This document shows, piece after piece, positions 1 to 64,000 of a stretch of DNA of 64,000 nucleotides (position 1 is the first letter of the stretch; each line of letters begins with the position of its first letter). Source of the DNA: Antedon mediterranea (taxonomy: Eukaryota; Echinodermata; Crinoidea; Comatulida; Antedonidae). The translations under genes were made by a program, and so were the position numbers. The stretch lies in contig NC_092675.1 of assembly GCF_964355755.1 (NCBI RefSeq), positions 30,032,912 through 30,096,911 of the forward strand, read 5' to 3'. Under the pieces are notes generated by a model that saw only the letters and a list, made by a program, of their open reading frames with translations, was not told where the DNA came from and did not search any database.

Positions 1-1
1 T

Positions 2-3000
2 GTGGGGCAACTTTATCAAGGTGGTCCTGCTACAGGTCAAACGCCTCCAATGTCACCTGTAGGTGGACCAGGAGCTAGGCCGCAATATGCTGGCATGCAG
101 AACCCTGGAATGGGCCCTCCAATGGGACCTGGGATGCCACCAGGCCCTGGGATGCCACCAGGACCTGGGATGCCACCAGGACCTGGGATGCAACCAGGCC
201 CTGGGATGCCACCAGGCCAAGGTATGGCGCAACAACCAGCACCAAGAAGGTTGGATCCTGATCAGATGCCAAGCCCAGTAAGTATTAACATTTTTTTAAG
301 TTTGTAAACCCTAAATAGACCCATAAATAATTAGAGCATGGAGCACATTGTGATCTGAAATGTTTACGTTTGTTGCAAATATTAACCATACATTTTTATG
401 TTATAGATTCAAGTAATAGAAGACGATAAAAAGAACCGAGGAAATGAGCAATTTATGACCAACTCCAGAGGTCTGGTTCCACCACTAGTAACTACACAAT
501 TCCAAGTTATAGATCAAGGTATGACATCCTATAAATTGAACACAATATATTCTCACACAACCCCTTCAGCAAGTCAACCATATATAGTCAACTATAGTAA
601 ACTTCGGCAAGGGTTCAAGCCTCACTCGCTCCATGGTTCTGGTGGTAGAACGAGTCTTCTCGGATAAGGACTATAAACCGTAGGTCCAGTGGCTCATCAT
701 CACATCTAGCTCATGTGCGCTTTAAAGAACCTAGTACATCTTTCGAGACGAGTAGGGGGTTACCCCGGTGTACTAGTATGCTCACAGCCACTGTCGCACT
801 CATAAAGAGGGTCCCTTTATTGTCAGCATACGCTATTTAGGGTCACCCTCTATAAATAAGAAAATTGAATGACTTTTGAATGTTTGATGTTACAGGTAAT
901 GCTAGTCCAAGAATGATCAGGTCAACCATGTATAACTTACCATGTACTCAAGACATGATTAAACAGTCACAGCTTCCTATGGCCGTTGTGGCGTGTCCAT
1001 TTTCGGAGCTACCAGAAGGCGAGGTCAGTTTTTATTGCCTATGTTTTTGCCAAGAGAAAGCATGAAAATCTATAATGATAAAGATAGAAAGAAGTAGAGA
1101 GATGGTTAAAACAATGTAGAATTTCATTAAACCCTATGAGGAAAAAAAAATTTTTAAATAAAATTGTAGAAAGAATGTTAAAATGTATCTAGAAATTAAA
1201 AGTGAACTGTTTATTTTAAAAACCATTTTTGTTTTGTAAAACCATGAAAACACTAAAGGTAACATTATAATCGCAATTATTTCATTGTTCTCTTTCAGTT
1301 TCCTCCACCATTGGTTGATCATGGACCAAATGGACCAATCAGATGCAATCGTTGTAAAGCCTACATGTGTCCGTTTATGCAATTTGTTGATGGTGGTCGT
1401 CGGTTTCAATGTAACTTTTGCAATTGTGTCACAGAAGGTACTATTCAATTATCACTTTCCAATTAGTAATAAATAATTTGTTGCCCAGTCATAGGTGGAC
1501 AGCTTTTCTTCAGCCTAAACTGCCTACAATGATTCAAATCAACAATGATTCAAATCAACAATGATTCTGGCTACAATGCAAGATCTTGATTGGTCTCAGA
1601 CTCAAAGTCATACATTATTTAACATTTTCTTTTTAACTAGTAATCTGTAGATCATTTATAGGTTTGTTTCTTTCTCAAGTATTACTTGCCTGTATAAAAA
1701 AAATATTTTCAGATTGTACTAGTATAACGTGCAATATGTGAGAGTAGGCCAGGTATTATACTTGCCAATTAACTTCATTCATTCATTGTCAAAACTGAAA
1801 CACATTTTATTAATTACTTTTGAAATCGTAACACTTTTAATGTGCTTTTTTACACATTTTATGAATTATTGTAACTTTTAATGTACTTTTATTTGCACAG
1901 TACCTCCTGAGTATTTCCAACCGCTGGATCATATGAGAAAGCGAGTAGACATGTATGAAAGAGCGGAACTTTCGCTCGGTGCTTATGAATTTTTAGCTAC
2001 AACAGATTATTGTAAAGTAAGTAACAAAAGTCTTTTATACTCTTTCTGATGTAGCTTTTTGAAAATACAATCTATTCTTTTGGCCTAGTTATTGCCATTG
2101 GTTGCAACATTAGTTCAACTAAAATAGAACAATCCTGTGGCCTTTTGGATTTGGCTCGCGTAATAGTTTTTAATTGTTATTGTCTATACTATACAATTCT
2201 TGAAAAAAAAAATGATTTCGAGTAATAAATTAAGAAGAATAAATTAACTCCATTGTTCCGTTTTTTAAAAGTTTTTTTTTTGTTCATTTTGCAGAACAAT
2301 GAGTTTCCGAAACCACCTGCATTTATTTTTATGATTGATGTAACATATCAGAGTATAAAAACAGGAATGGTGGATCTCCTTTGTAAAGAGTTAAAAACGA
2401 TTCTTGATCAGTTACCAAGGTAGGCAAATAATTCAACTAATATTCAATAATTAATGTACTATTGCACGCCATGTGACCCACAATTGTCCAATCAAATAAC
2501 TGGAATTTATTTAGGTGTATAATATTCTATAATGTCTTGGTTATGCTGTATTCATTTTAAATAATGTTATTCATTCACAATTATTGTTGCTTTATGCAAA
2601 TGGGCAGCAGCTGTACTTTTGCTAGAAAGTCAATATTTTAAATATGCATAAGGAATACCAGTGTTGAAAAACAATGATTAATCTGAAAATTAATTCATTT
2701 TTTGTTATTCTAATTAAACTAATACTATGGTAATTCAGAAATATTTCAAAATAAATTATTTAATTATTATACTGTAGATATAATGTTTTACAGTTTTCAA
2801 TTGTTCTTTATTTTTTTATTTTTATTTATTTATTTTTTTTTTACACGTGTACACAAAGGATGTATATTAAGATCTGTGCTGTGCTTTTAGATATGTCCTT
2901 GAGTATAATACTTATTATGTGTCACATGACAGACTTTATTGGCCTATTTGTTACATGTCAATGATAATGATAGCAATAACAAACTGTATGAACTCATATT

Positions 3001-6000
3001 TCTTGGATTTCTTAAGTAAATCTTTTTAGAGAACCATCTTCAAATTTCACCTTTCTACTGTACCTTTTATTTCATTCTATTTTGCGAAACTGAACATTTT
3101 TCAGTGTTTATAAAAAAAAAGAAGAAATGTTGTCATTATTACATTCTCACTCCTGAGGACGATCAAAGCATATTGATTGAAACACCGAGAAACTCAACAG
3201 TTCTTTTCAGAACTAATATATGTGGTGTACCGCAAACTTATATCAACATTTATTATTATTAATTAATTTACTTTTCAGGGAACATGGGAATAAAGAATCG
3301 GCAATCCGTGTTGGTTTTGTAACATATAATAGTACGCTGCATTTTTATAACATCAACTCTGCTCTTGCTCAGCCTCAGATGTTAGTTGTGTCTGATGTTC
3401 ATGATGTATTTATGCCTTTGTTAGATGGTTTTCTTGTCAAAGTTTCAGATTCTAGGGCAGTCATTGATAGGTAAGCTTACACCAAGTTAAATCAGTCAAA
3501 TTAAATTTTATTCCCAAAAATGTTATGTAATGTATGATGTCATAAATAAATGCTCTATGCATTATGTATTTTATTGAAAACATCCCGCTTGTATGTGTTC
3601 TGGTAATTGGCTACCGAACTTGAGCTTAGACTGTCCTTTATCAGAGTTCTTTTAAAGGTCAACTCAGACAGCATCGTACGAGGATGCAGATGACATGTCT
3701 TGAACCATCGGTGCTGTAGTGCCTGAATTGAATCCTGACGAGACAAGTTGTCTTAAGATAGCGCCACGTCTAGTTTTTAGGTCGTCTGCAGAACTTTAAA
3801 CATGTTTCAATTTCTCCTGACGTACGATGCTCTCTGAGTTGGCCTTAAAAGACCCTATGCCAGTTGGCATACAGTAATGTGTACTATCCTCTCACTGTCA
3901 TTCCATTATAGTCTACTTGACCAAATCCCTGAGATGTTTGCAGATACAAGAGAAACAGAATCAATGCTAGGACCAGTTGTACAAGCAGGTTTAGAAGCCC
4001 TCAAGGTATTTAATTTGGAAACTATTTTAAATTATATGATACAATTAATTGTAATATATACAAATATTATAACTATTTTCTTAATCAAGTTTGATTTATT
4101 TAATATACATGTTATATTAAACTCCACACTATTAAACTAGTTTGACAACAAAAAATGTGGTAATATGACATCATCATGTCCTTTATGGACACATCACATA
4201 AAGTTTGATAGTGTAGACAGAGCTTTAGATATTTAGATGCTTTCCTTATGACTCATTATTTACACTAGTTCACCTTATCCAAAATGTTTGTAATATAGGC
4301 GGCAAATTGTGCAGGAAAGCTTTTTATATTTCACACATCTCTTCCAATTGCTGACGCCCCTGGAAAGTTGAAAAATAGAGATGATAGAAAACTACTGGGA
4401 ACGGAAAAAGAAAAGGTATGAACAAATTATTAAATTTGCATGTTTACTTTCAATTTCTTGAATCTCTGTATTTTTTTTTTAGGACATATTAAAAACTAAC
4501 TTACTAATGTATGCAAAACTCAATTTTTATTCTAGACATTGTTATCACCTCAGACCGGATTCTATACCAAACTTGGCCAAGACTGTGTGGCAGCTGGTTG
4601 CAGTGTAGATTTATTTTTATTTCCAAATGCTTACACGGACTTGGCAACCATTGGTCAAGTGTCCAGTCTGACGGGTGGCCAGTGCTATAAATACACATAC
4701 TTCCAGGTAAGGGTTTTATTTTCTCGTCTCAAAATTACATACAAACGAACATTAAGATTGCCATGTTGTCTACAATGCCACAGAACAACACTACTGATGT
4801 TAGATTAACATAATACTGTATTTCGATTATTAATAAATATTGATTTAATACATTTTGAATAATTTTTCCAAATCATGAAAGTTACTTACGTTTGCTATTT
4901 ATCAGGCTTCTGCTGAAGGCGAACGTTTCTTACAAGATCTCAACCGCAACGTAAAACGACCAATAGCTTTCGATGCTGTCATGCGTGTGCGGACAAGTAC
5001 CGGTATTCGTGCAACAGACTTTCATGGTAATTTTTTTATGTCAAACACAGTTGATGTTGAGTTGGCATCAATTGATTGTGATAAAGCTGTTACCTTTGAG
5101 ATCAAGCATGATGATAAATTGTCTGAGGAAAACGGCGCTTATATACAGGTAAACCTTTTAAATTTATGTAAAGTAATTAAGAATAAATTAAAAATTTAAA
5201 TATTTGTTTTGTTTTCAACTTGATTTTTGTTTCACAATTAGACACAAATATTCTGATTGTGAAAAATTACAAAGAATACAAACTATCTTTAGACCTGTTG
5301 TCTATTTTTGTTCCTTAAATCCAGGACTGACAATAGCATTGACCATTGCTTTGCCTTGGTCTATTTATTCAAATTACTTAATTTAATTTTAGATTAATAA
5401 TAATATATAAATGTACTATTACAGGTTGCAGTGTTATACACAAGTGTTAGTGGTCAACGTAGACTTCGAGTTCTCAATTTATCAATGAATTGTTGTTCAC
5501 AAATGGCAGACATGTATCGCAGCTGTGAAACAGATACTATTATCAACTTCTTATCCAAACATGGTTTGTGTTTTCATTGTTTCTAAGTGCCATAGAATAC
5601 ACTTTCCTGTTGTAAACGTTTCTATTTATAATTTTATTTTACTGTTAATTGTGACAGTATTCTGAATCTCAAAGGGCTCTTTATTTAATGAGATTTTTCC
5701 AAATGAAACATTAAATGAGTTGTAATTAAATAGCAAAGGCAAAATAAAATTAAATTTTGTCTAGATTCAAGGACCCAAATTAACCATTATATATTAATAA
5801 AAATTGTGATTAATAACTCAAATTAAAAGTGTGTTTATATTTTACTTTCCAGCAATGAAAGCTTCATTAACATCAAATCCCAAAGCCATTCGAGAGGGAT
5901 TAGTAAACCGTACCGCTCAGATACTGGCTTGCTATCGAAAGAACTGTGCTAACCAGTCATCTCAAGGACAGGTGGGTTTGTATGCAAATTAAGTGAATAA

Positions 6001-7567
6001 ATTTAAATAAAAGGTTCTATTGGTTAAGTTATTTATTTGTGGAAATAAATTGAATTGAAAAAAATCAAATTTTCTATTTTAGATAGAAAATCAAATATGC
6101 TATTTATAAAAAAAAATCAAATGTGTGTTCAGAATTGTTGGGAAATAATATAAAAATCAATTTAAAAAGTCCTAATTAGATATTAATAATTGTATTTACA
6201 GCTAATACTACCGGAGTGTATGAAACTATTGCCATTATACTGCAACTGTATTATAAAGAGTGACGCATTACAGGGAAGCTCTGAGATTATGACAGATGAT
6301 CGTAGCTGGTTAATGCAGGCTGTTATGTCAATGGATGTACCATCAAGTCATGTCTACTTCTATCCTAGATTGCTACCTTTGGTACGTACTTAGCAATCAT
6401 GTATCTACTGCAGTTACAGCAGTATAAACTACCTTTTTTAAAACTCTTAATGCCCATTTACACTAGGAATATAAAGATCGACGATAAATAGATACATTTT
6501 TCATACATAAAGCAAAAGATTTTTTATCCTGGAACTATAGGATAACCATCTATGCTTTCTTTAATGAAAATAATGGTTTCACATCCAATCAATTGACGTC
6601 ATGATTGATAAGAGCAATAATATTGTGACTATACACCAATTTTAATGTTTTTATTGATCATGACGTCATTTGATTGGATTAAAAAAAATATTATGCAATC
6701 TGAAAATAAAATTACAAACAAATGTAAGAGATCATGTTCAAATTGTTGTTTGCCACGGCAAAAATTATAACAAACTTCTATTTTAGAGTTTATAATTTGT
6801 GGAATTATTTCTTGTTTTAGCATGAACTAAACCCAGACTCCAATGTACTTCCGGTAGCAATCCGATGCTCAGCAGACCGTCTGAGTGACACCGGTGTATA
6901 CCTACTTGAGAATGGACTGTCCCTATTTATATGGATTGGTCTGCATGTTCCGCAAGACTGGGTTCAACAAGTGTTTGGCGTAAACTCTGCTGCTCAAATT
7001 AACATTGAATCGCAGAAGTTGTTACAAATAGATAACAAAATTTCTAACCAGGTGCGATGTATTGTTGATGACGTGAGGAAGAAAAGACCAAGATACATGA
7101 AGGTACGTAGTGACAACCTACAAGCACAATTACACAACATTAACAATGTTAGTGAATTCTGGAAGTGTAAAGCTCTGTCTACACTATCAAAAAATTGTGA
7201 TGTGTCCAAATATGGTAGTGATATGCTTAAATATGGTATTGATATGACATTATCATGTCCATATATGGGCACATCACATTGTTTTGTCACATAAAGTTTG
7301 ATAGTGTAGACAGAGCTTAACAGTGTGTTTATGACAAATATTTCTTAAATTAAATAAATGTATGTATTAGATTTATTTTCTATTTTCCACATAAATATCA
7401 ATACTGTTTTCTATTGCTTTTCACAGCTAACATTAGTTCGTCAACGAGATGCTCTGGAAGGCTGGTTCCGACATTTCTTAGTTGAAGATAAAGGGTCAAA
7501 TGCAACGGCTTCTTACGTTGACTTCCTCTGCCATATGCACAAGGAGATACGCAATTTATTGACCTAA
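2..7567 (+). CDS. SEC24C/D: SEC24C/D-type COPII coat protein, 3' part (16 exons, 857 aa in window)
   Basis: Cargo-binding subunit of the inner COPII coat, which with SEC23 builds vesicles at ER exit sites. Exons, all with AG/GT borders and consistent phase: 2-277, 407-518, 896-1023, 1299-1437, 1901-2016, 2295-2419, 3279-3470, 3912-4005, 4299-4415, 4536-4706, 4906-5148, 5425-5563, 5853-5971, 6202-6381, 6821-7102, 7427-7567 (stop TAA). The first visible exon is a Pro/Gly/Met-rich disordered tail. The fourth carries the zinc finger (CNRC ... CNFC, 1299-1437). Next come the trunk domain ([18 protein letters not shown]), beta-sandwich ([19 protein letters not shown]), helical part ([21 protein letters not shown]) and gelsolin-like end (YLLENG ... 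[14 protein letters not shown]). The match runs along the whole length to vertebrate SEC24C/D rather than A/B. The start codon lies left of the window. No break was seen. Confidence 0.96.
115..234 (+). repeat. in-frame 21-bp tandem repeat in the SEC24 N-terminal tail
   Basis: About five copies of a 21-bp unit encode PGMPPGP-like heptapeptides. All copies keep frame, with one Gln and a few synonymous changes. SEC24 N-termini are normally Pro/Gly-rich and disordered, so the repeat fits the protein and probably varies in copy number. The other strand is also open through it, a by-product of the repeat. Confidence 0.85.
600..800 (-). repeat. dispersed SINE-like repeat in SEC24 intron 2
   Basis: This intronic block is GC-richer than its surroundings. 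Read on the minus strand it contains GGACCTACGGTTTATAGTCC, followed by TTATCCGAGAAGAC. The same core recurs, diverged, near 41065 and 56229 on the plus strand (GGACCAACGGCTTTA). From memory this is a common dispersed repeat type in invertebrate genomes. No ORF or Pol III promoter was identified here. Confidence 0.5.
3145..3215 (+). repeat. dispersed repeat fragment, copy 1
   Basis: About 65 bp, starting CTCCTGAGGACGATCAAAGC and ending TTCTTTTCAGAACTA. It matches 49886-49950 with few differences. The TTGATTGAAACACCGAGAAA part looks like the 3' tail of a retroelement. It lies in SEC24 intron 6 and is non-coding. Confidence 0.55.
3646..3854. mobile_element. MITE-like inverted-repeat element in SEC24 intron 7
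   Basis: The ends are roughly 38-bp imperfect inverted repeats. The left end contains CAACTCAGACAGCATCGTAC (about 3660-3679); the right end contains its complement with few changes (about 3822-3842). The interior of about 130 bp has no coding sequence. No clear target-site duplication was seen, so superfamily is unassigned. Confidence 0.6.
4116..4227. mobile_element. 150-bp MITE family (GCTCTGTCTACACTATC ends), copy 1, left end decayed
   Basis: The right end is TTTGATAGTGTAGACAGAGC, as in the copies at 7168, 10212, 13744, 54020 and 60136. The left end has decayed (CTCCACACTATTAAAC). It lies in SEC24 intron 8. Confidence 0.7.
7168..7320. mobile_element. 150-bp MITE family, copy 2, intact ends
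   Basis: Intact termini AAGCTCTGTCTACACTATC and GATAGTGTAGACAGAGCTT are flanked by TA/TAA-like bases. The interior has two CCAAATATGG-like blocks and an ATATGGGCACATCACA block shared with the other copies. It is intronic, between the last two SEC24 exons, with no coding capacity. Confidence 0.85.
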
Positions 7568-7780
7568 GACCTTTGACATATCATCATCTTCCCACAATCC
7601 AGTCTCTATTTTAGATATTTTGTTGGGAAATGTTAAATGGAAATATAACAAATATATTTTCAGATGTTTTAACTGCTTTATGTTCAACAATATGATGCTA
7701 ATATTTAGAATTGTACAGCAAGATTTATAATATATCTACCTGATTATACCTATTGTATTGATACTATTCTGCACGTAGGT

Positions 7781-7911
7781 AAATTCCATGATACAGCATC
7801 ACATGTGTGCCACATGAAAACTACTATAGGAACAATACCACTATTTACACCTTAACATTTTATGATAAAGCATTCACATGTGATGCATATCTGTCATGTA
7901 TCATGGAATTT
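7781..7911. repeat. 131-bp hairpin in the SEC24 3' flank
   Basis: AAATTCCATGATACA at 7781-7795 is repeated inverted as TGTATCATGGAATTT at 7897-7911. An inner pair, ATCACATGTG/CACATGTGAT, extends the stem. It could be a small MITE or a structured 3' UTR element; position alone cannot decide. Confidence 0.7.
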
Positions 7912-8011
7912 GCCATGATACTGAAGTAATTATTCCATTTGTCTAGATACAGTTCATAGAATCAGGATATATAACACCTATTATTTACGATTTATTGTTG
8001 ATGGCCATGAT

Positions 8012-8080
8012 TAAGGTTGTTTAACATCACTAAACACTAGTACCAATGTTGTTTAACATCACTAAACACTAGTACCAATG
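8012..8080 (+). repeat. two-copy tandem duplication (~32 bp)
   Basis: TTGTTTAACATCACTAAACA followed by CTAGTACCAATG occurs twice back to back without visible differences. It is non-coding. Confidence 0.85.
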
Positions 8081-8823
8081 TTCAAGATTACATTCGTTAC
8101 CATCTATCAGCGATTTCAATTTAATCACATTTTTTTCAAATTTTTGTGGAGTAAAAATTTGTTTTGGAAACTAAAAAAGGAAGCCTACCTTTATCATTAT
8201 TTTGAATAGGTGGCTTATCATTCAAATTGTGGTGTTTTATCATTCCTACCAATGACTTTGTCTTTACCTATTCCATTGACAAACATAGCAATATCATAGC
8301 AAATTATGGAAGAGAACAGTGAAATACACCTTAACTAATATCAGCTCTTCAATTAATTGTACTTGATTCAATATCAACAATACAATCTCACTCAAAGTAT
8401 AATTATTTTCTATTTAGTTTAGTTTATTTATTTTGAAATTAAAAAATGGAAACTGTACTGAAAATGTACTGTAAACATTTAAATTTACTATTTTTTATAT
8501 TAATATTTAATATCGTAATTGGTGGAAAGTAAAATAGTTAATTTAGATTTTTATCCAAAAAAGTGTGTATTCCACATAAGGTAGGAACTAAAGGATCGGA
8601 CACAGTACAAAAGTGCAAAAGTAAAATGAAGGCTAGGACCCCCCTGCCCCTGGGGGCTACTTAAGTAATATTACTACAATCAGATCTGATATCAATTAAA
8701 GTTAGAATTGCAAAAGACTCTAATTTACATACATTAATTGTATAGATCTATGTCCCTCATTGTGAGTTACTTAAACCATGGAGAAATATTATTATTATAT
8801 AATATATAATAATTTCACTATGC

Positions 8824-9436
8824 TTAACACGTTCACTGCCAAGGCATTTTCCGTAATTTCTGTCCCAGTGCCAAGTCCCGTTTACATATTAAATTACAGT
8901 TTGAAAGTGTAACATCTGGTCACAGACTATCATGATGTCATTCAAAATACGATGGCGGGAAAAACCGTTGAGACGTATAAATACGTCACTGGCAATGGTC
9001 CAACAATTTTATTGACTTTGCCAGGAACGTAAATATACGTCGGGGATTTTCCGCGCTAAAATCGGTCAAACCTATCATCGAGAGATAAAAACAGTAAACC
9101 ACACTGAATCATTTCATCCTTTATTATTTTTATTTACTATTAGCGCAATTTATGACATGTTTGAGATGATTATATTGAGTGTGAGGGCGCCATCGTATCA
9201 ACCATATTCAATGCATGAGGGAATAAACACAAACAAACATATGACATTTATTTTTAGATTATCGTTTACGTACATCATTCATAAACTGCCATGCGATAAT
9301 TCCTGTTCCAATCACCACTGCCAGCGATTCTACATACAATACAAAAGTGCTACGATTTTGACGTAGTATTACGTCTTGGCAAGTAGCGACACGCAATTTT
9401 TGACGTATAAATACGCCGTGGCAGTGAACGTGTTAA
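8824..9436. mobile_element. piggyBac-like non-autonomous element (MITE), 613 bp
   Basis: Both borders carry the TTAA target (8824-8827 and 9433-9436). Just inside are perfect 14-bp inverted repeats: CACGTTCACTGCCA at 8828-8841 and TGGCAGTGAACGTG at 9419-9432. TTAA target duplication plus short terminal repeats is the hallmark of piggyBac transposons. The interior has several CGTATAAATACG-type palindromes and no transposase, so the element depends on a source elsewhere. Confidence 0.85.
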
Positions 9437-11101
9437 ATCTTGTTTATTGTTTAAATAATGTTTCTTCTGTCTTTTCAAAAGTATTTAAAGTGAAGGGTAA
9501 ATTAATTTAGATATCAAACCACTTTATAGACCGTATGTGAAATACTAAACAGAAATTCTACATCACTAAAACTACATAAAACTGATGCCAACGTTATTGA
9601 AAATTACGTTATTACCCTAAATTTAATTTCAACATTGTTTAAGTAGTGAATGTCAGTTTTGTTGTCACCCAACTGTATTTAATGTTAAATCAATTTTACA
9701 ACGAAGGTAAGGTGAGCAAAATGCCAAAGTTATTACAGAGCTAAATATCTTATTTTTAAATGTAGAACTGATACTGAATAAGTATATAAATAAGTATAAT
9801 AGTACTAATAACTGATAAGAGCATGACAATTCTATTGTAATGTGATTATTGCTTTTGAATTTGCATGTTTTCAGTGATTTTTGTTACTTAGTTCTAGCAG
9901 AGAATGTGTGTATATACAGTATATAAGTCAACCTAAACCTATTATAGATATTCTGTTTTTACTTAAAAAATATAAGAAATTATATGAAAAGCTTATTGAA
10001 AAATGTTATGGCTTGGCTAAATTATGAGACAATACCGTTTCAGGAATAATGATAAATACCGATTAAATTTGGAAAGAAAAACTATTTTTACTGCTTCTTG
10101 CCGTTCATCATTTTATCATGGCAATTTTTATCCATGCTTACAGTATCAATATTTTTGTAGAGCGGACAAAATAAGTACGAACTACTTTTTTGTCCACGGT
10201 ACTACACTCTCTAAAGCTCTGTCTACACTATCAAACTTTATGTGATGTACATAATAGACATGATGACGTCATATCACTACCATATTTGGACAGACATTTT
10301 TTTTTTGTCAAATTTGATAGTGTAGACAACATAACTCTAGTTTCATTGATGTACTTTTAAATTAAAAGAATGCACATTCCACTGATGTGTCAGTTAGTGG
10401 ACAGTGTAATACTGTGGTTTCCTGAATGGAGGTTAATTCATTTGGAATACAAATCAATTAAACACGCACATGATGCAAGTCATTAAAAAAAAAATACAAA
10501 TCTTGATGAAACCAATTTTATAGACAGCGCCACCAATAGAGTAATTCATTATTGTTGCTAGGATGCGTAATAACAATCTGAGCGTGAAATAAGTTTTGTT
10601 TTGCTGCTGCTGTGTGGTGTTGTTGTTGTGAACAGATTGAAGGCCTATAAGATTAAGAATAAGATTACTAATAATACTGTGTATGCATTGAAAACTAGCT
10701 TTAAATATAGTAGGTCTATCTGGTGCACGTTAAAGTGAGTATACTTGTTTTGTAACGTTTATATAGGCCTATATCGCGCATAGTACAGTGATGTGCTCTC
10801 CGGCCAGTTTCAGACTGGTTTTGTTGTTGGGACCCACCAACAGCAAACGGGTTGGATTTTCCACATGTTAGTAATAAATTAGGCTTGCGCCTAGCCGGCC
10901 CATAGGCGGCTAGGCCTTGGCCCTAGTCTTGTTTATATTTTACATTTCATTTGGTATGAATAATACTAAAATATCGGCCCCTAAAATATATAAATTAAAT
11001 TATTTAATTAAATCCTGTTTTCTTTAAATATAGGCTCCTGAGTCCTATTAATATTATTATACTCATTTTTATTTAGTTTTAACAACACCTTTGTTTTTCA
11101 G
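9437..11101. other. intergenic stretch and likely 5' region of the EF-hand gene
   Basis: AT-rich, without a convincing coding exon. It contains a MITE copy (10212-10337). The CTG/TGT-rich stretch near 10600-10640 and the GC-richer patch around 10795-10920 may hold the promoter and an untranslated first exon of the gene at 11102, because that gene's first coding exon begins with a splice acceptor. The transcription start was not determined. Confidence 0.4.
10212..10337. mobile_element. 150-bp MITE family, copy 3, right end decayed
   Basis: The left end AAGCTCTGTCTACACTATC is intact; the right end is partly lost (GATAGTGTAGAC then divergent). The interior runs in the opposite orientation to the 7168 copy (CACTACCATATTTGG). 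Intergenic. Confidence 0.8.
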
Positions 11102-11112
11102 AGAAAGGCATC

Positions 11113-14100
11113 ATGCCAATGAAGGACCAGGCAAGTTTAATTGAAGACCGAATAAGAACGGCTGTCCTGTCTAAAAGAGTTCGGGTTTCTGAGTTCTTTA
11201 AAGACTATGATAGGCTACGATCAGGATACGTAACACGTACGTTTATGCAGTAACATTTTGGCAAACAGTTTACTATGATATGATCATCCATTTTCTTTAA
11301 CAGTCATCAATTTTCATTCATGTTGACTTATTTTTGGTTGCAGGAACAAGATTTACAAGATGTTTGGATCAAAGCTTTGGTATCATTTTAGCTCCTGAAG
11401 ATGAGAATTGCTTACTCAGCAAGTATAACGACAAAAATGATGGAATGATAAATTATCATAGCTTTGCAAATAACATTGAACAAGGTACTGTTAACTAATT
11501 GCATCACCATTATGTTTCCATGAATAGTTTTATTTATTTATACAACTTTCAAACATAAAGATACAAAAAGATTCATAAAGTTAAAATTCTCAAACAGATA
11601 AAAATGTACAAAAATAAATAGAAACATTTTAAAATTCATTAAAAAGGAAAACATTATATAAAAGGACATATAGGTACCAAATATTGCTTATATATAATAA
11701 GTATATTATAATGAGCATTTTATCTATTTAATTTTCTTTTGTTATTCAATTCTTTTAGTTTTTAACCCTCAAGCTATGACTACTGATCCAAGGTACCAAA
11801 CAGTTGAGCCTGATGAATAGTAAGTGCTTTTAACTAATTAATAATAAATTCTGCAACTGCTATTTCATCACTTTCTGAAAGATTATGTAAACAAAATGTT
11901 ATATTATAGTGACAAAGTTGCGGTATTGTCTTGAAATTCATTTATAAAGGTGTCAACATTTTCTAAATTGTTTCTTCTTGGAATCGGAGATTTTCAAGTT
12001 TTCATCAAATCCAAATATGATGTTTTAATTAATGTAATGTCACATAAACAACTTATTTTACTATTTACAGCCTTGGTACTACGCGGTCAGTGCGCCCTCT
12101 CAGTCCAGCTTTTCAACACAAGATAAATCGCGTCTTGCAATCTCTGGCTCCGTACTATAAGTATCATGGGATTAATATTCGTACCAGTTTTGAGGATTTT
12201 GATAAGCACAACATAGGCCTTGTCACCGAGAGTCAAGTAAGTATTTATGATAGCATTATTGACACCTAACAAAGTGTGTTACCCAACCAGAATAGGGATG
12301 TACCCTCTGGAGGTTGGTTGTAATGTTTAAATACATATTTTACCTCATTCTTTTCATGAGTTCTAGTTTCCCATGACCTAGAGGATCGTAGATGAGATAC
12401 AGTGCACAAAGTCCTTCCATATAGGTGAATTAGTAGTTGTACTCATCATGATACGATACACAGGCATATGCCATATATTCTAATTGTGCCTATCTCCTCT
12501 CTGGGCCTGGAGCAGGTAGTATTGGATTACAAGATACCAATATCAAAGCCTCCTGACCTGACGTGAGTGTGTCTCCTAAAAAAAATAAGTACAGTAGTAT
12601 AATTTTATCAACATTATTTCTTATATTTAGTTCTACAGAAGCTTTCCACGTCCTCCAGGCTTGGAAGAGAGCAGCCTTGGGTTACTGGCACGACGATACC
12701 TTGACCCAGCCAAGCCTAGCATGTGTAACTACCTTAATCTGCATCATGACTTAGAGAAGGTTCAAGATCAAACTGAAGACACCTTGTTTGGTTCTGCTCC
12801 TCCTACTTCCTATAACATACCAAGAGAGGTAATAAAGAAAATACTTAAAGATGTCCCCTAAAATGATAATTTTTTTATCATATAAAAAACTGTAATTTAA
12901 AGCAAAAAATGGTCAAATTGGCTGCCAGCGTATGGGTTTTTGGTTGAATTTGACCATTTATGTTGTCATTTTATATGAGAAGGTATTTTATGAAAGGCAT
13001 TAACTTTATTATTCAGGAGATGCAAGATGGAACCACACAACAGATCTTTAACAAAATCCAAGTTGCCGTGCATAAGAACGGTGTACGTACCACTGAATTT
13101 TTTAAAGACCACGACAAATTGCGTAGTGGAGTGATCACAGAGAACCAGTTCACGTGTGGTCTGATGTTGTGCATTGGTAAAGAAGCACACCTTACAAAAG
13201 GAGAAGTGCAACATCTTGTTAACTTCTATAAGACTGATGATGGAAGGGTTCGTTACAAGGATTTTTGTGATTTAATGGAAAATGGTGAGTTTTATTTTAA
13301 AGATGTACTGTCCCCTAAACGTGAAAATTAAGGATTTATGAAATCAAACTATTTCTAATAAAGTTATTCACTTCAGACAAAAATAGATATTTCACTTCAA
13401 ATTTTACAATTTTTGTCAGACAGCTGTTGTTTTTTTTTTCCTAAAATGTCATATTTTGCTATAATTTTACTTTTTGTTATTAATTAAAATTCTGACTATT
13501 TATTTCAAAGCATTTAATGAACCACATCTTGAAAAGAAACCGGAATTTGAGGTCGTTCGTCCACCGCTAGGAGCCCTCTCTCGAACCTTGAACCCATTGT
13601 CTGAACGAGAAGAAGAACGTATACAAGTGGTGCTTAAGGCTTTGTCGGAAGATGTTAAGCAACGACGATTGATGATGATTCCATACTTTAAAGATTTTGA
13701 CAGAGTAAGTGCTAAGATCAAACTTACTGACTAAAAGAATATTGAAAGCTCTGTCTACACTATCAAATTTTATGTGACAAAAAATGTGATGTACCCATAT
13801 ATGAACATGATGATGTCATATCATACCATATTTGGGAATATCACTACCATATTTGAGCACATCACACTTTTTTTGTCAAATTAGTTTGATAGTGTAGACA
13901 GAGCTTTACTGACTAAAAGAATATTAAGTAAAACAAATTCATTGAGTTTGTGGAAAATCTGGTTTTAGAGAGTTTACTGAAATTACCAAAAAATCAATAA
14001 ATAAATCACACAAAGTTGTTACCACTTGTTAAATGTCACTTTCTAATATTGATGTTCTTTCTTTTCAGAGTAAAGCTTACACACGCAATGTTACTAAACA

Positions 14101-17100
14101 GCAGTTTGGCCGTATTCTTCATTTCCTATCATTGAATGTTGAACCGGAAGACTTGAATCTGTTGTGTAGAAAGTTTGAGGTTCCATTAAGTGGCGATATT
14201 AATTATCCTGCATTTGTTCAAAGTGTTGATAATGGTAAATTTATTTGTAATTCTTTTATAACATCATCTTTATTTATCGTTTCCGAAATGTATTTTTTTG
14301 TCTTGTTCTGTTGAAAAGTATTTTTTATTAGTTAACAATACAAATTGAGAATTATCTTTGATTCATTTGTCTACAACTCCACAAACACTTAAGCTAAACT
14401 TAATTAACACTTTTTTTTATAGATGTATAATATATTATATATAATACTACATAATATTAAAAACTTGTAACATGTGCACGACCCCAGGGAAAGAATAACC
14501 ATGAGCTTATTTGGGCCTCAGTGAATTTATCGGATTGGGTAGAAGTAACTATTAGTTTGTTCTTATTGTTTAGAATTTATTGGTTTCACAATGGAATCAG
14601 GTGATAAGCAGAGAGTGGAGGATGCGAGTGTGCTGTACACTGACATACCTGTAGACTCTAGCAATGTTGACATAGAGCATCTCAAAGCATCCATACGGCA
14701 TTTTGTACTTACTAACAGAATCAGGGTGAGAACAATGTCATCGGGTTCTGTGGATGACGGTTTTACTATTTTGGTGATAATGATATGGTGATGATGTGGT
14801 GATGATATGGTGATGATGTGGTGATGATATGGTGATGATGTGGTGATGATGTGATGATGATGTGGTGATGATATGGTGATGATGTGGTGATGATGTGGTG
14901 ATGATATGGTGATGATGTGGTGATGATGTGGTGATGATGTGGTGATGATGTGGTGATGATGTGATGATGATATGGTGATGATATGGTGATGATGTGGTGA
15001 TAATAATGTTGTGATGATAATGTTGTGATGATAATGTGGATGTATTCTTTACTAAAATTGGAATACTGAACATAGTAAAACTTCATTACTCCTTTCAGGC
15101 AATTTAATTTAATGTGGGAAAGATAGCTATGTTCAAATTTTCCATATTTTTTATATTTAGATAGTCTGCTTTTTTTGCCAGTTTTAGACAATTGATGGTG
15201 TACTGTATGTGGTGATGATCAAAATGTATTGATCAAGTTATAATAATATGTAAGAGCAAGGTGATCAACTTAATATTTTTTGTTTTGTTTGAAGGTTTGT
15301 GAATACTTTCAAGATTTTGATTCACTGCGTGGACATTCAATCCCTCGTAGCCAGTTCATCATGGGTTTGACTTCACTAGGAATGGAAGATATCACAAAAC
15401 CTGAATGTAAAGCTCTCTGTGATCACTATGCTAACCCCAAAAAGACCGACCAGGTCCTCTGGAAGTTGTTTGAAAAAGATATTGAAACTGGTAAGAAGAC
15501 TTTTAAATCATTTAAAAATGTTCAATCCTCAGAAAAAATGTGAAATCAGATCGGCTGAGGTGATTTGAGCCATTAAATTTTGTTCTTAGAAGTACATATT
15601 TTTGTTTACAGCTTTTACTCAAGTTCTTCCAAATTTGGAGAAAACGCCAACAAGCCATGTTCCTCCACATTCAGTTTACCTCATGAAGAAGCCTGGAACA
15701 ATGGATTGGTCAACAGCTGATCTCGGACAAGTAAAACTTGTTGATGAAGCAATGGAAAGGATGCAACAACGAGCCAATCAACGTAGAGTTCTCACAAAAC
15801 CGTGCTTCCAAGACTTTGACCCTCACAACCTTGGAATCGTTACCAACTCTCAGTTCCGCCAGTGTTTGACGTATCTTGGTCTGACGGCTTCCGAGTTTGA
15901 AATGTCTGCCTTGGAGAGCAAATATTCCAACAACATGGGATTTAATTATGTCAGATTCCTTGAGGACTTACAGCCTTCCCAAAAGCCTGAGCTGAAATAC
16001 ACAGAAAGATTAGAGGTACTTCGCAAGGTCAATTCCAATACAAGTTCACTCGAGCAAAATCCTTTGACGGACTTCGAAAGCATTATGACTAAAATTAAGA
16101 CCAAGGTAAACTATTAACAATTTACTTAACCAATAAATAAGAATTGATTTTATAATTTAATTATATAATCATGGTTATTCAAAGAAATTCTGTATAACCA
16201 TACCACACCAAGAATTTTAATTTTTTTAGTTACAAGACCAAGGTAGATTATTAAAAATTTACAAAACCAATAAATATTAAGAAATGATTTTCTAAAAATT
16301 GACTTCATATAATCATGGAGGTTTTACTAGTTTTATAGTTCCATGATATAATCATGGTTGTTCAAAAAAATCCTAATAATATTTGTTAGATGGTTCTTTT
16401 TTTTCCATTATATTTATTTAAGACAAGCGAAGATATGAGCACTGTAAATTCCATTATATTTGATAATAAAAGGAATCTGTATACCGTACCAGAACAAGAA
16501 TGTTAATTAAGTTGCGTATCACAAATTTATCAAAAATATCAAATATCCTTTGTCTTATGTTTCAATGAAAGGTTTCTATCTTTGTACTTGTGCAGGTTAG
16601 TAAACAACGTATACGAGTTCTTGAATTCATGCGAGATTATGACAAGCTAAGAACAGGCAGAATGCTCAAGACTTTGTTTCAACGTGCTTTAGATCTAGCC
16701 AACCTTGGACTGCTGCCCACTGAAGTTGATGTCCTAGCAACTGTGTAAGTATATTGAAAATAAATATTCTCATGGTTCCATATTTAACAAAATGTTAAAC
16801 TGGTATATATGAATATTTATTGTTTGATTCCAACAGTGGAGAGATTCACTATATGACAACAAATAATTCTTGGTCCTCTCTCCATGATGGTTGTCACATA
16901 ATGCTTTGTATTTCTTTTTTTTTTATTGTATGTATATGTTTCAGGTTGTCTGAAAAAGTTGAATGAATGAATATTGGGAATTTGCCCTACAAATTAAATT
17001 TAATAATAACAAAACTGATTCTGTCATTATTTTGTAAAATTTCTAAAATATGTCCTTGTTTCTGGTACATCTTCTTGTAAAAATCACTTGGTTAAAAAAA

Positions 17101-18094
17101 ATAATATTTCACTTGTCCTTACACAACTATTTTTCTTTTAAGTTATCAACTTTTAACATGGAATATGATAGTTATGAGTAATACATATTGTAAAGGTGAA
17201 TTTTTACAATCTTTTTTTTTTCTATTTCTAGATATGAGTGTCCAACGAATCCTGATTGTGTACAGTACCTTTTGTTCTCCGATGAGATTGAAAGTATATT
17301 CACATTGAAGAATCTTGAAAAAGCACCAGAAGTGACACCAACACAGTTCATCCCACCGGTGGAAGTAGACCAAAACATCTTGTCACCCGAAGCTGAAGCA
17401 ATGTTGATGCGAACTATGAGGAGATTGGCAGAAAAGGTGAGATGATGAGCACTTCTAAATGGAATAAATGTTGTGTTTAGATGGATAGAAATAACCAATT
17501 AGTTTAATTAAGTTAATCTCCAATGATGTTAAATATCCATATTTATCTTTTTATTTAATATGTTTTTATAGTTATGTAGTTAATGGTGGTATTCTTTGAT
17601 ATTTTTGTATAATAACAGAACTTTTCTTTTGTAATTTTAATGTATTTATTAAAGGAAATTGATAAATCCCTCTTCTTAATGTGTTTTAGAAGAAGTCAAC
17701 AATTCTCTGCTAAAAGATGTTTCTATTTTTAAAAATTATATTTGGCCAACTATTGCGAGTGTAGTACTAGTACACTGTATTGTTGAAAATGAGTTGATTT
17801 GTTTATGTTTTAATAGCATGTGTATATTTGTTTATCTTTAAGGTTCGACAACGGCGTATTCAACTATTTCCATTGTTTGAAGACTATGACCGCGTTCACA
17901 ATGGCACAGTTTCAGGATCTCAACTTATTCGTGTACTCAGTGAACTTGACTTAGGATCCTTAGTGAACAACAGCGAATTATGCAGCTTGTGCGAGAAATT
18001 TAACGTAAAAGTTGGCGGGAAACATGATGTTGATTATATCGCCTTCTGCAATATGATTTACCAGTTAGCCAAATTTGAAGTTGGGAAACCGTAA
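11113..18094 (+). CDS. multi-EF-hand-like repeat protein, 14 coding exons, 921 aa
   Basis: Coding exons: 11113-11236, 11344-11484, 11759-11819, 12071-12236, 12631-12828, 13017-13284, 13511-13704, 14069-14234, 14574-14725, 15295-15490, 15612-16105, 16596-16744, 17232-17436, 17843-18094; all phases join. The ATG at 11113 is 11 bp after an acceptor, so an untranslated exon lies upstream. The protein has about eight units of ~65-75 residues: a basic QRR/KRVR helix, an F-x-D-[YF]-D box, a short G-[YIT]-V loop, then a second helix pair ending in (I/V)-x-Y-x-x-F. Unit starts are near residues 20, 135, 250, 370, 480, 590, 720 and 840. The loops keep an early Asp and the Gly but often lack the last Glu, so calcium binding is doubtful. 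No signal peptide or membrane segment. I know no vertebrate symbol for it; EFCAB-type ciliary proteins are a possible relation. Confidence 0.88.
13724..13925. mobile_element. 150-bp MITE family, copy 4, inside a 20-bp direct repeat
   Basis: The element (about 13744-13905) has AAGCTCTGTCTACACTATC at its left and the inverse at its right. TTACTGACTAAAAGAATATT occurs at 13724-13743 and again, perfectly, at 13906-13925, directly flanking it. It sits 20 bp past the exon 7 donor of the EF-hand gene. Confidence 0.85.
14768..15035 (+). repeat. TGATGATGTGG/TGATGATATGG microsatellite in an intron
   Basis: A compound TGATG-based array of about 270 bp with TGG and ATGG variants. It lies in intron 9 of the EF-hand gene, starting ~45 bp after the exon 9 donor. 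The His/Ile/Thr/Ser-rich frames on the other strand are repeat artefacts. Confidence 0.92.
16098..16390 (+). repeat. local duplication copying the exon 11 splice donor
   Basis: The end of exon 11 plus intron start (AGACCAAG|GTAAAC, 16098 onward) is repeated at about 16235 as AGACCAAG|GTAGAT. Both are followed by similar sequence (TTATT.A.AATTTAC, then ACCAATAAATA, then ATATAATCATGG). The second copy keeps a GT donor and is preceded by a pyrimidine-AG. Extending exon 11 through the first donor reaches a stop after three codons. Confidence 0.7.
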
Positions 18095-18240
18095 TTGACT
18101 TTTTTCACATTGAAGGAATAACTAAGTTGTCAAACAATAAATTTGAATGGCTTTCATGTGTATGTACATTGAGTGGTAATGTTTTATTTTCAGGCGCTGT
18201 GTAAATAAAAAGATTTCATTAATTGATAAGTATAATATTT
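18091..18240 (+). other. alternative 3' end of the EF-hand gene and poly(A) signals
   Basis: The TAA stop lies inside a possible donor (AAACC|GTAATT, 18090/18091). An acceptor TTATTTTCAG ends at about 18193. Joining them would replace the stop by about 17 further codons, beginning Arg-Cys-Val-Asn. AATAAA occurs at 18136-18141 and 18204-18209. The unspliced stop is the simpler reading. Confidence 0.4.
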
Positions 18241-20560
18241 AAAAAGTTAGTTTAGAACTGTAATCACTAGATGAATATGGAAGATAGTGTTATAACTTCT
18301 GCAAACATGTTTCCATCAATTTGAGAGCAAGAAACAATTCAAGAAACAGAATCGATAAAATGAAGATGATTATACAAAATATTTTATTTTTTATACAAAA
18401 TATATTTGATTTTGAAAGAATGAACAAATTAATGTAACACGCTGTGAGTAGCTAGTTTATTTCTAATGTGTAGAGGGCGCTTTAAATACTACTGTCTTTC
18501 TTCTTTGTCTTTCTTCCATTAATGAACGATTATTAAACATTAATCAAAATGCAAAATGCTTTCCACCAATAACAATGTATTGTTTTTATTTTATTGTAAT
18601 TAAATGCATCTTAGACAGGTATTATAATTATATTCAGTCAAATATTTAGGAAAAAATATGTTCACATAATAATACTTAAATGAGGTATTTTTATACAACT
18701 AGAGACGAGGTAGAAGTGATGCCAACAGCAGGCCAGGAACTCTGCAAATTAGCTGCCGTAGGATAATTCAGAATATAATGAAGAACATAAAAAGCATTTA
18801 TAAAATCAATTATAATCCTGATAAAAATTATATGATCTCTGATGATGATGATATATGATCTCTGATGATGAAGATGATGATTATATATATATGATCTCTG
18901 ATATATGATCTCTGATGATGAAGATGATGATTATAATCTTGGTTTCATCTAAAGACAAAGGTTAAAAAGTATCTGATTTGAATGAGTTAATTATTGATGT
19001 AATTAAGCGGAATCAGTTAAACATACCTCCATGGTTAACCAAGGCCATAATTAACTTGGTTAAACCATAGAGATATTGTTCACTATAATATCTCTATGGT
19101 TAAACCACAGAAACTATCGGTTAATTTTTGCTACAGAAACGCTAGGTATATTTTTATTTATTAGTATCCATAAAAAATAAATAGTATGTATTTTTTAGAT
19201 TCAATAAATCAAATCAATGTGCGGAGCAAAGTGTTATTCGTGCGCGCCAGCGGTTGGCTCAGCAGCCGCGCCGCCGATAGCTACAGTGTGTGCGCGCCGG
19301 CCTTTGTACGTTGCGAAGAAGTAACGGTATTCCCAACACTTATTGGCCCATTTTGTTTACATGTGTTTGGTGATTCTTCTGTATAAAACTAAATGTTTTG
19401 TGTGAATAAAGCAACAAAAAAATTATAATTATCCGGCTTGCCACAAGAGATTCAGTTTAAAGTGCACGGTAGGTAGACCTAGTCTAGGCTTATAATTAAT
19501 TTGTATAAGGGCCTAAAACTGTATAGAAATTATTAATTTTTTGTGAAAGAAAAATGTGTTCAAGATATTATTGTTATTGTCCCGGTCATTTGATACTTTT
19601 CGTTCCAAAGAAAAGAAGGATAGGCCTAGGCTAAGCCTACGTGAATCTAGTCTTTAATTAAATAATAATTTACTTGGAAAACTAAACACTTTGGAAATAA
19701 TGGCACGTATAGGCCTAGGCTACGCTTCTAGATACGAGAGGCGCGTCCACCAGAGTAATTCTTAAGTTTAACGGCCTATGCCTAGGGCCTATTTACATGC
19801 CATTTTAATGTAACATAATGAGTTATCCACTTTGACCAAAATCGAAGATTGGCTTCCATTCAATAATGGGTTTTTTTAATTGAATTTTAACCATGGTTAT
19901 TTTATAAGTGAATTAGTGAAGTGAAGCCTAATTGATCAAATTCAATTTCGGTATATAGGCCTAGGATAGGCTAATAATTTATTCGGAAAACGCTTTTTGA
20001 ACAGCGGCACACATAATAATGGTGCATCCTTAAAACAATTAAACATACAATATAAAAAAATATGAGTATAAAAAATAAAGGTAGACTAGATTAAAAGGAT
20101 TATAATATTCTGATAAAACGGAAGTTCGATAAAACCAAGTTCAAAATAAACTGTAATACTAATACCAATTAAATGCAACCCACATACATAACCTTGGACA
20201 CTAAATTAGCATATCAATTAGTGTATGAACAAAGGGATATACAGTAGGCCTACTTAGAATCTATGTTAATATATACACACTCTTGATACACAGTGTCTAC
20301 CAGCAAAAAAAAATAAATAAGGAACAATAGGAACCCAACTTAGGGACATCAATATAAACAGGAAAGCATAGATTAGGTTAATTCAGCTGTAGAGAATTAT
20401 TCGATGACTGTAAACAGAATTGATAAAAATACAGTATCTCCCTCTATGTCAAAGAATAGTTCTGTTTTGTTTGCGAACGGCGGCCAAAAAAGCAGGCAAC
20501 CAAAATAATAATAAAACGACAATACAACGGTGTAGGATCGATCGGAGAAAGCGATGAATT
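18241..20560. other. intergenic, no gene recognised
   Basis: AT-rich, with GATGATGA/TGATCTCTGA simple repeats at 18835-18935 and a perfect 14-bp hairpin at 19064-19100. A CpG-rich block lies at about 19215-19330 (GTGCGCGCC twice), the only promoter-like composition here. It could be the promoter and untranslated exon of a gene to the right, possibly gene A, but nothing in the sequence proves it. Confidence 0.35.
19064..19100. repeat. perfect 14-bp hairpin
   Basis: ACCATAGAGATATT and AATATCTCTATGGT are separated by a 9-bp loop. GGTTAAACC-type bases outside the stem add further pairing. It may be the remnant of a small inverted-repeat element. Confidence 0.75.
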
Positions 20561-20567
20561 TTAATTT

Positions 20568-20999
20568 AAATGACGATATTAAACTGGCGGCCGCCAACTA
20601 AAGCGTCCGCTTCGACCATGATTGACGAGCCTTTATCCAGGGAGATGTGTACCCTGCTTTATCTCTGTGGTAACATACCAACGTTGGAACAAAACCTCTT
20701 TGTCCAAATCTCCAGTAATCCTAGCAATAGCAGCCTTAAACAATACGACTTACCGTTCCCGCCAAAGTCATCATTAATTAATGAATAATATCAAATGATG
20801 ACTTTGGCGGGAACGGTAAGTCGTATTGTTTAAGGCTGCTATTGCTAGGATTACTGGAGATTTGGACAGAGGTTTTGTTCCAACGTTGGTATGTTACCAC
20901 AGAGATAAAGCAGGGTACACATCTCCCTGGATAAAGGCTCGTCAATCATGGTCGAAGCGGCCGCTTTAGTTGGCGGCCGCCAGTTTAATATCGTCATTT
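20568..20999. repeat. long inverted repeat (two ~206-bp arms, 20-bp spacer)
   Basis: The arms 20568-20774 and 20795-20999 are near-perfect reverse complements; I count only a few substitutions and one 2-bp indel (CTCTTTGTCC against CTCTGTCC). The arms are GC-richer than the flanks and contain GGCGGCCGCC. Both arms read outward-in as ATGATTGACGAGCC with a short open frame, but the 2-bp indel shifts one copy, so there is no sign of coding constraint. A related CG-rich fragment lies at 23553-23592. A transcript through it would fold into a 200-bp duplex. Confidence 0.9.
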
Positions 21000-21369
21000 G
21001 TATTGAACGCCACGTGCGCTTTAATCTTTGATTGTCGTTGTCAACGCCATGGCCTATGGCGAGTTGAGTTACAGCTGCTGTATGTATGGTCAAATGGTCA
21101 AACCAATAAATATAAGCCAAATCATGTACTATCGAATCTTTATATTTCTATAATAATTAAGCTTGCCTGCCGATAAATCAATGTATATTTTTTATTTGTA
21201 TTTTAATATTAACTAACTAAATATATTTACATATAGGCCTACTATCGAATCATTAATAATTTACGATTGCATCATAATCTACATCCATACTATTGAACCT
21301 TTATGTCTCATCATTTACGTACTATTTATTTGTTTACTTATATCTCTTGACCCGACGTTTCTTGAGCAC

Positions 21370-22110
21370 TCTCCAATCGAATCTTTATACAGTATTGCAT
21401 TAATAATTTACGTACGGTATTGCCGAATATTTATATCATTTACATCTATCGAATCTTCATACAGTATTGCAATAATAATTTACGTACGGTATTGCCGAAT
21501 CTTTATATCTCATTTACATACTATCGAATCTTTTTACAGTATTGCAATAATAATTTACGTACGGTATTGCCGAATATTTATATCTCATTTACATATTATC
21601 GAATCCTTAATACAGTATTGCATTAATAATTTACGTACGGTATTGCTGAATCCTTATATCTCATAGAATCTTTTTACAGTATTGCAATAATAATTTACGT
21701 ACGGTATTGCCGAATCTTTATATCTCATTTACATACATCGAATCTTTATACAGTATTGCATTAATAATTTACGTACAGTATTGCCGAATTTTTATATCTC
21801 ATTTACATCGAATCTTTATACAGTATTGCAATAATAATTTACGTACGGTATTGTCGAATCTTTATATCTCATTTAGGCTACATCGAATCTTTATACAGTA
21901 TTGCAATAATAATTTACGTACGGTATTGCCGAATCTTTATATCTCATTTACATCGAATCTTTATACAGTATTGCAATAATAATTTACGTACGGTATTGCC
22001 GAATCTTTATATCTCATTTACATCGAATCTTTATACAGTATTGCAATAATAAAGTTACGTACGGTAGGCCTATTGCCGAATTTTTATATCTCGTTTACAC
22101 TGTACTATCG
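21370..22110 (+). repeat. ~70-bp AT-rich satellite array, about nine copies
   Basis: Each unit contains ATCGAATCTTTATACAGTAT, then TGCAATAATAATTTACGTAC, then GGTATTGCCGAATCTTTATA. It holds a half-unit repeat of CGAATCTTTATA. Copies differ by small indels, and a diverged start reaches back to about 21240. Short frames through it are repeat-derived. Confidence 0.9.
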
Positions 22111-22353
22111 AATCTTGTTTTTATTGAATAGTAATAGGGTGTGTTATACATTTAAGTGTTATTCCATTGTAATACATTGTTTGTGTTTTCAATAAAGCAA
22201 CGCCTGAAGACGAAAACGCGACCTTCTACAGCACTATTCCTGGCCGGCCGCCAGTCGAGTTATTAGCAGAAATTCGCGTAATTAATTACCGTACCGTACA
22301 GAGAGACACTTACAGTACTTGTCCCCCAGCCATTGTTGCTCGCTTCGCTCGCA

Positions 22354-22366
22354 CCCCCCCCCCCCC
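22354..22366 (+). repeat. 13-base poly-C run beside a CTCGCTTCGCTCGC palindrome
   Basis: A run of C follows GCTCGCTTCGCTCGC. In this AT-rich neighbourhood it stands out and could be a sequencing or assembly weak point. Confidence 0.8.
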
Positions 22367-22574
22367 ATTATAAATGCTGCATATAACGGGCCTGCTTGCA
22401 TCTTATTTTATTATTTAAAACGCATCAATATTTATATATCTGAAGGTATAAAATAATTTAGGATATTAAATAAATAAATTGAGGTCATCATGTTATTGTA
22501 ATTAAATTATGTTTGCGAACACGTACTACTTACAGTAGTTACTTTACAATAACAAATATATATATTTTCATAGT

Positions 22575-23215
22575 CATAGTCATAGTCATATATACTTTAT
22601 TGTCCATTTAAAAAACAGAAATGTGATTTGAAAACTGGCAAAATACAAAAATATAAAATACAATTTACAAAAACACACACAAAAAGTTAAGAGGCTAAAA
22701 ATTGTTAAAATTAGATAAAAATTATCGGTTACATTTTACCTTTGTACTCTGGAGTTATATAAGTGTATAGCATTAGGTACAAACGAGCACCTAAACCGTT
22801 TTGTTTTGGTATTAAGTGCACGTAGTCTTATGCCAGAATTCATGAGAGCAAATTGTTTGTGAAGAGGATGTGTTTCATCATCAATGATACTTTTTACTTT
22901 TTTTAACACATTTTCTTTATACAAGGATTCAACATCAGGTAAGTGCTCTCCTACTAGTCTAATTGCTCTATTTCCTATTCGATTAAGTTTAATTTTATCT
23001 TTTTGCATTGTATTCCCATAAAAACAAACATTACAAAAAAGTATTACACTGAGAATTACAGAGTTATAAAACAATTTAAGTATAGTTTTGTCAATTTGTA
23101 GGTAGGCCTACTTCATTTTTCTTAAAATAAACATCCTTTGGTTGGCTTTGCATGTGGCTTTATTTACATTATTTATCCAATTTAGCTTATTGTCAATTAA
23201 TTTTGATATACTTTA
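22575..23215 (-). pseudogene. CR1/L2-like LINE, decayed 3' fragment of the reverse transcriptase ORF
   Basis: The minus frame reads a typical non-LTR ORF2 C-terminus: IDNKLNWINNVNKATCKANQ upstream, a stop near 23110, then FYNSVILSVILF, NRIGNRAIRLVGEHLP and KQFALMNSGIRLRALNT at 22736-23074. The element ends with AATAAAGTATATATGACTAT and repeats of ATGACT (plus strand CATAGTCATAGTCATA near 22570). Short 3' tandem repeats instead of poly-A are typical of CR1/L2 LINEs. It has at least one internal stop and lacks the catalytic core. Confidence 0.8.
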
Positions 23216-24842
23216 TAGAAAAAATATATATATATTATTCTTAATAGTTGGCTTATTATATATTATTATACAATAAAAACACCACAATGTTTTTTATTGA
23301 CTTTATTAAACATATATATCATTATTTAGAACAGTTAAATTAAGTATCATCGATTTGCCATTTCGTTTAAAAGAACGTATCACATTCAATCTGTAAAAAA
23401 AGAGAATATATTACATAATATTAATAATGTAGGTTGTTATTTACGTCCGAGGAAAAGAAAACCTGTCGATCGAAACAATGACAATCAAAAATTACAAAAG
23501 AATGACAATCAAAGCGCACACGGCGTTCCATACAAATTACCGTTATTGAACTAGCGGCCGCTTTGGTTGGCGGGAGGCCGCTTCGACCGTAAATCCGTTA
23601 TCATACCAGGGAGGGAGTTGTAAACAACTCCCTGATCATACCTTCTTAATTAGTCAGCTCATCATAGCAGTTGGTGGGAAGGCCACGTCTGCCTTGTGCT
23701 CATGATACTGCTGTAGGTAGGAGGAGTACATCATCAGTCTACAGACCACTACAACAACCAATTTTGATGCAATACAAATACTACTGTAGTAGGGCCTATT
23801 TGTAAGTGTTTGTGATATGTTGCCTATTTATTTGAGTGAGGGATTTCATTATAATATTTTACCAGAGTAGTCATTTGGTAAGTTGGTTTTTTTGAAATCT
23901 ATTTTATTAATTAATTATTATTTAATTTTTTTGTACTATAATCTATGGTTGTAACTTGGTGTAGGCCTAAAGTTGATTTAAGTAGTATTTTGTTTTCTAA
24001 GTAGGAATGTATTCCCATTGTTGTATTTTCTCTCCTTTTTTTTGGTTTCCCTGGACCATGAAGAAATAAGTAACTTAAATAAAGAAATAAACTTATTCTC
24101 CATGCTTGGATGCATGCACCTTCTCAAGTTAAAGTGCCACTGATAAAAAAAAAGTGCAGTGCCAATACATTCATTATACTTCAATTATATTATTATAATC
24201 AGCAAGGATTTGTGGCACACTAAAGCGAATCAGACATAAGTTGGAATTTTCAAAATTAAGATGTTCACAAATACTAAAACTACATAATTCAAGATTTAAA
24301 ATACTGAAAAAAAATCTCTTGATACTATTTACTTCCAGAGAGAGATGTCACAGTCTAAAGTTTTGGTTGTTAAATTACAATCAGTTTTTTGAGTGTTTTT
24401 AACAGATAAATCACAAGTAAAAACAAAAAAACAGGGCGTTTTTATGTTTGCGCCTTGTTAAAGGGGTATACTAATTGTTGTTGTATTTCAATGAAACTTT
24501 GCACCTTTGTTCACTAACTAACTATTGTTCTATTATTATGCTCAATTTTTATTAAAAACAACCCATTGGAACATTTTCAATTTAAGCATAAAACATGATA
24601 GGTTTTATGAAAATCTTGCACATTTTCAAACCAACAGACAACACAAAATGTTAAAAATCCTGCATTTATTTGTCTAAAAATAGAAAAACATTAAGATAAT
24701 GTAAATAAGTACCTGTTTCAACTATCATTTTCCGTAAAAAGTAAAAGTAATTTTTCAGCCTTTTATTGTTTTCTACACTTTCTATGTAACACTAACAGTA
24801 ATGATTGTAAAACATGTTAACACACAGAATGGAAAAATCGCC
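23216..24842. other. intergenic, upstream of gene A
   Basis: No coding exon seen. A CG-rich fragment at 23553-23592 resembles the arms of the 20568-20999 inverted repeat. Candidate acceptors TTTTTCAG (ends 24758) and CACTAACAG (ends 24800) precede the first coding exon of gene A, so an untranslated exon probably lies further left. Confidence 0.4.
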
Positions 24843-27800
24843 ATGGCAGGACCACTGATGACATTTTCTATTCCAAAGGTTAAAAGATCACCAGGTAAAG
24901 CAATTGCTATGTTAATTAATAGAGCAGATTAGGAATGGAGTAAATGTTGATGTGAAATTTGATTAAAATTACAGAAGACGGTTCTCTATGGTGAAGTAAA
25001 AAATCAAGATTTAGTTGGAGAAGGTGGTGTGAAGAATGCTGTTTCATCTTTAGCAAATGGCAATTTAAATACAATGAGTAACAAAACAATGCAATACAAT
25101 CGATAATAGTTCTGTTATGTGCTTTAAGAAACAACGATATTTGTGGAATGTGTTATAACAGTTGTAAAGAATGGCAGAGGGGTAAAAATTAAACTTGCTT
25201 ATGTTTTTTCTTAAGGAGGCTGTAAAAATTTAGGACTCTTCTAAACACTAATTTTAAGGTATTGATTTTTCAGGTTGCAGATCTGATGTTCCACCGACTT
25301 CCAGGAACTATAAAGAAACTCTACAGACAATTCAAAGTTCATTTTTGGATTCAAATTACAAATTCGAAAAAGATTGCCATATCAACTCTATTGAACAAGT
25401 TGTGAATAAGAAGTTTGAGAAAACTTTCCAACAGAAAAGACAAGAAGTGAGATCTGATCTAAACTGCGTTAATGTGGGCGAACGGTTTGCCTTTGCAATT
25501 GTCGACTGCGAAGAAAAAGTCAAAGAAGTGTGTCGGGATGGAATTAATAGCGGCCATGAAAAATTGACCTATGCGACCTTGGGAAAACAAACATGTGGTG
25601 TTCATTTGTGGCAGAATGCTGATGTTGTTCTACGATCAGTTTCCAAAATCCCTAGAACATTACACCTTATTGTATACAAGGTAATAAGAATTTTACTTTG
25701 ACAGTAGGATACATTATTGGTGCATTTTTGTGGTACGGCAATATACCTGTCTAAAGTTTTCTAAAGTTTTTTAAAAACTTTTTTAGTAGACCCAGTTTAG
25801 TCCATTTTGTTTTACATTATTTCTTGATTTCCATTGTGTAAACATTACATATAATACTATAACATCAATGAGTTACAACAGCATTGGAATTTTAAGAAAA
25901 AAAATAACTTACTATGTAAGTTAAAAAAATGTTTTGCCAGGATTGAATGGAATTGTTAACAATAACTCATACAGTACTAGCACATAGAAAATAAAACATT
26001 GCAAGGTGCTGACTTGTTAACCTCTCCATTTTTAACCTGATTGATCAACATTTCTAATAATTGCTTTAGGTGATACGTGGCAGAGCAAAACTCATTTCTC
26101 CAAGTATTGATAGTGATGTTGAACCCACGCCTAACTTTGAATGCCATGTAAGCCGCGATTTTCCAAAAACTACAGCATCACTTGGCCAGTTAATTAATAC
26201 CACACAGGTGAGTACAGAAAGCATCCGTTTATTACTGTATTATTAAATGTAAAATTTTTAGAATATTATTCTGCATTAATCGTATTTTATCTATTGTTTT
26301 TCTATCCTCCTTAGATTTTTATCTATGAATACGACGAGGAATGCCTACCGGTTAAGCGTCCCAGACATTGTTATCCTTATGCGGTTGTTACTTTCTCCAA
26401 ACTAATACATTCGCAGAAGCACCAATTATTGCCATGCATTTCAGATGTTGAACAAGAGTCTATGCATTGGTCTTCAGATGATCTGATGTCCAGATATATG
26501 AATGACGAAGTGATTACTGATAACACAAAATTGAGTAAACCTTGTGAAAATAAATCACATAAAGTAGGCATTTTTCAATCAGAGCAGGATGCAATAGTGT
26601 TTAGATTAAAAGAGAAATTAGCAAAAAAAAAGATGGCTGTAGAATCAAGTTCTTGGAAAATGAAAAACAAATTACAGACAAACTCTTCATCCAGTTGTGA
26701 CAGATTTAAAATCAAAGCAAAAACAAACCAAACTATTAAAGATGCCAATGATAATGACAGTAAACAATTATCTAAAGCAAAAAAGCAGAAATTGATTGCA
26801 GCAAACGAAGAAGATATGAATTCAGTAAAAGGAAATAGTTTGCTTTCAAAGAATAGTACAGATGATGTTCACAGAAAGTCGCATTTAACCCAAAAAATTG
26901 AAAGCAATGAAGCATGTAATATGTATTTGGAACACCACACCTCCACATGCCTCAACAAACATCATTTATCTAGTGAGAATAAGAAAGATTACTCAAAGAT
27001 GAGAATTAAAGAAAATGCTGATAGAAGTGATTGCTTGCCGGAATCACAATCGATGATACCATTGTCCACCAGTTCCTCAGACATCACTGTCATTACATCT
27101 GGTGATAATCAAAGCTTGTCTCCAATGATAAAGAAATCATTTGTGCTAATTCGCTTCACACGAAAATGGCTGAAAAAATATGGCTGGGGAGTTCAGACTA
27201 TGACTAAAAAATTACTTTGCAATTGCATCAGAGTTCTCAAGTGGATTGAAGTGATGGGAGTGAGTTATCGAGATAAAGGAATGAATCATTTTAACTTTGG
27301 CATCTTAGATGCCCGTGTGCTTCTTTACTACTTATCGTTGCATCGTGGTAATTTTGGTAGAAAGATTCAGTTGGTGAATGAGGACATTGATCAGAAAGAA
27401 TTTAGACATATGATAGATGGTTTGTTACTGCTTTATAGATTTGAAAAAATGCCTGAAGATATGATTGTATTGGTTGAAAATTTAGTTGAAAATAGAAATT
27501 TGAGGGCTGAAACATCCAGGGTAGGGCTAAATGCTGATAAAAGCAAGAATACAGTGGTCCAAAACAGACAGAAGAGAGAAGACAACGCAGATGACGATAC
27601 AGATTTAGAAGCAGTATCAGGTTACCTGGGGGATCAAGCCTGTTCTGGTACAAATATAGATGAAATTAATCTGAAGGAATCAAGTGAACCCAAACCCACA
27701 TGCACTGATCCTCATCCTCATGCTTTCATCTCTGAAGATAAGATTGTAAAAATAATTCAAAATTTATCAAGTAGAAGAATTGAATGTAAACAGAATATCA

Positions 27801-30775
27801 CTTTGAATATTTATAATGTTTGTTCTGATTGTGGTATGAAGAACAATCAGACCATTATCATTGAGTCAGATGACAATGAAAGTGATGATTTGAAAATGGA
27901 GATTAGTGAAAAACCTTTACAACCCATTGAAGACCATTTAGATACTGGGGCCATGGAAACTGAGATGGCAGAAGTTCCTTTACAAACCAAAAATATACAT
28001 GTTCTTTCAACTGTTGCAGCCAGCGATTCTGATAATGAAGACCAATTAGAAGCCGAGTGTATGATCAAATTGAAGATGGCAGAAGTTCCTTTACAAACCA
28101 AAAATATGGATGTTCTTTCTAATGTTGCAGCCAGTGACTCTGGTATTGAAGACCATTTCGAGTCTGAGGCCATAATCAAATTGAAGATGGCAGAAGTTCC
28201 TTTACAAAGCAAAAATATGGCTGTTCTTTCAAAATTTGCAGCCAACGAGTCTGACATTGAAGACCATTTAGAGTCTGAGGCCTTAATCAAATTAAAGATG
28301 GCAGAAGTTCCTTTACAAACCAAAAATATGGCTGTTCTTTCAAATGTTGCAGCCAACGAGTCTGACATTGACGACCATTTAGAGTCTGAGGCCATGATCA
28401 AATTGAAGATGGCAGAAGTTCCTTTACAAACCAAAAATATGGATGTTCTTTCAAATGTTGCAACCAACGAGTCTGACATTGAAGACCATTTAGAGTCTGA
28501 GGCCATGATCAAATTGAAGATGGCAGAATTTCCTTTACAAACCAAAAATATGGCTATTCTTTCAAATGTTGCAGCCAATAAGTCTGTTATTGAAGACTAT
28601 GTTCTTTCTGACATTGAAGACAATTTAGAATCTGAGGCAATGATCAAATTGAAGAAGGCAGAAGTTCCTTTACAAACCCAAAATATGGATGTTCTTTTAA
28701 ATGTTGCAGCCAATGAGTCTGATAATGAAAACCATATTCTTTCAACTGTTGCAGCTAATGAGAATTGTATTAAAGACCATTCAGGAACTGAGGCCATAAA
28801 GATGGGAAAAAAGCCTTATCAAACCAAACATGTAGATGCAGGTCTTTCAGTTGAAGCCAACAAATCTGATATTGAAGACCATTTAGAATCCGAGGCCATG
28901 ATCAAATTGAAGATGACAGAAGTTCCTTTACAAACCAAAAATATGGCTGTTCTTTCAAATGTTTCAGCCAATGAGTCTGCTATTGAAGACAATGTTCTTT
29001 CAAATGTTGCAGCCAATGAGTCTGACATTGAAGACCATTTAGAGTCTGAGGTCTTGATCAAATTAAAGATGGGAGAAGTTCCTATACAAACCAAAAATAT
29101 GGATGTTCTTTCAAATGTTGCAGCCAATGAGTCTGATATTGAAGACCATGTTCTTTCAACTGTGGCAGCCAATGAGAATGGTATTGAAGACCATTCAGGA
29201 ACTGAGGCCATGATTAAATTGAAGATGGCAGAAGTTCCTTTACAAACCAAAAATATGGATGTTATTTCAAATGTTGCAGCCAATGAGTCTGTTATTGAAG
29301 ACCATGTTCTTTCAAATGTGGCAGCCAATGAGTTTGACATTGAAGACCAATTAGAAACTGAGTGTATGATTAAATTGAAGATGGCAGATGTTCCTCTGCA
29401 AACCAAAAATATGGATGTTCTTTCAACTATTGCAGCCAATAAGTCTGACATTGATAGGGCATGTTTTTCAAATGTTATAGAGAATGAAGAAAAACCTCCA
29501 AAAGATGTGAACAATATCGAAGATGCATTGGAAACTGTGATGGTAAACAGGGCTTTGCGAATGAAATGTGCAGTGAACCTTCTAAAACTTAAAGAGATTA
29601 ATCTGGAAAATGGAGGTAATGATAAAGAACCCTCTCTCCTTCCTTCATCTTTGGCAAAAACAACTAGAAAATGTGCAAAGAACATTTCAAGACTTAAAGA
29701 AATTGATGTGGACAATGGAGTTAATGATAAAGAACCCTCTCTTCTTCCTTCATCTTTGGAAATAACAACTAGAAAATGTGCAAAGAACATCTCAAGACCT
29801 AAAGAAATTGATGTGGACAATGGAGTTAATGATAAAGAACACTCTCTTCTTCCTTCATCTTTGGCAAAAACAACTAGAAAATGTGCAAAGAACATTTCAA
29901 GACTTCCAGAAATTGATGTGGACAATGGAGTTAATGATAAAAAACCCTCTCTTCTTCCTTCATCTTTGGCAAAAACAATTGGAAAATGTACAGTGAACCT
30001 TTCAAGACTTGAGGATATTGATCTGGACAATAGAGTTCCTTCATCTTTGACAATAACAACTAGCAACCCTGACAAATGTAGTTCACAAGATTTAATTACA
30101 ACCCCTGCCAAGGGAGTTAAGCTGAAGAATAGTACTGCTATTTTTGAAGAACATGCTTATGACAAGTTAAAGAAAACCTTTGTATCAAGAGATCATAAAG
30201 GTACTAATCGTACTAAGCAGACAATTAGTTCTAATGAAACCAATAGAGCAGATAACACCATGTCAGATAACATTTTTCAGGAGTCAAATAATACTTCCAG
30301 TGTTGCTCGTCGTTTTCTACTTAGTAATGGAGACAAACATTCAAATGATATCAAGATAGTAGGTTGCCGACAATTAAGTAAATACAATTGCACTACCCAT
30401 TCTTCTAACATAAATAGTGGCCATAACGAGTCTGATTTTGAAAAAAGCAGGTTGATTATGGAGACGTTTTCAAAATATAACATCAATCGAAAACGCACAA
30501 GAAGTACAACTTCTATATCAAACTCTCCTCCGGTCAAGAGGTGCAGAGATGTGCCACCTAGAAGAAATTCAGAAAGATATGACACTTTGGATAGTACTCC
30601 GTATATGGCCTATCGCTCGCCACATGGAAGACGGTCAAGTGCTAACAACGTTAGGCCTATGTATCCAGAATATGTTGAGAATAATCGAAACATTAATCGG
30701 GCAGCAGACGACAGTCCGAGAGAAAGGGTAACAGACTCCAGAAGAAGTTATTGGTGGAATAATCTACTTGAATGA
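24843..30775 (+). CDS. gene A: TASOR/TEX15-family DUF3715 protein, 4 coding exons, 1685 aa
   Basis: Exons 24843-24894, 25274-25680, 26070-26207, 26315-30775; phases 1, 0, 0. Residues ~35-230 match the DUF3715 (TASOR pseudo-PARP) domain: GERFAFAIVD (~86), LGKQTCGVHLW, LIVYKVIRGRAKL, TPNFECHVS (~173), IYEYDEE and RPRHCYPYAVV (~215). In vertebrates this fold is shared by TASOR, TASOR2 and TEX15, which silence transposons and other repeats in the nucleus. Residues ~475-600 form a conserved-looking helical block of unknown role. IIIESDDNESDD (~713) looks like a SUMO-interacting motif. Then come 12 degenerate 37-aa repeats (~747-1248), five 35-aa repeats (~1282-1450) and a basic Arg/Ser-rich tail with a final RRSYWWNN. 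No catalytic or membrane motif. The ATG is chosen because exon 1 mirrors that of gene B. The symbol is left open because TEX15 and TASOR cannot be separated by eye. Confidence 0.88.
27958..29460 (+). repeat. 111-bp coding minisatellite in gene A (12 copies of a 37-aa unit)
   Basis: The unit is MAEVPLQTKN, M(D/A)VLSNVAAN, ESDIEDHLES, EAMIKLK. Twelve VPLQTKN-type copies were counted, one strongly diverged (KKPYQTKHVD). Some units contain an extra VLSNVAANES-IEDH half. All indels keep frame. The composition is acidic and probably disordered. Long open frames on the minus strand here are shadows. Confidence 0.92.
29560..30065 (+). repeat. 105-bp coding minisatellite in gene A (5 copies of a 35-aa unit)
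   Basis: The unit is KCAKNISRLK, EIDVDNGVND, KEPSLLPSSL, AKTTR. The three central copies are nearly identical; the outer two are diverged, and the last lacks part of the middle. Frame is kept throughout. Confidence 0.92.
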
Positions 30776-31745
30776 GTGAGACAAAGACGAAGAAATGATG
30801 AATACTCGCAAGCTATTTATTATAACCATAATAATTGTTAATGATTTATTATTATTCATTTGTGCTTTCTGGTTGTTTTACACTTTTATTGAAAACGATA
30901 CCTAAAGATCATGCTAGTGTACTGTTGGTTGTTATTTTAAGTTTTGCATTGTAATTCTCTGCCTTTTTTTTGTTTTTCTTCTTTTTTTTAAACTTTCATT
31001 CACTAATTAGTAGAATCATTTGTTACTTTGGTATTCTAATTTGTTTTAATCATATTTGTATGATGTCAATGCTCCTCAGATCGTCAACATGCAAACAGTT
31101 GATGAGAACAACTAAATAAGTATAAGAATGACGTCATTAGCATTTAGCTTCAGGACTAATTATTTATTTTAATTTATTTTACTGTATTTCTAACAAAATC
31201 ATAATCATAGTACATTTAATACTAAAGACTATAACGATCGTTGTATTTTAAATCTCCTTTCATCTTGAATTCTAACTAAACTTTTGTAAATTTAAAAAGT
31301 GTTATACAGTTAGGTATTAATTTGATAATTGTTTGATAATTAAGATTAACATCATTTAATGGTTTAATTTTTAAACAGTTGATAGGAAAAAGTATTTTAT
31401 TTTAATATTAATGATTAAAATTATGTACAGTATAAACAAATATTGATTTGTGACACTGTATCTAAGATGTACTGTAGGCCTATTAGTAATCAGATGCAGC
31501 TTTTTGTAAAGCAATTTTTATTTTTATATTATAAATTCAGGTTAAATAATGTATACAATTTTCCATTTTCAATCACGTATATTAGCAATCAAACGTGTGT
31601 AAAAATGATGTGTACAGTATAGCAATTTTACCAAATCTTACATTATAACACATGTAGGTACACATTGTTAATGACTCTCTTATTTTGTACATACAGCAGT
31701 GTTTTTAAATTATTGAAGTTTTGTTGAAATAAATATTTAAATACA
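30776..31745 (+). other. gene A 3' UTR with poly(A) signal at 31728-31733
   Basis: AT-rich, no ORF. AATAAA at 31728-31733 followed by TG-rich sequence (TGTATATGTGTGTG near 31777) is a good cleavage-signal arrangement, giving a 3' UTR of about 970 nt. Confidence 0.6.
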
Positions 31746-31859
31746 GTAGATGTTGATTGTGTATTACCCACATATGTATATGTGTGTGTATTCATATTTA
31801 TTCAGTTTTTATATTTTTTTAATAACTTATTATATTTTTGTTTTATTTATTTTTTACTT

Positions 31860-32040
31860 TTTTTTACTTCGTGATGTTCTTGATTCACTTCAAAGGGGAG
31901 GTGACTTTGAATCAATGTAGCTTGATGTCTGGTTTCAAATGGCGCCAGTGTCACAGGATTTATTGACATATTAATAATTAAAACTTCACTCCCAAAGACT
32001 TTGTTTATATGTGGAGCAACTTGTGGTACACAGTACAAAA
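31860..32040 (+). mobile_element. decayed tRNA-derived SINE, copy 1
   Basis: The body CTTCACTCCCAAAGACTTTG TTTAT...GAGCAACTTGTG matches the copy at 57765. The B-box-like TCTGGTTTCAAATGGC is degenerate. No ORF. Confidence 0.5.
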
Positions 32041-32045
32041 ACGTC

Positions 32046-32920
32046 GTATGAATAAAATACGAATGACTAAACTTAATTTGACTTCTAGTCTATGACTCCA
32101 TTTATAACATTTTCGATCTTTAGGCCTACCCCTCAGTATACCACGATTAAACGTTTACAATTTCTGTCTAACGCATACTGTTTTATACCGTTTAGTGTGT
32201 ATGTATTATTTTTACAAGAGCAATACTTATACATCGTATATTTCTACGGTATACGTGTTTATATGCAGCAGCAGGTACAGTGTGTATAGTTCAGAGACCA
32301 AGTTTGATTCCGGGTGAATAAATAATTGCATACAAGGATACGTGGGTGTCGAAAGACACTTTGATATTCCAAATAAGGAAATCGTTACAACATATTCATG
32401 GTAAAGACGATGATGTCATTTTAATTTCATTTTAAAATATTTATGTGATGAGATCATAATCACCACGACAGGCCTATATAGGCTATGGTAGCTACTTTCA
32501 TAGATAGTCCTACACATGGAGGTATAAAAGTATAACTCCATGGTCCTACACGTATAAAAACCCAGTTGTCTGAAAGCTTTCAATTTGTGAACGGCATGAA
32601 GTAAAGTAAGTTGATGTGTGTTACCACCCTCTTTTTAAGATCAAATAATTTTGTTCAGTTTCATGGTTAATTTTCCTTTTTGTATACGGACGTGCCATTA
32701 TTGTTTTGCTTTGGGATATTTTGTTCGCGTTTTTTAGGATACCTGTCGCTTCAGCACGGGTATTGGTGATAATATCACTACATTTTTCATAAACACTCCT
32801 TTCCGAACTTTAAGGACAAGCTGGAGACGACGGTCACAGAGCCTATCAAGAGAAAATTGTTCTAGGGCTGCAGTGTACGAATAGTACCCCTTCCCGTAGT
32901 ACAATTCTTAAAACCCTCTT
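32046..32920. other. intergenic, no gene recognised
   Basis: No exon-like segment was found. The sequence is AT-rich with isolated TAGGCCTA words. Confidence 0.3.
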
Positions 32921-33960
32921 CTAGACCGATTCGAGGTCACAGCCTAATTCGGAAGTCAGGGAGGAGTGCCAGGAAGGATAAGCATATTCAATTATGGGGC
33001 ATATGAAAGATTTATAAATCTTGATTAACTGATCTTCTGGTGCACCAAATCTTGTAGGGACCGACACAATATTATACATGGCTTTGGCCTTGCTAACGAT
33101 CTCACCAATGTGTGTATCCCACTTAAGGTTATCTTTGATAGTTAAACCTAAAAGCGTCAATTGCATAACAGTCTCAACTTGAACTCCATTATTAGTCAGT
33201 AAATTATAGTAACCAGAAGTTTTGCAAAAAGTTAATCTTCACTGATTTACACTTATTATAGCCTAGGGTTAAGGGCCATTTTATTTATTTTACACCATTC
33301 CTCTAAATTACTAAAGTACGATTGGATAGAGTCCAGACAGTTATTTTTTGAGATATCAGCGAATTAGGTAATTAAATCGTCGACAAATTTCCACCTTGTA
33401 ATGCAATATAATGCCGATCGAGTCATTGACCATTACTCGAAAAAGGCTTGGGCCAGATTTCGTTCCTTGTGGACACCACAATGTACTAGAAATAATAGTA
33501 TTCATACTCATAAGACTAGATCCTCCTTACCACTTACCAAATTAACATTAATGCAACTTAATATCCGTTATAGTGGCACCAAATTATTTAATGATTTCCC
33601 TGACGAAATTAAAAATGGCACCTTCAAAACAAATATTTCTTTTAAACTTAAACGAATTCTACTCCATAAATAACTAATAATAATAAATAACAAAATAAAA
33701 TATATTTATTCTAGTTTTCAGTGCGCTTCCATAGTATTTTGATATTATTACATTGTCGTTGTTTTGCTTTACTTGTTTGTTTGTCTGTCCTGTCACTTTG
33801 TTTCTGTTTGTTCAAACTTCAATATGACCTTTAACTTGCTACCCGTCACGTTTTTTGAAGGGTGACCTTCAAAAGTTATTACTCCCTGGGTTTTGCCACT
33901 TGATTATTTATATTAAGTTGTTATTTTGTTTACAGAGAAAGAAATAAATGTTATTAGCCT
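32921..33960. pseudogene. LINE remnant with inverted 5' part (twin-priming-like) or two abutting LINE fragments
   Basis: On the minus strand, from about 33400 down to 32925, a broken reverse-transcriptase frame reads WKFVDDLIT, a stop, DSIQSYFSNLEEWCKINKMA, then LGLTIKDNLKWDTHIGEIVS and YKSFICPIIEYAYPSWHSS. FVDD is the RT catalytic box. On the plus strand, 33401-33673 reads an ORF2 C-terminus (HTHKTRSSLPLTKLTLMQLN, IRYSGTKLFNDFPDEIKNG). The two halves face away from a junction near 33395. Stops and frame breaks show it is dead. Confidence 0.75.
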
Positions 33961-34604
33961 AAGAATGAATGTTAATTCGATATGTCATGTAGACAGCAGA
34001 ATGGAGAGAAGATAACCTTTTGTTGGAAATTAATTAAAACGGCGTAAGAAGCTCGGATTAATAAAAGATTAAATGACCATTTAGTCACGTTGCTCTTTTT
34101 ATCATTTTCAATAAAATTTTACTACGAACTTATGAGGCCACCCAAGGTCGCACTAACATTTTTTTCAGTTATAATAAGTAGTTCCCTTTATTATTAACCA
34201 AAAATTCTAAAAGTGTACTCGTTGATAATTATATCATAGCAGTAAATTGGTATTGAATTAAGAATATTACTCTTATCTTGTTAAATACAATGTAATATCA
34301 TGTTCTATACTTTGAATTGTTACTCTCACCATCGATAAAAAAAATAAACTGTGTTTCTAATAATATTACTTAATAAAATGATTGATAATTGAAATTAATT
34401 TCGTTGTTCCTTGGTCAAACTTTCACGGATCACTGATTTTGACCAAAAAGAAAGAGTCACTGATGACCAATGAGCTTGGCTTAATTACTGATGACTCAGC
34501 AAATTTGCATTAACAAAGAGGTACAAAACCTGAAAACTGTCTGCAATTGCGACACAAGGAAAAATAACTTGTGATGTGAATCTCTTTAGTTGTTGTCTCA
34601 GAGA

Positions 34605-34925
34605 TAGAATATGAATCCGATATCGAGGAAGGCGCCAACCAAGGTCATGCGATATCAAAGGTCAGGGTAAAATTTCAAAAATGCTCCGACTTTTTACTCC
34701 ATGCTGATCAGAGAGGTATTTACACCTCCCTGCTCCAATCAAGCTGAAACTAAGGTATAGTTTTCAAACTTGGTGGGTGCCACTCCCGGTGCCACTCGGT
34801 ATAAGAAAAACGAGTTAATAGGTCGTCAAGGTCAAATCTCAAAATGATAGGGTGAGTATGAATCTGATCGCCACCAAAGGTCATGCGATGTCAGAGGTCA
34901 AGTAACTTTTCAAAATTGCTTCGAT
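34605..34925 (+). repeat. diverged local duplication
   Basis: TATGAATCCGATATCGAGG with AAGGTCATGCGATATCAAAG (about 34609-34664) recurs as TATGAATCTGATCGCCACC with AAGGTCATGCGATGTCAGAG (about 34857-34898). The spacing is about 245 bp. Non-coding. Confidence 0.55.
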
Positions 34926-34960
34926 CAAGCTGGAACTCTTCATCATTAGTATTTCATTTA

Positions 34961-35920
34961 TGGAACTGTCACACCAAAATCAGTCCGGGCCAAAATCGGT
35001 CCGGCGGACCAGTTTTGGCTGCCAAAATCAGTCCGGTGGACCATTTATGGCTACCAAAACCTGTCCGGCCGGACCAATTTTGGCCGCCAAAACTGGTCCG
35101 GCCGGACCAATTTTGGCCGCCAAAACTGGTCCGGCCTGGATAAAATCGGTCCGGGTAGTAGGACTGTTTTTTGCCGCCAAATATGGTCCGGTCTAACAAA
35201 TATATGGTGTGCAAAATGAGTCATAATGTATATCATTAAAAAAAGGCCATGATTAGTCATTATATTGAAAACTACGGGGTTTTATTTGTTATTTTAATAT
35301 TATAAATTAAGCCTGTTTTTTTATTATCATTATTAGTAGTAACTCATCAATAATTAGTAGGCCTACTAATTGTTAGGCTTTTTGTATACAATATGTATCT
35401 CTGTCTGTTTTTAATCCATTTTGTTCTTTTTTAACATCTTCGTTTCCCCATGATGTTAAAAACAATTTAATTTATTAATTTTTTATGGTTAATCAATCAA
35501 TATATCAATTCAATACAATTATTATAAAACAATTATCCAATATTGATTAGGCTGAGGAAGGAAAAAGGCCTCAATCATAAATAAAATCTAGCTGGCAATT
35601 TTTATCAGCGTCTCATACCCGTTCGTGTGAGCGTGCAGGCCGAAATATGAGTGAACACCTAAGTCATGTTTTTAGATAAAATACATTTATTTATAGTATT
35701 TATCCGACAAGATAACTTACTAATATATATCATGGGATATTTTTCTAGCCATAAACAACTTAAAACAGCATCATAGGCCTAGTAATTCAATTAAAATCGA
35801 CAGAAGAAAAGCCCGGACCGATTTTGGCAGTGGCGGACTGCTTTTGGCCACAATTTTAGAGCCAAAACTGGTCCGGCCGGACCGATTTTGGCCCCGGACC
35901 ATATTTATCGTGACAGAGCC
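34961..35920. mobile_element. foldback-type DNA element with GGTCCGGCCGGACC subterminal repeats
   Basis: CTGTCAC at 34966-34972 is matched by GTGACAG at 35910-35916. Inside, both ends carry the same inverted series: CCAAAATCGGTCCGG, GGACCAGTTTTGGC and GGTCCGGCCGGACC. The left end has about five such boxes, the right end about four. The AT-rich middle of roughly 600 bp has no transposase. GGGCTCTGTCAC-type ends suggest a non-autonomous cut-and-paste element; the superfamily is uncertain. Confidence 0.75.
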
Positions 35921-38560
35921 CTAGTTATTGTTTTATATCATAAATGTATTACCAATTACATTTTATAATAATCTATTTTATAAAATATAGTCCTAATAAT
36001 TTAATTTCAATTAGGGCCTACACTTTTTTTTTTAACAATGTACTTAGGCCTATTGTATTTAGCCTACGTATGAACCACGATTTATGAACACCTGCCTCAT
36101 TGTCTTGCTTTTGTTCTCTATATAGGCCTATTGTTATTATATTGCGGAAATGGGAAGTAGACCCTGACGGTTATCTAACCTTGAGGTCACGAGGTCATGG
36201 GAATGGTCAATGTTTATATAACTAAATCTTTTCATTTGATATTTTATTAGTATTTACTGTTGTTTTTTAAAATATTATTTTCAGTTTCTCAGTAGGCCTA
36301 TTACTATTGTCAATTTATAGTTATTACTACTAATTTGGTTGTATATCTCAGTTATACCATGGAGTCCCATACCGACTACGACAGCGATCGTGTCGGTGGG
36401 TTAATTATTATTTTCTATTGTTTGTTGTATATAGGCTATATATATTTATTTTAAGAACGCATTGTGCATGAACGTGTTTCACCGTTGTAAAGGTGTAGCT
36501 TCAATACATATTATTATTATTATAGCCTCTCTTCTCCCAGAAGTGCTTTGGGGTTTGCGCATGACTAGTCCGAGTTTCTAAATATCCATTTTCCAACCAT
36601 TTTACCCGCTTGATACAGTTTCTCAATGCGTCTCCGGCGTCCCCTGCTTCATAAGTTAACTTCCTAAAGGCGCAGCGCGGAAAAAATATTTACACATCAA
36701 TAATATACTGTACATACAATTTAATTGAATATGATTAATACTAAAAATCAATCAATATAATTGTAATAATTATATCGAAGTCATTATTTTTTTTATTTGG
36801 GCAAATAACTTCATTAAAACTAAAACGTCTATTTAAAGATTTGCTTTATTTATATTTAGGGACAAAACAACAAACATTGATTACATTACGCAGGTACTTC
36901 TGCTTCTGTAATTAGATAATTTTGATTTAAATTGTTATTATTGATTTATTATTTATCGATGATCAAGAAAGAAATGAATTTCAAATACTGTAGTACAGTA
37001 ATTAAATAAATAGGCATCTCCAATATTAACAATATTGACTTAGCGCCCTCTGTTGGGGAAAAACCCTTGTTTTGTACATCATCACCACGCCGCGCCTGAT
37101 TTCTGTTGTGTGCGCGGACGACGGGGGAGAGAGAGGAAGGTGACTTCTTGTGTCTTGTTCCTGAGAAAACGGGGGTGTTTTTGGCAAGACATAGGCCTAC
37201 AGTACGTACACGAGGAACAATTAGCTTGTTTAATCTTTCATTAAAGTGTGACAGTTTATCTTATAATCTGAACACAATGATGATGTTTGATTTTTAAAAG
37301 TAAGGATCATTCAATCTTCTTAGCCCACTTTTTGCCGCGGAAAGATTTAACATAAATAACATTCACACAAAAGGAGGCACCGTTATGATGTGACATGTCT
37401 GCAAGCAGAAACAATGGACGACGATCATAAGAAGAATAGAAGTTTCTAGATCGAGTAAATGAAGTAGTTTACAATACGTCTTCAGAAAACCACAAGAATG
37501 CAGCCAGTCACTGTGTTCGTTACAATTCACGAGGTTCACACACTACATACTACATTAGTCATTATAGAGAGGCCAATTCCTTCATACAATTATTCGAGCT
37601 GCAGAGTCACATGTCCAAAGAATTTTAATTAGTTTTTCAACAAGGTTAAATTCATACTGCATTATTTAGTAGCAGGTCAACTGTTTTATTCAAGAATTCA
37701 GCGCTTTGAAACCTTTGTCTCTTGCGCTTTATATGTTATTTATTATTTATTATTATTAATTCAGTCAGGGACTTTTCATACTCATATAGGGCCTCGGTGT
37801 TTTTGCTGCAAAAAAAATAATTGGTTATCAACCGTGTGAATAAATTAACCAAATTTCTTGGCAGCCACAATTTTCAGTAACCGGTTAAATGGAAGTCTGA
37901 AAATAATGGTTAAAAAAACCCAATCGATTCTGTGTTTAAGTAATTAGTGCTGTGTAACACAAAATAATGGTTTTGATTAACAGCAGTCAACTACACTGCA
38001 ATAACGTGCAGAGCCCATTGCATTTTGGGTAATACCACTGATTTCCATTGACGACCACCCACTGATTTAAATGGTTATTTAGAAGCAAGAGGTGAAAGAA
38101 AAGACCCATATTAAAACATGCTACAGTATTACAAGGCTATAAAATAGAAGGAAATTGCCTGGAAATGGAAGTACTGTGATTCATATACAGAGAGTTAATA
38201 TCCCATTTTGGCTCCGATGATTTATTCAAGTCGATTGAAGGTAAACCGTGTAAAATCAGCCGAAATGATTGTGCAGTTCAAAATGGATCACCGTGTTAAT
38301 AGATTAAAACTTGGTTTTCAGTTTTAACCATGACAGTCACAAGTTGAGTATCAGTTAAGTCTTAAAGCGTCCACTAAGCAGTGATGTAGCCACAAGAAAT
38401 AAAGTGGTCCGGTTTTCGCAAGAAAAGAGAACAATCTCTGTTCAAGCCACTGAGTTGTCAAAGACTTCTGTAAAAAAGTGATCAGACTGAAAGGTGTAGG
38501 ATTGGTTATAGCATGAAAATTGTACTGTGAGAATAAGGAAGAACAAGAAAAATTCTCTCA
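35921..38560. other. intergenic, no gene recognised
   Basis: No exon with family similarity. A CG-richer block at about 37040-37190 (GCCGCGCC, GTGCGCGGACGACGGGGG) has promoter-like composition and could belong to an untranslated exon; the short frames through it resemble nothing known. Elsewhere there are scattered TAGGCCTA words. Confidence 0.35.
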
Positions 38561-38569
38561 AAAGCATCA

Positions 38570-40225
38570 TAGTGGTAGTGATCAGTGTCAAGCATCAGTT
38601 CAGCCTTACTTTATTCCAGTGGTGGTGTCAAGAATTAGTGCAGTCTTATCATGTCAGATTGGGAGGGTCAAGCATCAGTTTAGTCTTAACACATAGACAT
38701 AGAAGTGGTCTAACAAATCACAATGGCAGTTCTGAGCATAACTTCGGAACACATCAAGTTGGTGATGTCAAACATTAGTTCAGTCTTAACTTATCACAGT
38801 GGAAGTGTCAACATGAGTTCAGCCTTATCACATCACAGTGCAGGTGTCAGTTGAGCATCAGTTCAGTCTTTAAACATTACAATGACGGTGTTGTGCATCA
38901 GTCCACACATCATGGTGGTGTATGAAGCTTTAGCTCAGTATTATTGCATCACAGTGGTGTTATCAAGAATTAGTTCAGTCTTAAACTATGAGGGAAGTGT
39001 CAAGAATCATGGTGGCGTATCAAGCATTAGTTCAGTCTTTAAACATCACACTGGCGATGTTGAGCATCAGTCCATGCATCAAGGTGGTGGTGTCCAGAAT
39101 TAGTTCAGTCTTAATGTATCATGAGGGAATTGTTGAACATCAGTTCAGTCCTAAACGCTGTTTTCCTGTCGATGTTAGTCGACGCTATCCATTGAAGTTT
39201 TAACGATTTACAGGAAAAGGACTAACGACGACACAAAACTTCGGCAATTTAAAGGAAACTACGTAATAATTAATGATCGTTGACAATCGCGAGAGTGGAA
39301 TCCAGTTTTATTCTAGCGATATCGCAACGTTAAAACGCAAGAACTGACCAATCATCTTGGCGATACAGTACATCACATAATTGATGGAAAAATCCCGCTG
39401 ACTACATTTATTTTTATTACATCGCAGCGCAGTCAAGGCTAGGCCTAGCGAAAGTGACTATAAAATGATTAAATGAGGAAAGTAGGCATGGTATTAGGTA
39501 GGTCTAAGTCTTCAGCCTACTCCAAAATGCTACTGAGAACAAAGAACCATCAGTATAGAGATAGTAAGAAGACAGGAGTTTCGAATCTAACGTTCAACGC
39601 TAGAAATCAAATGTTCATGCTATCGTTATTCTTTCAACTTGATCGTTTTCAAACGATCGTCGTTGAACTTTTAACGATCATTGATAATAACGTCAACAGG
39701 AAATCAGGCATAACATACCACGAGGGAAAAAGAATTTGTTCAATCTTACGTATCATGAGGGAAATGTCAAGCATCAGTTCAGCCTTTAAACATCACAATG
39801 GCGATGTTGAGCATCAGTCCATGCATCATGGTGGTGGTGTCAAGCATTCATTCAGTCTTAATGTATCATGAAGGAAATGTCGAACATCAGTTAAGCCCTA
39901 ACATACCACGAGGGGAGTGTCAAGCATTAGTTCAGTTTTAGGAAAATTTCAAGCATCAGTTTAGCCTTTAAACATCACACGGCGATGTTGAGCATCAGTC
40001 CATGCATCATGGTGGTGGTATCGAGCATTAGTTGCATTAGTTCAGTCTTAATGTATCATGAGGGAAGCGTCAAGCATCAGTTCAGTCTTCAAACATTACA
40101 ATGGCGATGTTGAACATCAGTCCATGCATCATGATGGTGGTATCAAGCATTTATTCAGTCTTAATGTATCATGAAGGAAATATCTAGCATCGGTTAGTCC
40201 TAACATATCATGAGGGAAATGTCTA
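38570..40225 (+). repeat. degenerate minisatellite (GCATCAGTTCAGTCTTAA units) with an insertion
   Basis: Some twenty diverged units contain TCAAGCATCAGTTCAGTCTT and TATCATGAGGGAAATGTC; a longer period of about 110-170 bp adds ACATCACAATGGCGATGTTG and CATCATGGTGGTGGTGTC. The array is interrupted at about 39163-39715 by unrelated sequence. No ORF of note. Confidence 0.8.
39163..39715. mobile_element. putative DNA element inserted in the minisatellite
   Basis: The block has no minisatellite units and begins TTTTCCTGTCGATGTTA; its right end, reversed, reads ATTTCCTGTTGACGTTA. GAAGTTTTAACGAT near the left end and GAACTTTTAACGATCA near the right are further internal relatives. No coding capacity. 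The target duplication is not clear. Confidence 0.45.
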
Positions 40226-41500
40226 TATAGTGGAGGTCAAAAAGCATCAAGATAGAGGGGTTATAAATGCATGGTACATGCCCTGGAGAAAAATTTACCT
40301 GCCATCACAGCTGGTCAGGTGTTTGCTAGGACCTACGTCATCTGAATCTGAAATCCACCAAAACTATGTTAAGGAATCAATGATGAACAGAGGCGTAGGC
40401 TGGGTTGCTGTCAAGGTTGCAAAAATTGTAAAATTCAGGCCAAGAGGCCTAAAAAAGTGGACTTTTTTGGGGGGTGTAGCCGATAAATTACCATCATTAC
40501 CTACTGTCACAAATCGAAAGCTCCACATTACAGCCAGCCTCACTGGTTTTCTCAGAGCATTATATCAGCAGTAAGGCAGTAAGAACATTCCTCGTTTTGC
40601 ATATCCATGTTTCAAGCATTAGCAATCTATTCAATGTAAACAGAAATGAATATCATCATTTTTGGCCAATACCACACCTGACTAGACCTGGATGCATGAG
40701 GTTGAAATAATTGTGCTCTGTTTTACTTGACTGAACCTCCTACAGTACAAGAAGCACTTATTTTTCTGCCCATGTTGCCATCAGTATTCTAAAGCTTACT
40801 ACACCAGATACCAAATACTGTAACAAGGATTATAAAAACAGATACCATTCGATTTACTGTGTTATATGTTTTTTGGTTTGATAATACTCATCCTCCATTG
40901 GGGAACACTGGAGTAACTCCAGACACGGCCGGGTTTTTTGGTGGAAATTTGGATTACAGTAGGCCCTCTACAGACACACATCAGCCAGAGGTGCAACGCT
41001 AACCCAGATCAGCACACGAAAAGTACTCTTTGCGAACACTATGTACCATGCTCTTATTTAGGGACCAACGGCTTTATGTCCCATCTGAACGGGGAAAAAG
41101 AGGCAATGAGTGTAAAGCATCTTGCCTAAAGGATACAATCAGTATGGTGTACAAAGTGACTTGAACCTATCACATGGTAGGCTATTGCGCCATCATTCTC
41201 TGGTCTATACTGTACATCATCTGATACTATATTGGCAGATGGTCTCCCATCCAAGAACACAACTGGACCAATGTAGCTTAACTTTAGTGATCTGACGAGA
41301 ACCAGTGTTTCAACGCAGTATGGCCATATAAGCGATAATCTAGATTAGATGTGGTTACCGTCTTGTCTATAATCTAATCCCATTTGGTCCCGGGGTAGAT
41401 CAACTATTTTAGATTTTGATTCCTTTTTTGTTTCTGTCGGCAAGCTAAATGAAAAGAAAAATTTAGATTTTCAGAATACAGTACCAGTTTATGTTCCCCA
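40226..41500. other. intergenic with a short unassigned ORF and a dispersed repeat
   Basis: A 114-codon plus frame at 40230-40574 has no recognisable domain and is probably chance. At 41064-41140 lies GGACCAACGGCTTTATGTCC followed by CTAAAGGATACAATCAG, a dispersed repeat shared with 56229-56310 and, inverted, with 600-800. Confidence 0.45.
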
Positions 41501-41502
41501 AT

Positions 41503-42412
41503 GCAGTATCGGCTTACTTGCGTGATGCACTACTAGCGTGACCATGCTTGATACTGTGGTTGAATATTCAAGGCAGTATCAGCTTACTTGCGTGATGCAC
41601 TACTAGCGTGACCATGCTTGATACTGTGGTTGAATATTCAAGGCAGTATCAGCTTACTTGCGTGATGCACTACTAGCGTGACCATGCTTGATACTGTGGT
41701 TGAATATTCAAGGCAGTATCAGCTTACTTGCGTGATGCACTACTAGCGTGACCATGCTTGATACTGTGGTTGAATATTCAAGGCAGTATCAGCTTACTTG
41801 CGTGATGCACTACTAGCGTGACCATGCTTGATACTGTGGTTGAATATTCAAGGCAGTATCAGCTTACTTGCGTGATGCACTACTAGCGTGACCATGCTTG
41901 ATACTGTGGTTGAATATTCAAGGCAGTATCAGCTTACTTGCGTGATGCACTACTAGCGTGACCATGCTTGATACTGTGGTTGAATATTCAAGGCAGTATC
42001 AGCTTACTTGCGTGATGCACTACTAGCGTGACCATGCTTGATACTGTGGTTGAATATTCAAGGCAGTATCAGCTTACTTGCGTGATGCACTACTAGCGTG
42101 ACCATGCTTGATACTGTGGTTGAATATTCAAGGCAGTATCAGCTTACTTGCGTGATGCACTACTAGCGTGACCATGCTTGATACTGTGGTTGAATATTCA
42201 AGGCAGTATCGGCTTACTTGCGTGATGCACTACTAGCGTGACCATGCTTGATACTGTGGTTGAATATTCAAGGCAGTATCAGCTTACTTGCGTGATGCAC
42301 TACTAGCGTGACCATGCTTGATACTGTGGTTGAATATTCAAGGCAGTATCAGCTTACTTGCGTGATGCACTACTAGCGTGACCATGCTTGATACTGTGGT
42401 TGAATATTCAAG
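41503..42412 (+). repeat. homogeneous 70-bp satellite, 13 copies, upstream of gene B
   Basis: Thirteen head-to-tail 70-bp units start at 41503, 41573, 41643 and so on to 42343. The unit is GCAGTATCAGCTTACTTGCG, TGATGCACTACTAGCGTGAC, CATGCTTGATACTGTGGTTG, AATATTCAAG. The only differences I see are CGGCTT for CAGCTT in units 1 and 11. AGTATCA and TGATACT in each unit form a 7-bp inverted repeat. The array ends about 170 bp before the acceptor of gene B's first coding exon. Confidence 0.97.
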
Positions 42413-42599
42413 GCTTTAACAAAACCAATATGCCTACTGTGATATAATGTAATGTGTATTTGTAGAATTAGTTGGTTTGGCTTGAATTTATGATGATCAT
42501 TGTTTTGGTTATTTTCATCATCCATTGTTTCTAGATTTGTGTGTAGTTTCATTAGATTACATGCTATTTAATTGTTTTTACAGGAATTTTGGGGTCACC

Positions 42600-45500
42600 A
42601 TGTCACAACCAAAAAAGGTCTACTTGATTCCAAAATTACCTAATGAAGGTAAGATGTATTTTATGTTGCATCAAGATAACAGTAACATGACTGATCATGA
42701 CATGTAAAGATTTGTTATGAAAAGTAAGGATAAAAGCATTTCGCCAGCCAAGGTTTGTTAGCATGCTCAACAATGGCTTATTGTCAGCAGAGACATAGGA
42801 ACCTGAATAAAAAAGTTACAGTAATGTGGTTCAGTATAATGGCTACCCCTGCTACCCCCATGATTAATCACTCCTTTATTTTTTAGGCTGCAAGAATACA
42901 ATTCAACCAGGAACTCGCACTTATCAAGAAATATTGCAGTCTATAAAAGATGCATATTTCGAATCAAGTTATGTGTTTGAAGATAACTGGACTATCTCAT
43001 CTGTTGATCAAGTTATTAACCAGGATTTTGAGAAATTATATCAAGACAAACGGCAGGAATTAAGATCAGAACTAAAGAGCAGTGATGTTGGTGAACGATT
43101 TGCATTTGCAATTGTTGGCAGTGAAGAGAAGGCAAATGATGCATGCAAAAATGGAGTCTTCAGTGGTCATGAGATGTTGACCTCTATGACCTTAGGCAAA
43201 CGAACTGATGGTGTTCATGTGTGGCTGTATTCAGACATACCTCTGAAATGGGCTACCAAAAATATTTTGAAAGCCTACCTAATTGTGTATAAGGTAATGC
43301 TTTACTGTAAAACCTAATTTCCACTTAGTAAAGGTGGCAGTGAAAAACTGAGTGATTACCTTAATACCATAATTGCTATGACATACTTTGGTAACCCATT
43401 GCAAATTTAAAGTTTCAGTGCTTGCATGTAGACAATAGATAACATTTGGTGCCTTTTTAAAGCAGATTTTTCAATGATACTTTTACAATTGTTTTAATGC
43501 AAACAAGCTTTCAGATGTTAATGCATGAATGATGAAATGGAAGATATTTTGAATTATAAATCTTCTCATCTGATTATTTATTGACAGGTAATGCGAGGAC
43601 GAGCAAAATTGGTGAAACCAACCGTAAACAGTAATATCGATCCAACACCAAACTTTGAATGTCATGTAAGCCATGTAACAAAAACTGCAAACTTTGGCAA
43701 GTTGGTAAATTCCAGCCAGGTAATGATAACATTGGCTCTTGAAAAGATCTTTTAGGCTTTATGCAAAAACCATCTAATATCTCCACATTGGCACGCATAA
43801 TGGCTGCATGAGTGTGTCTGACTGAATTTCACAATCATCAGCCTAATGTTGTTTTGTAAAGTAAAACATTGAACTTCCTAATTTAAAAAAAAGTTTTATT
43901 CTCATTTGTCCATATTGTAGATGTTCATTTATGAGTATGACGATGAGGCTTTACCCAGCAAGCATCCTAGGCATTGCTATCCGTATGCAGTAGTCAAATG
44001 CACAAGAATTCACAACGATGCACTTCCTTGGAGCAAAAAGAAAGTTGCTTCAGAAGAAGGAAAAAGTAAATTAGTACGTTTGATGGAAGTGGATACACTT
44101 CCACCAACAAAAGTTGTCAGGTCTAAAAGTAAAAAGAAAGTTACTTTCAAGGAATCTGTGAATACACTTCCATTGAAAAAGGTCTCTGGACCCAAAGGCA
44201 AAAAAAAAGTTGTTTTGAAAGAAGAGAAATGTACATCAATACTTAAGAAGGAGTCTGTGATCAAGGAGTCTGTGACTGGAGAGACCGTTACCGGGGAGTC
44301 TGTGACTGAGGAGTCTGTGACTGAACAACCAAATAAATTGGTGTCATTTATTGTTCTAGATGAGTATCATTGTGAAAACTGTAACTCAAATCAAACGTCC
44401 GATGAAGAAGAAACTAATTCCACAAATCAGATCAAATCAGATTCCAAGAAAACTGAAAATTGTCAACTGAAAAGAAATATAAATGAAAGAGGAAAGAAAA
44501 AGGCATATGCTGGAAAACTAGTCCGTAGAAAAAAACGTGATCGTTGGAGAAAAAATTACAAAAAGATTGGTAGATCGTTTATTAACGCACAGCCAAAGAA
44601 AGATTCCGATTTTGGACTTGCTGCTGAATATTCCAAATTATGTAATGAAAAGTTGTTACAAAATACAAAAAAGCAAGCTGTAAAAGAGAAGATGTTGCCT
44701 AGTCCAACAGAAGTAAAAAATGAACCTGTTGTTCACACTGGAATTAATGGTTTTAACCGGACTAATGAATTGATAATTCAAAATGGATCAAGTAATAATA
44801 GCAAAATACAGCATGTTTTCGAATACAACCATTCAGGAATTGCACATCCTGTATCTTCAAATGTTGATTATACTTCCAACAACCAATTAAAGACTGAATC
44901 TCCACAAGATGTTTTACCTGGATCTGCAGGAGTAAATCATCAGAATTGTAACACTTTTTCTCAATCAATTCCTACCTTGGTTATACCAGCAAGTCCACCT
45001 AATCAAATCAGTGATTTAGAAGATAAAACTGTTCCGCTGAACCAATCATTTGATTCCAACCAGAATGCAATGAGGCCAGCAGTTTCTTACAAAAATGGTG
45101 CCTATTCTCCATCCCAATCTATTTTAGATTATAGTGTTCAAGGGGATAACCAATCATTTGATTCCAACCAGAATGTGATGAGGCCAGCAGTTTCTTTCCA
45201 AAATGGTGCCTATTCTCCATCCCAATCTATTTTAGATTATAGTATTCAAGAGGATAATCGGGAAGTTATGGACATGGATGTTAGTAGTCCAGAACCAAAT
45301 GTGCCAATTCGACGTGCTGACACATTTTTGCAAAACAGTGTTTCTAATACAGCTGGATGTATTAACAAATGTTTTAAAGACACAATTGCTGAATATAATG
45401 TTTATGAAGATGAGAATAAGCAATTACATGTGTCACCTGTGAAAAAGACAAAAAAAATAAATAATTTTCATGGAAAGACATTTTTAACTAAAGAAGATCA

Positions 45501-47133
45501 TTTTGAAATACCTGTAGAGACACCAAATGGGTATACCAAACCTCCTGACCCTCGTCAGATGCTCTATCGCCCTCAGAAGGTGTCAGATTTGATTGTTCTA
45601 CAGTGGTCGTCGAAAGTTTGTAATAACGAAGTTCCCAATGTATCCGAAAAGAAAACCAATTTTGATTGTCCAGACAAAAGAAAAGAAGTCAAAACATCAG
45701 ATGTATCACCTAATTTGCAGTCAAACACAAGTTGTGTAAAGCTTGAATATGGTCAAGTTTCTGTAATTAAACACACCGCATTACAGACAATGTTGACAAT
45801 GAATCAAGAAATATTAAAGAAATCGGATAAAAATCATCAGACATGTATTGAAAAAAAGAATGTATTGGCATCAACACAGATGAATGGTCATTTACAACTA
45901 TCAACAACATTTACTGATGTTGTTAGAAAGCAAGAAGGGCTACAAGGTCATGACCCCAAACTGAAGAACAAGCAAATTGAAGCCTCAACACAGACAGATA
46001 ATTCACAAAATGATTACCTACAAACTAAGTTTATTTATAAAGACGACCTCTTGCGTATTATAGTAAATTTAGAGGAAAGTACAATCTCTGCAAATTTCCT
46101 GTTTGAATTGTTTGAGCGCAATGGAATAGTTTGTTCTTCTACTAACATGATGTCAAATTTGTTAGAGAACGATCAAAATATGAAGGAGAGGAGGAAGACT
46201 AACGAATTAAAAGAGAATGAAGATTCAGTTGATTACAACTTATTGTCAACTGTATCGCATGACAATGATCCATGTCAAACTACACAATCTGAAGTTAATT
46301 ATAAATGTGAAGATGTAGCTAATAAAAAGGAGATCATAACGGAAGAAGACCACCAAAATGACGATGCTGCTTGCTTTCACATTCCAACAACCGTAACAAA
46401 ATGTTCAAATCCTTCTATACAGATAGATGTAGCAAAAACCATTGACCATTGTCCTGCAATAATAACGACCAGAAATGAAGATCCAGTGCAGAACTTGTGC
46501 AAAGGTGAAGTTTCTTACTTGGATGCTGGGAGTGAGGTCAATTCATTGGCCATGGATACTGACCTTTCCATAAATAATGCTAATCAGAAAGATAGAATGG
46601 ACAAAAACCCATTTAAAAGATTCCCCGAAGACTTACAAGGAGTAAATCCAAATCTCATTGAACATCCTCATGAGGAAGAACATTTCGGTAAAAGAAGAAG
46701 AGGACGTGGAAAGCGACGACATTCTTCCAAAGACGGTGGTGTTATCAACAAAGATGATTTAAGACATCAGATTAATGAAGGTCGAAAGCACAGATTATCG
46801 GGTGACTCTTCAAAGTCTCCTGCTAAAAGCTCAAATATCAGTTCAGATAAAACTGATACTGATACTTTACACAATGTAGTAAAGCGCTTTAGAAGAGAGT
46901 CATCTAGTTACATGTGTAATAATAACGAGCATTTGCAAAATCATAGTCGCATTGGTACAAAAAGTTACGAAGATTACAGACACAGAGACCCATTTGAGAA
47001 CCAAACATGGCATCATCAAAATAAGTATGATGATAGGTGGGTTGAACGATGGCCGCCAAGGTATTTGAATGGTACGTATGTGCAATATGAAGATTATTGG
47101 AAGTGGTATCATTACTATTCACAATGGCCCTGA
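42600..47133 (+). CDS. gene B: TASOR/TEX15-family DUF3715 protein, 4 coding exons, 1266 aa
   Basis: Exons 42600-42648, 42887-43293, 43588-43719, 43921-47133. Exon 2 is 407 nt, exactly as in gene A, and the three intron phases are the same. An acceptor at 42583 puts an untranslated exon upstream. Residues ~35-225 are the DUF3715 domain: GERFAFAIVG (~85), LGKRTDGVHVW, LIVYKVMRGRAKL, TPNFECHVS, IYEYDDEALPSKHPRHCYPY. The rest is long, polar and probably disordered: Lys-rich repeats with ESVTGESVTEESV (~300-340), FIVLDEYHCEN (~340), a perfect two-copy 35-aa repeat (NQSFDSNQN.MRPAVS, ~570-640), a basic KRRRGRGKRRHSSK patch (~1120) and a Trp/Tyr-rich end. Beyond the N-terminal domain there is little visible similarity to gene A. 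Inferred role: nuclear silencing factor of the TASOR/TEX15 kind. AATAAA lies at 47326-47331. Confidence 0.88.
45040..45255 (+). repeat. two-copy 105-bp coding duplication in gene B
   Basis: NQSFDSNQNAMRPAVSYKNG AYSPSQSILDYSVQGD is followed at once by the same 35 residues with four or five changes. It is a recent in-frame duplication in the disordered region. Confidence 0.9.
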
Positions 47134-48356
47134 AGACATGCATAGTTTTTGTTTTGTAATGTGATGAAAAAGAGGACTTAAAATTAGATTATTATTATTA
47201 TAGACATATTTTCCATTTCTGTTCTTTGCGTTAACATTTTAAATTATGCAATACAAATCAGTTTTTAATTTTTATTGAAAATCTATGAAAACAACACTTT
47301 TTAATTTGTGATATGCATATTGGAAAATAAATGAATGTTGATAAATTGATTACACCGTTTTAAAAATGTAATCAATCCTTGAAAGTGTTTATAAAATTGA
47401 ATTGCTTATGTATCAAATGTTACTGTTGGCTGGTGGTTCAAGCTTAGTTGTTAACCAGGATAAGTTGGTTCCTACCACCAACAAAGTTAGAGATAATTGT
47501 ATTTCACATCATTATGAGATGTTAGTTCTCAACACCTCCTTTAGTGATTCTTATATGCCTACATTTTTATAATGGTGTAAATTACGCTAATACATCACAC
47601 TGTTTTGCTTTCATTATTGTGTTTGTTTCAATTGAGTTTTAAAATTTTCATTTGATGTCCCACTAACCTCATGCTCCCTTCCCTCGCACCCCTCATTCTG
47701 ACACACAAACAACTAACTTTAACTGTCAACACTGTGTATCCATAAGCATGTTAACCTTTCACACTCAAATTGTATATGAAACTTGTTAAGTCTGTTTTCC
47801 ACCAGACGAATCCAGTCATGCGAATCCAGTTGTACAAATCTAATGTTTTTGCAAAGAACAAAATTGCGCTACCCTTTCCATATAAGAAAGCAGATAGCTG
47901 CGATTTGCATTGCATGAGTGCTCACAAAAACGTTGTAACTCATTTCTTGAGCTCTGATTGCTGGTGCAATTTTTTGTTTTTCAAAAGATAACATTATTCA
48001 AACTACTGTACTAATTTTGCTGAATAGCATAAAACACAAGGAACTGAAAATGGAATTGTTCACAGAAAAGAGATTTAGAAGATGGAAACTTGAATACTGA
48101 TGCATACAAGCTTTTGAATTGCGTAAACAAATTTGCATAGTAGAGAACAGGCTTCAGGAGAATATGAAAAGGATCAAATTTGTTTGTGTGTTGTTTTGTT
48201 TGTGTATTGCTATTAATTAATGTATGTTTTTAATGTTTTCTTACTATTCTAACCATCTGACAACTTAATTTTTTTTTCTGTACACTATTTTTAGATGGCC
48301 GCTGTGCACAAAGAGGATATAGACAAAGAGGAGGCATTTGCCGGGATAATTACTAG
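47072..48356 (+). other. possible alternative last intron and exon of gene B
   Basis: A good donor (AATG|GTACGT, GT at 47072-47073) lies 62 bp before the gene B stop. A good acceptor with a long pyrimidine tract ends at 48294 (ACTATTTTTAG|ATGGCC). Joining them keeps frame (phase 1) and replaces the last 20 residues by DGRCAQRGYRQRGGICRDNY, stop TAG at 48354-48356. The Arg/Gly-rich tail would suit nucleic-acid binding. AATAAA at 49765-49770 could end such a transcript. Confidence 0.5.
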
Positions 48357-49870
48357 CATCTAAGGGACATGTCAAAATTATTCTACTGCAGCTACTGCAG
48401 TAAATACTCTCAATACTTTAGTAAACTCTTTCTGTTTATTGCTGTTTATTGTGACTATCTCATAAGCTTCTACGGTGAAACTAATTAAAATCACACCAAG
48501 AATCGTACAAAAATGTACCGCAGTAACTGACTGCAGTAGAAAAATTTGCATGTGTTCCTCAATTAATAATTATCTGTTTTAAAAAGTAAACCAAGAAATG
48601 TGGCTGCAATAGTGCCAGTTAGGATCAACATTGATTGAGATTAAAATCAATCAAATGTTGTAAAATTTGGTTTACTTGTTACGATAGATAATTTTAATTA
48701 ATACCGTATTGATTTTTAATTTACCATAAAAAAAAGTTGTTTGATGGTTTTATTGTTGGTTTGCCTGTCAAAGTACTTAAACAAGCACTTTTATTGTTTT
48801 AACATTTAAAATTGTTTTCATTTTACTAATTTTTTTGTTACTTAAATATTATGGTAATATTTAGTACATGACTTCCATTCTAAAGTACCTTGATTTTACA
48901 ACCATTTTCATAGAATGTTACAAGAACTACATTTGTGTACTATTGCAGTAGTTAGCTTGGTACCTCATTACTAACCAACATTAATTGTGTTCCGTCGCTT
49001 GTGATTGGTCAAATGACTTGTGTTTGTGCAATAATTCTTTATGGTAACTTTAACATTTATAATGTTATACAATAGTTTTGTTTCTTGCCAATAGGTAGAC
49101 AACAGCGGAGTGAAAGAATATTTCCAAACAGACTTTTCTTATTTATTATTACGGTATTACTATATATGATGAGTGAATTCCCAGGGACTGGTACAAAACT
49201 TAATGATAATTAGAGGGTGTTGTGTTCATAGAGAGAGAGTTGCATGAGCATGGCATTATATTCAGTCATATAGAAATGTAATTCACTGTTTATATTATAC
49301 ATATTTGATTGATGATTATTGTTTGATATCCAGAATGATATAAATTAGAAAATAGATAGATTTCTCAACTTGGAAATAATTATGATAAAGACGTAGATAA
49401 CTTGTTATAAAACTATATAAAACATTTTGAGATTACGAATTTATTTTAAAGATTTAAGCTAATAATTATTCACATCAGAAGATGTTTATTTTAAAAAATC
49501 AATTAAACACAATTGGTGCATAATGATTGGTTGGTGCTTATAAATCTGGTATCTACACTGGTTCTCATAGAATGAGGGATTGAAAACAGCTACAAGGGTG
49601 TAATGTGGGGTGAGGAGTTGGCCATAGTTTTTTTGAGAACGGCAGAGGTTTCAGATTTCTATATCTTGTTTTGTTATTGAATATTGTGCATTGATTGTTA
49701 CCAAGCTCTTATTAGTTTATATGTTTTTATAAGATAAATGTAATATACAGTTTATACATTGCAGAATAAATACAAATTGTTTTTATTATATTAAAATCAT
49801 TTCTGTGGCATTTTTCTTTCGGCCTTTTGATGCACATTGCTTGACTTGCACTGTCTGATTACAAATGTTT
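47134..49870 (+). other. gene B 3' flank with poly(A) signals
   Basis: AATAAA occurs at 47326-47331 and at 49765-49770. The 47770-47991 frame resembles nothing known. The stretch also holds the candidate exon at 48295 and a MITE at 48362. The rest is AT-rich without coding similarity. Confidence 0.45.
48362..48559. mobile_element. second MITE family (GACATGTCAAAATTATT ends), copy 1
   Basis: The left end GGACATGTCAAAATTATTCT continues ACTGCAGCTACTGCAGTAAA. The right end reads the inverse with changes (GCAGTAACTGACTGCAGTAG, then AAAAATTTGCATGTGTTCC). It shares the ends and CTGCAGT-ACTGCAGTAA core with 51486-51802. No ORF. It starts 6 bp after the TAG of the candidate gene B exon. Confidence 0.75.
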
Positions 49871-49885
49871 ACATCTGTGAGTCTC

Positions 49886-49950
49886 ACTCCTGAGGATGAT
49901 CAAAGTATATTGATTTAAACGTCGAGAAACTCAACATTCTTTTCGGACTA
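49886..49950 (+). repeat. dispersed repeat fragment, copy 2
   Basis: CTCCTGAGGATGATCAAAGT ATATTGATTTAAACGTCGAG matches the copy at 3145-3215 in SEC24 intron 6. Probably the tail of a retroelement. Confidence 0.55.
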
Positions 49951-50114
49951 CCACATCTGTTATTCCAGAAATGTAAGGTATCAAGACATTGGTTGTTGTA
50001 TTGTTTATCCGTTGTCTGCATGTTATTTTACACAATATACTTTATCTGTCCAATTTTGCTTTGATAATAGTGAGGATCTTCATGATCTATGGTACCATAA
50101 CCATATTATCATGG

Positions 50115-50405
50115 ATCCTGAGCAGTCACAGGGTAACCAAATTGGTAAAATGTTTGACCCCAACAATGAGTCAACGCTTTTTAAAGATCTGGATTGTATC
50201 ATGGAATCCAGAGGAGTCACAGGGCAACCAAATTGGTACAATTTTTAGCCCCAACAATGAGTCAAACAATTTTTAAAGACCTGGATGGCAACCAATTTGG
50301 TATAATTTTTAGGCACAAGTCAAAATACTATTTATCTGACAAATATATTCATTCATTCAATTTTTTATTTCAGAGCAACCAAATTGGTACAATGTTATAG
50401 CCCCA
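50115..50405 (+). repeat. imperfect ~90-bp tandem repeat, 3-4 copies
   Basis: The unit contains GGCAACCAAATTGGTACAAT, TTTTAGCCCCAACAATGAGT and TTTTTAAAGA-CTGGAT. Copies start near 50130, 50221, 50285 and 50370. Non-coding. Confidence 0.75.
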
Positions 50406-52121
50406 ACCACGAGTAAACGCCTGTAAATTCTACCTGTTTTAAATATCTTGGATATTAGATCAAATCATCATCATCAGCTCTTGCAAACATATTTTAGTAT
50501 TGCTAACAGTACACCATCATTGCACTCAAGTTATAGTGATTTAGTCCACTTTTGTGTTTCTGCATCATCTTGCCAAACTGTGCAGTATCTCATTTGAGTA
50601 TAGTCACACATGGGTTGGTCACAATTATGCAGCTGTGCTTCCTAATTTTCCTTAAATGTTGTGTTCCACACATTACCTCTTATTTCTCATTTGCATTTTT
50701 ATGTCTTGCAATAATTGTTAAATGATAAAAGAAAAGCATACACACCACAATCTATTTTACAATATTGCATTTTATTATTCACAAAGAAACTTGTAAATGT
50801 TACATATCATGAGTAACATTATAACGTTATCCACTCCCCCCACCCTAATGCTTTTTTTTTATAAGAGTATGACCCAACTCCTCTTGCAGTACATCAAAAA
50901 CTGTTGATAACTAAACATTCAGTACAGAAAATTGGACATAAATGTATTTTCTCTCGTAATAGCTTTCCTTTACCAAATCATATACGTACTGAGTTAATAA
51001 TACACTTCTGAAATATTATCTTAAAACGTTATAAATTGTAGCAAAATAGTATAATCACTTTCTATAATAATTATTTTACATCATCTTGACATAAAATATT
51101 ACATTTTTTAAACACAACATAATACTTTTATGAAAAATGACAAATGTGATAATATATAATTACCTTTTGCACAATAAAGTATCAATAATTAGTGGAGTGC
51201 TAAATATGCATGTATTATGTGAATGTGCTCCTTACTTAAAATGAGTTAATTATGTGGAAGCTATTAACCGAATTAGTCATCTTAATGTTACTTACTGTTC
51301 ACTTGTTTACTAGGTTTTGTTACAAAAATAAATCATTTTCAAGTGTGTTAATAGGACCGCACCTTGGGTTGTAGATTGGGGTAGGGGTTCCTTTTCAAGG
51401 AAAGGGAACAAAATTCTTTATCACATCAATTTTCTAAATTTTATGATGTACCTTAAGTAACCACTGTACAAGTCTGAATCTAAATAAAGGATAATGTCAA
51501 AATTATTATACTGCAGTTACTGCAGTAACTATGTTTTGTTTACTCTTAACCTATTAATATGCAATTATATAGCAAGTGCTTTACACATGTTTACTGCAGT
51601 TACGGTCTTTAATTGACATCAATTAACATTGAAAAAAAAGGTATACATCATTGCAGTAGTTTTATTTTTACTTCAACCATCTTTTAGGGTAATCCTTCAA
51701 GTTTAGCTCAATGGTCAATTGATATTCAGGGATCTCTTTTAAATAAAAGTAAATGTAGTTACTGAAGTAACTGCTCTAGAATAATTTTGACATGGTCCTT
51801 TAACATGAATATAAATTATTTATCATAAATGTTACAGCATCTTTACACAACTAAATACTGTAAGTGTATTAGTATAATTATAGTGAAAATGACTTATTTA
51901 CCAATTTGCATACAGGTGTGCACCTTATGTCAAGACACTGTATATCTGTTTCAATGTACAAGAACTAAAGAACTTGTATTGTTTTATCAAAATATACTGT
52001 TTCGTTAAATTTACTTCTAATATTTTTTTTCTCCCTTTGGGCTTCTATAGTTGCACAACCCCAGTTTACATTTCTTATGTTGGAGGGAAAATATTCATTT
52101 TACTGTGTTCTTTCTAATCAC
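50406..52121 (-). other. 3' UTR/flank of the kinase gene, with a MITE
   Basis: No coding sequence seen. Read on the minus strand, AATAAA occurs at 51666-51661 and 50776-50771, either of which could end the kinase transcript. A MITE occupies 51486-51802. Confidence 0.4.
51486..51802. mobile_element. second MITE family, copy 2
   Basis: The left end AAGGATAATGTCAAAATTAT continues TATACTGCAGTTACTGCAGT. The right end GAATAATTTTGACATGGTCC follows AGTTACTGAAGTAACTGCTC. The terminal inverted repeats are about 45 bp with few mismatches. Non-coding middle. Confidence 0.8.
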
Positions 52122-55100
52122 TCATTCTCCTGTTGAATTCCTTTTACAATTAGCACCAATAAACGCATCATCCATGCTTCCATGTGAACTGTTTGACGGT
52201 GTTGTTTCCTCATCAAATAATGAACAAACACCAGAATCGTGTCTTAGCACAGACTTAAGTGGAGTTACGGTGGCCGACGGAGTGTCAACGATTTCCCAAT
52301 CTCCGCTGCCATCCATTTTTCCAGATTGTTTCCTCTCGCGCCACGATATTAATCGATGCGTCAGTTCCCTGTTCTCGTTAGCAAAGAAAGCTTTGGCGTC
52401 ATCTGGACTGTCACAGTTTTCCAGGCGATCATCTGTACTTTGCAACTTTTTTCTTAAAACAGGAGATGTAGGTAAAGATATTGACTTTCTACGATCTTTA
52501 TTTTGGAATTGAAAATACTCTTCATCGAGGTCTAACTCATCAAACATTGCACTTAATTTTGGGGGTATATCCGCATCGATTCCTCGAGGGCTGCAAACTA
52601 TTTTTGTTTGCCCTCCTTTTAGTTCAGGTGTATCGAAAGGATTACTACTATTTATGCTGAAAAGCTGAGGGCGCTCTGATTGCTTCCTTAATCTTGCTGA
52701 ATTACTTCGAGTTAATGGGAAATTTCGTAAGTTATTTTTTACTGGAGCATCCAACTGACTGACAGATGTTCGTGCTCGTTTTTTCACCGCCATTTCATCT
52801 GAAAAAATATAATTGGAATTAGTGTACTGAATGAATTTCTACTTATTTTCTACTTTATTTTATACACATCCAATTACAGGATGGATAAACTATTTTATAA
52901 TTTATCATGCTTATAAACTAAGTCTCATAGGGAGTGGAGTTGAAAGAGCCGTGAGTTACAACCCTGACACTAGGTCAGGATTGAACCCCGGACCTTTGGT
53001 TTGGAAGGCAAGCACGTTAACCATCATATCATCAGCAAGATGTTTTGTTTGTTGACGCCGCTGTCTCTACATACAAACAAGTGTGGAAAGATGAGAAGGG
53101 AATTGTCATGTTAGAATCAAGTCAAGATACAATCTAGACATTTTATACTTAAGATAAGTGAAGTGTCAGTTAAGATTGAAACTTAACCCAACATTTTTAA
53201 ACGAAATACATAACAAACATTGATTGACAAATAATGAAACATAAAATAGCGCTCCAATACAGCAATATAAATCTCTATATAAGTTAACAAAAAACAATAT
53301 GCAGCTGGAGGACAAACTACCCAATAATTACTTACTCCGATTTCGGAACCAAACAGAATTTTGGTTTGCTCTGTCTTCTCTTATTTTACGTAGCATTTTG
53401 TTTAGCATGCCTAAGATCTGTTCAAAACTTGGTCTCTTCTCAAATTCCATCTACAAATTAAAATCATATTATTTTTTGTTATAATCACAATTTGAAATAT
53501 TGTGGTGTTTTGATCCAAATGTTATTGTTCATTCAGATGTTGTTCACTTCAAACCATCACCCCTCCAACCTCTAGTTTCTCCTCCGACCTCTAGTTTCCC
53601 ATCGAACTCTAGTTTCCCCGCCGACCTCTAATTTCCCCTCCTACCTCTAGTTCCCCTCTGACATCTAATTTACCCTCCGACCTCTAATTTACCCTCCGAC
53701 CTCTAATTTACCCTCCGACCTCTAGTTTACCCTTCCCATTGGTGGAAATGGTCACATTGTTGTCATCTCAAGCATATTAATGTTGAGATTCAAAAGTATG
53801 TATAGCATGGTGACTTACATTACAACATGTGAATGCTAATTGAAGAAAATCATGAGGACAATCATCAGAGGATAAACATTTAAAGCCTTCCTCATCAACA
53901 GCAAAATTCTAAAACAAAAAAATAATAACAATTCAAAAGAGAGAAAAGGGAAAGGTTAAACTTAAAAATCAGTGTAATTGGCAATTGATGAATGGATAAA
54001 CACATTCTGAAATAAATGTTGCTTTGTCTACACTATCAAACTGACAAAAAAAGTATGATGTGCCCAAATATGGTAGTGATGTGTCCAAATATGATAGTGA
54101 TATGACATCATCATGTCTATATATGGGCACATCACATAAAGATAGTGTAGTGTAGATAGAACTTTAGGTAAATAAAAAATGTACAAAGCAAACATTGTTT
54201 ATTACTATTTATTTAATATTAATTATTAATAATGTAATAAATTGAATGTGTAATATTACCCCAAGCCTTGGCAACCAGTTAGGATCAGCTTGTATTCTAG
54301 CAATAACTTGACAAAGAATAATACCATAGGAAAAGATGTCAGCCTGCAGGAAATGAACACAATAAATATATTTATAACACAGCTCTGTCTCAATCAATAT
54401 CATTCAAATAATACAGCATACACAATATCTATTTTTCCTTTTGTGAAAAACAATATTGATTTTATTTGAAAATAAATTTTTTTTTTTTTTTTTTTGGTTT
54501 TGAATGCAAGAAATTGTTATTTATTACAATAATGAACCTGTAATTGAAACCTATAATTTGAACCTGTCCCATTTTTCTTTCATTTCTTTATTTGAATTCA
54601 AAACAATATAACATTCATAAACTGTACAGGAATGAATTCAGGGTAGTACAACAAAGTAACCAATGGTCAAACTTGTTGCCATTGTGGCCCTTAATGGTTT
54701 CATGATCTGCAAGCTCCTGTTTTAACTAATCGATCAACTTTTTTTAGATTACTTATTGTGTAATTAACACACCTTTTCGTTGAAGAATTCATTCCGCAAA
54801 CATTCTGGGGCCATCCAGTATGGAGAACCTGCTATTGATCTCTTTTCATTATTCCTGAAATAAATAAAAATTTAGAATAAAATTATCAATAATTCTGAAA
54901 TGTTGATATCTTTACAAAATTGAATTAAATTGTGATTTATTTATTTAAATATTTGTAGCATTTATCATTTACTTCGTTGACATGTTAAAAGTATTTAAAA
55001 GGATGCTAATTTGTCATCGTGTGAATGATATATTATAGCAGATAACAAACTAAGTACATTATCCACTTTGCGCTAACACTCAACATTATGATGTGTTGTT

Positions 55101-58100
55101 GAAATCAATGCAATGTTAATGTTTGAGAAATAAAATATCTATTTTGCAAACAATGGACTACAAATAAATACAGCCATATATACTGTATATCAATCTCAAA
55201 CAATATAGCAGAAATAGCTGGACAATGAGGAGAGACAATTTAATAATCATAAGACAACAATAATAACAACTCGATTTTAACTCGTCACTTTGATGTATCT
55301 TTGTGATTGAAAACAAATTTTCTGACATTTAAAAAAAAAGAAATAAATAATTTGTGAATATTGTTCACCATTTTGGTACAATGCAAAATAGTTGAGATAC
55401 AGGTAGTCCGGGAACCTATCTATTTATTGGTTTGTAGGCACGTGCAAAGTTTTTCTCAAGAAACTTACTGTGGTATTGTGGTTGCCAGTCCAAAATCAGC
55501 AACAATTCCCTGCCATCTAGATCCTTCTTTACGCACCAATATATTCTACAAAAACATAAAAAGTGAAATATTACCAAAATGACAAGATAACATGAAGCAT
55601 GCAGGTCTTCTACAGACCAGTGGCAGGTACAGTGCACCGCTTATCCATCTCTTTTTCTCTTATCCATCTCTTTTTCGCTTATCCATCTCTTTTTCTCTTA
55701 TCCATCTCTTTTTTGCTTATCCATCTCTTTTTCTCTTATCCATCTCTTTTTTGCTTATCCATCTCTTTTTCTCTTATCCATCTCTTTTTCTCTTTTTCGC
55801 TTATCCATCTCTTTTTCTCTTTTTCTCTTATCCATCTCTTTTTCTCTTTTTCGCTTATCCATCTCTTTTTCTCTTTTTCGCTTATGCATCTCTTTTTCTC
55901 TTTTTCGCTTATCCATCTCTTTTTCTCTTTTTCTCTTATCCATCTCTTTTTCTCTTATCCATCTCTTTTTTGCTTATCCATCTCTTTTTCTCTTATCCAT
56001 CTCTTTTTCTCTTTTTTGCTTATCCATCTCTTTTTCTCTTTTTCGCTTATCCATCTCTTTTTCTCTTTTTCTCTTATCCATCTCTTTTTCTCTTTTTCTC
56101 TTATCCATCTCTTTTTCTCTTTTTCGCTTATCCATCTCTTTTTCTCTTATCCATCTCTTTTTCTCTTATCCATCTCTTTTTCCAATAGTTTACCAAGTTC
56201 TTTATTGTGTACACTTGCATTGTATACTGTACATGGGACCAACGGCTTTACAACCAAATCAAAGGATGAGGAAATAAGAATAATAGCCTCTTTCCTAAAG
56301 GATACAATGACCCAGACCGGTCTCGAACATATTCTATATTCTTTTACCATTATGCCATATTGCTACAATTATATTTTTGCAATTTAGAAAAAAAACAACA
56401 TGACTCCTCTGGTGCCAACAATTCTGTAAAATATCTAGGTTAGGGTTTAGCTGTAGATCCCCTGAGAGTGATATAGTAATGCATTGCTAAACCCACCTAT
56501 TACATACACCAATGAAATACTTGCAAATTAAAGTCAAAACCTTTTTAAGTAACCAATAAATATTAACATTATGAGTTAAAACGTATATTAAAGCATTGTA
56601 ATGTAAACTTACATGACCTTGCAGGTCGTTTCATTTTATATGTTTGTACTTGTATGAAATATGCTAATAATTGTACTAGTTCTGGATCGCCAGCCCGATC
56701 GCCAGTCATAGACATCAGCTATGATAGTATTGTGCAGTTAATCATGAAGATAATAATGAAGATGATATTAGAACAATGATTGAGGATGATGTTGCAAGGA
56801 GGTTATTCTTGTAGATGATAACAATGAATAGATAGTGATGATAATTTATGTACTGATAAGATTTAATGACAATGATGAGGGTAATAACGATTAAAATAAA
56901 ATAGAGATAATGATTTATATACTGATAAGATTTAATGACAATGATGATGAGGATAATTAATCTGATAACATATTAATAAAGATGGTTGATATGATATTTA
57001 ATAATTGTAAATATTCTGGTTAATATCCATAATATTGAATAAAATATTGATGACATAAACGGTGATAGTTAAAAATAAAACAAGATGAGAAAAATTCATT
57101 AAAATATTGATTTTGAAATTAGTGTAAAAACTAGAACATTTTGATTAACAATATTTAGGACATTGAAGCTTGACGCAAATGTAAGCTGCGAAATTAAACG
57201 TGATGATATTATTAATTAGAAAAGTAGAACATAATCTCAAAGATGCTTGTTGAATTACATTCCTAAATGAAATATCTACAACAAAAACTTCTGAAAGGTA
57301 TTATTTACTTCAATTTATTAAGAATGTCAACTAGATTCTGCTGCTGCAGGGTTAGATGAGCAATAGCTTGTAGTCAGCTTTGTAATATTATACTTTGTCA
57401 GATATCTTTGAATTATTATTAAAGTAATATAATGTTCTTGTTAATATTATTTGTTTACTGGACAGAAATCCCTTAATCTACACTTTAATCCAAACAAAAA
57501 GGCTGATTTAAAAGATAATACAGTACATTGTGGGTGTTCAATATAACACAAATAAATCAAATTAAATCGCATTCATTGTTTGTTAATGTTAGTTTACGAT
57601 TAATGGAAATGTTTTTGTTTACTAATGCAAAATAAAACTAAGCGAGTAAACAAATAGCGCAGACACACTTATACTTTTATAAATAAACAATCAAATAGGA
57701 AAGATATATTAATTTTCAATAATAATGTAAAAGACAATGATGCATAACACAGAAGCTTATACATGTATTTAGAGTTGTGGCTTGCTGGTTATGATGCTTG
57801 GCTATCATCCAATCTAATGGTCCTGGGTTCAAGCCCTGTCATTTTTTAAAAACAAACTCCACTCCCACCAAAGACTTTTAATAAAACTTTGTTTATCTAG
57901 AGCATCTTGTGTATGTTTGTCTTGTGAACAGGATTTACACCTTTAAAGAAGGATAATGAATGAATCCTTGGCACTTTGCCTTAAATATATATATATATAG
58001 TGTATAAAAATGTAATGAATACACCTCTTCCTGCCACGTCTTCTACCTCAACGTTAAATCCAATCCTCACTGAGCTGCAAGATACCTGTATATCCGCAAT

Positions 58101-59698
58101 CCGATAAAAATAGTTTTAATTTTCCTTGAACTGGGATGGCATGATTGCGGTTAGCACTTGTCAACAAATGAAGATGTATTTTGGTAAAATTATAAAATCA
58201 AAAGATTTTTAATAAAAACTTAACTAAGAATGCAACTAAATGAAAAATAATTTTATTTCTTTCTTACTTATTCCAATGACCTCTAGTTGTAGATCAGAGT
58301 TTGTGAAAATAATAAAATAAAAAAATTCAATACCTAGGCAATAATGTTCCTAACAACCGTCTAATACTTAATAAATAACTACATATTACTTTATTTTCTA
58401 TAGTGTGTACAGTAGTAGTTCATCCAGTAATGGCAAAATAATTTTCAGTTTTACTGTCTAAAAATAGTTTACTTCTGTACATACCAAAGTATTAACTATC
58501 TCATACATTCCAGACCTATAATGTTTTGATGCCTAAAGGGCAAATAATGTTTTATTAAATTCATTATAAAACATTATAAAGCCAATATTCAGAAGATGTA
58601 ACAGTATCCATAGCAACAAGTACATACCATAGAAAATAGCTACTCTCGCATGGCAACTATAACAGGTTTTTCTTTTATCAAACAATTTTTTAGTCTGAGA
58701 AACTGTTGACATGTTGATTCTCATAGAAATGTTTTGAAATGTAATATTTGCAAATATTATAAAAAAGAATATGAAACAGTAAAGTATCAAGAAGATGCCA
58801 TAAACAAGATAAAAACTAAATATACCACCTGCTAAAAATATAAATAAAATATGATTTATATTTAAAAATGGTATTATTCAATTCAGAGATCATGTATACT
58901 TCAGATAACATTTGTCTACTGATCTGATTAAACTAAAGGAGACAAAGTTGTTCTGTTCATAAACGTGTCAACTTGTTATACAGAAATACATTTAAAGAAA
59001 GCTTTTTTTTCAGTTGCTATAAGTACTTGGGTATTGATGTACCCCTTTCTCTACACAATTCTTGATTCACCTCATTACATTTTTTTATAGACTTTTTTGA
59101 AAAATGATAAAACCTGGTATTTAAAGTTTATTTTAAAGAATGCAATTAATTATAAGTATGCAAATGAATTCAGAATATGCAAATGAATTAAAAATATGCA
59201 ATTGATTTATAAGTATGTACATTAATTAATAAATAATTCAAATGATTTATAACTATGCAAATGAATTAATAATATGCAAATGATTTAGAAGTATGCAAAT
59301 GAATTAAAAATATGCAAATCATTTTAAGTATGTATTAATGAATTAATAATATGGAAATGATTTATAAGTATGCAAATGATTTATACATACGCAAGATGTA
59401 AAGGCCTTCCCATAGCAGTTAGATCCAGATTAATGTAAACTTTTGTAAAATTCATGCCATCAGTGAAATCTTGTAACAAATGTATGCAAATAAAGTGTGA
59501 CATTTTTTAATATATGCAAATAGATTAAAATAATATTTAAATTACCATAGCTGTTAGGTCTCGATGAATGTAGCCTTTTGTATGTACATAGTTCATGCCA
59601 TCAGCAACATCTCGTGATAGACTTATTCTTAACTCCCAAGATAATGTGATAACATTTTCATCTAGTAAAATATGTTGAAGATCTCCTCCATTCATGTA
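52122..59698 (-). CDS. TESK: TESK-type (LIMK/TESK family) protein kinase, 3' seven exons, 425 aa
   Basis: Minus-strand exons in order: 59698-59546, 55545-55469, 54854-54773, 54343-54260, 53908-53819, 53450-53336, 52798-52122 (stop); all AG/GT with matching phase. The protein begins at YMNGGDLQH of the kinase hinge, then HRDLTAMN (catalytic loop; Asp codon 59560-59558), DFGLATTIP (55497 onward), GSPYWMAPECL, DIFSYGIILCQVIARIQADP, DDCPHDFLQLAFTCCN and EKRPSFEQIL. The RIQADP-WLPR and DDCP..FL.LA..CC pattern and the short activation segment fit TESK better than LIMK. TESKs phosphorylate cofilin and control actin. The 224-residue C-terminal exon is Ser-rich and basic and probably regulatory. The N-lobe (Gly-rich loop, Lys) is not visible in 59699-64000 and should lie beyond the window. 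Confidence 0.9.
52915..53065 (-). mobile_element. tRNA-derived SINE, copy 2
   Basis: On the minus strand: ATGATGGTTAACGTGCTTGC (A-box region) and GGGGTTCAATCCTGACC (B box GGTTCAATCC), ending in AACTCCACTCCCT, the same body start as the copy at 57765. It lies between the last two kinase exons. Confidence 0.7.
53560..53735 (+). repeat. ~19-bp minisatellite (CCTCCGACCTCTAGTTTC)
   Basis: About nine imperfect copies of CCTCCGACCTCTAGTTTC/CCTCCGACCTCTAATTTAC. It lies in a kinase intron. Strongly strand-asymmetric (CT-rich on plus). Confidence 0.88.
54020..54166. mobile_element. 150-bp MITE family, copy 5
   Basis: Ends GCTTTGTCTACACTATCAAA and AGTGTAGATAGAACTTTA, with the same CCAAATATGGTAGTGAT interior as the 7168 copy. 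In a kinase intron. Confidence 0.85.
55635..56180 (+). repeat. TTATCCATCTCTTTTTCTC minisatellite
   Basis: About 545 bp of a 19-bp unit (TTATCCATCTCTTTTTCTC or ...TTTTTGC/TCGC) with 12-bp TTTTTCTCTTTT spacers, in the long kinase intron. All frames of both strands stay open, giving artefactual Leu/Ser/Phe-rich and Lys/Arg/Glu-rich translations. Confidence 0.95.
56205..56345 (+). repeat. dispersed SINE-like repeat fragment
   Basis: GGGACCAACGGCTTTACAAC...CTTTCCTAAAGGATACAATG matches 41064-41140 and, inverted, the core at 600-800. Confidence 0.5.
56350..57760. other. intron of the kinase gene, nothing recognised
   Basis: AT-rich with weak GATGATAA/ATGATGA simple repeats (56690-56970, including two copies of ACTGATAAGATTTAATGACA). 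No exon-like segment on either strand. Confidence 0.4.
57765..57975 (+). mobile_element. tRNA-derived SINE, copy 3 (best preserved)
   Basis: The A-box-like TGGCTTGCTGGTTATGATGC and the B box GGTCCTGGGTTCAAGCCC are tRNA-gene spaced (~35 bp apart). The body is AACTCCACTCCCACCAAAGA, and the end is GAATGAATCC. Related copies lie at 31860 and 52915. It is in the long kinase intron. Confidence 0.75.
58000..59150. other. intron of the kinase gene, nothing recognised
   Basis: No exon, repeat family member or RNA gene was recognised on either strand. Confidence 0.35.
59157..59400 (+). repeat. ~18-bp degenerate repeat rich in ATGCAAAT octamers
   Basis: About a dozen diverged units of TATGCAAATGATTTATAAG/TATGCAAATGAATTAAAAA. 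Exact ATGCAAAT octamers start at 59158, 59177, 59255, 59274, 59293, 59312 and 59370; two more at 59484 and 59514 lie outside the array. ATGCAAAT is the canonical POU/Oct site, but a minisatellite origin is the simplest explanation. Confidence 0.8.
59411..59487 (-). pseudogene. decayed duplicate of the kinase catalytic-loop exon
   Basis: Read on the minus strand this matches the 3' half of the exon at 59698-59546 over about 75 bp, with one 6-bp gap. GATGGCATGAA and CTAACTGCTATG are shared, but CATCGAGAC (His-Arg-Asp) has become AATCTGGAT, and the GT donor after GCTATG is GG. Without the catalytic Asp box and donor it cannot replace the real exon. Confidence 0.75.
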
Positions 59699-60135
59699 CT
59701 GCAAGAAAGAAGTTTAAGTTTAATAATTACATTTGTGTAAAATAACAGATCATAACATTTAATTTAAGGAAAATGAAGTCACTTAATCAACTTGATCAAT
59801 TTATTGATAATGTAAAGGCATGGTTTTTAATGGTAATTAAATTAGTGTAGAAAAATGAGAGCTGAGATGGAAATAGAAAAAAAAAAATATTTCATTAAAA
59901 ATTACTAATTAGTGATTACAATAAAAACTACTGTACTACAGTACCAGTACTTTAACCAAGGGCTTAGATTAGTTTTCTTGAGACCTTGTTCTATAATAAT
60001 GACCTTTCATTTGGACATTCACAAGCATCACTACATTCATTCTATAAATAAATCTATTTTCTCATTAGGAGGTTTACAGCATGTAGATAAAAAAAAGAGA
60101 TTTTATTACAGATCAATACTCCCTCTACTATTGAC

Positions 60136-60301
60136 TAAAGCTCTGTCTACATTATCAAACTAGTTTTACAAAAAAGTGTGATGTTCCCAAATATGGTAGT
60201 GATATACCCAATTATGATAGTGATATGACATCATCATGTCCATATATGGGCACATCACATTTTTTTGTCACATAAAGTTTGCTAGTATAGACAGTGCTTA
60301 A
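60136..60301. mobile_element. 150-bp MITE family, copy 6
   Basis: TAAAGCTCTGTCTACATTATC at the left, GCTAGTATAGACAGTGCTTA at the right, same interior as the 7168 copy. It lies upstream of the first visible kinase exon, probably in an intron. Confidence 0.85.
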
Positions 60302-63095
60302 TAATATGCTTTAAAATTGAGGAAAACATTGTGAACTGAAAATCCCAGAAAAAAATCCCTATAAAAACCAAAACAAACCAGTAAATACCAGCTCACTCAC
60401 AGGAAAGCATCATGAATAGAATGATAAATTATTTCCCGCTTGCTGACACATTGGCCTTGAAAACTATCTAAAAATACTAAACAAATTGGCCAGCGATTTG
60501 TGAAATATACGGATGTCCATCAGCCAGATAGCTTTTATTTTACAATAATTTTAGCAGGATTAAACTTGAGAAATATGGTAGATGTGGGTAATCTGCATCA
60601 ATCAGTTTTAATACCCTGATTAAAATCACTGACGTAAATTAAGGAATTAACACCAATATTAGTGCTTTTCTAGAAAAATAAAATTGGTATCATAATACTG
60701 GATAACATTTACTTGCATAAAGTTGCTAGATCATGTTGCTTGGTTTGATTTCACAGTCTAAATCTACATTTTGCAAAAGGACCAACATCTTGCCATGATT
60801 TAGTAACCTTTTGTATTTAGGATAAATTGTGTCCTGATTGGTTAAAATCTCACTACTGTATATAACATTATTATATACTACTATACTATACACTAATGTA
60901 TATATGACCAATCAGGGAGAGTTTGACCACCACGATAATTTATATTTTAGATCATTTGTTCCAAAAACAATTCATATTTTTAATTTGAAATCTAAAAGAA
61001 CTTTTAAAAATCTTTATCTTAATAGAATTGCTATCGTCTTACTGTATATTTTACAAGTACAGTTTACCTTTATCTATAGTTTTTCGATGAATTGAAAAGA
61101 TCACATTATTTTGCAACTAACCTCCTCAATAAAAATAGCCTATAAAAAGTGTACAAAGTTCAAACACAAACCCATACATTTGTGTTTGTATGCATCCCTC
61201 AATATAACCAAATATGGAAAGGGAAGTGGATCGCCATTATTGCTCGTTCTGCAAATTTGTTCAACACTGTGCAACACCCAACGTTTACACAAATACAGAT
61301 GTACTTTAGATAAATGATTATTAGATAGTAGTACTCAATATACTGTGGTTCTCATAGAGTAAATAATTAATAATACTAATATTTTGGGGATTACAATCTC
61401 AAGTAAAGCTAGCAGTTTTTGGGCAATCTGCATAAAGGTCCTTTCATACCTGTCCAGACTCACTGTACTGTACCAAGCAATCCGACACAAACAACCTGAA
61501 CAGGGTCTGGACTGAAGCAGGTGTGAAAAGCCCATTATTCTATATTGGTCACAAATTAGAAGAAATACAGTAGAAAGTATATTGGAGGAGAAAACTTTAA
61601 TATGAATTTAAATTTATAAAAAAATCAATTATTACTACTACTAATGTCCTACTAATCACATCCCCAATCTCCTTGTACATCAAAGGTCTGAGTTCTATTT
61701 GACAATTATAGGCATCAGGCATGCTTCTTGTGTTTTGTTTCTAAATTTAGTTTATCGTATCATTAACAGGTGATCAACAAACCTATTAATGATGTCCTTA
61801 ATTACTATGGAGGTGATTGTTTGCTGGTAGTTGAATCATACTTAAAATAATATGAATAAATTAAATCATAATACATTACTCATCATACTTTTTGATTGTT
61901 CAGTTTGGCTAAAATGTAATGTCTGAATATTAAGAGAAATGGCTAATCAAACAGTTTGGAGGCTATTTCTTTCAATTTTTAGTGATGTCATCATGGTTTA
62001 TAACAAGTTATTTCTATTGTATAATTCATAGTAAAAGTTTGGATGGCAGTAGAATTAATGGTTTATATGTATAATTTGGAAAAAAATTGATGTGAAGGTA
62101 CAATTGAACAATTTAGTGGGAAAAGGTGCCATGCTTTGACATTTGTTAATATCATGTCACATGAGGTTTTTCCTAACTAACATCTTGATTTCCTGCACAA
62201 AGCCTTATAGTAAAAGTTTAAATGGTAACAGCAGTAATGGTATGTAGAATTTGGAAAAATGTATGTGAAGGTAAAATTGAAAAACCAATAAATATCAGCC
62301 TTTACTAAACATTGACAGTTGAATACCAACACTTTGTTGTTGTCTTTATATTAATTTATACTATCTAACAGAAATTCTCTTTGTGATTTTTACCATTTGC
62401 CAAGGATAAATTTAAATAATAAATAGTAGTAAAACTGAGGGATTTACATATTGGAGACTGCATTTAACAACTGAATATTCTATTTGTCAAGGACCAAGTA
62501 CAGTAACTCTGATTTAAAATATAGTATTGTAATGTAAGATAACAATTTTGTAAAATGCATGTTGTCACATTTATATATCAAAAAATAGTCCGTTCAAAAA
62601 AGTGAAAAGGGTGTTTTCTCTCTCTATCCAACCGCATGCTCATACTACAATTATTTTCTACATGATATCATTATTGCAATTAGGACGACCTAAAAGACAG
62701 TACTATAGTACCCCTGACACTAGATCAAAATATAGGTTGAGTTTAGGTAGTATGGCAGGTAAGAAAAAGTAAATTTTAACATTGTATGATTTCCTATTTG
62801 TAAATTATCATATTATCTATGCTTTATGACCTTTTTTACACATTAATCATCTGAAATATGTAATTTAAAAATATAAATACAATTTTATGCATGAACAGAA
62901 CTATAGTACAGTAATTTCAAATATCTCAATGAACTTATAATTTATAAGTTAACCCTAATGGTAAAATATATGTGTAATTAAAGAATAGATAAAAAGTATT
63001 ATAATAATACTAAGCATCGTTCATTATATTATACAAAGTTTCTTTTTAAATTAGAAAAATGAAAACTCAAAATTACTACTGTACTGTACAATATG
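60302..63095. other. no gene recognised
   Basis: I looked on the minus strand for kinase N-lobe exons (Gly-rich loop, VAIK, a GVC-H-type segment) and saw none. AT-rich, with an inverted pair near 60828-60925 (TCCTGATTGGTTAAAATCTC / TATGACCAATCAGGGAGA). Confidence 0.4.
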
Positions 63096-63103
63096 GAGCC
63101 TGA

Positions 63104-63275
63104 AATACACAAACCAGGAGTGTTAGTCGATGGTGTAAGCAGGCAAATACACAAACCAGGAGTGTTAGTCGATGGTGTAAGCAGGCAAATACACAAACCA
63201 GGAGTGTTAGTCGATGGTGTAAGCAGGCAAATACACAAACCAGGAGTGTTAGTCGATGGTGTAAGCAGGCAAATA
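63104..63275 (+). repeat. 42-bp tandem repeat, four perfect copies
   Basis: The unit ATACACAAACCAGGAGTGTT AGTCGATGGTGTAAGCAGGCAA occurs four times without visible change. 42 is a multiple of three, so a frame stays open on each strand (IHKPGVLVDGVSRQ), but no splice sites or start context support coding. Confidence 0.95.
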
Positions 63276-64000
63276 CATTTAAAAATGTTGTTTTTTATCA
63301 ATTTTAACAATGAAAATGTGGTCACATGATAAATGTAAGTGTCCAGTAACTGGTAAATGAATGTCAAGAGGTAGTTAGAATGATAGATATAGACTCTTAA
63401 GAACTCTTAATAAGAGAATGAAGAGTGTCCAGGTGCCTTGTTGTCCAGGGGCTCATCCCATGTCTTCAACCCCATACCAATCATAGCATTCTATAGCCTA
63501 CACAAGGACCTACTTCCGCTATTGTATCCTGCTACTAGCAAATAAACTTGGACAATTGCCAACAAAGCTTATAAATATTAAAAATAATTTGCTTTACTAT
63601 ATTTTAATATGTATAGATTAGTAGTAACTGTAGTATAGCAGTCAAAAGGCAGAATAGCCTGAAAATGACCATTAAATCACTCATTTTCCAATGCATGCAC
63701 CAAGTAGTTTGCAACTAGTGATGACAAATAATACATTTTATTAGCTTTTTAGTAAAGTATGTTATTTAATCAATAAAATGAAAGTCTTATAAACTTTGTC
63801 CTCTTTCTCCTCCCACGACCCAATACGTGTGTATAGGGTACCTATTTATCAGGTTGCAGATTCATCACCAATTCATTATCTAGGCTAAGATGGTGCTGGC
63901 CCATTGGAGAGATAACCGCTAGTAGTCCCCTTTTACAACAGAACAGAAACAGCTTCACAAGATTCTATTTCCATCCAGGGTTACCTTCTATATCCCCGCC
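63276..64000. other. no gene recognised
   Basis: The GC-richer segments at 63420-63540 and 63800-64000 look like dispersed-repeat material, not exons. No conserved protein frame seen. Confidence 0.3.

Follow-up and report, generated by a model that had tools for sequence, protein, structure and literature searches.

A tandem pair of DUF3715 genes with dissimilar tails in the crinoid Antedon mediterranea

We describe a tandem pair of genes, A and B, in a window of 64,000 nucleotides from contig NC_092675.1 of the crinoid Antedon mediterranea (assembly GCF_964355755.1), each of which joins an N-terminal DUF3715 domain to a long tail encoded by one giant exon. The pair is real; its members add to a domain family that is already known and do not form a novel type of system. 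TASOR (HUSH complex) and TEX15 (piRNA-directed silencing) are transposon-silencing proteins of vertebrates, and the crinoid pair may be active in genome defence. On balance we lean towards reading A and B as intact tandem silencing paralogues which split from a TASOR-like line before their duplication, and whose tails divide the work.

Gene structure and the shared domain

Gene A spans 24843-30775 (product 1685 aa) and gene B 42600-47133 (1266 aa), both on the forward strand; they have exon layout and phases in common, all internal borders are GT/AG and the frames are open. Gene A consists of an ATG exon of 52 nt (24843..24894; 17 codons plus one nucleotide, ending in phase 1), a 407-nt exon 2 carrying most of the DUF3715 pseudo-PARP domain (25274..25680), a 138-nt exon 3 with the TPNFECHVS part (26070..26207) and a last exon of 4461 nt including the stop (26315..30775), which contains the end of the domain (IFIYEYDEECLPVKRPRHCYPYAVV) and a tail some 1,460 codons long. 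In gene B the ATG exon has 49 nt (42600..42648; 16 codons plus one nucleotide, also ending in phase 1), exon 2, with the main part of the domain, again 407 nt (42887..43293), exon 3 132 nt (43588..43719) and the last exon 3213 nt including the stop (43921..47133), with the domain end (MFIYEYDDEALPSKHPRHCYPYAVV) followed by roughly 1,040 codons of tail. An earlier note on this DNA had described this layout (a 407-nt second exon, a third of 132-138 nt, a single giant last exon) and the motifs GERFAFAIV, TPNFECHVS and RPRHCYPYAVV/HPRHCYPYAVV, all of which were found again; its first exon of about 17 codons ending in phase 1 fits A, and for B the phase stood but the length is 16 codons. A 70-bp tandem array (41499..42414, unstranded; 13.1 copies, 99% matches), which may or may not be part of gene B, precedes its ATG exon by 0.2 kb.

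The assignment to DUF3715 was borne out by profile search, PF12509 matching A at 78.7 bits (E 6e-22) and B at 76.9 bits (E 2e-21), both over the curated cut-off of 28.5 bits. Searching the PDB with A as query returned the human TASOR domain (6tl1, E 9.5e-25, A residues 23-227) and, besides TASOR, one chance match. By BLASTP the two proteins are identical at 117 of 229 N-terminal residues (51%; 262 bits, E 6e-75), the remaining two pieces being insignificant (E 1.2 and 8.9), and clear DNA-level matches are limited to exons 2 and 3 (E 2e-23 and 3e-7), followed by a 22-nt piece within the last exons (E 0.026) and others at E 0.09 or above. The proposed tandem duplication is supported. Alleles are ruled out by the common contig and strand, by ATGs 17.8 kb apart and by a domain pS of 0.70; misassembly, pseudogenes and chance were also rejected as readings of the pair.

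Like TASOR in 6tl1, both proteins have a pseudo-PARP domain with a long beta8-beta9 loop and the Tyr305 position, and without the H-Y-E triad, although identical aligned residues number 63/195 (A) and 54/193 (B). The TASOR loop, Tyr303-His316, has 14 residues, and Y305A abolishes silencing, according to PMC7532188. The corresponding loop, YEY...PRH, has 15 residues in A and B and 14 in TASOR and in a third crinoid gene, C9, described below; YEY is kept, and a tyrosine aligned with Tyr305 is present in A and B. The triad positions of TASOR, given as L-Y-Q in PMC7955679, align with A-H-Q in both proteins on manual reading of the alignments to 6tl1. Judged from these alignments, the PARP H-Y-E triad is lost in A and B, making them predicted pseudo-enzymes.

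Divergence and constraint in the tails

Beyond the domain A and B share little, as had been remarked before. With the repeat blocks of A excluded, no similarity between the tails was detectable in a shuffle test: of 200 shuffles each, 4 reached the best local score of A residues 231-745 (515 residues) against tail B, 12 that of the remaining 265 residues of tail A outside the repeats, and 0 that of domain A against domain B. No Pfam domain was over cut-off in either tail, tail A residues ~468-603 had no second match in the genome, and the structure predicted for tail A residues ~401-664 was too uncertain to use, with a mean pLDDT of 33.3 and 0 of its 264 residues reaching 50.

Both tails contain repeats that keep the reading frame. 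Tail A has one series with a spacing of 37 to 52 aa and a common 30-codon core in 12 copies (27925..29476, forward strand) and another of 35-aa units (29564..30037, forward strand; 4.5 copies by TRF), and tail B has two copies of a 36-aa repeat (45040..45257, forward strand). TRF periods were divisible by 3 in all 10 rows from the two last exons versus 14 of 40 rows elsewhere in the window, rows that overlap being included.

The earlier note had expected a conserved domain and fast-evolving tails; the substitution counts bear out a constrained domain and an unconstrained-looking tail, at least for the repeats of tail A. Between A and B the domain gave pN/pS 0.40 (bootstrap 0.32-0.49), versus 1.12 for the 12 cores of tail A (0.66-2.11; 1.20 with 11 cores, and 1.09 for 8 of the 12 picked by a narrow pattern) and 1.59 for the 35-aa repeats (4 of 5 units; 0.62-6.45), or 1.44 when all 5 units were compared over 21 codons (0.82-4.13). 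In tail B, 1 synonymous and 5 non-synonymous differences separate the two 36-aa copies. Read in the five wrong frames, the 12 cores of tail A range from 0.94 to 1.25, so that a pN/pS of 1.1 is the value to be expected without constraint; a non-coding array in one frame gave 0.97 (6 units, 15 codons, nearly invariant). Values near 1 fit lack of constraint and positive selection alike, and those of the tail A repeats do not demonstrate positive selection. Constraint is thus evident in the domain when A is compared with B, and undetectable in the tail A repeats. The earlier note had further proposed that the pair might be lineage-specific and possibly a locus of a transposon-silencing arms race.

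These results bear on two alternative views of the pair. That either gene, or both, is a pseudogene in decay or a product of misassembly is barely credible: a pN/pS near 1 in the tail A repeats would fit decay, but the last exons run through 1486 (A) and 1070 (B) codons with 0 stops and 0 frameshifts, the splice sites are intact, the domain is under constraint and the repeat periods preserve the frame. We regard as doubtful, though by no means to the same degree, the idea that the tails are non-homologous, one gene having gained a new end after duplication, such that common function is limited to the domain. It would account for an undetectable tail similarity beside a 51% identical domain, but A and B have in common their last intron as well as the opening 25 codons of the giant exon, so that the tails occupy the same exon, and repeat expansion with lack of constraint could erase similarity.

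Relation to TASOR and TEX15

The genome contains at least three DUF3715 genes. The third lies on contig C9 near 8.99 Mb and reaches E 2e-17 with its exons joined. Of 3 candidates scored in a genome search with PF12509, one was listed as a match (C9, E 1.5e-4); absence from such searches means little, because this one missed the exons of A and B themselves. A protein search listed 8 places, six of which were exons of A and B, the others being C9 (E 0.12), confirmed by profile search, and a place on contig C7 (E 0.64), which blastn confirmed as a fragment of gene B, 87 bases long, close to a retroelement integrase.

Identical residues number 57/100 between A and B, 44/97 between TASOR and C9, 35/101 and 32/99 between TASOR and A or B, and 38/96 (40%) and 34/94 (36%) between C9 and A or B, so that human TASOR is matched best by C9 (45%), ahead of A (35%) and B (32%). 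An unrooted tree of these four sequences, with about 97 columns for C9 and without TEX15 or TASOR2, joined A and B in 100 of 100 bootstraps and grouped C9, rather than A or B, with human TASOR. A true orthology of A and B to TASOR seems unlikely on this four-sequence unrooted tree, because the separate C9 gene groups with TASOR there, and with C9 nearer TASOR the A-B grouping suggests an old tandem duplication that lies outside the TASOR line.

The C9 gene, TASOR-like by domain similarity, resembles A and B in its DUF3715 domain and in an intron just before the YEY loop, at the identical codon and phase in all three genes, but differs in an extra intron before GVYVS and in a neighbouring intron three codons away. 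Unlike TASOR, A and B have a giant single last exon, and SPOC, DomI, DomII and PIN went unrecognised in them, a weak test: Pfam recognised no SPOC or DomI in the last exons of A and B, but missing SPOC means little because it also failed on C9 stretches that look SPOC-like. Those putative SPOC-DomI stretches, identified by eye and with approximate borders, returned 0 matches in the PDB.

Two further origins of the pair are to be weighed, and the readings set out here are not all mutually exclusive. A real but lesser possibility is that A and B are TASOR duplicates made within the lineage, which lost SPOC-DomI and whose fast evolution mimics a position outside the TASOR line. The shared intron before YEY is consistent with this, as is the Q at the third triad position (TTQ/SSQ in A and B, LTQ in TASOR; TEX15 has S, in VLS); against it, TASOR and C9 are more alike than A or B is to either. 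The label "TEX15-type" given in the earlier note was not sustained, and it is unlikely that A and B are invertebrate counterparts of TEX15 from a shared non-TASOR branch of DUF3715, with the TEX15 domain a later vertebrate addition. The TEX15 gene has a DUF3715 domain followed by one giant exon, a build resembling that of A and B, which stand apart from C9 and TASOR in the four-sequence unrooted tree. However, the TEX15 domain (PF15326) was absent from the matches at E 1 or better for both last exons, its one place in the whole genome had E 1.63, below cut-off, and the third triad position is unlike that of TEX15. According to PMC10578480, TEX15 likewise carries a very long tail behind its DUF3715 domain and the split of that domain from TASOR is called ancient, but TEX15 is reported from vertebrates only. 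The same source reports that TASOR remains able to silence LINE1 when its DUF3715 domain is exchanged for that of human or zebrafish TEX15.

Possible function and wider meaning

In the reading we prefer, of silencing paralogues outside the TASOR line, a DUF3715 gene would have parted from the TASOR-like line, here represented by C9, and later duplicated into A and B, in what is probably that order. Each protein would combine a catalytically dead PARP-like (DUF3715/RDTS) domain at its N-terminus with a long, probably mostly disordered tail. The domain most likely acts as in TASOR and TEX15, at the effector step of RNA-directed, chromatin-based transposon silencing; this putative silencing role is suggested by the domain itself, and with it comes a presumed location at chromatin. 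The differing tails may tether the domain to different partners or targets, and A and B would then divide the work. Possible machinery in the genome includes Piwi-domain exons at five loci (Argonaute and PIWI undistinguished), MORC S5 domains on two contigs and, on contig C4, two exons with weak matches to C5 DNA methylase (E 2.7e-4 and 9.5e-4). A search for Periphilin-type Lge1 found three places in the genome, the best at E 0.16 and 0 over cut-off, and the pattern for viral contigs matched in 13 stretches, 0 of them confirmed.

Human TASOR-dependent H3K9me3 is deposited over exons encoding repetitive, often fast-evolving polypeptides. The giant, uninterrupted and repetitive last exons of A and B (4.5 and 3.2 kb) resemble such targets. 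In a further reading, which we consider highly improbable, A and B would police and be policed by the same machinery and so titrate their own silencing, with tails engaged in a transposon arms race and the C7 fragment of gene B a potential source of small RNAs against B. The A content of the last exons (36.5% in A, 37.8% in B) is at or below that expected from protein and intron composition (37.3 and 37.9%), which, A-richness being a signature of HUSH targets, counts against this reading; in sense direction, these exons contained 0 of the 25 stretches of 1.5 kb listed as richest in A.

TASOR-like proteins are reported throughout metazoa in PMC10578480, and among the papers listed by the literature searches there was no functional study of an invertebrate DUF3715 protein. 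The presence of one TASOR-like gene and a separate, long-tailed tandem pair suggests that DUF3715 underwent a duplication of its own, separate from the one behind TASOR and TASOR2 in vertebrates, and A and B provide a natural test of which part of the protein is constrained, the domain, and which is free, the tail.

Gene models and surroundings of the pair

Genes A (24843-30775) and B (42600-47133) lie on the + strand and follow a common exon plan: a short first exon (52 nt in A, 49 nt in B) ending in phase 1 in both, a second exon of the same length (407 nt) in each, a medium third exon (138 and 132 nt) and a giant last exon (4461 and 3213 nt), with GT/AG at every internal border. Since exon plan and phases agree in both models, the identical gene structure claimed in an earlier note is borne out; the peptides and outer coordinates given there were exact, and its first exon of about 17 codons is correct for A but not for B (16 codons). 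The predicted proteins of 1685 aa (A) and 1266 aa (B) are 51% identical at their N-termini (117/229 residues, BLASTP), and outside the N terminus BLASTP found no piece with E <1. The pair is real and clearly defined, and it is probably functional. A 9-codon uORF (24829-24858), seen by sequence inspection, overlaps the ATG of gene A out of frame.

Several repeats were observed around the genes. The ATG exon of gene B is preceded, at a distance of 0.2 kb, by a 70-bp tandem array (41499-42414; 13.1 copies, 99% matches). Three units of this array, searched against the genome with a method that skips very common words, matched the array alone (seven overlapping matches). Upstream of gene A, at a distance of 2.8 kb, a second array with a period of ~70 bp (21376-22066, 9.6 copies) has a unit that looks different from that of the array before gene B. 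Farther upstream still, 3.8 kb before gene A, a near-perfect hairpin at 20560-21007 (arms of ~216 nt, 97-99% complementary, 18-nt loop) is foldback-element-like. Between 32921 and 33673, each strand carries an open stretch that by eye resembles the C-terminal region of a non-LTR retrotransposon reverse transcriptase; neither stretch was matched in Pfam. The window also holds, on the + strand, a gelsolin-repeat exon (6821-7294, E 5.5e-13), which we take to be Sec24-like, and a weak, below-cut-off EF-hand match (15590-16117).

A conserved domain with divergent tails

Both N termini match the DUF3715 profile (PF12509; E 6.1e-22 for A, 2.2e-21 for B), and over chain residues 7-208 that of A also matches the solved structure of the pseudo-PARP domain of human TASOR (6tl1, 214 residues; E 9.5e-25), confirming the family assignment first proposed for both genes. 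In human TASOR a long, dynamic loop, Tyr303-His316, lies between the last two strands, and Y305A is reported to abolish reporter repression, LINE-1 control and H3K9me3 at TASOR-regulated sites (PMC7532188). The loop in A and B keeps the YEY start and PRH end of TASOR but is one residue longer (15 versus 14). At the H-Y-E triad positions of PARPs, TASOR has L-Y-Q (PMC7955679); our alignments read A-H-Q in both A and B, so that an active ADP-ribosyltransferase is unlikely.

The tails, encoded by the giant last exons beyond the domain, are built differently. Tail A contains a 30-codon core repeated 12 times and a 35-codon unit repeated five times, the last copy incomplete, while tail B carries a 36-codon repeat twice. 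Repeat periods are divisible by three in 10/10 tandem-repeat rows within the two last exons versus 14/40 other rows in the window (rows overlap, and other genes' exons may contain some of the 40), consistent with the reading frame being kept. With the repeats of A set aside, the two tails gave no alignment above shuffles, the real scores being reached by 4/200 and 12/200 of them.

For the domain, the comparison of A with B gives a pN of 0.280 and a pS of 0.703, a ratio of 0.40 (bootstrap 0.32-0.49); because pS is near saturation, the true ratio is probably below 0.40. Repeat copies in tail A gave pN/pS of 1.12 (0.66-2.11) for the 30-codon cores and 1.59 (0.62-6.45) for the 35-codon units, a comparison that is not like for like, as the domain ratio is between paralogues and the tail ratio between copies that may exchange sequence. 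The same 12 cores read in wrong frames gave 0.94-1.25, and the tail A values do not show positive selection. The pattern fits a constrained domain and an unconstrained tail, in agreement with the conserved domain and divergent tails described earlier. It would also allow the suggested transposon arms race, for which the lack of constraint in the repeats is the one supporting observation.

Place among DUF3715 genes

The window is C6:30032912-30096911 of the searched genome (354 Mb, 18 contigs). The DUF3715 content found in this genome beyond A and B consists of one further gene on another contig (C9, near 8.99 Mb; E 1.5e-4, or 2e-17 with exons joined) and a short piece on C7. The latter (C7:6653700-6653786) is an 87-base match to exon 2 of gene B, with 82/87 bases identical plus a 13-base gap. 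A DNA search with that exon returned this piece and B itself as the only close copies; exon 2 of A was not among the matches, so the search is sensitive to close copies only. An open frame carrying an integrase domain (rve, E 5.2e-15) is ~1.9 kb away from the piece. The sequence on the left of the piece has similar places on C7, C1 and C9, and a 258-base tandem repeat follows on the right.

Over ~100 columns, identity to human TASOR is 45% for the C9 gene, 35% for A and 32% for B, and 57% between A and B. A joined B in 100/100 bootstraps of an unrooted tree of these four sequences; the A/B duplication would thus postdate the parting of their line from the C9/TASOR line, unless the root lies inside the pair. 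A, B and C9 share the intron directly before the YEY loop, at an identical codon and in an identical phase; the site where the giant last exon starts in A and B is thus also an intron site in C9. Between A/B and C9 the preceding intron sites differ by three codons, and an intron before GVYVS is present in C9 but absent from A and B; plausibly, the giant last exon arose by downstream intron loss. Visual inspection suggests SPOC-like sequence in other exons of the C9 gene, without confirmation from Pfam or PDB searches, and a 24-base-period tandem array (by eye), open in several frames, lies between two of its DUF3715 exons (8328-9114 of L001, our working stretch of C9).

The one evolutionary study of DUF3715 in the literature searched describes TASOR-like proteins across metazoa and TEX15 from vertebrates only (PMC10578480); an early vertebrate origin of TEX15 (PMC7618676) and positive selection on it in primates (PMC12994711) are reported elsewhere. 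Pfam found nothing over cut-off in either last exon, TEX15 not appearing even among weak matches, and the third triad position is unlike that of TEX15; on these two features, and not on the branch of the domain, we set aside the earlier label "TEX15-type".

Possible silencing machinery and proposed function

H3K9me3 dependent on TASOR is reported to cover exons encoding repetitive polypeptides (PMC7532188), and HUSH to target transcripts that are long, intronless and biased towards A (PMC8770142). These reports are the reason for considering, as an unlikely possibility, that the last exons of A and B might be targets of their own silencing; an A-richness test on both exons found no excess.

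A survey of the genome for silencing machinery took in the Piwi domain (21 exon matches at five loci, Argonaute and PIWI proteins pooled), MORC S5 (matches on two contigs), C5 DNA methylase (two matches on C4, both weak) and a Periphilin-type domain (none above cut-off). From the first three, nuclear silencing machinery may be at hand. Transposon silencing by A and B is putative.

In LINE1 silencing, the DUF3715 domain of TASOR can reportedly be exchanged for that of human or zebrafish TEX15 (PMC10578480), and the domain is reported as dispensable for HUSH assembly and chromatin localisation (PMC7532188). No description of a tandem DUF3715 pair came up in the literature searched. With their unusual build, A and B add a new member to an already known family, and the simplest reading is that they would act as two adapters, whose tails may bind different partners and bring the same effector domain there.
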